A DNA stretch of 64,000 nt from NCBI GenBank assembly GCA_019054805.1, contig JAHQIY010000008.1, positions 3,271,501 to 3,335,500 on the forward strand. Direction: 5' to 3'. Each line of letters begins with the position of its first letter. The stretch's first letter is position 1. Source of the DNA: Brachionus manjavacas (lineage: Eukaryota; Rotifera; Eurotatoria; Ploima; Brachionidae). The translations under genes were made by a program, and so were the position numbers. Shown here piece after piece: positions 1-64,000 of the stretch. Under the pieces are notes generated by a model that saw nothing but the letters and a program-made list of their open reading frames with translations, did not search any database and was not told the DNA's origin.

Positions 1-423
1 AATTTTCTATTTCTGCATTAGAATTTGACAGTCAGCGAATAAGTAATAAAATTGTTTTAAAAAGTCGTCACATCATTTATTTAAATTATATTTAAATTAT
101 TATAATTTTTAAGGGTCTGATTTTCTGAAGCAACTGAAGTTTCATTTATTCTTTTACCTTTGAATAGCACCCAGTCTAAAAAATTTAAAAGACTTTTTCT
201 AAGGTTCTTTAAAGGTTTCCGGACGCTTTTTTTCAAAAATTTTTTAAAGAATGGTCTTAAGAATTTCAATAAAATAAAGATAATTATATAAAAAAAATTT
301 CTTTAAAAAGTTTGAATGTTTTTTTAATTAGTGAGCTTTTAATCAATTTAAACATATTTTTTGCACTGTGACATTATCAGAATAAATTTTAAATAAATTT
401 TAGTTACATTTAAAGATAAAATA

Positions 424-469
424 ACTTAAAATCGCAGTTATCTTTAAGAATCTAGCTGCGATTTTAAGT
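424..469. repeat. 14-bp perfect inverted repeat (hairpin)
   Basis: Left arm acttaaaatcgcag (424-437) and right arm ctgcgattttaagt (456-469) are exact reverse complements around an 18-base loop. It is repeated in units 2 and 3. No transposon or gene is recognised around it. Confidence 0.7.
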
Positions 470-1273
470 GGTTTTAAGTGATATATGTATTGAAAAATCT
501 TCCTGATTTTTCGATTCGCTTCTAGTTGAAAAGCTTATCCCAGGATTTTATAAATAGGAGAATAGTTTTATGGGAACTAAATTTTCTTTTTTCGTAAATT
601 TTTGCTCTGTAATGATAATTTTACTTGAATCAATTATTAAAAAATAATTTAATTTTATATTTATAATTTAGTAAAAGCAGAGTTGTTTAAAAATTCTAAA
701 TTAAAGCTCTAGTCCTAAAAAATTTAAAAGTCTTTTTGCTCGGAATTTAAGAAGAAGGTCCGGACTTGGACTTGACTAGACTTTTTAGCAACTCTGAGTA
801 GAAGCAATAGTAAATAACCATGAACATGAACAACAAATCATGTGGAGCGCGTCAGCATTAGATGACACCTTGTAGCTCTGTTAAGATACTTGTCGAGGTT
901 GTTCTTGATTCATATCACTGTGGGTAAGTGATGACATTGTTAGGTGAACCGTTACAAATGTTTACAATCTTGCACAGTAGGTCCAGTAGCCGGATGTTAC
1001 TCTGAATTTTGAGCTTATCAACTGATGAACATTGAAAAGTAAGAATTATATTTTTCATGTATCTCAGTCGCTTCGAAATGCTGAAAAATACATTTATCAT
1101 CCAGCTCACATCTTGACTTAACTAAAAACCAGTATTCTTGACACCAGCCTAAAGGTTTAAATAAGGATCCTGTTCATAGAACTTCAGAATGTTGAATTAT
1201 TAAAATAAAGTCTTTAAACAATAATATTTACTACAATAATAATATCTTAAAAAGTGGATATAAAAAGCAAAAT

Positions 1274-1898
1274 GAGATAGCCAAACTGTAGGGTGTATCT
1301 CCAATTATATGTTAAGAGACAGGTTCTGTGTCTGATCGAAGCCGTTCTGGTAGACCACGGAAGCATCTCATACAGCGGCCGGAAACCCCTTCTAAACAAA
1401 AAAGATAGACAAAAATGATATAATTGGTGAAAACAGAGTAGTGTTGGAAACGGTCAAGACAAACCGGTTTAATGGTTTTTTGCGGTCATTTGGCTGGTCA
1501 GCCAGGCGGTCTAAATTTTAGACCATTAAGCAAGTCATTATTTACATTCAGAATTATTTCATTAACTTTAGCATTTGCTTCATCCGTAACTAGTACATTA
1601 TTATAAGATTACAAGGATCATTAAGAGGATCAACAAAGTTAACTTTATGATTAATTGTCATATGCTTAGAGCTTTTATAAATTTTTAAACTTAAAGTAGG
1701 ACCTTTCCTCGGACACATACCGCTCACTCAGTTAGCGACTGATTCATTGAGATTTTGAGATGGTGTGCCCGTTCACCAGATCTCAATCGTGAACTTATGG
1801 TCATATATGGATGCATCATATATGAAATTGGTAAACACTACAGTAACTCCTTTGAGCAATTAAAAGAGGTTTTGCCCAAAGAGTGGTAAAAGATTCCA
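1274..1898 (+). pseudogene. Tc1/mariner-type transposase relic, unit 1
   Basis: Decayed remains of a Tc1-family transposase. From 1,274 one frame reads EIAKL*GVSPIIC*, then ETGSVSDRSRSGRPRK, the hinge of the Tc1 DNA-binding region with its GRPR AT-hook-like motif. From 1,761, in another frame, comes WCARSPDLN and then SFEQLKEVLPKEW*KIP, matching the end of the DDE domain (usually WPARSPDLNPIE and a final EEW-KIP). Stops, frame changes and loss of most of the middle mean it cannot be active. Terminal inverted repeats were not found. The same relic is in each array unit, so it predates the amplification. Confidence 0.8.
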
Positions 1899-2770
1899 AC
1901 TAAGTACGTACACAAATTGATTGAAGAAGCTGATTTTTTTATTTTCTCGCCTATTAAATACGTAAAAAAATTCTTTTATTAACAAAAAAAATTCTAAACT
2001 TTTGCAACATATGTATAATATGTAATTAGTAATACTATACCTTAAATTAAATAAATAATTAATACAAATATTTTTACAATAAAACAAGACAATTAAAATA
2101 AAGCACGTGATGTGACATTAGGGGTCCTACTTTTTTTGAAATTTTAGCAACCAATTTTTTTAAAACTAAAAATTCCATGGCAGAATTATCAGAATAACAA
2201 ATATTATTTCTGTCTTTGATTTGAACATTGATTATAAAAAAATAACAAGTTTTTCATGAATTTAATTAAAATTTTTTCATTTGATGACCTTTTAAAATAA
2301 ACTCTTAAAATATAGATCAAAAATTATTAAAAAAATAAACTAAAATCCATCTGGAACGTTTCTTCAAATTTACAATTGCAATTTTTTTACATACCAAATT
2401 TTGCATTAGAAATTATACAAAATAAATAAATAATAGAAAAAAAGAAATTCTTCATTTGACCAGAAAAATTCGAAATTAAAACAAATAAAAAATTTCCTTT
2501 GTCAGGTTTATCTTCCTTGAAAATAAAAAAAATTTAAATTTTTTTTCTTTGATTTGAACTGAATTAAAATGAGTTACATTTAGGTATTTTTTATTCATAA
2601 TATTTATAAAAAAATTTTTATTTATATGTCTATATTTCCCCTTCAAGACTTTTGCGTTTTGGTTCATATGAATTTGAGCAACCACTTGCATAAGAGTTTT
2701 TTTTAAAATAATTAATAAAACTATCATGATTACATGCATGTGCTGATAAAAATTAAATTAAAAAAATAAT

Positions 2771-2778
2771 TATATAAA
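2771..2778 (+). promoter_or_regulatory. TATA-like box upstream of SELENBP1 copy 1
   Basis: The sequence tatataaa lies about 70 bp before the ATG at 2,843, and a second TATA-like word (ggtataaatt) lies near 2,794. Identical elements precede copies 2 and 3. In such AT-rich DNA this could be chance. Confidence 0.3.
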
Positions 2779-2842
2779 GTGCAATTTTTCATGGTATAAA
2801 TTGGAGAAATCTATAAGCTTGAATTGAAATAAAATTAAAAAA

Positions 2843-4210
2843 ATGAGCGATTTAAAGTGTTGTGCATGTGGTCCAGGATACAAAAGTCCAGAAGAGGCCA
2901 TAAAAGGAGAAAAAGAAAAAATCGTGTACACGGTATTGGTTTACTGTGGTGAAGACAAAAACCAGCCAGACTGTTTGGCAACAGTTGATGTTGACCCTAC
3001 ATCTCCAACATATTCAAAAGTCATACACACATTAAATATGAAATATGCGGGAGATGAGTTGCATCATTTTGGTTGGAATGCTTGCTCATCATGTTTTGAT
3101 GATTCAACAAAATCAAGAAGGTTCATTGTCCTGCCAGGTTTTAAATCGTCCCGTATTTACATCATTGATACTTTGAATGAACGAAAACCTTCGATTCATA
3201 AAATTTTAGAACCCGAGGAAATAAAGGAAAAGGCAAATTTTTCGTCACCACATACTGTTCACTGTTTGGCCAATGGTAAAATAATGATTTCTTTTTTAGG
3301 AGATAAAAATGGTAATGCGCCAGGTGGATATTTATTGCTGAATAGTGATTTTGAAATTGATGGAAAATGGGGAGAAAGTGAGTACAAATCAATAGGGTTC
3401 AATTACGATTTTTGGTATCAGCCATATCATAACATCATGGTAAGCAGTGAGTGGAGTGCACCTAGTACATTCGGCCCAGGATTTGACTTAGAAGATGTTC
3501 AAAAAGGAAAATATGGACAAAAGTTATATTTTTGGGATTGGAAAAATGAAAAATTGGTCAAAACTTTTGATTTAGGCCAAGATGGTTTGATACCATTGGA
3601 ATTAAGATTCATGCATAGTCCAAAAAGTAGTCACGGATATGTTGGTGCGGCTTTGAGCAGCTCCGTGTGGCATTGGTGGAAAGAGGGTGATGAATGGAAA
3701 ATTGAAAAAGTTGTTCAAGTAGACCCGGTTAATCTGGATTCGTGGCCCTTTCCAGTTCCTGCTCTTATTACTGATTTGCTTTTGTCTATGGACGATAGAT
3801 TTATGTATTTTTCAAATTGGTTACATGGTGAAATTCATCAATACAATATACAAGATCCATACAAGCCAAAATTGGTCGGAAAAATCAAAATTGGAGGAAT
3901 AGTTGGTGATAGTTGTTCCATAAAGAATAAAAAACTATCTGGTGGACCTCAAATGATTCAACTAAGTTTAGACGGAAAAAGACTTTATGTGACTAATTCT
4001 CTTTTTAGTTCATGGGATGACCAATTTTACCCTGATATAAAAAAGGATGGATCTTATATGATTCAAATAAATTGTGATACAAATAATGGTGGTCTAAGTT
4101 TGCAAGATAATTTTTTAATTGATTTTGGCAAATTGGATGATGGTCCCTTCAGAGCTCATGAAACACGATATCCGGGGGGTGACTGTACTTCAGATATCTG
4201 GATAGCGTAG
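2843..4210 (+). CDS. SELENBP1: Methanethiol oxidase / selenium-binding protein 1, array copy 1 (intact)
   Basis: A single-exon 455-aa protein that aligns with the whole of animal SELENBP1 (about 472 aa). Family members oxidise methanethiol to formaldehyde, H2S and H2O2 in the cytosol, probably with copper. Visible family blocks are KCCACGPGY (5-13), LATVDVDP, DELHHFGWNACSSC (71-84), DGLIPLELRF, SNWLHGE, GGPQMIQLSLDGKRLY and the C-terminal RYPGGDCTSDIWIA. The residue aligned with human Cys57, reported as the selenium-binding cysteine, is Ser58 here (PTYSKV). The start is supported by alignment with the human N-terminus. TATA-like sequences lie upstream, and AATAAA follows 28 bases after the stop. 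It is the only undamaged copy of the three in the array. Confidence 0.95.
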   Translation: MSDLKCCACGPGYKSPEEAIKGEKEKIVYTVLVYCGEDKNQPDCLATVDVDPTSPTYSKVIHTLNMKYAGDELHHFGWNACSSCFDDSTKSRRFIVLPGFKSSRIYIIDTLNERKPSIHKILEPEEIKEKANFSSPHTVHCLANGKIMISFLGDKNGNAPGGYLLLNSDFEIDGKWGESEYKSIGFNYDFWYQPYHNIMVSSEWSAPSTFGPGFDLEDVQKGKYGQKLYFWDWKNEKLVKTFDLGQDGLIPLELRFMHSPKSSHGYVGAALSSSVWHWWKEGDEWKIEKVVQVDPVNLDSWPFPVPALITDLLLSMDDRFMYFSNWLHGEIHQYNIQDPYKPKLVGKIKIGGIVGDSCSIKNKKLSGGPQMIQLSLDGKRLYVTNSLFSSWDDQFYPDIKKDGSYMIQINCDTNNGGLSLQDNFLIDFGKLDDGPFRAHETRYPGGDCTSDIWIA

Positions 4211-4237
4211 ACATTCCTAATTGATTATTTTATTATT

Positions 4238-4243
4238 AATAAA
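4238..4243 (+). terminator. Poly(A) signal AATAAA of SELENBP1 copy 1
   Basis: AATAAA lies 28 bases after the stop codon. The same word follows array copies 2 and 3 at the same distance, and another AATAAA follows the diverged paralogue near 25,044. Confidence 0.55.
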
Positions 4244-5650
4244 GACTTAAATTCACAATATTAGTGTTCATAAAACCTTTATCGGCTCTTGGCTGCCATG
4301 TGAAAAGTTATTTTGTATCAATTTGAAGACCAGGTATTTTTTTAGACTGGTGAGCTTTTCACTGGTCATATTAAGTGACCAGTTTATCAAAAATATGCCT
4401 ATGATGAGTTTGAATCCTTATAATGTTTTCGAGTAGCTAAATTTAAATTCTACCATTTTTTGAAATTTTCTTTTGAAGCATTTTTGCTCATATAATATTA
4501 AACATTCAAGTGATACTTTAAATTTATTCAAATTTTTTTCTTATTTTAAAATTTTAAAATTGTCTTATTAGAAATTCAAGTGAGCAAGCCAACAAGCGCT
4601 ACTACAATTAAATGTTCCTGTTGGTCACATACCAAAAACCTTTATTTGTTAAGTAATTATGATATTTTGATAAATATCAATTTACACATCATTTTTAAAA
4701 AAACTATTTTTATTTTTTGAACATCTTAAATATTATACTATAATTAAATGATTTAAATATCTAAAGTCTTAATAGGAATAAATGCATTTAAAGAAATAGA
4801 ATTCCTAAAAGTAAAGGGGAGTCCTAATAGTAGCTAGTGATAGATGTTTTTATAACTGTAAATATTCTGATCATAATGAAGTACGTTTATGAATGAAATG
4901 TTTTCAAAAGTTATTTGAAAAAAAATTTAAAATTATTTAATTATGTTTTTCAAATCAAATTACTGACTTCTTCTTTTTTAAAGAACATTTCACATTTACT
5001 GGATTAAATGAATAAAGTAGTTAATAAATTAAACTCCTATACTCCCCTTAGTTTAATACAATAATCTTAATTTTACCAGTATTTCACTCAATTATCCCAA
5101 ATACTGACCCAAAAATCCATGAAATTTTAAAATTTATCAAAATAAATAAATTTTCTGAGAAAGAAAACCAAATTTTTGAGAAATTTTCATTTTATTTTAT
5201 TGTGGCAAAATTATTATGGGTCCACATTCTCAACATACTTTAAAGTATTTTTAGCTTAATTTAAGATCGTTTTAGCATACAATATTTTATCAAAAAATGC
5301 TCACAAAACAGACACTCTAAAAAACTTATTTAAATGCTGACAAACATACTCGTATATTTTAGAATTAAAAATTTTAAAATTGAAATAAATTTTGACAAAT
5401 TGAATAGTATTAGTAGTAGAATATATTTAATTTGAATTAATCCTAGCTTCAAAAAATACAATAAATTATAAAATCACCCAAACATTTATTTAAAAAAAGA
5501 AATTCTAACCCAGGAAAAATTCTAGAAAAAAATATAAAAAAATTAATTAAAATTAATTGTAAAATATCAATTTATTTTTTTAAATTTTATTCATATGTTT
5601 TAAGTACATATGCAAAATCATTTTCAGTATAATTTGAAAAAATTTTAAAA
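4244..5650. other. AT-rich spacer inside the array unit
   Basis: No coding segment recognised. A short inverted repeat, actggtca...tgaccagt, lies near 4,366-4,388. The matching stretches in units 2 and 3 (from about 12,440 and 20,645) are the same. Confidence 0.6.
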
Positions 5651-6008
5651 GCGTTCTTTCTAACTGGTATAGTGCCAAAGGCTTGGAAAGAGACAAATAT
5701 AACGCCATTATTACAGAAGTCGGGACTCACTACCCTGATCAAGAGAAGAGAGAGAGGAGATCTTGTCCAATATTTCTAAGATAGTTAATGGTTTAACTAA
5801 AGTGAACTGGCACAACCCAAACAGACTTTGCGATTCGTTGAGTTTTTTTGGTCCAGCGAGGAGTATGCGTGGGTACCAACACAGAATGTCCAAACAACTG
5901 ACTAGAATCAACCAACGAGAAATTGTCATACTTATCAGTTGTAGACAACCGGAACAAAGAACTTTTTTAAGAAAATGGTTAACGAAATCAAAACGTTGCG
6001 ATAGTTAA
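5651..6008 (+). pseudogene. Non-LTR retrotransposon reverse transcriptase relic, unit 1
   Basis: The + strand from about 5,651 reads FLTGIVPKAWKETNITPLLQ, the typical start of a Jockey/CR1-type reverse transcriptase (usually G-VP--WK-A-I-PL-KK). It then passes through a degraded stretch into SCPISKIVNG, which recalls the RPISLTS...SKI motif. The open frame continues to 6,008 (81 aa from an ATG at 5,763), but the rest is not recognisable. The relic resembles the one at 42.7-44.7 kb (GKVPKAYKTSNITMI). Only a fragment of the domain survives. Confidence 0.65.
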
Positions 6009-7268
6009 AGGAGTATTAAGCACTGTCGGAAAGCTACTATAGCGTTTCCTATATGGGTTTTCGTTTGGTGGGATAAACCACCATAGCTCAATATTATTAT
6101 TTTTTTATTATACATGAATAAATTAAAGTAAAAATTTGCTAAAAGATTTCAAAATCTTAACACAACCTTAATCTTAATTTTTCTCGGTTTTTAAACGAGA
6201 AAAATTTTTAGCATTTTATTACTTTTTCTTGTTTTAGGTTTTTATTTTCCTTTTGAATTTATCTTCTATACAATTTTCATCCACTGGTTTTGTTTTAAAA
6301 TTTAAAATTGCTTGAAAAAATTTTCTTATAAACAATAAATTTTAGATTTTTGAATTCGTCATTAAAAATCAAATAGCAATCAATTTATTTTATTTTTGTT
6401 TATGTCAAATTAATTTCGGTCTTTAGCCATGAAAATTAGCTAAAAAAACTTAATTTTGCTCATAAAAAAACAAAATGAACGCTTTTAAGTGTTTATGAAA
6501 TTCCTGGATATTCTTCTTTGCGCAGTTACCGAGCTATTTAGAACATTTTTTAACAAGAATTCAATTATTTTGGCATATACCACTTTTTTAATTATTAGGT
6601 TACAAATAAAAAACAACTCTAAAAATACAAAAATTTAATTACAATCATTCATGTAATTGAAAAGATGGTAAATTTTTTCAGCCAAATGGACCTTCCATAC
6701 CCATTGTCACCCTATGCCCAATTAAAATGATTGTTTAAATTTTATTCAAATTAACCTAGAGAAAATTAAATTTTTTTATAGGCCTAATTTGAAAACAAAA
6801 TAATTATCTTTAAGAATCTACTTACTTTTCTCATTATCATTTGTTATGGATGAATAGGTTATAACTGAACTCGGAAGAATTTTTCCTCAAATATTTTTAG
6901 TTAATCTAAAACAAAGAAAATTTCAATTTGGATTTTGATTTATCTATCTATCTTAAAAGCTTAGATGAAACAAAAGAAGTGAAATATTATTATAAAAAAA
7001 TTTAAACCATAAATTAAGAAAAAATTCCTTTTAAAATTAAATGATATCTTAATAACAAATTTAGTTGTCATTATTAAAACTAAATAAATTTAATTCTATT
7101 AAAAATTGAAAACTATTTTAAATTAGATATTTAAAAAAATATCCTTGTAAACACTTATGAGTATCAATATGATTTTTTAAATCTCTTTGGTTTTTTTACG
7201 GCTCAGAATCGGAATATATTATTGCGATTTCGAAATGATCAATAATTTTTAATTGAGTTTTTAATTGA

Positions 7269-7332
7269 GTTTTTCGGAAGATTAATAAAATCTTCCGAAA
7301 AACAATTTAGACTGTCTCAAATCTGAGACAGT
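7269..7332. repeat. Two adjacent perfect hairpins
   Basis: Arms gtttttcggaagatt (7,269-7,283) and aatcttccgaaaaac (7,289-7,303) form a 15-bp inverted repeat with a 5-base loop. Eight bases later actgtctca (7,311-7,319) and tgagacagt (7,324-7,332) form a second one. The pair recurs in unit 2 near 15,467-15,531 and is missing from truncated unit 3. Confidence 0.75.
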
Positions 7333-7861
7333 TATTATTCACAAGAAGTAATTTTTGAACAATTAATAAAAAAATAAATTTTATTTTATTTTTTAGCATT
7401 GCAATCTATCTCTTATTTTAATTTTGACTTTAATTTTGTAATCAAAGTCAAGTAATATTTGATTGAAATTTGTCTTTTGGTTAAAATATGCTTTTTGGAT
7501 AAGAAAACTATTTTAAAGTTAAAAAAACAAGATTATTTTTCTCTAATAACATTGTGACTATTAAAAAAAATGTTTTTAATTGTTAAATATAAATGATTTA
7601 AATAACACTCAAATTAAAAACAATTCATTATTAAAATTAATCAAATAATAATAAGACTGGAATTGGTGCTCTGTAAAAAAGCTTTCTAGCCAATTTTTAT
7701 GCTGATTCAGTTGATTAGTTTTTCATTTACCTCACCAAAACAAAAATCAATTTTTGTCTTATAAATAGATTTTTGAAAATACCGAGTACATAAAGTTTAT
7801 TTAAAGTTAAATAGACCTTAATAATTATGTTTGTCTTAGGATAATTAAATGACTAAAGCTT

Positions 7862-8092
7862 GTGATTTTTATCGTACCGAAGAATCTTTCATTTGATGAC
7901 ATTTTTTTGGGTCTAATGGAAAGTGTGGACAATTATTCACCAAAAAATGTTATCATGTGTACCAAATCATACTATACAAGCTTCTGTGAGCATTACGATA
8001 TTGATAAGTCGATTAAAATATATTCGTTTTTCGCAATCACAATCGAATCTGTTAACTTTGAAAGTAAAGTAAAATTTATGATCAAATTTTAA
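7862..8092 (+). CDS. Small open frame, doubtful
   Basis: A 76-codon frame from an ATG, beginning MIFIVPKNLSFDDIF. I do not recognise it. Its codons are less AT-biased than the surroundings, which is the only reason to list it. In unit 2 a T-run length difference breaks the same frame (it restarts at 16,108). It may be an exon or element fragment, or chance. Confidence 0.15.
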   Translation: MIFIVPKNLSFDDIFLGLMESVDNYSPKNVIMCTKSYYTSFCEHYDIDKSIKIYSFFAITIESVNFESKVKFMIKF

Positions 8093-9469
8093 AATTTCAA
8101 AAATGCTAAAAATTTATTAAATGCTTAATTGATTGCACTGCCAATATCAGAATTATTTAAGCTTAATTTTTGCTACTTTGACATTTAAAATCTTGAATTT
8201 TCTATTTCTGCATTAGAATTTGACAGTCAGCGAATAAGTAATAAAATTGTTTTAAAAAGTCGTCACATCATTTATTTAAATTATATTTAAATTATTATAA
8301 TTTTTAAGGGTCTGATTTTCTGAAGCAACTGAAGTTTCATTTATTCTTTTACCTTTGAATAGCACCCAGTCTAAAAAATTTAAAAGACTTTTTCTAAGGT
8401 TCTTTAAAGGTTTCCGGACGCTTTTTTTCAAAAATTTTTTAAAGAATGGTCTTAAGAATTTCAATAAAATAAAGATAATTATATAAAAAATTTCTTTAAA
8501 AAGTTTGAATGTTTTTTTTTTAATTAGTGAGCTTTTAATCAATTTAAACATATTTTTTGCACTGTGACATTATCAGAATAAATTTTAAATAAATTTTAGT
8601 TACATTTAAAGATAAAATAACTTAAAATCGCAGTTATCTTTAAGAATCTAGCTGCGATTTTAAGTGGTTTTAAGTGATATATGTATTGAAAAATCTTCCT
8701 GATTTTTCGATTCGCTTCTAGTTGAAAAGCTTATCCCAGGATTTTATAAATAGGAGAATAGTTTTATGGGAACTAAATTTTCTTTTTTCGTAAATTTTTG
8801 CTCTGTAATGATAATTTTACTTGAATCAATTATTAAAAAATAATTTAATTTTATATTTATAATTTAGTAAAAGCAGAGTTGTTTAAAAATTCTAAATTAA
8901 AGCTCTAGTCCTAAAAAAATTTAAAAGTCTTTTGCTCGGAATTTAAGAAGAAGGTCCGGACTTGGACTTGACTAGACTTTTTAGCAACTCTGAGTAGAAG
9001 CAATAGTAAATAACCATGAACATGAACAACAAATCATGTGGAGCGCGTCAGCATTAGATGACACCTTGTAGCTCTGTTAAGATACTTGTCGAGGTTGTTC
9101 TTGATTCATATCACTGTGGGTAAGTGATGACATTGTTAGGTGAACCGTTACAAATGTTTACAATCTTGCACAGTAGGTCCAGTAGCCGGATGTTACTCTG
9201 AATTTTGAGCTTATCAACTGATGAACATTGAAAAGTAAGAATTATATTTTTCATGTATCTCAGTCGCTTCGAAATGCTGAAAAATACATTTATCATCCAG
9301 CTCACATCTTGACTTAACTAAAAACCAGTATTCTTGACACCAGCCTAAAGGTTTAAATAAGGATCCTGTTCATAGAACTTCAGAATGTTGAATTATTAAA
9401 ATAAAGTCTTTAAACAATAATATTTACTACAATAATAATATCTTAAAAAGTGGATATAAAAAGCAAAAT

Positions 9470-10094
9470 GAGATAGCCAAACTGTAGGGTGTATCTCCAA
9501 TTATATGTTAAGAGACAGGTTCTGTGTCTGATCGAAGCCGTTCTGGTAGACCACGGAAGCATCTCATACAGCGGCCGGAAACCCCTTCTAAACAAAAAAG
9601 ATAGACAAAAATGATATAATTGGTGAAAACAGAGTAGTGTTGGAAACGGTCAAGACAAACCGGTTTAATGGTTTTTTGCGGTCATTTGGCTGGTCAGCCA
9701 GGCGGTCTAAATTTTAGACCATTAAGCAAGTCATTATTTACATTCAGAATTATTTCATTAACTTTAGCATTTGCTTCATCCGTAACTAGTACATTATTAT
9801 AAGATTACAAGGATCATTAAGAGGATCAACAAAGTTAACTTTATGATTAATTGTCATATGCTTAGAGCTTTTATAAATTTTTAAACTTAAAGTAGGACCT
9901 TTCCTCGGACACATACCGCTCACTCAGTTAGCGACTGATTCATTGAGATTTTGAGATGGTGTGCCCGTTCACCAGATCTCAATCGTGAACTTATGGTCAT
10001 ATATGGATGCATCATATATGAAATTGGTAAACACTACAGTAACTCCTTTGAGCAATTAAAAGAGGTTTTGCCCAAAGAGTGGTAAAAGATTCCA
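9470..10094 (+). pseudogene. Tc1/mariner-type transposase relic, unit 2
   Basis: Copy of the relic at 1,274-1,898, with the same stops and the same frame change between the GRPR segment and the WCARSPDLN segment. Sharing identical lesions shows it was duplicated already broken and did not insert independently. Confidence 0.8.
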
Positions 10095-11040
10095 ACTAAG
10101 TACGTACACAAATTGATTGAAGAAGCTGATTTTTTTATTTTCTCGCCTATTAAATACGTAAAAAAATTCTTTTTATTAACAAAAAAAATTCTAAACTTTT
10201 GCAACATATGTATAATATGTAATTAGTAATACTATACCTTAAATTAAATAAATAATTAATACAAATATTTTTACAATAAAACAAGACAATTAAAATAAAG
10301 CACGTGATGTGACATTAGGGGTCCTACTTTTTTGAAATTTTAGCAACCAATTTTTTTAAAACTAAAAATTCCATGGCAGAATTATCAGAATAACAAATAT
10401 TATTTCTGTCTTTGATTTGAACATTGATTATAAAAAAATAACAAGTTTTTCATGAATTTAATTAAAATTTTTTCATTTGATGACCTTTTAAAATAAACTC
10501 TTAAAATATAGATCAAAAATTATTAAAAAAATAAACTAAAATCCATCTGGAACGTTTCTTCAAATTTACAATTGCAATTTTTTTACATACCAAATTTTGC
10601 ATTAGAAATTATACAAAATAAATAAATAATAGAAAAAAAGAAATTCTTCATTTGACCAGAAAAATTCGAAATTAAAACAAATAAAAAATTTCCTTTGTCA
10701 GGTTTATCTTCCTTGAAAATAAAAAAAATTTAAATTTTTTTTCTTTGATTTGAACTGAATTAAAATGAGTTACATTTAGGTATTTTTTATTCATAATATT
10801 TATAAAAAAATTTTTATTTATATGTCTATATTTCCCCTTCAAGACTTTTGCGTTTTGGTTCATATGAATTTGAGCAACCACTTGCATAAGAGTTTTTTTT
10901 TTAAAATAATTAATAAAACTATCATGATTACATGCATGTGCTGATAAAAATTAAATTAAAAAAATAATTATATAAAGTGCAATTTTTCATGGTATAAATT
11001 GGAGAAATCTATAAGCTTGAATTGAAATAAAATTAAAAAA

Positions 11041-12407
11041 ATGAGCGATTTAAAGTGTTGTGCATGTGGTCCAGGATACAAAAGTCCAGAAGAGGCCATA
11101 AAAGGAGAAAAAGAAAAATCGTGTACACGGTATTGGTTTACTGTGGTGAAGACAAAAACCAGCCAGACTGTTTGGCAACAGTTGATGTTGACCCTACATC
11201 TCCAACATATTCAAAAGTCATACACACATTAAATATGAAATATGCGGGAGATGAGTTGCATCATTTTGGTTGGAATGCTTGCTCATCATGTTTTGATGAT
11301 TCAACAAAATCAAGAAGGTTCATTGTCCTGCCAGGTTTTAAATCGTCCCGTATTTACATCATTGATACTTTGAATGAACGAAAACCTTCGATTCATAAAA
11401 TTTTAGAACCCGAGGAAATAAAGGAAAAGGCAAATTTTTCGTCACCACATACTGTTCACTGTTTGGCCAATGGTAAAATAATGATTTCTTTTTTAGGAGA
11501 TAAAAATGGTAATGCGCCAGGTGGATATTTATTGCTGAATAGTGATTTTGAAATTGATGGAAAATGGGGAGAAAGTGAGTACAAATCAATAGGGTTCAAT
11601 TACGATTTTTGGTATCAGCCATATCATAACATCATGGTAAGCAGTGAGTGGAGTGCACCTAGTACATTCGGCCCAGGATTTGACTTAGAAGATGTTCAAA
11701 AAGGAAAATATGGACAAAAGTTATATTTTTGGGATTGGAAAAATGAAAAATTGGTCAAAACTTTTGATTTAGGCCAAGATGGTTTGATACCATTGGAATT
11801 AAGATTCATGCATAGTCCAAAAAGTAGTCACGGATATGTTGGTGCGGCTTTGAGCAGCTCCGTGTGGCATTGGTGGAAAGAGGGTGATGAATGGAAAATT
11901 GAAAAAGTTGTTCAAGTAGACCCGGTTAATCTGGATTCGTGGCCCTTTCCAGTTCCTGCTCTTATTACTGATTTGCTTTTGTCTATGGACGATAGATTTA
12001 TGTATTTTTCAAATTGGTTACATGGTGAAATTCATCAATACAATATACAAGATCCATACAAGCCAAAATTGGTCGGAAAAATCAAAATTGGAGGAATAGT
12101 TGGTGATAGTTGTTCCATAAAGAATAAAAAACTATCTGGTGGACCTCAAATGATTCAACTAAGTTTAGACGGAAAAAGACTTTATGTGACTAATTCTCTT
12201 TTTAGTTCATGGGATGACCAATTTTACCCTGATATAAAAAAGGATGGATCTTATATGATTCAAATAAATTGTGATACAAATAATGGTGGTCTAAGTTTGC
12301 AAGATAATTTTTTAATTGATTTTGGCAAATTGGATGATGGTCCCTTCAGAGCTCATGAAACACGATATCCGGGGGGTGACTGTACTTCAGATATCTGGAT
12401 AGCGTAG
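11041..12407 (+). pseudogene. SELENBP1: SELENBP1 array copy 2, frameshifted after codon 26
   Basis: The same gene as copy 1, but the A run before tcgtgtacac has five A instead of six (near 11,114-11,118), so the reading frame from the ATG at 11,041 shifts after Lys26 and soon ends. All 420-odd downstream codons stay open in the +1 frame to the stop at 12,405-12,407. An out-of-frame ATG at 11,055 could in principle give a 450-aa protein with an altered first 21 residues lacking the KCCAC segment. A homopolymer sequencing error is the simplest explanation; a real fresh frameshift is the alternative. Confidence 0.85.
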
Positions 12408-13847
12408 ACATTCCTAATTGATTATTTTATTATTAATAAAGACTTAAATTCACAATATTAGTGTTCATAAAACCTTTATCGGCTCTTGGCTGCCATGTGA
12501 AAAGTTATTTTGTATCAATTTGAAGACCAGGTATTTTTTTAGACTGGTGAGCTTTTCACTGGTCATATTAAGTGACCAGTTTATCAAAAATATGCCTATG
12601 ATGAGTTTGAATCCTTATAATGTTTTCGAGTAGCTAAATTTAAATTCTACCATTTTTTGAAATTTTCTTTTGAAGCATTTTTGCTCATATAATATTAAAC
12701 ATTCAAGTGATACTTTAAATTTATTCAAATTTTTTTTCTTATTTTAAAATTTTAAAATTGTCTTATTAGAAATTCAAGTGAGCAAGCCAACAAGCGCTAC
12801 TACAATTAAATGTTCCTGTTGGTCACATACCAAAAACCTTTATTTGTTAAGTAATTATGATATTTTGATAAATATCAATTTACACATCATTTTTAAAAAA
12901 ACTATTTTTATTTTTTGAACATCTTAAATATTATACTATAATTAAATGATTTAAATATCTAAAGTCTTAATAGGAATAAATGCATTTAAAGAAATAGAAT
13001 TCCTAAAAGTAAAGGGGAGTCCTAATAGTAGCTAGTGATAGATGTTTTTATAACTGTAAATATTCTGATCATAATGAAGTACGTTTATGAATGAAATGTT
13101 TTCAAAAGTTATTTGAAAAAAAATTTAAAATTATTTAATTATGTTTTTCAAATCAAATTACTGACTTCTTCTTTTTTAAAGAACATTTCACATTTACTGG
13201 ATTAAATGAATAAAGTAGTTAATAAATTAAACTCCTATACTCCCCTTAGTTTAATACAATAATCTTAATTTTACCAGTATTTCACTCAATTATCCCAAAT
13301 ACTGACCCAAAAATCCATGAAATTTTAAAATTTATCAAAATAAATAAATTTTCTGAGAAAGAAAACCAAATTTTTGAGAAATTTTCATTTTATTTTATTG
13401 TGGCAAAATTATTATGGGTCCACATTCTCAACATACTTTAAAGTATTTTTAGCTTAATTTAAGATCGTTTTAGCATACAATATTTTATCAAAAAATGCTC
13501 ACAAAACAGACACTCTAAAAAACTTATTTAAATGCTGACAAACATACTCGTATATTTTAGAATTAAAAATTTTAAAATTGAAATAAATTTTGACAAATTG
13601 AATAGTATTAGTAGTAGAATATATTTAATTTGAATTAATCCTAGCTTCAAAAAATACAATAAATTATAAAATCACCCAAACATTTATTTAAAAAAAGAAA
13701 TTCTAACCCAGGAAAAATTCTAGAAAAAAATATAAAAAAATTAATTAAAATTAATTGTAAAATATCAATTTATTTTTTAAATTTTATTCATATGTTTTAA
13801 GTACATATGCAAAATCATTTTCAGTATAATTTGAAAAAATTTTAAAA

Positions 13848-14205
13848 GCGTTCTTTCTAACTGGTATAGTGCCAAAGGCTTGGAAAGAGACAAATATAAC
13901 GCCATTATTACAGAAGTCGGGACTCACTACCCTGATCAAGAGAAGAGAGAGAGGAGATCTTGTCCAATATTTCTAAGATAGTTAATGGTTTAACTAAAGT
14001 GAACTGGCACAACCCAAACAGACTTTGCGATTCGTTGAGTTTTTTTGGTCCAGCGAGGAGTATGCGTGGGTACCAACACAGAATGTCCAAACAACTGACT
14101 AGAATCAACCAACGAGAAATTGTCATACTTATCAGTTGTAGACAACCGGAACAAAGAACTTTTTTAAGAAAATGGTTAACGAAATCAAAACGTTGCGATA
14201 GTTAA
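13848..14205 (+). pseudogene. Non-LTR reverse transcriptase relic, unit 2
   Basis: Copy of the relic at 5,651-6,008, carried along by the tandem duplication. Confidence 0.65.
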
Positions 14206-17200
14206 AGGAGTATTAAGCACTGTCGGAAAGCTACTATAGCGTTTCCTATATGGGTTTTCGTTTGGTGGGATAAACCACCATAGCTCAATATTATTATTTT
14301 TTTATTATACATGAATAAATTAAAGTAAAAATTTGCTAAAAAGATTTCAAAATCTTAACACAACCTTAATCTTAATTTTTCTCGGTTTTTAAACGAGAAA
14401 AATTTTTAGCATTTTATTACTTTTTCTTGTTTTAGGTTTTTATTTTCCTTTTGAATTTATCTTCTATACAATTTTCATCCACTGGTTTTGTTTTAAAATT
14501 TAAAATTGCTTGAAAAAATTTTCTTATAAACAATAAATTTTAGATTTTTGAATTCGTCATTAAAAATCAAATAGCAATCAATTTATTTTATTTTTGTTTA
14601 TGTCAAATTAATTTCGGTCTTTAGCCATGAAAATTAGCTAAAAAACTTAATTTTGCTCATAAAAAAACAAAATGAACGCTTTTAAGTGTTTATGAAATTC
14701 CTGGATATTCTTCTTTGCGCAGTTACCGAGCTATTTAGAACATTTTTTAACAAGAATTCAATTATTTTGGCATATACCACTTTTTTAATTATTAGGTTAC
14801 AAATAAAAAACAACTCTAAAAATACAAAAATTTAATTACAATCATTCATGTAATTGAAAAGATGGTAAATTTTTTCAGCCAAATGGACCTTCCATACCCA
14901 TTGTCACCCTATGCCCAATTAAAATGATTGTTTAAATTTTATTCAAATTAACCTAGAGAAAATTAAATTTTTTTTTATAGGCCTAATTTGAAAACAAAAT
15001 AATTATCTTTAAGAATCTACTTACTTTTCTCATTATCATTTGTTATGGATGAATAGGTTATAACTGAACTCGGAAGAATTTTTCCTCAAATATTTTTAGT
15101 TAATCTAAAACAAAGAAAATTTCAATTTGGATTTTGATTTATCTATCTATCTTAAAAGCTTAGATGAAACAAAAGAAGTGAAATATTATTATAAAAAAAT
15201 TTAAACCATAAATTAAGAAAAAATTCCTTTTAAAATTAAATGATATCTTAATAACAAATTTAGTTGTCATTATTAAAACTAAATAAATTTAATTCTATTA
15301 AAAATTGAAAACTATTTTAAATTAGATATTTAAAAAAATATCCTTGTAAACACTTATGAGTATCAATATGATTTTTTAAATCTCTTTGGTTTTTTTACGG
15401 CTCAGAATCGGAATATATTATTGCGATTTCGAAATGATCAATAATTTTTAATTGAGTTTTTAATTGAGTTTTTCGGAAGATTAATAAAATCTTCCGAAAA
15501 ACAATTTAGACTGTCTCAAATCTGAGACAGTTATTATTCACAAGAAGTAATTTTTGAACAATTAATAAAAAAATAAATTTTATTTTATTTTTTAGCATTG
15601 CAATCTATCTCTTATTTTAATTTTGACTTTAATTTTGTAATCAAAGTCAAGTAATATTTGATTGAAATTTGTCTTTTGGTTAAAATATGCTTTTTGGATA
15701 AGAAAACTATTTTAAAGTTAAAAAAACAAGATTATTTTTCTCTAATAACATTGTGACTATTAAAAAAAATGTTTTTAATTGTTAAATATAAATGATTTAA
15801 ATAACACTCAAATTAAAAACAATTCATTATTAAAATTAATCAAATAATAATAAGACTGGAATTGGTGCTCTGTAAAAAAGCTTTCTAGCCAATTTTTATG
15901 CTGATTCAGTTGATTAGTTTTTCATTTACCTCACCAAAACAAAAATCAATTTTTGTCTTATAAATAGATTTTTGAAAATACCGAGTACATAAAGTTTATT
16001 TAAAGTTAAATAGACCTTAATAATTATGTTTGTCTTAGGATAATTAAATGACTAAAGCTTGTGATTTTTATCGTACCGAAGAATCTTTCATTTGATGACA
16101 TTTTTTTTTGGGTCTAATGGAAAGTGTGGACAATTATTCACCAAAAAATGTTATCATGTGTACCAAATCATACTATACAAGCTTCTGTGAGCATTACGAT
16201 ATTGATAAGTCGATTAAAATATATTCGTTTTTCGCAATCACAATCGAATCTGTTAACTTTGAAAGTAAAGTAAAATTTATGATCAAATTTTAAAATTTCA
16301 AAAATGCTAAAAATTTATTAAATGCTTAATTGATTGCACTGCCAATATCAGAATTATTTAAGCTTAATTTTTGCTACTTTGACATTTAAAATCTTGAATT
16401 TTCTATTTCTGCATTAGAATTTGACAGTCAGCGAATAAGTAATAAAATTGTTTTAAAAAGTCGTCACATCATTTATTTAAATTATATTTAAATTATTATA
16501 ATTTTTAAGGGTCTGATTTTCTGAAGCAACTGAAGTTTCATTTATTCTTTTACCTTTGAATAGCACCCAGTCTAAAAAATTTAAAAGACTTTTTCTAAGG
16601 TTCTTTAAAGGTTTCCGGACGCTTTTTTTTCAAAAATTTTTTAAAGAATGGTCTTAAGAATTTCAATAAAATAAAGATAATTATATAAAAAAAATTTCTT
16701 TAAAAAGTTTGAATGTTTTTTTTTTAATTAGTGAGCTTTTAATCAATTTAAACATATTTTTTGCACTGTGACATTATCAGAATAAATTTTAAATAAATTT
16801 TAGTTACATTTAAAGATAAAATAACTTAAAATCGCAGTTATCTTTAAGAATCTAGCTGCGATTTTAAGTGGTTTTAAGTGATATATGTATTGAAAAATCT
16901 TCCTGATTTTTCGATTCGCTTCTAGTTGAAAAGCTTATCCCAGGATTTTATAAATAGGAGAATAGTTTTATGGGAACTAAATTTTCTTTTTTCGTAAATT
17001 TTTGCTCTGTAATGATAATTTTACTTGAATCAATTATTAAAAAATAATTTAATTTTATATTTATAATTTAGTAAAAGCAGAGTTGTTTAAAAATTCTAAA
17101 TTAAAGCTCTAGTCCTAAAAAAAATTTAAAAGTCTTTTGCTCGGAATTTAAGAAGAAGGTCCGGACTTGGACTTGACTAGACTTTTTAGCAACTCTGAGT

Positions 17201-17674
17201 AGAAGCAATAGTAAATAACCATGAACATGAACAACAAATCATGTGGAGCGCGTCAGCATTAGATGACACCTTGTAGCTCTGTTAAGATACTTGTCGAGGT
17301 TGTTCTTGATTCATATCACTGTGGGTAAGTGATGACATTGTTAGGTGAACCGTTACAAATGTTTACAATCTTGCACAGTAGGTCCAGTAGCCGGATGTTA
17401 CTCTGAATTTTGAGCTTATCAACTGATGAACATTGAAAAGTAAGAATTATATTTTTCATGTATCTCAGTCGCTTCGAAATGCTGAAAAATACATTTATCA
17501 TCCAGCTCACATCTTGACTTAACTAAAAACCAGTATTCTTGACACCAGCCTAAAGGTTTAAATAAGGATCCTGTTCATAGAACTTCAGAATGTTGAATTA
17601 TTAAAATAAAGTCTTTAAACAATAATATTTACTACAATAATAATATCTTAAAAAGTGGATATAAAAAGCAAAAT

Positions 17675-18300
17675 GAGATAGCCAAACTGTAGGGTGTATC
17701 TCCAATTATATGTTAAGAGACAGGTTCTGTGTCTGATCGAAGCCGTTCTGGTAGACCACGGAAGCATCTCATACAGCGGCCGGAAACCCCTTCTAAACAA
17801 AAAAGATAGACAAAAATGATATAATTGGTGAAAACAGAGTAGTGTTGGAAACGGTCAAGACAAACCGGTTTAATGGTTTTTTGCGGTCATTTGGCTGGTC
17901 AGCCAGGCGGTCTAAATTTTAGACCATTAAGCAAGTCATTATTTACATTCAGAATTATTTCATTAACTTTAGCATTTGCTTCATCCGTAACTAGTACATT
18001 ATTATAAGATTACAAGGATCATTAAGAGGATCAACAAAGTTAACTTTATGATTAATTGTCATATGCTTAGAGCTTTTATAAATTTTTAAACTTAAAGTAG
18101 GACCTTTCCTCGGACACATACCGCTCACTCAGTTAGCGACTGATTCATTGAGATTTTGAGATGGTGTGCCCGTTCACCAGATCTCAATCGTGAACTTATG
18201 GTCATATATGGATGCATCATATATGAAATTGGTAAACACTACAGTAACTCCTTTGAGCAATTAAAAGAGGTTTTGCCCAAAGAGTGGTAAAAGATTCCAA
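17675..18300 (+). pseudogene. Tc1/mariner-type transposase relic, unit 3
   Basis: Third copy of the same broken transposase, identical in its recognisable segments to those of units 1 and 2. Confidence 0.8.
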
Positions 18301-19244
18301 CTAAGTACGTACACAAATTGATTGAAGAAGCTGATTTTTTTATTTTCTCGCCTATTAAATACGTAAAAAAATTCTTTTATTAACAAAAAAATTCTAAACT
18401 TTTGCAACATATGTATAATATGTAATTAGTAATACTATACCTTAAATTAAATAAATAATTAATACAAATATTTTTACAATAAAACAAGACAATTAAAATA
18501 AAGCACGTGATGTGACATTAGGGGTCCTACTTTTTTTGAAATTTTAGCAACCAATTTTTTTAAAACTAAAAATTCCATGGCAGAATTATCAGAATAACAA
18601 ATATTATTTCTGTCTTTGATTTGAACATTGATTATAAAAAAATAACAAGTTTTTCATGAATTTAATTAAAATTTTTTCATTTGATGACCTTTTAAAATAA
18701 ACTCTTAAAATATAGATCAAAAATTATTAAAAAAATAAACTAAAATCCATCTGGAACGTTTCTTCAAATTTACAATTGCAATTTTTTTACATACCAAATT
18801 TTGCATTAGAAATTATACAAAATAAATAAATAATAGAAAAAAAGAAATTCTTCATTTGACCAGAAAAATTCGAAATTAAAACAAATAAAAAATTTCCTTT
18901 GTCAGGTTTATCTTCCTTGAAAATAAAAAAAATTTAAATTTTTTTTCTTTGATTTGAACTGAATTAAAATGAGTTACATTTAGGTATTTTTTATTCATAA
19001 TATTTATAAAAAAATTTTTATTTATATGTCTATATTTCCCCTTCAAGACTTTTGCGTTTTGGTTCATATGAATTTGAGCAACCACTTGCATAAGAGTTTT
19101 TTTTTTAAAATAATTAATAAAACTATCATGATTACATGCATGTGCTGATAAAAATTAAATTAAAAAAATAATTATATAAAGTGCAATTTTTCATGGTATA
19201 AATTGGAGAAATCTATAAGCTTGAATTGAAATAAAATTAAAAAA

Positions 19245-20611
19245 ATGAGCGATTTAAAGTGTTGTGCATGTGGTCCAGGATACAAAAGTCCAGAAGAGGC
19301 CATAAAAGGAGAAAAAGAAAAATCGTGTACACGGTATTGGTTTACTGTGGTGAAGACAAAAACCAGCCAGACTGTTTGGCAACAGTTGATGTTGACCCTA
19401 CATCTCCAACATATTCAAAAGTCATACACACATTAAATATGAAATATGCGGGAGATGAGTTGCATCATTTTGGTTGGAATGCTTGCTCATCATGTTTTGA
19501 TGATTCAACAAAATCAAGAAGGTTCATTGTCCTGCCAGGTTTTAAATCGTCCCGTATTTACATCATTGATACTTTGAATGAACGAAAACCTTCGATTCAT
19601 AAAATTTTAGAACCCGAGGAAATAAAGGAAAAGGCAAATTTTTCGTCACCACATACTGTTCACTGTTTGGCCAATGGTAAAATAATGATTTCTTTTTTAG
19701 GAGATAAAAATGGTAATGCGCCAGGTGGATATTTATTGCTGAATAGTGATTTTGAAATTGATGGAAAATGGGGAGAAAGTGAGTACAAATCAATAGGGTT
19801 CAATTACGATTTTTGGTATCAGCCATATCATAACATCATGGTAAGCAGTGAGTGGAGTGCACCTAGTACATTCGGCCCAGGATTTGACTTAGAAGATGTT
19901 CAAAAAGGAAAATATGGACAAAAGTTATATTTTTGGGATTGGAAAAATGAAAAATTGGTCAAAACTTTTGATTTAGGCCAAGATGGTTTGATACCATTGG
20001 AATTAAGATTCATGCATAGTCCAAAAAGTAGTCACGGATATGTTGGTGCGGCTTTGAGCAGCTCCGTGTGGCATTGGTGGAAAGAGGGTGATGAATGGAA
20101 AATTGAAAAAGTTGTTCAAGTAGACCCGGTTAATCTGGATTCGTGGCCCTTTCCAGTTCCTGCTCTTATTACTGATTTGCTTTTGTCTATGGACGATAGA
20201 TTTATGTATTTTTCAAATTGGTTACATGGTGAAATTCATCAATACAATATACAAGATCCATACAAGCCAAAATTGGTCGGAAAAATCAAAATTGGAGGAA
20301 TAGTTGGTGATAGTTGTTCCATAAAGAATAAAAAACTATCTGGTGGACCTCAAATGATTCAACTAAGTTTAGACGGAAAAAGACTTTATGTGACTAATTC
20401 TCTTTTTAGTTCATGGGATGACCAATTTTACCCTGATATAAAAAAGGATGGATCTTATATGATTCAAATAAATTGTGATACAAATAATGGTGGTCTAAGT
20501 TTGCAAGATAATTTTTTAATTGATTTTGGCAAATTGGATGATGGTCCCTTCAGAGCTCATGAAACACGATATCCGGGGGGTGACTGTACTTCAGATATCT
20601 GGATAGCGTAG
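19245..20611 (+). pseudogene. SELENBP1: SELENBP1 array copy 3, same frameshift
   Basis: Third array copy, with the same A5 run and the same shift after codon 26 as copy 2. The rest of the frame is open and matches copy 1 to the stop. Sharing the lesion with copy 2 means either that the shift arose before these two units separated or that the same homopolymer was miscalled twice. Confidence 0.85.
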
Positions 20612-22054
20612 ACATTCCTAATTGATTATTTTATTATTAATAAAGACTTAAATTCACAATATTAGTGTTCATAAAACCTTTATCGGCTCTTGGCTGCCAT
20701 GTGAAAAGTTATTTTGTATCAATTTGAAGACCAGGTATTTTTTTAGACTGGTGAGCTTTTCACTGGTCATATTAAGTGACCAGTTTATCAAAAATATGCC
20801 TATGATGAGTTTGAATCCTTATAATGTTTTCGAGTAGCTAAATTTAAATTCTACCATTTTTTGAAATTTTCTTTTGAAGCATTTTTGCTCATATAATATT
20901 AAACATTCAAGTGATACTTTAAATTTATTCAAATTTTTTTTTTCTTATTTTAAAATTTTAAAATTGTCTTATTAGAAATTCAAGTGAGCAAGCCAACAAG
21001 CGCTACTACAATTAAATGTTCCTGTTGGTCACATACCAAAAACCTTTATTTGTTAAGTAATTATGATATTTTGATAAATATCAATTTACACATCATTTTT
21101 AAAAAAACTATTTTTATTTTTTGAACATCTTAAATATTATACTATAATTAAATGATTTAAATATCTAAAGTCTTAATAGGAATAAATGCATTTAAAGAAA
21201 TAGAATTCCTAAAAGTAAAGGGGAGTCCTAATAGTAGCTAGTGATAGATGTTTTTATAACTGTAAATATTCTGATCATAATGAAGTACGTTTATGAATGA
21301 AATGTTTTCAAAAGTTATTTGAAAAAAAATTTAAAATTATTTAATTATGTTTTTCAAATCAAATTACTGACTTCTTCTTTTTTAAAGAACATTTCACATT
21401 TACTGGATTAAATGAATAAAGTAGTTAATAAATTAAACTCCTATACTCCCCTTAGTTTAATACAATAATCTTAATTTTACCAGTATTTCACTCAATTATC
21501 CCAAATACTGACCCAAAAATCCATGAAATTTTAAAATTTATCAAAATAAATAAATTTTCTGAGAAAGAAAACCAAATTTTTGAGAAATTTTCATTTTATT
21601 TTATTGTGGCAAAATTATTATGGGTCCACATTCTCAACATACTTTAAAGTATTTTTAGCTTAATTTAAGATCGTTTTAGCATACAATATTTTATCAAAAA
21701 ATGCTCACAAAACAGACACTCTAAAAAACTTATTTAAATGCTGACAAACATACTCGTATATTTTAGAATTAAAAATTTTAAAATTGAAATAAATTTTGAC
21801 AAATTGAATAGTATTAGTAGTAGAATATATTTAATTTGAATTAATCCTAGCTTCAAAAAATACAATAAATTATAAAATCACCCAAACATTTATTTAAAAA
21901 AAGAAATTCTAACCCAGGAAAAATTCTAGAAAAAAATATAAAAAAATTAATTAAAATTAATTGTAAAATATCAATTTATTTTTTTAAATTTTATTCATAT
22001 GTTTTAAGTACATATGCAAAATCATTTTCAGTATAATTTGAAAAAATTTTAAAA

Positions 22055-22412
22055 GCGTTCTTTCTAACTGGTATAGTGCCAAAGGCTTGGAAAGAGACAA
22101 ATATAACGCCATTATTACAGAAGTCGGGACTCACTACCCTGATCAAGAGAAGAGAGAGAGGAGATCTTGTCCAATATTTCTAAGATAGTTAATGGTTTAA
22201 CTAAAGTGAACTGGCACAACCCAAACAGACTTTGCGATTCGTTGAGTTTTTTTGGTCCAGCGAGGAGTATGCGTGGGTACCAACACAGAATGTCCAAACA
22301 ACTGACTAGAATCAACCAACGAGAAATTGTCATACTTATCAGTTGTAGACAACCGGAACAAAGAACTTTTTTAAGAAAATGGTTAACGAAATCAAAACGT
22401 TGCGATAGTTAA
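22055..22412 (+). pseudogene. Non-LTR reverse transcriptase relic, unit 3
   Basis: Third copy of the relic, about 200 bp before the array breaks off. Confidence 0.65.
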
Positions 22413-22580
22413 AGGAGTATTAAGCACTGTCGGAAAGCTACTATAGCGTTTCCTATATGGGTTTTCGTTTGGTGGGATAAACCACCATAGCTCAATATTA
22501 TTATTTTTTTATTATACATGAATAAATTAAAGTAAAAATTTGCTAAAAAGATTTCAAAATCTTAACACAACCTTAATCTT

Positions 22581-22611
22581 AATTTTTCTCGGTTTTTAAA
22601 CGAGAAAAATT
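22581..22611. repeat. Hairpin at the array's right breakpoint
   Basis: Arms aatttttctcg (22,581-22,591) and cgagaaaaatt (22,601-22,611) are perfect reverse complements. The array ends 11 bp further on. The same hairpin lies inside units 1 and 2, where the sequence continues. Confidence 0.7.
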
Positions 22612-22749
22612 TTTAGCATTTTTTTTGATGAAAATTCAATTCCTATCTTTAGACATTTTATGCTAAGTTTTTTTCAATAAATTTTTTATTTAATTATTGT
22701 ATTTTATAATTGCATAAATATTTTTGCTTTAAATCAAATCTCAATATTT

Positions 22750-22800
22750 CTGAGTAGGGAATATTCAGAAATATATATTCCCTGAATATTCCCTACTCAG
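22750..22800. repeat. 19-bp perfect palindrome beyond the array
   Basis: Left arm ctgagtagggaatattcag (22,750-22,768) and right arm 22,782-22,800 are exact reverse complements, with a 13-base AT loop. An imperfect extension (aatatt) continues outside both arms. It stands alone as a foldback and is not in the array unit. Confidence 0.85.
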
Positions 22801-22806
22801 AATATT

Positions 22807-22870
22807 TATAGGGTCTTCAAATGTATCTTTAAATTGTCAATGATTTTAAGATACATTTGAAGACCCTATA
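22807..22870. repeat. 23-bp perfect palindrome beyond the array
   Basis: The left arm at 22,807-22,829 starts tatagggtcttcaaatg, and the right arm at 22,848-22,870 is its exact reverse complement, around an 18-base loop. It begins only six bases after the preceding palindrome, giving twin stem-loops. Confidence 0.85.
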
Positions 22871-23680
22871 ATTCTAAATCTTAAATTTGTCTTACAGCAT
22901 AATTGCAAAAAAATATATTTAATTGTGTAAAAATACTGAAAAGTCCATTTTAGTCAATAATAACTTCTAGCATGATCAGTAAATTTTGACCATAAACTTC
23001 AATTTGATCTAAATATTTACGAAACAACTTTAGAAAAATATAAGTTAAGCTCTGAGAAATCAAAATAATTGTTTTCATTACAGTAATCTATTTTATTTAA
23101 ACGAAATAAAAGAGATGCGTATTTAATGAACTTAGAATTTGCCGGGAGCATCCTGAACACGATAACTCAGTAAATTTTAGACTCTTTAATTTTAAAAATT
23201 ATTCAAAAATCAATGATACAAATAATACCCATTAATAACAAGCATGAAACTATAAATATTAAAATTTCGTTCTAAATATAACTAAATTAAAAATCTTGAG
23301 CCAAAATTTAGAGAAACTTGATAAAAATCCTTAAATATGCTATTTTAAATTTATCTGAATGACATGTCTTAAAAAGATTTCAACCTTTACTAATTAAATT
23401 TAAAAAATTTGAAAAAAATTTCTAAATTTCTTTATTTTTTAAAATGAATTAAAAAAATTAGCTGAATCTCTTCAGTATTTTGGTGATAAATTTTACTCCA
23501 ACTTTACAAAAATATTCTTGAAATCTTGAATTCCATATCAATCCTATTAAATTAAATAATTAAATTAAAATAGAAAATTTGAATTCTATTTTTAGATATT
23601 TTCAAAGTGAAAATTAAATTTAAAAATTTAGTTTATTACTAAATAAGATTTAAATAATATTCCATTCAAAATTTTTAAAG
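22871..23680. other. AT-rich interval before the diverged SELENBP1 paralogue
   Basis: No coding segment recognised. It presumably includes the promoter of the gene that starts at 23,681, but no clear TATA element stands out. Confidence 0.5.
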
Positions 23681-25015
23681 ATGAGCGCAGGATACAAAAG
23701 TCCTAAAACTGCCATGAATGCCCCAAAGGAAAAAATTATGTACACTACGTTGATTTATTGCGGAGAAGACAAAAATCAACAAGACCGTTTGGCAACAATA
23801 GACGTGGACCCTTCGTCTCCGACTTATTCTCAAGTCATTCATACCCTAAAAATGAAATATCCTGGAGACGAACTGCACCACTCGGGCTGGAATGCTTGTT
23901 CATCATGCTCTGGCTCAACAACTAGACAATATTTGATTCTACCCGGTCTAATGTCATCTAGAATTTATATAATTGATACCATTAATGAAAAAAGTCCAAC
24001 TATTCATAAAATAATTGAGCCTGAAGAAATAAAAGAAAAATGGAACTTAAGCTGTCCGCATACTGTCCATTGTTTACCAGATACCAATATCATGATTTCT
24101 TTTTTGGGTGATAAAAATGGAAATCCACCAGGAGGTTTTTTGGTTCTTAATTCAAATTTTGAGCCTATTAAAAAATGGGGCGAAGGCTTTGTAAATGACA
24201 TGGGCTATAATTATGATTTTTGGTATCAGCCACATCACAATATATTGGTAAATAGTGAATGGTCTGGTCCGAATACATTTGTGCAAGGATTTTCGCCGGC
24301 TCATTTATTAATGGGAAAATATGGACAAAAAGTTCATTTTTGGGATTGGAAAAGCGAAAAGCTTATTAAGTCATTTGACCTTGGAAAAGAAGGTCTCATG
24401 CCGTATGAACTACGCTTTTTACATAATCCTATGAGCTCGCACGGTTTCGTAGTTTGTCCTTTAAGCAGCTCAATTTGGCACTTTTGGAAAAGTGAAAATG
24501 ATTGGAACATGGAAAAGGTAATTCAAATAGAACCAATACATTCCAAAGCATGCCCATCACCAATACCTTCATTCACAATAGATCTACTCATTTCCATGGA
24601 TGATCGATTTTTGTACACTTCAAATTGGATGCATGGCGAAGTACATCAGTATTGTATAAATGATCCTCACAACCCTGTATTGACTTCCAAAATCAGACTT
24701 GGAGGAATTGGTCAAGACGTGTATCTTTTGAATCATAAATTGGCGGGAGGACCCCAGATGCTACAATTAAGCTTAGACGGAAAACGACTCTTTGTCACTA
24801 ACTCATTGTTTAGTTCCTGGGATGACCAGTTTTATCCGGAATTAAAAAAAACGGGGTCGTACATGATCAAAATAGAATGTGATACTGAAAAAGGTGGGAT
24901 GCATTTGGATGAAAATTTCCACATTGATTTTGGAAATATTGAAAAAGGACCTTTTAGAGCCCACGAAATGAGATATCCTGGAGGTGATTGTACATCTGAT
25001 ATTTGGGTTTCATAA
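23681..25015 (+). CDS. SELENBP1: Methanethiol oxidase / selenium-binding protein 1, diverged paralogue
   Basis: An intact single-exon 444-aa member of the same family, in the same orientation as the array genes and clearly related to them throughout, but with many substitutions. It keeps YCGEDKNQ, IDVDPSSPTY, DELHHSGWNACSSC, KKWGEGF, GGPQMLQLSLDGKRLF and RYPGGDCTSDIWVS. It starts MSAGYKSP and so lacks the first ten or so residues, including the CxxC of the array copies (KCCAC) and of human SELENBP1 (KCGNC). Whether an upstream exon supplies this is not visible. The position aligned with human Cys57 is again Ser (PTYSQV). An AATAAA lies about 30 bases after the stop. This is an older duplication than the array. 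Confidence 0.93.
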   Translation: MSAGYKSPKTAMNAPKEKIMYTTLIYCGEDKNQQDRLATIDVDPSSPTYSQVIHTLKMKYPGDELHHSGWNACSSCSGSTTRQYLILPGLMSSRIYIIDTINEKSPTIHKIIEPEEIKEKWNLSCPHTVHCLPDTNIMISFLGDKNGNPPGGFLVLNSNFEPIKKWGEGFVNDMGYNYDFWYQPHHNILVNSEWSGPNTFVQGFSPAHLLMGKYGQKVHFWDWKSEKLIKSFDLGKEGLMPYELRFLHNPMSSHGFVVCPLSSSIWHFWKSENDWNMEKVIQIEPIHSKACPSPIPSFTIDLLISMDDRFLYTSNWMHGEVHQYCINDPHNPVLTSKIRLGGIGQDVYLLNHKLAGGPQMLQLSLDGKRLFVTNSLFSSWDDQFYPELKKTGSYMIKIECDTEKGGMHLDENFHIDFGNIEKGPFRAHEMRYPGGDCTSDIWVS

Positions 25016-26449
25016 CAGATTTCATTTCAACATTAAATTTAAAAATAAAACTCTAAATATTTGCTTTTTTATTTTCAAAACCTCTTCAAAAGCAAACAAT
25101 TTTTAAGCTTTCTACGATGAAGCTTAATCAAAGTTGACTTATAGTTTTCAAGTGTTCAAATAGTTTTTCAAATCAAGAATTAGACTAGTTTACATTTTTT
25201 ATTTTAAAATTATTTGGATTAAAATATCTTCTATTGTTAATTTAAAATCTTTAGCTTAGTTTGTCAAAGATTAAAAATTATTTTAAAAATTAAATATGAT
25301 ATGGTTAAAATCCTTGTAAATTTTTATAAAAAATTAATCTTGTTTTTCTTTATTGAAAAGTTAGAGACATTGTAGAATTTTTATAAAACAAAAAAATTTA
25401 CTTATTAGCTGTGACTTTTAAAATAAATCTTAAGGAAAATTGAAATAGAAATTTTGAATAATTTACGAAAATGAGTTTTATAATTGCAAAAGCCTTTAAA
25501 ATGTTTTTTCACCTTTACAGTTTTCATAAACATCTCAGGTGAGATGCAAACATCCCTCCTTCCCCTGTCACTTGTTTTTCCAAAATTTAAATCAATTAAG
25601 TATTAGATAACTTAAAAATAAATGAATTTTTTTCGATCCATATTTTTTTGTTCAAGGCCTAAAAAATTCTTTGATTTTAAATAACACCTAAGCTAAAACT
25701 AAAGTTTAAAATTTAAGTGTTCGAAAAAAGTCTCTAGGCACTAAAATAATGTTTTGGATTTAGATATTTTAGTGTATCTTGTTTAAATATGTTAGGAAGT
25801 TTTTGAGCAGCATTTATTGATTTTCATACAAATCAAAAAAGCTTAAGAGTCTGAAAATAATAAAAATTGTTTCAATCTATTTTCTTAATTATGCTATGAT
25901 AATATTTTCTGGTATAATTGTTAGCAGGAAGCAATTTTTTTAAATGCGCAAAAATTTCTTTTCCAATTTTCATTTTTTCCAAAAAAATAATAATTCAATG
26001 AGAAGTTTATTAATTTAAAATGTAAGGCATTAATTAAATGCTTTGATTGAATTGGAATCAATTTTTAAATTGTCATGTAGCAACAACAAAAAACAAGGAA
26101 TCTGTACACACGCCCCATCTATTTTCTGTTTAAGATAGTTGCTTCAAAATCTGCTGCTTTTAGATGATTGTGCACATGTTTTCAATAAAAAAAATACTTA
26201 TACTTGCAATATAAGATTTGAAATTTTATTTCAACAAAAAAAAATGAGGATCAACTATTGCGCACAAAAAAATCATCTAAATCAGTGTCATAACTGCTTA
26301 TATCTAATTAAAATTATAATTCTAAAATTATATGCCTCGGCTTCAAGCACCTTAATTTAAAAAAAAATGAATAATAGCTTTTTTATCAGCTAAAATAGTC
26401 CTACAACACTTATGATTAAATATTGCTATTTCTAGGTTATCGATATAAA
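25016..26449. other. AT-rich intergenic region
   Basis: Nothing coding recognised over about 1.4 kb. A 73-codon frame at 26,139-26,360 has no family signature and overlaps homopolymers. Confidence 0.5.
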
Positions 26450-27917
26450 ATGGTGTTTTCTACTAAACTATTATTTCGAATAAAATCTTATGAGCTGGTA
26501 CTTGATTTAAAAAAATCCAAACATAACCAAGATTTATTGTTTCTTTTCAGGGCAAGCATTTGAAAAGACAGTTCATTGATCGGCTGAGAATCTATGTCAA
26601 AAGTGGTTCAGGTGGAAAAGGTTTGCCCAAATTGGGCGGAATCGGTGGAGATGGTAGAATTTATTTTTAGCCGAAACCTTTCAAAATAAATTCAAATTTT
26701 CAAGGTGGAAGCATAATTATCCAAGGCAAGAGTAATATTACCTTAAAAAATGTGTATTCGAATAATCTGCGTAAAAGATACATAGCAGATGATGGCGAAC
26801 CAAGTAAGTATGTATAAATACGCTTGATTTAAATTATTTGATAAAATTTGCCAGAAAAATAAAGCCATATGGCTCAAGTGGTCAAGACGTGGTCATTGAT
26901 GTGCCGTGTGGAGTCACGGCAGAGACAGATTCAGGCATTGTGATTGGCGAAGTGAATGCTGAAGATGAAAAATTGGTCATTGCCAAAGGCGGTAAGGGCG
27001 GCTCGCCTCTAAACGACTACCAATCTCAGTCTGGACAAGCTTTTTCTCTCAATCTGGATCTAAAGCTCATTGCCGACATAGGTCTCATCGGGTAAATGAA
27101 ATAAAAATTGCTTAATGTTTTTTCCAATTATTTTCAAGATTTCCAAATGCTGGAAAAAGTACCTTTTTAAGTCTTGTTTCAAGAGCAAGGCCAAAAATTG
27201 CCAATTATCCTTGTAAGCTTGTTAACCATCTTTGGAAAAAAATAAAAAGCTCTTATTTTTAATTAGTCACTACATTGCAACCGCAATTAGGCACAATTGA
27301 ATTCGACGATAAAAGAGTAGTAGGTATTTTAATTTTATTGATAAAACAAAGATAATTTTTTTTGTTAATAGATAACATTAGCTGATTTGCCAGGTTTGAT
27401 TGAGGGAGCTCATTATAACCGAGGAATGGGTCACAAATTTCTGAAGCACATTTCTAGAACTAAAATAAATGTGTTCATAGTTGACATTAATGGGTTTCAA
27501 TTGAATCCCAAATTTGAAGCTCGTGACGCTTTCCAAAATGTTGTATTTCTGAATAAAGAATTGGAAATGTATGACAGTAGTTTGGTTCATAAGCCATCCA
27601 TTTTGGTACTTAACAAAATGGACACTGAGAATGCTAGAGAAAAATATGAAAAATTTATGCAGCAATTTGAAAATTATGAGAGTAAAATTTTTAAAATCAA
27701 AATATAAAAAGGAATTTTTTTTTTCTTCAAAGCTTCCTTGCAACAAATCGAGGACTATTGGCGCCCATTGGAAAGAGTCGATTTCAAAAGTATTTTTAAA
27801 ATTTCAGCAAAAACCAACATGAATGTCGAAGAGCTTTGCTTAGAACTTAGAGAACTTATCGATGAATTAGAACAAACACCTATATTAAATAAAACTAATT
27901 CAAACAGTTCAAAATAA
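26450..27917 (+). CDS. GTPBP10: GTP-binding protein 10 (Obg family), 8 exons
   Basis: Rebuilt exons are 26450-26497, 26551-26653, 26705-26807, 26855-27091, 27139-27212, 27267-27319, 27372-27681 and 27733-27917. They sum to 1,113 nt, 370 aa, close to human GTPBP10 (387). Every junction keeps phase with GT...AG introns. The N-terminal Obg fold has the glycine-rich stretch [19 protein letters not shown]. The G domain shows G1 GFPNAGKST (164-172), G2 FTT, G3 [11 protein letters not shown]4 NKMD and G5 ISAKT. Family members are mitochondrial or nucleolar GTPases that help assemble the large ribosomal subunit. The start [14 protein letters not shown] is basic and hydrophobic, which would suit mitochondrial import. 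The donor of exon 3 (GTATGT rather than the overlapping GTAAGT) was chosen by reading phase and is the least certain boundary. AATAAA follows at 27,950. Confidence 0.93.
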
Positions 27918-27949
27918 GCAAATAATGTAAATTATTGTGCAAATTTCTT

Positions 27950-27955
27950 AATAAA
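27950..27955 (+). terminator. Poly(A) signal AATAAA of GTPBP10
   Basis: AATAAA lies 33 bases after the GTPBP10 stop codon, a normal distance for an animal 3' end. Confidence 0.5.
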
Positions 27956-28560
27956 TAATTGGTCTTAATGTCTAAGTCAAGTTTGTTTTTAATTTTTTTT
28001 CTAATTTAAATTTTGACTGAAGGTCTTCAGTCAGATTTGCACGCATTTTAGACTTGAGCGCTTCAACTGCTTAAGAACAGTTGGTTTTATTTTTATTCTT
28101 TTTTTGTTTTTTGTTTTTTGTTTTAAATCAGGGATATTAAGCCCGAAATTAAAAACAAATTAGTTAGAAATTTTATTGCATTTATCTCTTGATATCCATC
28201 AAGCAATTTTGTTTCTTTAAGAAATCAAATTGGGAGATTTGAATTTTGGTTGAATTTTTTGAAAAAAATCGAACAAAATGTGTAATTATTTAAATTATAT
28301 GCTAAATATTTAAAAAATTTATTTAACAAAAAAAACTAAAATAATAATACTTAAATAAGATGTGAATTAATTCAACTGATATTTCAAGTATTTGTTTAAC
28401 CTTGAGATTTGGATTTACCTTCCTTTTGGTTTTTTTATTTTTTTTAATCGCTCCAAAAATGATTGATTTTTCAAGGAACTTAAAAAAAATTTATTTAAAA
28501 TTTAGATTTAATTTAAAATCGAATTTTAAAACTAGAAAAGAGAAAAAATTGAAGACAACG
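27956..28560. other. AT-rich intergenic region before the AMPK gamma locus
   Basis: Nothing coding recognised. It contains a T-rich run with repeated tttttg words near 28,095-28,125. A frame open from 28,402 has no ATG near its start. Confidence 0.45.
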
Positions 28561-28575
28561 ATGCCTGAAACCAAA
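28561..28575 (+). CDS. Possible first coding exon (MPETK) of AMPK gamma long form
   Basis: ATG followed by five codons, MPETK, and a strong donor (gtaagt) in phase 0. That phase fits the acceptor at 30,437. The exon is tiny, so the call rests on the donor and on phase only. Confidence 0.3.
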
Positions 28576-29438
28576 GTAAGTCAATTTAAAATAACCTCAT
28601 CTAAAACACACCTTAATCAAATCACATAGCTTAGAATTAATGCTAAATTTTAAAGTTCTTGTTAAAATATGCTCTTAATAATTCTATTTTGAAATTTTTT
28701 TAAAATTGCGCATTAATAAAAGTTTTATGCTCGCATTTATGTGTTCAAAAGATGCTTATTAAAATTTTTTTAGATTAAAATTTCATCTTTATTTCAATTA
28801 GACTAATGAATTATCTAAAATTAAAAAAAAATTTAATTTTTGGCACACTCTTTATTTATTTTTGTAAGGTTTTTTTTATTTTTTCCAAAAAATTTTTTTA
28901 CAAATAAAATGTTAAACAAATATGATAATTGATACCTTTAGATGGGATCCAAGTTTGCATATATTCGACTGAACATTGATGTCGAGCTTAGTAATCACGC
29001 AAATAATATTTTACAAATAGACAGATTAATTTGATATTCTATCTTGAGGTGAAAGCTCTAGAAAAAGAACATAGCTAAGCTTGTGTTGGCAGAGATTAAT
29101 TTTTTTACGACTTAAGTTCAAAGCATTTCCGTGGCTCCTTATCGAATAGAAAATTTAAAAACAATAAAACCCAATCTTATCTAATTTTTTCTAGAATAAT
29201 AAAAATCATTTCCGTAATTTAATTTTAATAATTGCAACTTAGCAACCTTTTTTTGTGTTATTTAAGAGTCCTCGGCGTGTTCGGGAATTTTTCAAATTTA
29301 CTTTTCATTAAGGAAAAATGCTTTAACACATTTTTGTTAATTAAAGCTGCCAAATAGATAATTTTTGTTTGCCAAAAATGTTTTAATAAAAAATTGAGAA
29401 AAATTCTTTCTTAATCATTACTAGATTAAATAAAAATT

Positions 29439-29615
29439 ATGTCGAGTATATTCAAAAATTTGTTCTCGATTCAGGGTGATAAGCGCACAAGGCGAAAATC
29501 GGAGCTTGCTCAGGCCACAAGTAGCGAAGACAGAAGCCAAAAAACTCGTCGACACAGCGTGCCAGAACCCTCACCGCACAAAAATGCCCAATCTTACCTA
29601 GAGCCCATTCACGAG
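29439..29615 (+). CDS. Alternative first exon of AMPK gamma (59 codons)
   Basis: Starts MSSIFKNLFSIQGDKRTRRK and ends ...EPIHE at a donor (gtagat) in phase 0. The segment is rich in basic and Ser residues, with RTRRKS and TRRHSVPEP, which fit basophilic kinase sites. Human PRKAG2 has a comparable Ser-rich N-terminal region. It can splice in phase to 30,437 (AMPK gamma), or to a short exon at 29,782-29,841 (ENLKDVNVP...) that ends in a stop. In the second case it would be a separate small protein or a truncated isoform. No upstream acceptor is needed because the ATG is in the exon. Confidence 0.45.
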
Positions 29616-30436
29616 GTAGATCCAGAAATAACTTTCTAAATTACTTCTCAGTTTTAAATTCACTTGATTCTATCAAAAATGAGCTTAGATCGAAACTTTA
29701 GTCCATTTTCAAATTGATAGCTAAAAATTTTTCTAGAATATTTTCAAAGTTTAAATATCATTTTTTTTTCTCTATATATAGGAGAATTTAAAGGATGTGA
29801 ATGTGCCAAGATGGAAAAAAATTTCCAGTTTAATGAATTAATAGATTTAGAAGAGGCGTTATATCAATATGTCTGAGGAAATTTAGCATAATTCTTTTTC
29901 ATACTATAAAATAAAAGATTGGCATAAGATGCATATTTTTTTAATTTAAAATATTATAATATTTAAAATAATTTTTTGTTTGCAAAATTTTAGTCTTTAA
30001 TTTTAAAAGTTTACTATTATTTTCTATTCTAAAAGAGAATTTAACTTTAATAGTTATTAACGACTTCTAATGTTCAATTGCGCATAATAATTTTAATAAA
30101 AAATGACGATATATTTGATTTTATTAGAAAAAATTTAGTTGCGTATTTATTTAAATTGTGCGAGCAATTAAAAAAAAAAGTCGATTAAAATTTTAAAGAT
30201 TTCATTTGAACACATATATGATGCTGATATTTGGGGGCCTAATTATTAATTTTAAAAAGCAACTTTTCTGATTGAATGTAAAACTAGATAAAAAAAAACA
30301 TGTCATTTAATGAAATCTGATAAGCAGTCTTAAAAATATTGTAAGGCGCTTTCGTTTTCTAGTCAGGAATCCGAGATCTTGATAAAAAAATAATTTCTAC
30401 TTAATTAATTTTTTGCATGTAATTTTTGGTTTAAAG

Positions 30437-30838
30437 AATGAACATTTGGCCTTCAAGACACCAAATATTAACATGAATTTAACTCCTAGCAAAAATTCTC
30501 CTAAAGAGAAGCGTTCATTTACGTTTTTTCGCTCGCGAACTCTCTCGAGCAGTTCAGCTGATTCAACTAATGGCTTGTCAACTAGTCCGCGCATTTCGCC
30601 TAGGTCACTCTTGGACAAAGTGAGAAAAAGGTCTCAAAGCGACGCCAAATCGCAGCAGCCAACCGTCGAAACAATATCTGACAAGCCGCAGCAGCAGCAG
30701 CTGCTGGCCAAGAAATCGAACGGCGCTTCGCCATTAAGTGCCGGTCCAAGCTCCACACGAAGACAGGTCACTCTGAGCATAAGCGAAGAAAGTGAGTACC
30801 AATTCGATGCTTCCATATCACCAACTACACGCTTAAAA
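30437..30838 (+). CDS. PRKAG: N-terminal Ser-rich exon of AMPK gamma long form
   Basis: 134 codons in phase 0 between an acceptor (tttaaag) and a strong donor (gtaagtg). The text KRSFTFFRSRTLSSSSADST and NGLSTSPRISPRSLLDK resembles the Ser/Pro-rich N-terminal extension of vertebrate PRKAG2 (RFFSRSRKTSGLSSS). Later come a QQQQ run and RRQVTLSISEESEYQF. An in-frame ATG at 30,473 could also start translation. A polar, probably disordered regulatory region ahead of the CBS core is the likely role. Confidence 0.6.
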
Positions 30839-31555
30839 GTAAGTGATTTACTTTTTTGCTTTCTATTTGTTGACTATTTATTAGTTAATAATAAAATTTG
30901 TTTCTTCAATAAAACTTGTAATTTCTATTATTTAAAAAAAAAATTTGAAAAATCAATTGATTATTTTTAAATTTTTAAATTAAAAAATTAGGAAAAATTT
31001 TTTCTTTGAAAAGCATAGATTATCGTTTTTTTATCATTAATTTATGATGGTTTGATCAGAAAATTTTGGTTTTCAGCTTTCAACAAAATAATATCTCCGT
31101 AAAAATATCAAATTAAATATGAGTTATGATTAGATGAAAAGTTAAAGAAAGTTAAGCAAATTGATAATAACATTAGGAATTTATGTGTCTAAATTCTTTT
31201 TTTTTAAATAGTGATTTATGATAAAATATAAATTTCAAGCCAATTATTGCGATTTACGTTCTTATCAGATCAATCATCAGTCAATAAACAGATGAAAAAA
31301 AATATTTTTGGTTAATTTTAGCAAAATAGAATAAAAAATTCCCCTAAAATAAAATTTCATTTATTCTATCAAAAAGGGTTTTTATTTTAAATTCGAAAAA
31401 ACATATTGATCAATTCCTAGAATTTTTTCATCAATTTTTAATTTAAATTTAGATTTTTATTTTCATAATTAACGGTTGAAATAATTAATCAGCTGCATAA
31501 TTATTAAAGAAGCAAAAAAATTAATTTCCATTTTGATTAATTTAAATTTTTTAGA

Positions 31556-31601
31556 TGAGTTTGTTTCAGAAGACGCCGAGGTCTGAACGGAGCCCCATTG
31601 G
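31556..31601 (+). CDS. PRKAG: Short AMPK gamma exon (MSLFQKTPRSERSPI)
   Basis: Acceptor tttttag, 46 nt, donor gtaagt. The exon enters in phase 0 and leaves in phase 1 with a G, which fits both the exon at 30,437-30,838 before it and the core exon at 32,561 after it (G+AG gives Glu). KTPRSERSP could be a phosphorylation site. It also begins with ATG, so it might serve as a start. Confidence 0.5.
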
Positions 31602-32254
31602 TAAGTAAAAGATCATTTTAAATTTGAAATGGAAGTAACACGATAGATTTTGCATTTAATAGGTGCATCTAGGCAAAATTAATAATTTGCCTGAACAGAT
31701 TTTTGCTTATTTTATCATAAATAAAAACTCAAACTTGATAACAAGGTAGACGCATTTATATCAAATATTTAGAAGTTTTTTTAGAACTTTGCACCTTCAA
31801 AAAAGACTAGTATATGCTTTGACAATTTTTTTTCATTAGAATCAAGCCAAGGGTTAGCTAGAACCAAATTTCAAATGCAGCAAAGCACTGAACAACTAAC
31901 ACAATAGCAACAATTAGACTTTAGAAAAAAAATATTATAATTTTGCTTGCTTGCAATGGTTGCAACCATTTGAAATTATGATGCGAAAACTGAATTAAGT
32001 AAAGCCAAATTTCTAAATGTTTAGCATAATTCTCCTTATAAATATTTGATGTTTCGTTATTAAAGATTGTTTGAAAAATGAAGCAAAAACTCTCGTTCAG
32101 TTTAATTTAATAAATTTTAAAATTTTCACATGTACTCGTTTTTATTAGATTACTCTATCTTGAGAATATATAAGTGCGCTTGAATTTCAATCTATTGCCA
32201 AGAAAGTATTCAACTAGGAGCTAAAAGTACCATTGGAATTTTCGTTTAAAAAAA

Positions 32255-34564
32255 ATGTCGGGAAGCCAACGAATAAAGTCATCAAACGGCTCCAAAGCTC
32301 AATCGACCAATTCATTGAACAGCACTTTGAGCAATACAACCCTGCACCAAATAGGTCGACATATGAGCCGCCAATCCACCCATTCCCCTGTTGGTTTTTA
32401 CCAATTTACCATTCTTTTTACCATTTTTTCATTCTTCTATTTAGCATAGTATTTGCTTTGACTTCGATCACGGGTTCGAGGCTATAGGTAACTATCGATT
32501 CGTGATCTTCACTTCCATTTCGCTGTTTTATGATTTTTTTATCTAACCTTTCAATTAAAGAGAACAACCAGATTTTCAGCTATTTTATGAAGCACAAATA
32601 CTGCTATGACATCATGCCCAAAAGCGCTAAAATAGTTGTCTTTGACACTCAATTACTTGTAAGTACTTTTTTATCTTTTTTTTTCATATTAGATATTTTG
32701 GCCAGGGACACCGAAAAATTTGCTTATAGCACCGGTACTTGGTTATACGAAAATTTTGAAATTTAAGTCTTTAAAAACAAGTAAACAAAATTAGTCTCAG
32801 GTAAATCGGCATACTGAGACAGTTTTAAAAGGCTTTATCAGCAATTTTTATTTTTTAGTTTAATTTTAGAAGTATTTCTTTAAGATTACTGAGTCTGAAC
32901 AAAAAGCAAAGTCATAAAAATAAAAGGAAAAAATTAGCTTTTGTCATCAAATTGATTTTTTTAAGAAGATAAATTAATAATTCTTGACAAAAATTTAGAC
33001 GAAAAAAATGCCGCAAAAAATTAAAATAAATTATTTTCATTAAATGGAAGAACGCTTTTTTGACATCTATGTTTTGATAAAAATAAGGATTTTGAAAAAA
33101 ACAATCAAAATTTGTTGATAAAAACAAAAATTTTAACAAATGGTTTCTAACTAGAAAAAAAAACAGTTTAAATTAATTTTGAAAAAATAAAAAGAAACTA
33201 AAAAATTTCCAGTTCTTAATTGAATCAGTTGAATATTTTTTTAAAATTGATAATTCTAAATTTGAAGCTAACAAATAAAAAAATAAAAAATTAAAAACAT
33301 TTTTTGTAATATTTCTTTTATTCAAAGGTTAAAAAAGCTTTTTTTGCCTTGATCTATAATGGAGTTCGTGCAGCGCCATTATGGGACAGCAAAAATCAAA
33401 AATTTGTCGGAATGCTTACCATCACAGATTTCATTCTGATTCTGCAAAAATATTACCGAGAAGCCAATGTAAATTTAAAAATCTAGAAAAATTCTTAATT
33501 CTAATTTGAGACCAGGCCAAAATAGAGGAGCTCGAGGAGCACAAGATCGAGACATGGCGCGAAGTCCTCAAGGAGTACAGTCGACCTTTCATATACTTAC
33601 GTCCTGACGACAGTTTGTACGATGCTGTAAAAATTTTGACCCAAAATCGAGTGCACAGATTACCAATCATAGATCCTCATACTGGAAATGTAACCTGCAT
33701 AGTCACTCATAAACGTATACTTAGATATTTGTATTTATTTGTAAGATAGAGTAAAATTTTTACTTAATTTGTTTATTAATATAAATTGTTCAAGATTTAC
33801 GACATGCCACAACCTCAGCTTCTTAGCCAATCTATCGAAGAGCTCAAAATTGGTTCTTACGAAACCATAAAAACTATAAATACCAATGCGCGTATCATAG
33901 AAGCGCTTAACATGTTTGTGGCCACTCGGGTATCAGCACTTCCGGTCGTAGACCAAAATCAAAAACTTGTCAACATATACTCCAAATTTGATGTTATAGT
34001 GAGTTTAACAAATTTGTTATTTTTTCAAGCTAACAACTTACTCTTTCCTCTTAGGATTTAGCTGCGGAAAAGACTTACAACAATTTGGATATAACTGTAA
34101 CCCAGGCTTTGCAGTATAGGCAAAAAAGATTTGATGGAGTGGCGAGCTGCACTAAAAAAGAAACCCTGGGTACCATAATGGAAAGAATAGTTAATAAAGA
34201 AGTTCATCGTTTAGTAATTGTTGATGAAGAAAATCGAGTCAAAGGAATAATATCGTTATCAGACATTTTGACATTTATTGTGTTGAAGCAAGGAGATCTT
34301 TTTTCTCAGGAACACACTCTTGGCAAAGCAACTTCCCTCACAACTTCGTTTGGGTCTACTCGCTTGTCGCCAAGCACAGAACATTTAAATGTAAGCAACA
34401 TTCAGTCAAAATTGAGTCCTGGTGCCAACACGGTAAACATGAATGATTCGAATTCGTCTTCGAATTCTCGAACTTCGTCTCCCTTTGCCGTGGCTAATCA
34501 GCATCAATCATCGGAAAATGCTATATTCGAAGACGATCCAATGGAAGCAGAACCTGTAAAATAA
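32255..34564 (+). CDS. PRKAG: AMPK gamma subunit, short form (four CBS motifs)
   Basis: Nucleotide-sensing subunit of AMP-activated protein kinase. The short form reads 32255-32393, 32561-32658, 33328-33468, 33516-33740, 33795-33998 and 34055-34564, 1,317 nt or 438 aa, with all phases consistent. The core begins [20 protein letters not shown] and matches animal gamma subunits throughout. CBS1 has [14 protein letters not shown] and [12 protein letters not shown]2 [13 protein letters not shown] and THKRI; CBS3 [10 protein letters not shown] and [11 protein letters not shown]4 [20 protein letters not shown]. These contain the conserved basic and Asp residues that bind AMP/ATP. After VLKQGD there is an 88-residue Ser/Thr/Asn-rich tail absent from human gamma-1. 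The first exon ([10 protein letters not shown]...) has its own ATG; its donor (gttttt) is weak, and a small extra exon near 32,450 cannot be excluded. Confidence 0.93.
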
Positions 34565-35023
34565 AAAAAATTGTTTTTGTATCATTTCTTTATTATTCAA
34601 CTTAAAAATTATGATTTATGCTAGTAGAATTGAGGCATAAAAATCGTTCAAATGTAAGAAACTCTCTTATATTTTCTCATAAAAAATGCTTAAACTTTAA
34701 AAAAAAATTTAATTTAAATTTTTTTTTTATTATTTCTTTTACAAATCGACCAGCTTATTTAAATTTTATATACTTACGAAATAATAAAATATTTTAAAAA
34801 GAATTATTCTAATCAATCATTCTAATTTAGATTTCGACTGTAAAAAGTGGATTGGAAAATTTTTATCAAAATTTTTCATAAATATTTTTCATAAATTTCA
34901 AAATGAATATATTTTTTGGTAGCAGCTAATTTTATTCTTTCGTATCTAATTTTAATTATAAAAAAAGATAAATAATTTCAGGAAAACAGATATTTATTTT
35001 AATTAGCATATATTTGTTTTTTT
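34565..35023. other. AT-rich intergenic region
   Basis: No gene seen. It holds the 3' end of the AMPK gamma transcript and long T and A runs. Confidence 0.5.
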
Positions 35024-35620
35024 TTAACAGCAAATTAAATCACCCGAAAAAAAAATAATAATAAAAAAATCAAAGATATTAGGAGATTCTTTTTTTCTAA
35101 CTTGCTGCATTAGATTTGTAATTTGTTTTGGGCTTAATTCAATGTAACCTTCGTTTAAATGATCTCGTAACCAACGTGAAATATATTTTGGCTGCTTTTC
35201 GTTGTTGTAAAGAATAATCACTTTTTCTCTTGTTTTAGTTGGAATTTCATCAGTTACTTTGTTGTGAATATGTAGCGAGTCTTGTAGTTGAACTGTAACT
35301 TTGGTGTCTGTACTATGTTTTACAACGCATAATCGTTTATCACACAGACAACATTTGTAAAATATTTTTTCAGTTTTGTTTTTGTTAACTCGAACATCTT
35401 TTTTTGCCCAATTGTTGTCATCAATTTTACCATCTTTGATATCTTTAGTGCATTGTTGATACGATAAATAGACTGCGAAATCGTCGTAAAGAAATCCTCT
35501 TCCTCTTTTTTTTGAGTTAGTAAAAACTTCGTTTAAATTTGTATCATTATCGGTATCGTCGTTATTTGGATCGATTGGTCTTGGAATATCAAGAATTGAC
35601 GTTGAGGATTCAGAAGTCAT
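35024..35620 (-). CDS. FLYWCH/WRKY-GCM-like zinc-finger protein, probably transposon-derived
   Basis: 198 codons from MTSESSTSILDIPRP. After an acidic start comes a zinc-finger-like block: WAKKDVRVNKNKTEKIFYKC, then CDKRLCVV and, after a basic/polar spacer, SLHIHNK. The FYKC...C...HxH layout is that of the FLYWCH/WRKY-GCM1 fold found at the front of MULE-type transposases and in some host regulators. Next is a helical segment, TKTREKVIILYNNEKQPKYI and SRWLRDHLNEGYIEL. The last 20 residues (NIFDFFIIIFF...) look like read-through of non-coding sequence, so an intron donor or a truncation lies near RKKESP. No transposase domain follows. A related relic lies at 50.2-50.7 kb. Confidence 0.5.
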   Translation of the reverse strand: MTSESSTSILDIPRPIDPNNDDTDNDTNLNEVFTNSKKRGRGFLYDDFAVYLSYQQCTKDIKDGKIDDNNWAKKDVRVNKNKTEKIFYKCCLCDKRLCVVKHSTDTKVTVQLQDSLHIHNKVTDEIPTKTREKVIILYNNEKQPKYISRWLRDHLNEGYIELSPKQITNLMQQVRKKESPNIFDFFIIIFFSGDLICC

Positions 35621-37120
35621 GATAATTTTTGAATAGTTTTTTGGATTAAAATGAATTTAGATAAATTATATAATTTTAAGTAAAGAATAGGTTTTCTCAA
35701 AGGTATAAATAATACATTTAAAAGTTTTTAATTAATTATTTATATTGTCAGTTATAATTAACTAATTTAGTGTCAATTAATTTATACGTTTTCTTTTTAT
35801 TTCAAACATTCTCTTGAAAATAAATGTTATCTTTTAACTGACAACATTTATCTACTGAAGAATAAATTTATCTGCTAATCAATAAATTTTGCTACTAAAA
35901 AAAAAAATTTTCTACAATATTTTTATCTAATAAAAATTAGATACTATAAAATATAATTAGCTGCTACCGAAAAACTAAGCCATTTCAAAATTTTGATATT
36001 TATTTATGGACTTAAAATTGCAAATTTAAAATTTCAATTAAGTTATTGAATGTATTAGTTTGGTATTGTTTTTAAAAATTTTATCAAAATGTAATAATTA
36101 TTTAAAAGTCTATTATTTGTGAAAAGAAATTTTTTAAGTGAGAGTTTCGCTTTTCAAACGAAACAGAAGGTCTTGAATGTTGTAATATTCACAAGTAAAT
36201 AATTTCGAAGTATGAGTTCAACTTTTCAAATAAAAATTTTCAAAATAGATAAGACTTATAATTTTTTTATCAAATTATTAATGATTAATATTTGAATTAC
36301 AGTACATAGTGACTGATATGGGCTAAAATTATTTGAGTAAAAATTGATGATGATGCATCATGAGTTCCATCAAATAACTAGTAAGGATACTTACTTAACA
36401 GTCGAAGATTTTTCTAAGTAGAAATTTCAGCATACGATTTGTAATATCACTTTCATCATAATAATAATTTAAAAAGAAACATTCTCTTCTTATAGATTAA
36501 GTAAATTAACTTGAACAGGATGGGATATTAATATACCATCCTTCGATATTTTTGGGAAAAATTTTTTTTAACAAATTTTTCCAGATTTAACTTAAAACAA
36601 TCATGATTTCCTATTCAATTTATGTATTTATAAATTAATTGAAAAAACAATTTTAGGGAAAATATCAAATATTTCTGAATTCATTCATTATTTGTTTTCA
36701 AGTCAATTTTTATGAATATTTAATTCTAATTTATAATAATATCATCAATATTAATTAATCATAATACGAAAAAAAATGTCGAAAAAATAACAAGGAGTCT
36801 AAAACACTTAAAATGGCTAATTAATTGAGACTTGAAAAATTCAGTGAACAAATTCTAAAACTTAATTGTTTGCTTGTACGAAATATTTTCTTTAAAATTA
36901 TCTGTAAAATAATTAAATAACAAAATTTTAATGTTTTGAAATTTTCAATAAAAAAACAGAATAAATTTTATTTAATTAAAAATTAAATTGTCAAAATTTT
37001 TCATAAAATATTTTAATTTTGATAATTTTTTTGAATAAAAAGATTAAAGTAACAACAAAAAATTCAATCAAAAAATTTAATAATAGAAAATTTTTATTAA
37101 AAATGACTAAACAATAAAAT
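35621..37120. other. AT-rich region without recognised genes
   Basis: About 1.5 kb of very AT-rich sequence. Nothing coding or repeated was recognised. Confidence 0.5.
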
Positions 37121-37991
37121 TTAAGAAAAATAAGCTTGAAAAAGAATTAAAAAAAAAAGAAGCTTTAAGTTATAAAAATTTGATACTTTACCGTTCTGAT
37201 TTGGTAAACCCAGAGAAGCAACATTTGTATTTACATTATTTCTGATTGAGGATTCTGTAAAAATTGGGTTAATAAGACTTATGAATTGTTGAATAGAGCG
37301 AGATAAAATACGTAATTCAGTCAGAACTTGATTATTAACGCTTATTAGATCGCTTGATTGAGTCTGCATGTCAGCAATCACTCTTCCATCAATGTTCTGA
37401 GGTAGATTTTGCTCCGATATGGGCCGGTTTTGAGTGTTTGAGTTGGGCATTTGGCCATTTGAATGGTTGAGTTGGGTTTGGGAGCCAAAATGTTGCCTCA
37501 TTTGTTGTTCAGTCCCTCCGGGTGTTGTCGGAATATTGTCTCTCCTAAACATTATTTCCCTCAACTCGGAAATTTGATGATGGGTACTATTCAATTGAGT
37601 CTGCATGTCAGCAATCACTCTTCCATCAATGTTCTGAGGTAGATTTTGCTCCGATATGGGCCGGTTTTGAGTGTTTGAGTTGGGCATTTGGCCATTTGAA
37701 TAGTTGAGTTGGGTTTGGGAGCCAAAATGTTGCCTCATTTGTTGTTCAGTCCCTCCGGGTGTTGTCGGAATATTGTCTCTCCTAAACATTATTTCCCTCA
37801 ACTCGGAAATTTGATGATGGGTACTATTCAATTGAGTCTGCATGTCAGCAATCACTCTTCCATCAATGTTCTGAGGTAGATTTTGCTCCGATATGGGCCG
37901 GTTTTGAGTGTTTGAGTTGGGCATTTGGCCATTTGAATGGTTGAGTTGGGTTTGGGAGCCAAAATGTTGCCTCATTTGTTGTTCAGTCCCT
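37121..37991 (-). CDS. Protein of 79-residue tandem repeats
   Basis: The frame runs - strand and covers nearly three copies of a 79-residue repeat. Landmarks in each are MRQHFGSQTQLN, NGQMPNSNTQNRPISEQNLP, NIDGRVIADMQTQLNSTHHQ and FRRDNIPTTPGGTEQQ. The copies are almost identical in protein and DNA, so they duplicated recently. After the last copy comes a unique C-terminal part, TELRILSRSIQQFISL and NVASLGLPNQNG, ending at a possible donor (gtaaag) near 37,189. The protein is Gln/Asn-rich and polar, with a helical segment (ISELREIMF). I do not recognise the family. Degenerate relatives nearby, always among transposon relics, suggest an element-encoded ORF1/gag-like protein, but that is inference. 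The true start is not clear. Confidence 0.5.
37356..37991. repeat. 237-bp tandem repeat, about 2.7 copies
   Basis: The word ttccatcaat recurs at 37,384, 37,621 and 37,858, exactly 237 bp apart. Units differ by very few bases (for example gaatggttgag against gaatagttgag). 237 is 79 codons, so copy-number change keeps the reading frame. Confidence 0.92.
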
Positions 37992-38387
37992 TTGGGTTTT
38001 GTCAGAATATTATGTTTTTGATTTTCTTACAAAATTTGTTAGCCAATTTTTGTTATATTTTTGTTACTTTTAATTATTTGTTTTTAAAGTCAATTAAATC
38101 CTAATTTGATTTTCGAATTTAAAATAATATGACCTTTGCTATTACTTTTTATAATTTATAAAAAAATTTGACAGTCAATCGTTATGTCTTCTTTTAATGA
38201 GGATGTTAATTTAGTTTCGACCATGAAATTATAAGCAGAAAAAAGATTAATAAGCATATTTTATATTTTTGAAAATTTTTACTTTTTTATTTTCTTTTGA
38301 TGATTTTTAATTTACTTTAAAGTTGCAATTGTTTAATTAAAAAATGATAAGATTATTAAAAATTCTTTAAAAATTTTTAGGAATGGT

Positions 38388-38795
38388 TTAATTGGTTGTT
38401 AATTTAAAGAAATAATTTATTTTTAAACATACCGACTGATTTTTGAAAATAATATAAACGAATATAAGACAAAATTTTTTTTTTGTGCCAAATAAGATTA
38501 AACGAAAATTTAAAAGAAAAAAATTTAAAAAAATCAGCTCCTGTTCCAAAAATTCATCTAGAAAACGAATAAGGGAGTTCAATATTTGGTGGATTGTGGA
38601 AACCAAAAAAAAAATTGTGTATATAATCACTCTTCCATCAATGTTCTGAGGTTTATTTTGCTCCGATATGGGCCGGTTTCTAGTGTTTGAGTTGGACATT
38701 TGGCCATTATCAGTTAATTCAGTATTCAAACGAGTATTGGTATGATCCTGAAGGAACAATTTATCATGATGAAGGCACAACCATTGAACAATCAA
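38388..38795 (-). pseudogene. Degenerate relative of the 79-residue repeat
   Basis: A - strand frame contains NGQMSNSNTRNRPISEQNKP and QNIDGRVI, plainly the same repeat with substitutions, flanked by unrelated sequence. It is a partial, probably non-functional copy about 0.6 kb upstream of the main tandem block. Confidence 0.6.
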
Positions 38796-38824
38796 GAGAA
38801 GAACAAGAATGTTGAAACTATGAT

Positions 38825-39010
38825 CATGATATGATTTGAAATCAATTGATATCAGCTAATATCAGGAAAATTAATTTTTTTTATATATTTCTACATTTGG
38901 AAATTCAATTTTTGAATCACCTGATATCGAATGATAATAGCTGATATGAGGAAAGTTTAAAAAAATGATTTTAAATGATTTCAGATGATATGATGTGACA
39001 AGTTAATTAA
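38825..39010. repeat. Short repeats of tgatatca-like words
   Basis: The palindromic word tgatatca and variants (gatatcag, tgatatga) occur many times in under 200 bp, on both sides of an AT-rich tract. I do not recognise the element. Confidence 0.35.
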
Positions 39011-39300
39011 ACATGAGAATACCTATGCATTTAGTAGACGAGTACCATCATGAAAAACCTTTATGAGAAGAAAACAATTTTTTGTGATGAAGAATCAGGA
39101 AAAATTCCTAACATTTACACAGAAGAACCACTTTTAATTTTTCTTAGGAATGGCAAACACTCCCCGGGAACAAACTTGTTCACAAAGCAAGTAAAACGAG
39201 TAGAGAGTCAGGCTTCACGCTACATATGTATGATATAAGGAAGATTTAATTTTTTACTCTGACTAAAGAGGCTGTGCACTGACCGTTTCCAAACCACATT

Positions 39301-39815
39301 TAGGAACAAAAATTATTGAGAAAGCTCATGTATTAGGACACTTTCAAAAAGAAACCACAGTTTAAGGTATTAGGGAAAACTAAAGAAGGATTTCTTGGAA
39401 TCTTGGTAATTAGCGAATACCTTACCAAGTATCCATACTTTGAACCCATTAAAAGTAAAACAGCTTTAGGAATCGCTGATCACCTATGGAAATTTATAGG
39501 CTTGTTTGGTCCTCCAAAGCTAATTCATTCAGACCAGGGGACATAGTTTAACAACAGAATCGTAGAAAATCTCATTAGCAGAATTGGCGCCGAAAATGTT
39601 GTAAAATCAGCATACCATCTCAGGACAAACGGTCAGGTTGAAATATTTAATGGAGAATTCGTTAAAAGTTTAAGGAGACTTTGCGAACATAATAATGAAG
39701 ACTGGCCTAAATGGATACAATGTTAATTGCATATAGAACTTGAGATCAAACATCGACATTATTCTCACCATACGAGTTAATGTTCGGACGAAAAATGAAC
39801 AGATTTAGAAACTGG
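39301..39815 (+). pseudogene. Ty3/gypsy-type integrase relic
   Basis: The + strand reads KAHVLGHFQKETT, a remnant of the zinc-binding HHCC region, then EYLTKYPYFEPIKSKTA, GLFGPPKLIHSDQGT, SAYHLRTNGQVEIFNGE and, after stops, SPYELMFGRK. These match the order of motifs in Ty3/gypsy integrases, including the second catalytic Asp in HSDQGT and the Glu in QVEIFN. In-frame stops and frame changes show it is dead. No LTRs or primer site were found. Flanking 39,050-39,240 (MKNLYEKK...) is open but not recognised. Confidence 0.8.
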
Positions 39816-40672
39816 TCTTCTGTAGATTCAGAATTTAATCATAACGCACTTGATGAAAATTAAATTTTTGAGATGAGTCTTTAAAATTTAATACCATGGT
39901 ACTATTAATGTAATGTGTCTCACAAAAAATGACAATTATACCGTGAGGATGCAATAAAAAATAATTTAACAGATACCTTCCCTCGTCAGCGATTAAAAAT
40001 AGACATCGTCAAAAACAACAGGGAAACAAAAATTATAATATTACAATTTTGAAAACCAATCTTTGAAAAGAAAACTTTCTAAAATTAAAATCATTTGTTA
40101 CAATTTTTACCTTTAGCTTTTTCAAATTTTTTATATTTCTCTCACAAAAACATATAAATATGCTTTTCTATCTGTTCTTTGATAAATCTTTCGGCACCTA
40201 TTTAAAAAATCAAATAAATCAAAAATAAAAACATTCTTCCTTGATAAATTCTTGTATATTTAAGAACCAAATCAAGTGTATTCAGAGGCCGATTTGATTT
40301 TCGGATGAACATATATTTTTAAAATATTTTTGACTGTCATTGAGACTGTGTATTAGGCTAAGTAACATTTTGAAAAATCAATTTGTCCAAGAGATTCGCA
40401 GCCATTCACTCAAACCAAATTGATGTATTTGTCTTAAATAAAATTTTTAATTTATTATATTGAGTTAATTATTTTTATTAGAATAAATAAAATAATATAA
40501 AATTTAGAATGTTATTTTAATTAAAATGTAAATTTTTGTTTATCATTTGCCTCTTCACGAGAAACTGCATAAACTAGATGATTTTTTTTTTCAAAACCTC
40601 CTTCTTCAGTGAAAATCTCTTCATCCGAAAATATGATTGATAATTTTAAATTTTTTGTTTTTTTTTAAATTT
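39816..40672. other. Region without recognised genes, possibly the rest of the gypsy-like relic
   Basis: No coding motif seen after the integrase relic. Some of this could be its decayed 3' end or LTR, but no repeated partner was found in the window. Confidence 0.35.
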
Positions 40673-40979
40673 AGTGGAATATTATGCTGCAGAAAATGCT
40701 GGTTTTGTGTATTTGTGTTTATGACCATTACTCCGAAACTGGAAGGCATTTTATTCCCTCAAAAGATTCTCAATAGTTCCTGATGAGCTTATTATATTTT
40801 GTCAACTAAGAATTATTTCCCACAATTCAGTAAATTGTTGATGGGGATTTGTGTGAAGCATATTAAATTGCGTCTGCTTGTCAGTAATTAATTTCTCATC
40901 TTTATTTTGTGGAATATTATGCTGTGGAACATGCTGGATTAAAGTATTTCGTTATGGCATTTGTCCATTTGAACCATTA
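40673..40979 (-). pseudogene. Two degenerate units of the 237-bp repeat family
   Basis: The word gtggaatattatgctg recurs at about 40,673 and 40,909, close to the 237-bp period. The + strand still shows tgatgggga, gcgtctgcttgtcag and ggcatttgtccatttga, the counterparts of the main repeat. The second unit is cut exactly where the pogo-like terminus begins. Confidence 0.55.
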
Positions 40980-42713
40980 CAGTCAACTCTCTTTAATTCG
41001 TATTAAAATAGCCCTCTTAAAAATCAATCCGGATTAAATTATACGATTAAATGAATAAACCGGAAAAATAAAAAAAAAATTTATAAATTTACAATTTAAA
41101 TACGGATTAATTTACAAAATTTTTATTAGAAAAAAACAACTTTTTGACATTTAATCAATTTAAATATATTATAAAAATTTAACTTTCGTGTTTAATAAAA
41201 TTGTCTAATTTATTTTGAGTTAATACGGTATCTTTAAAAAAAATTACACGGTATTTAGAATAAGATAAATTTTCAGAATCCTTATCATTAAATGAACTAG
41301 AACTTTCTATATATTTACAAAACATTTTAAATCCTTCAAACGCCTTATCAAAGGGTATTTTTTCAGCTTCAAGCTCGACTTGAATCTCCTCTTCTATCAC
41401 ATCACTCGCGGACAATGAACAGACAATAACTCACTCGTCGATTCGCTCTCGTCTGATTCAATGAATTCTTTAGCCGAGCAAACATAGTCATAATAACCAC
41501 TACCCAGTCTTTTTAAAAGATCATCAAGACAACATAAACTAGCGGTTTCGTCAAAAATTTGGTTTGATCACAAGTAATTTTTTTTTCTACAATATCACAT
41601 TTATTGGAACAATTTTTAATACAATCAGAGTCTACTAATCTCCATGCTCTTTTAACCATCAAAAGAGCTTGTTTTAAATCTGGTAGTTTGGCTTCATTGA
41701 ACAATTCAAAAGACTCGAAAAGACTCTTCGAGTAATTTTCGATAATGACACTTAAACGTCCGTATGATTCCCGCATCACACGGTTGTAAAACTGAAGTAC
41801 AATTTGGAGGCAAATATCTAACAATAACATGACTTAAATCATGCTCAGTTCCATGCGCAGACGCATTATCTACTAATAACAATACTTTGCGGTTAGGTTT
41901 TAATATTTTAATTTGATCATTAAATTTTTTTACAAAATGTCTCTAAAAACGATTGCAGTTATCCATGCATTACTGTTATATAATATGGCAATATGTCGCT
42001 TGGTTTACAATTTTTAAAGCAATGTGAACGCTTGTATTTACCTATTACAATAGGTTCTAGTTTATGTTTACCAGTCAAATTTGTTCCGATTGCAATAGTT
42101 ATTCGTTCTTTGTTTACCTTGAACTTGTTGAGTCTAGAGTGTTTTGTTTGGCTCTAGCTTGAAAAATAGTGCTGTCTCGTCAATGTTGTAGATATCATCA
42201 AGGTCAAAGTCTTTAGTCCAATTTTTAATTTTTTTTCTCCCATCATTAATAAATTCAGAAGAAACTGAACCAGATTCGCCGTGCAGTTTTATATTGCTAA
42301 TATGGTTCCTTCTTTTGAATTTGTCAAGTAAAATATTTGAAATCTTTAATATTTAGCATAATTCAAAATTCATTTGCTTTAGATATTAAAATATCATCTG
42401 ATATTGGTTAACCAATAAAAAACTTTTCATTAAACCATAAAAATAGTGCATCTTCAAGTTCAGGGTTTTTACTATTTCGTATTCGATACGAATTGATTGA
42501 TTCGGAATTCAAATAATTTTTTCTTATTTTTAGTATATCGCTCATGGGAATGGTTGGTATAGTTTGTTTGAATTTTTCAGAAAAATATTTGCACAAATAA
42601 TTTTGTTTAGACCCAGGATTATCAGATTCAAAAAAACAAATTTCCCTCTTTTGTTCAATTGTCAACTCCATCTTTTTTCTTTTAAGCTTAATTTGATTGT
42701 TCAAAAGCCTCAT
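40980..42713 (-). pseudogene. pogo/Tigger-type transposase relic
   Basis: On the - strand the order is MELTIEQKREICFF and LCKYFSEKF (CENP-B-like helix-turn-helix), ELEDALFLWF, DIYNIDETALFFK, PNRKVLLLVDNASAH, RYLPPNCTSVLQPCDAGIIR and, in another frame, LPDLKQALLMVKRAWRLV. This is the classical pogo/Tigger layout with the DDE/D residues in DET, DNA and D-GI. At least two frame changes and stops break it. At 40,980 the sequence cagtcaactctctttaattc, preceded by TA, resembles a Tigger terminal inverted repeat and marks the 3' end. The matching 5' terminus was not found; the coding start abuts a reverse transcriptase relic near 42,690. Confidence 0.85.
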
Positions 42714-44700
42714 GATGCAACATGTTGGAAGGAGTATTATATTTTAACTTGAGTATAGCTCTGACTGCTGTATTCTAAATTGCTTGTAGTTTTTTGATAT
42801 TATTTACTGAAAATGAATTTAAGCAAGGAAAACAATAGTCTAAAAACGATCCGACTAAAGATTTATATAAAGTTCCTAGTGTGTTTTGATTGAGACCCCA
42901 TTTTTTATTTGACAATATCTTAATAATATTTAACCTTTTATTGCGGCGTTCTTTGATTTCGTCTACCAGTACATTAATGTTTAACTTAGAATCAAATTTT
43001 AAACAAAGAAACTTGATTTCTTTTTGGCTCATTAATCTGTTTCCATAAATTTTTAAGTTTAGATCATCACTCTCTCTTTGATATCTAGAAAAGACTACTG
43101 AACACGACTTTTCTACTGATATCTTCATTTTCCATTTAATAAGCCATTGTTCTAGTTCGTTGGTGTATTTATTTATCTTATTTTCTACGTTCCCCTTTTT
43201 GTTATAAATAGAATTTAACTAGATCATCTGCGAAAAGCAGAGAGTATTCATTATTTGTTTTATTTCTTTTGGGGATGTCATTAATATATATACTAAATAA
43301 TTTATTTATTTATTTAAATAAGAAAGCCGCAACTAGGGCGATTTTGGGAGTTGGAGCGTCAATCGCGGACCTCCAGTACTCTTATTAAAATTACTAGTAT
43401 ATTTACAATTGTTCAAAAGTAATTATAAATTTTGCCAAGTAAAATACAAATAAAAATATAAAAAAAATAATAAAAAAAATAGTTTGAAATACTAAATAAA
43501 AGAGGAATAATTACTGAGCCTTGAGGAACACCTGCAGTTATTTGATATTCTTAGCTTAGGTGAACATTCACATTTCCCTTGAATCTCCTAGAATCTAAAA
43601 AGTTCGCCGGTGTTTTCTAAATCCAGACTGCTCCTGGATAAGGAGTGAATTTAGTTCCAAAAAACCGTATAATCTTGAGTATACTATTCCAGTAACTTTC
43701 CTAGACAACTCGTTATGCTAATTGGTCTATAATTTAAAGGGTCTTGTACAGTAATGGCCTTTTTCTCAATCATAGTAATATTCGAAGTTTTATACGCTTT
43801 CGGGACTTTACCTTCTCTAAGAGATTAATTTAAAAAGTTCTAAGATTTCTATTAATGAATTTCTTGGTAAATTTTTTAGCATCAAATTATGAATTTGGTC
43901 AGGTTGTGATTCCGCTTCATTTTTCAATCTTTTTAAAGCCATAATTAATTCATTTAAGCAAATTGGATCATTAAAATTAGACTGATCATAATTTCTAAAG
44001 AATTCAGAGTTAGAATTAAGTTTTTCGAAATCTTTATCAAGATCTATTAAATCAGAATTAGAAGAGACTTTTAATTCAAATATAAGTTGATTAAATTTTT
44101 TCTTGAGCTTTTGAAAGCGAGTTTTTTGGAAGTTTCTTCTTACTTTCCTACGTTCTTTAATTAAATTAACAATATCCGGGGGAAGACTGGATTTGTAGAT
44201 TTTCTGAGAAATGTAAGGAATACTTTTATGTGATGCATAAATGATTTTTTCTGTAACTTTATCATTTAGTTGATGAGAGACCTTTAGTGATATTAACTAT
44301 TTGGGAATTTAAAATCTCGCTTAAGAATTGCCAGTTTGCTTACTTAAAGTTTTTTAGCTGTAGATATATTTTTTAATTGATAGCCCATAGAAATTGATGC
44401 TTCGATTGAGAAATGGTCACTAGTCATTTCTTGACTATTTAAGACATTGAAGTCGGTAATTTTGTCAATTAATGAAGTTGAAACTAAAAAAAGTTCAAGA
44501 ATTTCAAGGTAATTCCTATTGAAAATATTGAAAGTAGGGCGCTTATCATTGATTACTGAATAGTCTAGCTCATTAATTATTCTTTTCAGCATTATTCCAT
44601 TTTCATTTTCCCCTACGCAGCCTCATTGCTTTGTTCTAGCGTTTAGATCAGCACCTAAAATGTAGTTTTTACATTTATTATTAATTGTTTTAAAAAGCTC
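42690..44700 (-). pseudogene. Non-LTR retrotransposon endonuclease-reverse transcriptase relic (Jockey/CR1-like)
   Basis: Reading on the - strand: NYILGADLNART and MTSDHFSIEASI (end of an APE-type endonuclease), then VPKAYKTSNITMIEKK, NYRPISITSCLGKLLE, AGVPQGSVIIPLLF, YINDIP, SLLFADD (catalytic Asp pair), FLCLKFDSKLN, LGTLYKSLVGSFLDYC and LQAI*NTAVRAIL at the end. Motif order and spacing fit a Jockey/CR1-type element. Several stops and frame changes, and a 188-bp insertion between GVPQGS and YINDIP, make it inactive. Upstream it runs in frame into a 237-bp-family repeat fragment, and downstream it is cut by the pogo-like relic. Confidence 0.88.
43290..43499. mobile_element. SINE-like insertion (188 bp) with 11-bp target duplication
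   Basis: The 11 bases atactaaataa occur at 43,290-43,300 and again at 43,489-43,499. The intervening 188 bp interrupt the reverse transcriptase relic, whose text joins perfectly across one copy of the duplication. The insert has a (TTTA)n run at its left end, equal to a (TAAA)n tail on the - strand, and a GC-richer core with gccgcaactagggcgatttt. No clear tRNA A and B boxes were identified, so the source RNA is unknown. Confidence 0.75.
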
Positions 44701-44729
44701 AAAGTTCAGAAGATTATTGGAAAATTTTT

Positions 44730-44812
44730 GATGGGTATTTGTCTGAAGTATGTTCAATTGGGTCTGCATGTCAGCAATTAATCTCCCATCTATGTTTTGT
44801 GGACTTTAGTCT
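44730..44812 (-). pseudogene. 237-bp repeat family fragment next to the endonuclease relic
   Basis: The - strand reads ADMQTQLNILQTNTHQKF, equivalent to ADMQTQLNSTHHQ of the main repeat. The frame stays open into the endonuclease segment at 44,700. It may be a genuine ORF1-to-ORF2 vestige or a chance junction. Confidence 0.5.
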
Positions 44813-45355
44813 TTCAAGCGATAATGGTGGACACTCTTTTTTATTTAAAAATAAAAAATAGAGATAAAAAAATTAAATAAATTTTTATTATCAATTGAAT
44901 TATTCTAATACATTTTTAGCTTAAATAATTAGAATAAAATAAGAAAGAAGTAAGAAAAAGAAAAGGTGAGAGAAAGGTGATTTGGTTTATTTCAAGGTAT
45001 TTTTATTTGTATTTTACATAATTAAGAAAATTATGGATGTAATCTATGTAAAATTTGGGAAACATTTTAAATAACTCAATAAAGTGTAGATTAACATTAT
45101 TTTTTTTTCTTTGTTTAAATAGAGATAGAATTAAATCTAGATTTTTCAGTGTAAAAGAGATGATAAATGTAGAAAAAAAAAAGGAAAATATTAATTTACC
45201 AAGAGAATTAAACCTTAGACTTCCTTGAGTATAAAATTAATTGCTGTTTCTTAAATTATATTGTTTTTCAAGAGATTTGTTCATTATAAGTTGAGTTTTA
45301 AGTGGAAATGGCGATTCTAGGTTCTTTTAAATTTTATAAGAAAAACAGCAAAGCC
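44813..45355. other. AT-rich region without recognised genes
   Basis: No coding motif recognised in about 540 bp. Confidence 0.45.
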
Positions 45356-46330
45356 TTATAAACACCCTATGTGAAATCCGTAAATACCTAGAATTTCAAG
45401 ATTATTATTAATTGTTTTGAAATCATCAGGATAATTAACTTGGGCTTTGAAGCGAATCAATTTAAAAAGTGAAATATAATATGAATTGAATAGAGATTGA
45501 GTAGCTAGTTTGGAGAAATAGATGGCAAGTGATAAACAGTAATCAAAGTGGGTCAAGAAGAACGTTTTAAAAAATTGTATTTTTACTGGTTTTGAAAGAA
45601 AGAATAATTGCTTAATTGAGTTTAGCTTTTTATTAAAAGTAGCTTTTAGATTGCTAACGTGACTAGTAAAAGTTAATTTTTTAACACCTAAAAGCTTGAA
45701 TTCAGGTACATATTCGATTTCGAATGATTTAAAAGAATAAATTTCGAATAATTGGGCGCTCAGGATAAAATATCGAAAAAAAAGACAAATGAAAATACCA
45801 CAGTCATAAAGGTTAGTCTGAACTGGAAAAGAAACATTAGAGTAACACCAGTTATCTATGTTCAGGTTAAGGTCGCTAAGCATTAATGACAAAAATTTGT
45901 TAACCTCCTGATAATAAGTGTATCTGTTTGTACCTAGAGAGTCATTTAAGATTATTGTTGACTTTGAGAAATCCAGAATTATTATAAGGTTGGAATTTTA
46001 AGTAAATTGTATTTACTTACTTTATTGAGCTTTTTTGTGAACATTTTTGACATTTAATGAGAAAAGAGATGCTGAGGATGAGAAAAAACATTTTTCAGAA
46101 GTAGAAAGAGAAGTAACAAGGTTAAAATAAAAATCAATTATGTTGTCGTTTAACCATTTTGTTTTGTTGAGCGATTATAAATCATGGAACGTTAACTATG
46201 TGTTGAATCCTGCTACTGCTAGATTATAGTCATATTCCCAATTTGTTTTTGGTTCCAAAATATCATTTTGATCAAACATCGGCTGAATTTCGGCTTAATT
46301 TGTCAGGGTCTTGTTTACTGCTTCTTCGGT
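45356..46330 (-). pseudogene. ULP1-type (C48) protease relic running into a reverse transcriptase tail
   Basis: On the - strand KTNWEYDYNLAVAGFN and, after stops, TKWLNDNIIDFYFNLV (start of a ULP1/SENP domain) are followed by ILNDSLG (catalytic Asp) and PVQTNLYDCGIFICLFF (oxyanion Gln and catalytic Cys). The HW motif with the catalytic His is not present where expected. The same 178-codon frame (45,356-45,892) then continues with FKLLGVKKLTFTSHVSNL and FLTHFDYCLSLAIYFSK, the C-terminal region of a non-LTR reverse transcriptase. ULP1 proteases occur in several transposon types. Here a deletion or nested insertion could have joined two elements. In-frame stops upstream show decay. Confidence 0.75.
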
Positions 46331-46740
46331 CGTTCCGGGACGAATGGAGTCGGCTGAGTCGCTCAAACTCTTAAGGTAAATTGCTTCGGCTGAGTTGTTC
46401 AATGCTTTGTAGACTGTTTTTTTTTATTGCTTCGGGACTGTTTTGTTCAACTGATTCATCGAGATCAATGAGGAGATGATCTCTTTTGTTTGCAGCTTGC
46501 AGAACAAATATCAGTGCTGTTGATCAATGGACTGCGGTTTGGTTAGATGGTTAGTAACAATATGGTTGATTGACGGTTCTGCTCTTATGTTGGTTTTGTA
46601 GAAGCGCTTTGTTTTTTTTAATCAATCTTGGTCTTCTCATCACTGCGCACACGCCACTCAAAGGGACTATCCGCAGGTAGTTTGCTGTTTAATTCGACGC
46701 ATGCGTTGTGTTCAAGTTTGAGGCCGAGGCGTTCATTAAA

Positions 46741-46799
46741 TATTGTAAACACAAATATTGCTCCTCTGGGTTTACCAAATCGGAACGGTTAAGTATTGA
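46741..46799 (+). pseudogene. Inverted relative of the repeat-protein C-terminus
   Basis: The 59 bases from about 46,741 (aaatattgtaaacac...) match, with six mismatches, the reverse complement of the segment around 37,183-37,241 that encodes NVNTNVASLGLPNQNG. Similarity fades just after the donor-like gtaaag/gttaag. It lies on the opposite strand to the main copy. Confidence 0.6.
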
Positions 46800-48358
46800 A
46801 GATACAGATGGAGGTTTTGGATAAGATAAACAAGGAACGGCCAGAAGTAAAATTACACAGCCTTAATTGTAAACGTTTGTAGTATGAATTGTGCTTTTCA
46901 TACTGACAAAAAACATTAAGACTTAAAACTGACGATTTAAATTTTTTTTTATTTTGAGTTTCTTACACTTGGCACTGATCACTTGTTTTTTTTTTCTTTG
47001 GTCACGTAATAAATTCTTTAGTCACTTAATTTTTTACCTTTTAAACTTCTGGTCATATATTTTTCCTTCTAAAATTTGATAACCAGTCTTGACCAGTCAA
47101 GACGAGTTAGACTTGTCACAGAAAAAGCATACTATTACTACTACTACTAAAATTTAGATTCCAACTTTAAAATTAAAAATTTTTATTCTAGAGCAACTTA
47201 ATCGTTATCCTTGTTCCTGCCTTTCGCTTATTAGATTTGAATTTGGTACAAAATTTAGTAAATTTCCAGCATCCATGTCTGAAACTTCAATGAATTTTAA
47301 TTTAAAAAAAGTAAAATTTTAAATTTTAAAAAGATTCTGCTTTAAAACTAAAAGTAAATGATAATGTTTAGTAAATTTGAAATAAAAGCGTATTTGAAAT
47401 TTGCTTTTATTAGAAGAAAAGATGATTAAAGACGCAGAATTTAATAAAGCTAATTCCAAAGGCACAATGAACGAAACTGCTTATTTTAAATTGAAAAATA
47501 GAATCATATTATTTTAATTATTTTTTTCAACTTTTATTTAATCTACTACATTAATTAAGTTCTTTTGGTCTTAAATCCTCATTTAAATCATACCATTTTA
47601 TCAATATCTTTTTAACACTGTAATGACCAAACTCAAAGTAAAACTTTTCTAGGAAGTTAAATTTACGAAAAATCTCTTGCTAAATTAATTTTTTTTTTTA
47701 ATCTTATAGATTTTTGTATAATGAACAAAATATAATAAATATTTAAAAGTCTAATAGGGCTTCCTAAAAGCTTCAATTTCCTTTAATTTATATATTTTAG
47801 CTTTAAATTCTATGTCTGCATTTTTTTACCAAGTTTTAAAACTGCTTCTTTACATGCTACATAATCGAATTTAAAAACTCAGTTTGATAGCGATAGCATA
47901 ATATTTGATATATTGCACATTCCCTCAACAGAACAATACTTTTCACTGAGATTGTGACAATTAAAAAGATGGACATTGATCTTCGAAGATTAAATAAAAA
48001 ATTGTTAAAAAGAATTTAAAAAAAATTTCAAAGTGTCAAGTTAATTTTGAAAAGAATGTCTTTTGAACAAAATGTCTAGGTTAAAATAGGCAATGACTTA
48101 AAAATTTTCATTTTTTTCTAAAATAAATTTTAAAATTAAATCAACCGATTAAGCTGATTTTGAAAAATTGGACAATATAAATCAATTTAGTTTATTTAAT
48201 TTACAATTTGATTTAAATTTCTAACAGTAAATTAAAGACTATTTTACATGCTTTATTGTAGACAAGAAATTTCCACTTTTTACATGGTAACCAAGTCATG
48301 AAGAAAATTTTTTTTCAACTATTTATTTAAATAATTTTAACTCGCATATTTATTTAAA
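46800..48358. other. AT-rich intergenic region upstream of HAUS4
   Basis: No coding segment recognised. It must hold the promoter of the gene at 48,359, but no clear element was picked out. Confidence 0.45.
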
Positions 48359-49309
48359 ATGAACCTAAATTTAAATGATTCAGATCGTAAAGAAATAATA
48401 AACGAGTTTAATCAAAATTATCGTTTATATTTGGAAAATAATTTAATTCTAAGTCTGATTAGCGATATTGTACTTGACACCCAAGCTAAACTCATTCATT
48501 CGTCGTCTTCCGCAACCTTCGAATCGCAAAAAAATGACCCCAAACAAACGCTTGATGAAAAAATCCGTGACACATTTTTGAAAAGCTATTTCATAACACA
48601 CAATTCGGACAATAATTTCAAACTACCTGATGAAATAAAGATAGAACCGCTGAGTTTTGATGCTAAAAATCATCTCGTAGAAACAATTGAGCACAAATTG
48701 GATGAATTTTTAGATTTAATAGACGAATTTACGGCGTATGGTTGTTCAGATGAAACAAATGAATGCTGGCCAAAGTTAGACCAAGAACTATCAGGCTCAA
48801 AACAAGATAATGTTATTTTCAAATTTGATCAAATGCTCAAAAATATTGATGATATCGAATTGGAAAGCAATAGGCTTGATGATGGAATGAATATTAAATT
48901 AGAGCATTGTATGAATACTTCAATGGAAGTTATTAATTTGATTAGTAAAATTTTAAAAGATTTTAAACTTGATTTTTATGCGCACATGAGCGAAATCGAA
49001 TGCCAAAAGGCAGTTTTGTCTTGTGACTTGCTATTGACCAGAATAGAGATGATCAAGAATGATATGTTGCATGATCTTTATAGTCCTGAAAAACTCAAAG
49101 CCTTAGGAATGATTAAAAATCACATTCAAATGGAAACAATGCTTGCCAAGGATAAGTTGGACCAAATGAAATTTACACTGAATACATTCAACTCGTTTGG
49201 TTCTGAATTTGATTCCATTTTAAAGACTTATTTAGATCTTAAATCAAAACACGAAAGTAAGCAATGGACTTTGAACAAGTTAAAAGAAGAATCTCATTTT
49301 TTAAATTAG
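48359..49309 (+). CDS. HAUS4: HAUS augmin-like complex subunit 4
   Basis: A single-exon 316-aa protein, mostly helical and acidic. The C-terminal part, FNSFGSEFDSILKTYLDLKS then KHESKQWTLNKL, aligns well with the end of human HAUS4 (EVLGEEFDRLVKEYTVLK, then NKRWALQEF). The block before it (LLLTRIEMIKNDML, SPEKLKALGMIKNHIQ) fits the same protein's coiled coil. HAUS4 is part of the eight-subunit augmin complex, which recruits gamma-tubulin to existing spindle microtubules so that new ones branch off. The N-terminal half is weakly conserved, and human HAUS4 is longer (363 aa). The ATG at 48,359 is preceded by AT-rich sequence with in-frame stops, so it is the likely start. Identification rests on the C-terminal third. 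Confidence 0.72.
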   Translation: MNLNLNDSDRKEIINEFNQNYRLYLENNLILSLISDIVLDTQAKLIHSSSSATFESQKNDPKQTLDEKIRDTFLKSYFITHNSDNNFKLPDEIKIEPLSFDAKNHLVETIEHKLDEFLDLIDEFTAYGCSDETNECWPKLDQELSGSKQDNVIFKFDQMLKNIDDIELESNRLDDGMNIKLEHCMNTSMEVINLISKILKDFKLDFYAHMSEIECQKAVLSCDLLLTRIEMIKNDMLHDLYSPEKLKALGMIKNHIQMETMLAKDKLDQMKFTLNTFNSFGSEFDSILKTYLDLKSKHESKQWTLNKLKEESHFLN

Positions 49310-50239
49310 ATAGATTTAGCGTTACGATTTTGTACATAATTTTGTAAACTAAGAATATAATTCAAATTGACTAAGAAATTAAAATTTTTACTTTATTTTT
49401 TCTCAATTCAAAATAGCGGGTGTAAAGATCTGCGTTGATAAAATTTAATATTTAAATTGGACTTGATTGACGGGTACTTTTAATCTAATGATCACTATGG
49501 AATCATATATTTTCTTTAATTTTATGCAACTAAATATTTTTTGATTAATAATTTTTTAAAGGAATTTATTGATGATATTTTTGTTAATAATTATTTTCAA
49601 TTAAATAATAGCTAGCTTTTAAATCAAAAAAGAGAGAAAAAAGCTTTGAAACTTAGAAGAACAATGCCCATCTCTTTAATTGTCACAGTCACAGTGAAAA
49701 ATTCTTCGGTTGAGGAAATGTGCAGTACAACAGTTTAAGTTTGCTTATGATGTGCAAAATCTCTTCAAAATGCACTATAGTCAAATTTATCCAAAGTTAT
49801 CCTTTCACAGAGTTTTATTAGAATTTTCTTAATAATGGAACTTTGATTGTTGCACCACGTTGCATTTACAGAGTTTTTGAAGTTAAGAAAAAAAGTTGTT
49901 AGAATTTTTAACATTAAATTCTGTCTTAAATATAAAAAATTTAACTATAATTAAATAGTTCAATCTCTTCGTAATATGGTGATATTCATTAAATATTCTA
50001 GATATATTTAAAAAAATGAATATTCCTTTTAAAGATTGAAAAATCATAATTTTTTTTGGCTTATATTTCTTGTAGTAGAAAAAATATTTTTTTGTTATAG
50101 AAAAAAATATAGAGTATTGACTGCAATAATCGATCAACAGAAAATCAAAACGGTCAAACCGAGAGACGAAAACGCGGAAGACCTAGAAAAAACTAACATT
50201 TATTCTTTTGAAGCTCGCTATATTTCACATCATTAAGGT
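49310..50239. other. AT-rich intergenic region
   Basis: No gene recognised. Short open frames at 49,883-50,137 (-) and 50,036-50,236 (+) overlap each other and have no family signature. Confidence 0.45.
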
Positions 50240-50718
50240 TTATTCTAAACCATCGACTAATTTCTTTTGCTTTATTGTTTTCATTGAAATACATTGCAAT
50301 AACTTTGTCTTTGGTATTTGTTGGAATCAATCGATCATTTTCATTGTTGAGTTCGTGTGGCTAGTCTTTTATTAATTTTTAACTATTAATAATTAACTTG
50401 AGTATTTGTTCTATGAATTAATATATATAAACGATTGTCACATTTTATACATTTGAAGAAACGTTTTTCGCCAATATCCGTCATATATTTCTTTTCTGCA
50501 CTCTACTTGACATAATGGATAAGTACATTTTTAATTTCATCAAGACTCTCTTGTAAACTGTTATATTTTTTGTAATAATCATACATTTTAGCTTCTCCCC
50601 TGGCTGTTTTTGGTGGAATGATGTCTTCGCTTTCATCATCCGTGTCGTCTAGATATTTGGCAGCTGATCGTTGAATAATTAAAGTTGATGACGAGTCAGA
50701 TTCTGAATTTTTAAACAT
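50240..50718 (-). pseudogene. Relic related to the zinc-finger ORF at 35.0-35.6 kb
   Basis: The - strand starts with an acidic segment (MFKNSESDSSSTLIIQ...DDTDDESEDIIPP) and then, in other frames, shows GEKRFFKCIKCDNRLY and TNTKDKVIAMYFNENNKAKE. These match TEKIFYKCCLCDKRLC and TKTREKVIILYNNEKQPKY of the ORF at 35,024-35,620, in the same order and orientation. The HxH half of the finger is lost and frames are broken. Confidence 0.6.
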
Positions 50719-51215
50719 TTTTTTATTAAGTTTTAATGCTTTTTTTTACTCATTTTATATTTAATTAAAGTTATTAATAAAGTGTTAATAATTTATTTGT
50801 CAATTAGTTCTAAGTGATAGTTTTCTTAATCGATAAAGGTGAGAACAAAGATATTTTTTTTCTATTATAAAAATTATTTTTTCTTTAATCAAAAATATTT
50901 TTTATAAATTCATTTTTTCTACTACGAAAAATATTTTTTCTATTAAAAAAAATATTAAAAGAAAAATTTCACAAATAAAATTATCTTATATACTTGTTTA
51001 AACAAATATTAAAACAATTTATTAAATCAAAAATGCTAAAAAATACTTTTTTATTATTCAATTTTAATATTTTTCTTATTATTATTTTTCTGCTTAAAAT
51101 TTTAAATGTTGTTTTTTAAATCAAGATTTTTATTTTAGAAAATTTTTTGTTAAATCCATCCAGATTAACAATGAATTAATTTTGTTCTAATTATGAGATA
51201 ATCAAATTTTAAAAA

Positions 51216-54200
51216 ATGGTTAAACAAACAATACAAATATTCTGCCGAATTAAGCCGACCAAAGCCAAAAAAAGCGTAAATCTTATTTTAAATCGATATT
51301 TTAAAAACATTTATTCTTCATTTAGTTGTATGAAATTGATTGTAAAGATTCGAGCGACATAATAACTTTTTCGGTTCCTAAAGATGTCTCCGAAGGTTTC
51401 ATTAACAACAAAAAAGAAGAATACAAATTCAAGTAAAATAAAATAAATTTTCTACTTTAGCAAAAAAAATTAATTTTTTTAAAGATTCGAACGAATATTT
51501 AATCAGGACACAATTCAAGATGATGTATTTAAACAAGTTGCCGAACCTGTTATCGAAAAGTAATTCTTTTCAAAAGTTGGAAAAAAAGTAAATTCAAATT
51601 TCTTAAGTGTTTTATCTGGCTATAACGGAACGATTTTCGCCTATGGTCAAACTGGTAGTGGAAAAACATTTACAATTACAGGTGGTCCTGAAAAATACAT
51701 TGACCGTGGTATAATACCGCGATCTATTTCATATTTTTTCGAAATGTTCTCTAAAGTAATTCAATTTTCAACAATTTTTTAAAAAAGATATAATTTTTTT
51801 CAAGAAACCAGAGTATTCATTTACAATGCACATTTCATATCTGGAAATTTATAATGAAAATGGTTATGACCTACTTGATCCACAACATCAAGTCTCCAAA
51901 CTAGAAGACTTACCGTAAATAATATTTAAATAATTAGTTTAAATTATTGTCTTCATGAAATTTAAAATAGAAAAGTTACTTTGATGGAAGATGAAGACAA
52001 TAATATTCACTTGAAAAATTTGTCCATTCATCCGGCAAATAATGAAGAAGAAGCTTTGAATTTGTTATTTTTAGGCGATACTAATCGAATGATCGCTGAA
52101 GTAATTTTAATAAAAAAATTAAATTTTTTTATTTTTCATAACTTTAAGACCCCTATGAATCAAGCTTCGACGCGGTCCCACTGTATCTTTACCTTACACA
52201 TAACTGCTAGGGAAACAGGGTCAGCTACAATAAGAAAAGCAAAACTTCATTTAGTTGACTTGGCAGGGTATTTTCTCTTATAAAACCATACTAGAACTAA
52301 CTTTTTCCAAGATCTGAGAGAATCGGTAAGACAAACGCAAATGGAATTTTGCTTACCGAAGCTAAGTACATCAATCTATCCCTACATTATTTGGAACAAG
52401 TAATTGTGGCTTTGGCCGAGAAAAATCGGACACATGTGCCTTACCGGAATTCTATGATGACCTCGGTGTTACGTGACAGCTTAGGAGGAAATTGTATGAC
52501 TACTATGATAGCCACATGTTCCATTGAAAAAAAAAATCTAGACGTAAAAAATCAAAATTTAAAAAAAAGGTTTTTAATCAAATTAAAAGGAATCTATTTC
52601 AACCTGTCGGTTTGCTCAAAGAGTGGCCATGATTAAAAATGAAGCGATCGTCAATGAAGAACTGGATCCTAGATTGGTCATTAATAGGCTAAAACGAGAG
52701 GTTGAGGAATTGAAAAACCAGCTATCAATAGCAAATAATGGTGAAGCTTTTGATGGAGATTTAAGTCAAGATGAGATAGAAAAATTGAAAATTTTGACAC
52801 AAAGATATCTCGAGGACAGAGACAACGATTCTAGTCTAAATGTTGGAGCTGACATGAGAAAAATAAATCTTTGCTTTAAATTATTAAAGGATATGTACAT
52901 TCAACTGTTGGCCAAGAGCAAAATAGCTCCTGTGTCGGGACCGAGTAATCAACCGGCAACTGTTACAATAGTTGATGCTTCACATTATGATTCTAAAGAG
53001 CTAAAAGATTTAAAAGATATTTTAAGACAAAGAGACAATGAAATAAGCATTTTGGTTAGCATGCTGAAAAAAGAGAAAAAAAAAGTTGAAGACTCGATGC
53101 AAGGGTTGGTTTTCTAAAAAAAAATTTTATTTAATTTAAATTTAGTTTTAAATAAATCGAATTTCTAGGAAACCTCCTGTGCATGCACTTTCCAGCAGTG
53201 GGTCAAGCGATGATCTTCCGAAGGAGTTTAATAAAAATCATCCAAAGAGACAAATTTGTAATTTCAATTTTTTTTTTATTTTTAACTAGTTTATTTCTAA
53301 TAGTGCAAAATATGTCTCTTGGTCGTCAGGAAGCATTTGAAATATTCAAGAGAGATTATGTCGGAAATCAAGAGATTGAGGAACAAAAAAAATTTTTGAA
53401 AAAAAGCTATGCAGAAGCTAAAATGCTTGGCGAATTGATAAATACAGCTAGAACCAAGCTTCGTAATTTGATTTTTTGGCTTTTTAATCAATTTTTTGAT
53501 TTTTAAATTTTTTTGATTAATACATAGAAACTCTTTATTTTCGATAAAATTTTGTTCACTTGAACTCTTCTACAGCGCTTATTTAACTCATGGTCAAACT
53601 CATTTAATGGTTAAAGTCATCTTCAAGATTAATGAGAACTGATGTCTAGTTGGTTACTGTGGCGCTTTTATCTATTATAAATTAGGAAAATATGAAGGTT
53701 AAGTAGATTAATTAACTCTAGAATTACAATCCATTCTAAATTTTAATTTAAACTTATATTACCTCATTTTTATCATAGATTGACAATCAGATTAAACTTT
53801 TAAAATTCATTTCTGTACTTTATCATAATTTAGGTCTTATTCCTTTTTGTACTTTTTGTACTTAAACAAAAACGGGGTCCGGGGCGGAGCCCTTGTTTAG
53901 GGATTCGGATATATTGGAGGTAAAAAAAATATTTGTTTAATTTGAAATTGATATTTAAAATATTGATAAATTAAAACCTTTTTTCATTACCAATAAGAAC
54001 AAAAAGTACAAAAAGGAACAGAAAGGATTTTAACTTTTTAATATTCTCATTGTCTATACCTCATTTTTATTTTCTATTATTATGCTTTTTTATTTTTATT
54101 ATGGTACATTCTATCTGATCCGTAAATAATCAAAAAAAATTGAAATATTATCCAAAAAATTGACTTATTTTTTAAAGAAAATTAAGAATATTTTGAATTT

Positions 54201-55036
54201 ATTTAGAACATTTGAAATCCAAAAGTGAACAAATTTATTTAAAGTTAGAAGCCACAAATTCCTTAAATGATCCAAGACACAATTCTGAGTACGAATCAAT
54301 TCGTAAAACAATGGAATTTGAAAAAGAAAAGTAAATTCTTTTTTCAAATATGAATATCAACTATTCAATTAATTTTAAGTTATCGAGAGAATTTCGAAAA
54401 GCTAAAAAATCTCAAGACTCAAATTGAACATGCCCAGTATTTAATCGAAAAATCTCAAGTAAAACTTCAGAAAGATTTTGAAATTTGGTGGACTGAACAA
54501 TGCGAACTAAATGTACAAATTATATATATTTTTTATAAGAAATAATTTAACTTTTAAAGGAACAAAAACAACAAAGACTCCTTGGAAATGATCAAAGCCG
54601 AGTCGAATCAATTTCATCTATTCCTAGCACAGCTAACAGTTTATCGACTAGTTCAAGAATAAATTCTAGCACAAACACTACCTTGACTAATTCTTATCAG
54701 GTAAGATTTTCAAATTTTAAATTATTGATTGATTTTAATTGCCTTTTAGGCTGAAAAATCGGTGTTTGATTACGGTGATAGTCATCGAAAATTGCCTCAA
54801 ATAGAAAGTGAAGGGTAATTTTAAATATTTTTTTTGGTTTTTGCTTTAATTTGGTCATAGTAAAACTAGCGCTTCATCAAACCAAAAAATAAATTTGACA
54901 GGCGATAGCGAAATCGATGCAGATATAACAGCTTTTATAAATGCTCGTAAAAGAATAATAAATCAAATGAAGCGTAAGTTTATCGTTTTTAATGATAAGA
55001 TATTATATAACTTTTTTTTTTTAAGCCAAAAATTAA
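51216..55036 (+). CDS. KIF6: Kinesin-like protein KIF6, 17 exons
   Basis: Rebuilt exons: 51216-51275, 51326-51432, 51485-51559, 51608-51755, 51805-51914, 51971-52100, 52149-52267, 52312-52543, 52590-53104, 53169-53257, 53304-53462, 54207-54330, 54380-54512, 54560-54700, 54750-54814, 54861-54973 and 55026-55036. They sum to 2,331 nt, 776 aa (human KIF6 814), all in phase. The motor starts [14 protein letters not shown] and has P-loop GQTGSGKT (94-101), switch I NQASTRSH (214-221) and switch II VDLAGSER (246-253). KIF6 signatures include [32 protein letters not shown]-like [36 protein letters not shown] and the tail [19 protein letters not shown]6 is a plus-end motor linked to motile cilia and ependymal function. 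Intron 11 (744 bp) carries an inverted repeat. The last exon (PKN-stop) is the weakest call. Confidence 0.95.
53841..54018. repeat. Inverted repeat with GC-rich core in KIF6 intron 11
   Basis: A 20-bp perfect inverted repeat, ttcctttttgtactttttgt (53,841-53,860) and its reverse complement (53,999-54,018), encloses about 140 bp. Inside lies cggggtccggggcggagccc (near 53,874-53,893), a GC-rich stretch unlike anything else in the window and itself able to fold. No coding potential. Confidence 0.75.
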
Positions 55037-55445
55037 CAAACATTTTTAGTGTAAATTTTCAATTTTACTTTTAAGCGTTAATAATTTTTGTTCGTAAAAT
55101 AAAGTTTTAAAAAAATTAATCAAAATTTAATTCTTGTAATAAATCGAATTGAAAATTAATTGTTATTTTTTTTCCAAAACTTTTATTGCTTTTAAAATTT
55201 TAGATTCAGTTATTCCTTTATTTATTTAATTTAATTTTTTCTTGTGTTTTAGTCATAACATGAATTTTTTTGTAAGAAATTTCGTTAAACTTTCCGAAAA
55301 ATAAAATTCAGAATATGTTGATTATAGTAAAGAAAAAATAAAATGAATTAATAAATTCTAAAATAAGAATTACCACTCAATTTTATGTTTTATTAATTAT
55401 GTTTTTTTGAAAAATGTCTTTCAAGAAAAAAAACTTTAAAATTTG
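55037..55445. other. 3' region of KIF6 and spacer
   Basis: AT-rich and without a recognised gene. It contains AATAAA-like words (for example near 55,097) that could end the KIF6 transcript. Confidence 0.4.
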
Positions 55446-56683
55446 TAAGGTGCCCCAAGTCATAAACACTAGTTATCAAAAATTCACCCCAAAAACTTTT
55501 TTTAGGTTAATTATGACGCAGAATTCGATTTTATTAGTGAAAAAGTTGGGTTCTTATATCTTATACCCGAGTTTCAGGGGGGGGTTCAAAAAAACGTTTT
55601 GTTTCATAAAATGTGAAGCATATAGAAATCTACTTTTTTTTTTTTTTTATGAAAATTTACCCTAAATTTACTCGGATTAGTCGTTTTTTATCATCCATTA
55701 GTTTATTTTCCCTTTTTTTTTGGCGATTTTTAGAAAAAAATGTTTTTTTTTTAAAATATGCCTTTAAATTTTATTTCGTATATAAGACTTTTTTCAAGTA
55801 GGGTGATTTTGGGCTTAAATTAAAGCTAATTTATTAAGAAATAGGAATAGGTGGCCTTTTGGATAATATTGTCTATTTAGTAAAATACAAGCATTTAAAG
55901 ATACCTATGTAATAAATATAAAGTTTTTAGATAGATTCATATAGGAAATTTATTGTTCTGAATATATTAATGTATTAAAATCTTTGCTTTTTTTATGAGA
56001 AATAACTTTACTACTCGATTTTGCTCCAAATAGCTTTTCTAAGACATTTTGATAGCTTGCACCACTTTGATACATTTCCAAAGCTCTCCAGAATCTATTC
56101 CATAGCTTAATATTCAAATCTATATTTTTATATTCATTTATGGCCTCTAAAATTAAGTCTAAGAACTTGTTGAAGCTTGATCATTTTTTTTTAATATTTT
56201 ACTGATTTTAAATCTAAATAGAATGCTTTTAAGACAAGATATCAACAAACCCCCATCTATTTCTATAGAGGAGACTTAGTTCTCTTAAATAAAAAAAAAT
56301 TATCTATTTTGAAATAATTTTACGGGAGAAATAAAACGCCAAAAATGCTAAATCATCGAATTTTTTCAAAACTTTGCGTTTAAATTGTTAGGGATTTTTA
56401 TTGAATGGGTGAAAAAAATACACAAGATTAGAAAGTACATTTCCTCTACTATCTGAAGAAAAAAATTAAGTTTCCAAGTCAGTTTAATTTTTCGAAAAAA
56501 TCAGTTCAAACTTATGCACTAAATTTGTATTTTTATTTCATGCAATTCAGCAAAAATAAGATGACATATGAAAAAATGATTTCAGATTCGAGTTCTACGC
56601 ACAAAATTACATTAGATTTCAAATTTTTGGAAAAGCTAAAAATTTTAAATCCAAAACTAGTGTTTATGACTTGGGGCACCTTA
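55446..56683. mobile_element. 1.2 kb DNA element with 29-bp terminal inverted repeats and TA flanks
   Basis: The 29 bases starting taaggtgccccaagtcataa at 55,446-55,474 return as an exact reverse complement at 56,655-56,683. If the outer TA on each side is a target duplication, the element is 55,448-56,681 and starts AGGTGCCCCAAG, as expected of a TA-targeting (Tc1/mariner-IS630-like) transposon or MITE. Imperfect similarity continues inward (gacgcagaattcgat against tgcgtagaactcgaat). No transposase was recognised inside. Confidence 0.85.
55950..56180 (-). CDS. Open frame inside the inverted-repeat element
   Basis: A 76-codon frame without an ATG, containing NKFLDLILEAINEYKN, KLWNRFWRALEMYQSGAS and LEKLFGAKSSSK, then a stop. 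The composition (Trp, Leu, charged residues) looks like real protein, probably the tail of a longer broken ORF of the element. Family not recognised. Confidence 0.35.
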   Translation of the reverse strand, partial: SSFNKFLDLILEAINEYKNIDLNIKLWNRFWRALEMYQSGASYQNVLEKLFGAKSSSKVISHKKSKDFNTLIYSEQ

Positions 56684-57892
56684 ACAACTTAAATAAATAA
56701 TTGTTATGGTTCAAGTAGATGCTAACCTTTGATTTTTAGACAAAAAATAAAAATTTGGCGAAAGTTATAAATCAGTTATAACATAAGATCCTAAGATCAT
56801 CAATGATCCTAAGATAATGGTTACTTCAACGAGTTGTCTTGAGAAATTAAGAAAAAAATAGCATTCAAAAGTCATTTCACGCTTTTTCTTAAATAAGTTA
56901 ATTTAAAATAAATGAGAAAATTTTATTATTTAATGGTAAAAGTAATTGATTATAATAATAAATATTTTTTTAATCTCGAATTTTCAAAAGGATAAATTCA
57001 TTTGAATTTTAAATTAAATGATTTTCTTTAATTATTATATTTGTAATTTCAATTCGAAATAATAATTATTTTTATTCTAATCAGTTTTTTTTTCACCAAA
57101 AACCAAATAAAAAGAACATTGTGAATATATATTATTTTAAATTAAAAAATATTTAACATTCCAAGAGACACTTTTAAGAATTTGCTGCATTGATTTTCAA
57201 GATTCAGACTTTTTAAAATGAAATACCATTTTTATTTAAAGGTTGAGTCATCTTTTCGATTATAAGTGTCATGCTTTTAAGAATCAATCAACCATTTTAA
57301 AGCTTTAAATATTATTTAGAAAGAAGAAATTTTTTAGTTTTATAAAAAATGAAAACTATTGAAACTTTTACTGGTAAAGTAAAATTATTTATTATTTATT
57401 TTCTAATTTATTAACTTAATTTTTTTGTAGTTTTTTTCGGAAATATTTCTGTTCGAATAGTGTCGTTGGCAAAAAATCTTAAAGAACTACACAAGAAGAA
57501 AACTCATATTCTCGTTTGAATTTACAATATTTCTATGAAATTACAAATTTTGACAAAATGAATTTAAAAAACTATTAATTTCTATCTCCAAACATATATT
57601 TTTTTTAATAATTGAAATCCTGCTTTTCATTTTATTCAATAATTAATTAGCAAAAATTTAAAAAATAAAAAATTTAAAGCATAATTATTTTAAGTATTTT
57701 TTAGATTCTAAAATTCAAAATGTTGATAGAAAAAAATTTATTAAAATTTTAATAAATGCTTAAATTAAAAAGATACTATTAAACACCAATAAATTAAAAT
57801 TAAAATTAAGTTTTCTTTAAAAAAAAAATGTTTCCTTTAATCCAAAAATAATAAGTCTCAATTATAATTTTTTTAAATTCAATCCGGAACAA
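56684..57892. other. AT-rich interval between convergent genes
   Basis: No gene recognised. It holds the 3' end of the ATPase gene transcribed from the right. Confidence 0.45.
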
Positions 57893-60800
57893 TTAATCAC
57901 TGAAAGTTATTTTATTGATATTAGGCCATTGAGCATCTGAATCGAGTTCTTTTTGTATACGCTTATATTTATTTTTCGGTTCTTTTTTACGAATTATCTT
58001 TTTGCCGAAATTTTTAAACCATTCAGTATCGACAATAGTATCTTCGATTGCATATGAAAAAACCAAAAACATAAAACCCAAAGCAACTAAAGTGAACCTA
58101 AATGGTGACAATTCATTTTTTGGATCCAATTTTTTCATCTAATATATTCAAAAAGTTAACTTTTTAATAAATAAAATTTTATTAATAAATCTTACGCTAA
58201 GTAAATGCATGACCCATTCGACAGGACTTAATGTAATCCATATGTTTAATGCTGTTAGAATAATTAGCGAAAAAACAAAGTAAAAATTTTTTATTATCGG
58301 TTGACGAAATGGTGGACCCTTGGAATAAACAAATGCCATAATTACGTATTGGAATGTTGATATCAAAAAAACACATGTTCCTTCCATCGATTTATTATTT
58401 TTCTTAAAGTGTTCTGGATCACCTTTATTTTTCACATACCATGGTTGTTGACTTACGTAAAACAAAGCACCAACTTGAAACATACCGACCAATATTATTT
58501 GGAAAATAATTGAGCAAATGTTCACAAATCCGACCAAGCTACCCAAAGGTCGCTTAACAGCTATCTTTTCATAAGCTTTATTTGCACTCACTTTTATTTA
58601 AAAAAAGATGTAGACAATTTATTGGTAAAAATCTTTCAATTTTTTCTTACTAAAAACAGCCACTGGAGTTATCAGAAATAGATCAACATACAAAAATTGA
58701 GGATCAGCTAAATTTGTCATAAACTTTTTTTTTAATAAAAAATAATAAACACTAAATTAAACAAAAAGATTAAATTTTATACAGCATAAAGAATTAATAC
58801 GCTGGTGAATTGGATCATTGAATACAGCGCCATATATTTGAAAACTCCAAATGAAGTAACCAGTGCAGCTCGGCCTTCTTTGATAACTTCGGGAACACAA
58901 CTTATATTTTGAATTTTTGACGTGAAAGGCGACGCCACGGATGCTTCTGCTTCAGATAATGATATACCAACATGGGCTTTATAATATTTTATTTATCACT
59001 ATTTCAAAACTCTAGAATATTTTCTTTTACCTGCTTTTAATGCTGAACAATCATTAGCTCCATCTCCACACATACTTACTCCATATCCTAGTGAAATCAA
59101 ATGTTCGACTAATTGAGCTTTTTGATCTGGACTCATCCGGGCATAAATGACACCATTTAAAAGCACTTTTTCAAAAATTTGTGGAAAAAAGCGTCTTAAG
59201 GAACCAAACGAATAGCCCGTCATGGCAAAACTGTAATTTTTTCCTTCCAAATCAATGCATGTCTGAATGTCCTTAGGAAATATTTAAATGTAAAATTTAA
59301 ATCGTTTAAATTAAAAAGTGAATAGATAATAAGCAGTGAAAATTAATAAAGTCTTAAAAATTATTCGGGTCTTGTCGAATATGTGACTTCTAAGTAAATT
59401 ATTAAAATAGGAATTGTTTTTCAATTATTCAATAGGTCCCAGAAATTACCAATATAAAATACTCAATACTAGATTTGGTTACTGCATTTCAAGGATATCG
59501 AGTTTTTAAATTATAATAACTGGATCTAAAAATCCAGTCTTAATCTGTTAATTTTACAAGGGTTTTGGTAATTTTACCAATTTTTACGTAAATTTTCGAA
59601 ATATTACATATGTGAGAAAAGATTAAATTACGAAAAATTACGAAAATTTTGGTTATTTACAAAAAATTTCGTAAAAACAAAATTGTCAAAAATGCCATTC
59701 TTTAGGCCATTTTAAACTTTTTTTAGTAAATTAAACAAATTAAAAAAAATTACGTAAATTTTTACGTAAATAACGAATTTTGAAATGGTAAAATTCAGTA
59801 AAATTTAGAAAATTTTGGTAGAAATGAGTATAAAAAATATTAAAAAGTTCAAATAAACGTTTTTAATGCTCTTTTTTAAAAAATTGATTTAATAGTTTGA
59901 TCAGTCTACGTTTTTTGAATTACGAACTGAATCACATTTAAAAAAAATAAAAAATACATTTTGAAAAATACTTGGAAATTAAAGGTATATTTATATTATC
60001 TTTACATTAATTAATTTAGTTTATATTAAACTAATTGAAAAAGATTTTTTAAGATCACCTTGCTTAATTTTTCATGATGGTGAAACTTTTGACAAAGCGT
60101 AAAATTCATTAAAAACTAATCGTTCGGTTTTAAAAGCCAAATAATAAAAACTATAAATCCAAAATATTAAAGAATAATTTACTAAATTTTCTAAATTTAA
60201 CTGAATTTTACCGTTTCAAAATTCGTTAATTTACCTAAAAATGTAAAATTAACCAAAACCCTAGTATCAAATTTGCACTGTTAGTCGAGTCTTTTGACAA
60301 AAAAAAAAATTCAAAAACTCAATTAAAATATTTTAGGGATCAAAATCGGTTCGGTTAACTGAATCAGCTAAAACATTCATTGAATCACTGAGTTTATCAC
60401 CTTATACCTGCATCTATGAAGAATTCTAAAACTAAAATGGATGCTGCATTGATTCTACCAGCTGATAAAATTAAAAGAATCTCTATTTTTATGCTTAAGC
60501 CTGCTAATTTTATATTGAATGACTGGGATTAAATGAAATTTTTTTAACGAAATATTAGATAGCTGGTCTGAGTAAAAAAATTAAAACTCAGATTTGACTT
60601 TAATTTTAAATTTGTTTCCGCTAAGTTGAATTTATATTCTTAGGTACTGAAGCTTATTTAAAAAATTGATTTGCCATAAAAAAAATGCCATAAAATCCAA
60701 TTGCTTTGGTAAAAATTAACTTTTAGAAATTTTTTTTTCAAAATATAATTAAAAAAAAAACAAAACTTATTACTTTGATAAAATCTAAAGCTACTGTAGT

Positions 60801-63122
60801 TCCAACTATTTAACGACAGTAACTTCCCTTATTGAAAATTAATTATAGGTAGATAAATTTTGAATTTAAATTAATATTAAAATTTTTGGCATATGCTAAA
60901 TTTTAAAGTGAAAAAGATCTTTACTTTGATCAAGTCTGGAATATTTTTCAGCAATTTTTTAAAATTTTATCACTTTTATCTTTTATATTTGCTACTTAAA
61001 CTTAAATTATATTTATTTAAATTTTTTTCTAAATTTTGTGTTGGATAAGGAATCAGAGTCAAACAGTCGAAAATACCCAAAAATTTAATTAGTGAATAAA
61101 AATTAAACAGAAAAAAGCTTATACCAAAGAATCGGTTCGATTAAATCTAACTTGCTATAAATTCATTTAAATATTATCTTAAATAAAACAGAAAACAAAA
61201 TTTTTTCAAGTTACTGAATAAGTATTTGGATTATTTGAATTGGTGACATGAATGTCGACATCCATTTGGTCCAAGTTGACAGATTCTTCAGCCAACTTCC
61301 ACTCAATTCTAGCAGGAACACTTGTCAAATTGATATCTTGTCGATCTGATTGTTCTTGAGGTGGATGAGCTTCTACAAAAATTACTTTGTTGTTTTTAGG
61401 TACCATGCCGCATTTTCTGGCCACACACAAAGCTGTTAATAAATTGTCGCCTGTGACCATAACAGTAGAAATAGCTGCACTTTTCAATTCATTTATAACA
61501 GGTGTTGTCTCTGGTTTAATCTTATTCTGCATTATTAAAAGACCATAGAATTCCAAGTCTTTTTCTACAACATCTCTGGTCAGTTTTAATGAATTAGCCC
61601 ATGAAACACTTTCGTCCAATTTCTTCCCAGCTAAAGCTATAACCCGATAGCCATTTGCTGTATATATCTTGAGCATGTCAAAATAATTGTGTGGCAAGGT
61701 GTCTTTTTTACACAAGTCTGCTATTTTTTCTGGAGCACCTTTGCTATAAACATGCATACAATTTTCGTCTAAAGACTTACATAGAACACTCATTCGCAGC
61801 AATGAAGAACTAAATGTATATTGTTTAACAATGGCAATCTCATCGGATCCATTTGACTTAACAATGGGTGTTATTTGTTCAAATTTTGTATTAACAGGCG
61901 TTAAGTGCTCATCAACAAAGCTCCATTTGGTTGATTCAAACATTTTGATGTCCAATGGATCACCTGTCAAATCACCATTAAAACGAGTCAAAGAATGACA
62001 ACTGGCCAAGCATCGAAGTAGATTTCCATCGTTTAAATGATTTACAATGTCATGGACTGGATGTTTAAAATGTTTGTCTTGGTCAATGTCAACAACACCC
62101 CAAAGATCCAGACCATCTTCGGTCAGTGTGCCTGTTTTATCAAAGCAAACAAGCTTTAGCTTCCCCCCGACATTAATTCGAGGAGGACTTATGCAAAAAA
62201 TGGATTTTTTTTTCAGTCGACTTTGGGCATAAACAGTTCCGACTGTCATTGCTGCAGGCAATGCCGGTGGAACCACTATAGTAACTATGTCCAAAGCTCT
62301 TATGATCAAATCCTCTAGTCGAACGCCTTGCTCGGCTAAAACAATTATTCCATAAGTCATTCCAATCACAGCTACACAAAATAGAAACAAAATAAACTTC
62401 AACGAGTCTTGATAGAACTTGAATCCCATCGGTTTTGGATAAAGAATGCTTTTGACTAGCTCTCCTTTGGAAGTACTGAATCCGGTTCGGACAACAACTG
62501 CAAGAACTCGCGAGTTTTCATAGTTTCGTGTCTGTACCACCTTGGTCCCATTGAACAAAGTAGATCTTTTATGTGTTTCTACATTGTAAAGTTCACTATC
62601 ATCGTCAGAATGAGCTAATGGCGTTTTAATAACTGGCACACTTTCGCCTGTGAGCATACTTTCATTCAGAATACAATTACCATTTAATAAGACTGCATCA
62701 CATGTCATTGTAATTTCATAACTAGATGGAATTTCGATCACATCACCAGGGACCAAATCTTCGCTTGCTATTTCTTCAAAAATGCCATCCCCTCTACAAA
62801 CATTTATTGTTGTATTTATTCTGACCATGTCATGTAAAGTTTGGGATTGCTTTTTTAAAATTATTTAGATTTTGAAAATAAAATATTAAATATTCTAAAA
62901 TTACTCGTTTTGTTTCGACTAGAGACAAAATCATTGATATTAAAGATATAACTATGATGCAAAAAGCATACAAATAATATTCGTCAATTATCCATAGGGT
63001 GCATGCTAGTATTTGAAATATATAAAATGGTGTCAAGATTTCCTCAAAAAATAGCCTAAAATATGACTTGACCTCAACTTCTATTGAATTGCGACCATAT
63101 ACTTCTAATCTTTTTTGAAAAT
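57893..63122 (-). CDS. ATP13A3: P5B-type cation-transporting ATPase (ATP13A2/3-like), 5' end outside the window
   Basis: Exons in transcript order: 63122-62905, 62849-61215, 59271-59031, 58976-58783, 58723-58651, 58590-58196 and 58138-57893 (stop). All phases agree. P5B ATPases (ATP13A2-5) export polyamines from late endosomes/lysosomes. Visible are LTPFYIFQI (M-domain helix), [10 protein letters not shown] and LTGESVPV (A domain), the P5B-type VPPALPAAM, the phosphorylation site [17 protein letters not shown], the nucleotide-binding [30 protein letters not shown] and MCGDGANDC (P domain). Paired C-terminal helices and [15 protein letters not shown] follow. The N-terminal 200 or so residues lie beyond 64,000. 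The second intron listed is almost 2 kb, far longer than the others, and holds a foldback repeat. Orthology to ATP13A3 rather than ATP13A2 is a family-level guess. Confidence 0.95.
59559..60262. repeat. Foldback-like inverted repeat in the ATPase intron
   Basis: The left end agggttttggtaattttac (59,559) matches the reverse complement of the right end (agggttttggttaattttac, ending 60,262). Similarity with gaps continues inward through acgtaaattttcgaaa and aacgaattttgaaa. Words such as gtaaaatt and ttacgtaa recur many times between them. No coding potential. Confidence 0.6.
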
Positions 63123-64000
63123 CTAATTAGCCATTTTATTTATCTTTAAAAGCCGGAAATTTTTATCAAAAAAATGAAGTTTTGTGAAATTTTAGTATAA
63201 AAAATTATTATCAAAAAGATCACATTTTATGCTTTCATTTTTTTACCAAGTCGGTTTAGTGAACTTTTTGATTTAAATATATATATTGAGAATGGAAAAA
63301 TTTGCTTTTTTTAAACCTTAGAAAAAGAAATCAAAATTAAAAAATGATGACCATGTTAAAGGTGTTGTAAAAAAAATTTTTGAATCTATTTAAAATCATA
63401 TAAAAAAGCGAATAAGTTTAAAAACTAATTTTTATTTTAGAAATTTAATCATATTTTCAGATTTTTCAGAATCGAAAACTAGTGTTTTGAACAAAAAAAA
63501 AACAAAATTGCAGAAAAAATCAGAATGTATAGTTCAAGAGTCTTAAAGTTGGATTTCATTTATTAATTTAATTTCAAAAAATTTAGAGCAATAACTTGAT
63601 AAGTTATCATAAAATTAATTTTGTCTGTCTACATGCTTAAAAAATACTTTATAAATTTTTTATATAGAGATAAAACCATAAAAAAAAAAATTAAAGCAAT
63701 AATTTCAAGGTTTCACGCATATTTCTCAATTGTATGATTATTAAACAAATATGAGCTTAACTTTAATAAAAAGTTAGAATTTTTGGTAATAGTTTTCTGG
63801 ATAATATTATTTTTTCATTTTTTACTTAAAAATTCAAATAATAATTCAAACAGTAGCTTATCACTGATAGATAGATAACTACTTGACATTAAAAAGGGAA
63901 CTTTTTTCCATTTAGATCTTTTTTTTGAAATTTCTTTGAAATTTAATTGCCAACAATTAGACTCTTGAAATTTTGCAAAAAAATTATGAAAATTTATTAA
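63123..64000. other. Intron or upstream sequence of the ATPase gene
   Basis: AT-rich, with no exon of the expected N-terminal region recognised. It is most likely an intron, since the protein lacks its first part. Confidence 0.5.

Follow-up and report, generated by a model that had tools for sequence, protein, structure and literature searches.

Organization of the tandem array

The stretch of DNA analysed here, a 64,000-bp window at 3,271,501-3,335,500 of the 5,248,282-base contig C8 of the Brachionus manjavacas assembly, has a G+C content of about 27% and genes that read as animal, and it opens within a tandem array of gene-bearing units. In the assembly this array consists of exactly three whole units arranged head to tail, and it extends from window position -1,982 (C8:3,269,518) to position 22,622 (Table 1). 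A first-pass annotation of the window had proposed tandem copies about 8.2 kb apart without substitutions, and both BLAST and a comparison of the full units bear this out: the window's first 8,195 bases, used as query, recur at 8,196 and 16,397 with no mismatch. These two positions, which had been taken as unit points, are merely recurrences of the window's first base, and the junctions lie at 6,217/6,218 and 14,415/14,416. In the true phase the third unit is complete rather than truncated, and its end had been placed at 22,622 exactly to the base. The expectation that the array runs past the left edge of the window was correct, while the additional copies that had been considered in that direction do not exist in the assembly, where no further unit precedes unit A.

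Table 1. Coordinates of the array, its genes and its repeats (window positions; positions upstream of the window are negative)
Feature	Position	Strand	Description
Unit A	-1,982 to 6,217 (within window 1..6217)	+	8,200 bp; start C8:3,269,518, locus L006
Unit B	6218..14415	+	complete, 8,198 bp
Unit C	14416..22622	+	complete, 8,207 bp
Junction A/B	6217..6218		unit end joined to unit start
Junction B/C	14415..14416		same join as A/B
Right array edge	22622..22623		no base common to the two outer edges, inward or outward
Inverted repeats	6125..6225		at the right end of the unit and spanning the junction; 14-nt and 25-nt arms
14-nt arms	6176-6189/6193-6206		inverted repeat at the unit's right end
25-nt arms	6125-6149/6201-6225		inverted repeat crossing the junction
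Dispersed repeat, one per unit	13907..14333 (unit B coordinates)	+	36 of 42 rows of the whole-unit DNA search, from the best 39 of 777 candidates
SELENBP1-like gene, unit A	2843..4210	+	455 codons, single open frame; A6 at 2,916; Pfam SBP56, E 6.3e-206
SELENBP1-like gene, unit B	11041..12407	+	frame broken after codon 26; A5 for A6 at 11,114
SELENBP1-like gene, unit C	19245..20611	+	frame broken after codon 26; A5 at 19,318
Older SELENBP1-like paralogue, outside the array	23681..25015	+	444 codons, single open frame

When homopolymers are compressed, units A, B and C collapse into one identical string of 5,109 runs, and over their full length the three units show neither substitutions nor indels other than changes in run length. 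Such identity is not due to chance, because the next longest repeat pair in a self-comparison of 144 kb (the 80-kb left flank plus the window; pairs longer than 150 bp and above 85% identity) measures just 600 bp at 93.5% identity. The joins of the array to the flanking DNA are clean, the flanks are unique, and neither the window nor the 80-kb left flank contains any N. A 32-base pattern spanning the junction has two matches with up to two mismatches in the genome (114.17 Mb in 61 contigs), both on C8 and located at the two array junctions, and its reversed control has none in the genome. Neither the junction pattern nor a profile search of the genome for SBP56 revealed array copies elsewhere. 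A DNA search with the whole unit, which scored the best 39 of 777 candidates, did not list the array itself and is thus unable to show the absence of further copies.

Inverted repeats are present at the right end of each unit, and the DNA fold predicted for 6125-6235 has a z value of -4.93. The dispersed repeat found once per unit had been considered as the tail of a retroelement on the basis of its translation; this idea was rejected because tblastn, run against 10 kb of the window and five genomic loci, yielded no match with an E value under 2.8. Elsewhere in the window, an open frame at 37,121-38,026 on the reverse strand contains a 237-bp repeat in 2.8 copies at 98% identity, and part of the repeat recurs at 38,625-38,708. 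This frame has no Pfam match above the curated cut-off.

The SELENBP1-like genes

The protein encoded in unit A covers the whole SBP56 profile (1-453 of 453) and matches one distinct solved sequence, 2ece_A, with an E value of 3.9e-117. Human SELENBP1 is described as holding copper in a pocket formed by the motifs XHHX and HXXH together with D189 and E252 (PMC10362175). The unit A protein has LHHF at 73-76, HTVH at 137-140, D at 189 and E at 253, i.e. the same motifs at nearly the human positions when matched by motif and position rather than by alignment to the human protein. The product of the array gene is a putative methanethiol/thiol oxidase of the SELENBP1 type.

The profile search placed SBP56 at five sites in the genome: the three array genes, a neighbouring paralogue 1.06 kb downstream of the array, and a copy on contig C5. 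The array gene shares 293 of 444 aligned residues with the neighbour and 285 of 451 with the C5 copy, and the highest identity, 326 of 443, is that between the neighbour and the C5 copy. For dS between the paralogues the program returned -1, which we take as saturation. An N-terminal CXXC is present in the array gene as well as in the C5 copy and is missing from the neighbour (23,681-25,015, forward strand). In human SELENBP1, Cys5 and Cys8 are reported as the main selenium-binding site (PMC10362175).

Duplication is known from other branches of this family, with Selenbp1 and Selenbp2 of the mouse and the SBP genes of plants as further examples. Selenbp2 is mentioned in the literature as a highly homologous isoform. 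Our literature search found no papers that join rotifers and selenium-binding protein.

Run-length differences between the units

The claim that the units differ only in the length of A/T runs holds over their full length. Run length varies at 19 of the 5,109 homopolymer runs, every one of them A or T with a median length of 4 to 10, so that the proposed alignment of the units, counting substitutions against homopolymer indels, ends at 0 versus 19. The proportion of A/T runs that differ is 2/179 at median length 4, 2/88 at 5, 2/33 at 6, 5/27 at 7, 4/7 at 8, 2/2 at 9 and 2/2 at 10. Neither G/C runs nor A/T runs shorter than 4 change in length across the three units; the constancy of the G/C runs says little because just seven of them per unit reach a length of 4 or more. 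Eight of the 19 differences span two or three bases. The odd unit out is A at eight sites, B at seven and C at two, and all three units differ at the remaining two, so the differences yield no clear tree among the units. The A5 common to units B and C, together with the eight sites at which A stands apart, could nevertheless reflect a true shared history.

Actin genes elsewhere in the assembly served as one control. Nine near-full-length copies were found, eight of which are open and one of which (L059) is split across two frames; coding sequence in this assembly is thus mostly clean. The split copy (C3:8,186,307-8,187,424) and L052 (C3:8,178,717-8,179,835) lie in inverted order and agree at 99.5% of positions across at least 2.6 kb. 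About 2.6 kb of this pair contain two substitutions and eight indels, one of which is located beside a substitution, with the other seven being plain run-length changes. The sole coding indel, T4 versus T3, coincides with the frame break near the start of one copy. With 2.7 run-length changes per kb, as compared with 1.3-2.1 between array units, this pair likewise has more run-length differences than substitutions, which means that such differences alone do not mark the array copies as false. A second pair, L054 (C48:100,422) and L055 (C48:107,849), has the same direction and a spacing of 7.4 kb. Over 1,475 bp it shows no substitution, no homopolymer difference and a single 4-bp microsatellite change, and on each side the identity stops a short way beyond the gene. 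Run-length noise is therefore seen in one of two recent actin pairs. Another cluster of related genes was encountered at C4:7,059,274-7,102,911, where five tubulin genes, four with equal profile score, are found within 44 kb.

A young dispersed element (L008:8400-10000 and L029-L048), whose frames read as reverse-transcriptase-like, provided the other control. The search returned at least 41 matches, including the query's own place, among the best 40 of 534 candidates, most of them at 97-100% identity, and 20 loci were extracted. Changes were counted column by column in 19 loci of 2.5 kb each, with the query's own place (L029) left out. Private substitutions number 37 in the 19 copies and homopolymer changes 13. 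Excluded from the ratio were the 97 cells in which substitutions are shared and three indels of other kinds, namely 2 bases inserted in L036, 4 bases deleted in L045 and 6 bases deleted in L046. A/T runs of 4 or more account for 10 of the 13 homopolymer changes, and the rate of the array predicts 9.0. At the element's ratio the 19 changes of the array would imply 13-17 substitutions, and the chance of observing none, as is the case, is 2e-6 to 3e-8; the ratio would be inflated by any substitutions that predate insertion, as some may.

The picture obtained from the element copies is mixed. Seven copies without private substitutions have one homopolymer change between them and the other 12 copies have 12, which suggests that part of the run-length changes are real slippage growing with age. 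A T6/T5 site is short in 5 of the 19 copies, including one of the otherwise agreeing copies L047 and L048, which indicates that the same run can be short repeatedly, as in units B and C. Judged by these controls, the 19 differences within the array would mostly represent long-read consensus error in A/T runs, and the frame-breaking A5 of units B and C is probably among these errors. The run-length differences neither date the array copies nor prove them false.

Origin and age of the array

We consider the array to be the probable result of a tandem triplication of very recent date on which homopolymer error of the consensus is superimposed. According to this model, a segment of about 8.2 kb with one SELENBP1-like gene was duplicated in tandem without the need for homology at its ends. 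A homology-driven first duplication was rejected since the best local match between the outer edges of the array scores 11, no more than 46% of 250 random pairs attain. A transposon as carrier of the unit was rejected as well, given that there are no terminal repeats, no target-site duplication and no bases common to the edges. The join is blunt. Because the outer edges share no bases and their surroundings are as dissimilar to each other as randomly chosen sites, the first duplication probably arose through end joining or an error during replication. The hairpin at the right end of the unit may have aided this step, and the inverted repeats at the junction possibly constitute a fragile site. 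From the two-copy state the third copy could have emerged by unequal exchange or by another error of the same kind. Either these events or a later homogenisation of the copies would be recent enough to explain why the copies differ by no substitution, and consensus errors in A/T runs would account for most of the differences that are seen.

The copies look very young because they are free of substitutions. With zero substitutions in about 8,200 sites, the tree that joins the three copies has a total length of less than 3.7e-4 (95%), or about 1.2e-4 per branch if all three are equally old. At a mutation rate of 1e-9 to 1e-8 per site and generation, the array would be younger than roughly 12,000 to 120,000 generations. 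The same pattern of zero substitutions would result from recent homogenisation. The first-pass annotation had set a recent amplification or homogenised array against an assembly artefact whose homopolymer errors mark false copies. The former fits our data, and so does the error itself; the either-or does not, as the evidence fits both together, and the error by itself does not mark the copies as false, because the inverted actin pair shows the same.

An artefact, in which a single-copy segment was written repeatedly because erroneous reads remained uncollapsed, is unlikely in our view. Long-read error that was left uncorrected would produce differences confined to homopolymers, and false duplications of the 'homotype' class, which arise from read errors, have been described along with cases on the same scaffold (PMC9516828). 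In such duplications as in the array, copies differ by apparent sequencing error alone. The array would depart from a homotype false duplication in that one exact junction occurs twice and the copies abut. Overlapping contig ends could create a single arbitrary join, but the same novel end-to-start join at the same base is much less likely to come from two accidental overlaps. The identical junction base together with the clean, N-free joins to unique flanks thus argues against a simple overlap artefact. A loop in the assembly graph may have been traversed once more than it should, yet even this requires molecules bearing the junction, and hence two real copies. Taken by themselves, zero substitutions and 19 run-length differences fit a true young duplication as well as a homotype false duplication, for which read depth is the defining test. 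A literature search found no papers on identical tandem copies with nanopore homopolymer error. In our judgement at least two physical copies are likely to be real, and we lean towards there being exactly three.

We regard as rather improbable an older, real array whose uniformity was maintained through unequal exchange or gene conversion and in which run lengths record true slippage since the last exchange. Such an array would be compatible with the slippage apparent in some element copies, where run-length changes seem to grow with age. However, the 13-17 substitutions that would be expected beside 19 run-length changes, possibly too many if the element's ratio is inflated, are absent. Moreover, it seems unusual for slippage to change short runs, here those of 4 and 5 bases, or to alter length by two or three bases at once. 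The latter argument weighs little, as it draws on general background and as indels of 1-2 bp are reported to be commonest (PMC8727991). The same study reports that slippage in A/T runs of C. elegans rises with length to about 11 bp, as do the differences seen here.

Relation to known duplications and implications

Tandem segmental duplication of a gene-bearing segment is a known and ordinary kind of event. Head-to-tail copies carrying a gene, a novel end-to-start junction, unique flanks and high identity are features that the array shares with such duplications; nothing essential differs, and its three substitution-free copies represent the young extreme. Tandem growth in copy number also links the array to the copy-number-variable regions of Brachionus asplanchnoidis (PMC8447722). 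As characterised in that study, these regions are mainly satellite DNA, with the two most prominent monomers measuring 154 and 143 bp and arrays reaching up to a few megabases, unlike the three 8.2-kb units with a gene described here.

For this AT-rich assembly, the lengths of A/T runs are unfit for dating copies or calling pseudogenes unless accurate reads are at hand, a caution that follows from the one-base run difference which also breaks the frame in one of two near-identical actin copies. If the triplication is real, it would represent the amplification of a gene at a very early stage, on which change in the copy number of a thiol oxidase gene could be studied, and if the copies are also expressed, they would raise the dose of a SELENBP1-type enzyme. 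It is tempting to speculate, as a long shot, that amplification of this gene arose no longer than roughly 10,000 to 100,000 generations ago (at the mutation rates given above), perhaps under selection for dosage, as might act in a sulphur-rich habitat or under culture conditions, and that copy number is still changing between clones.
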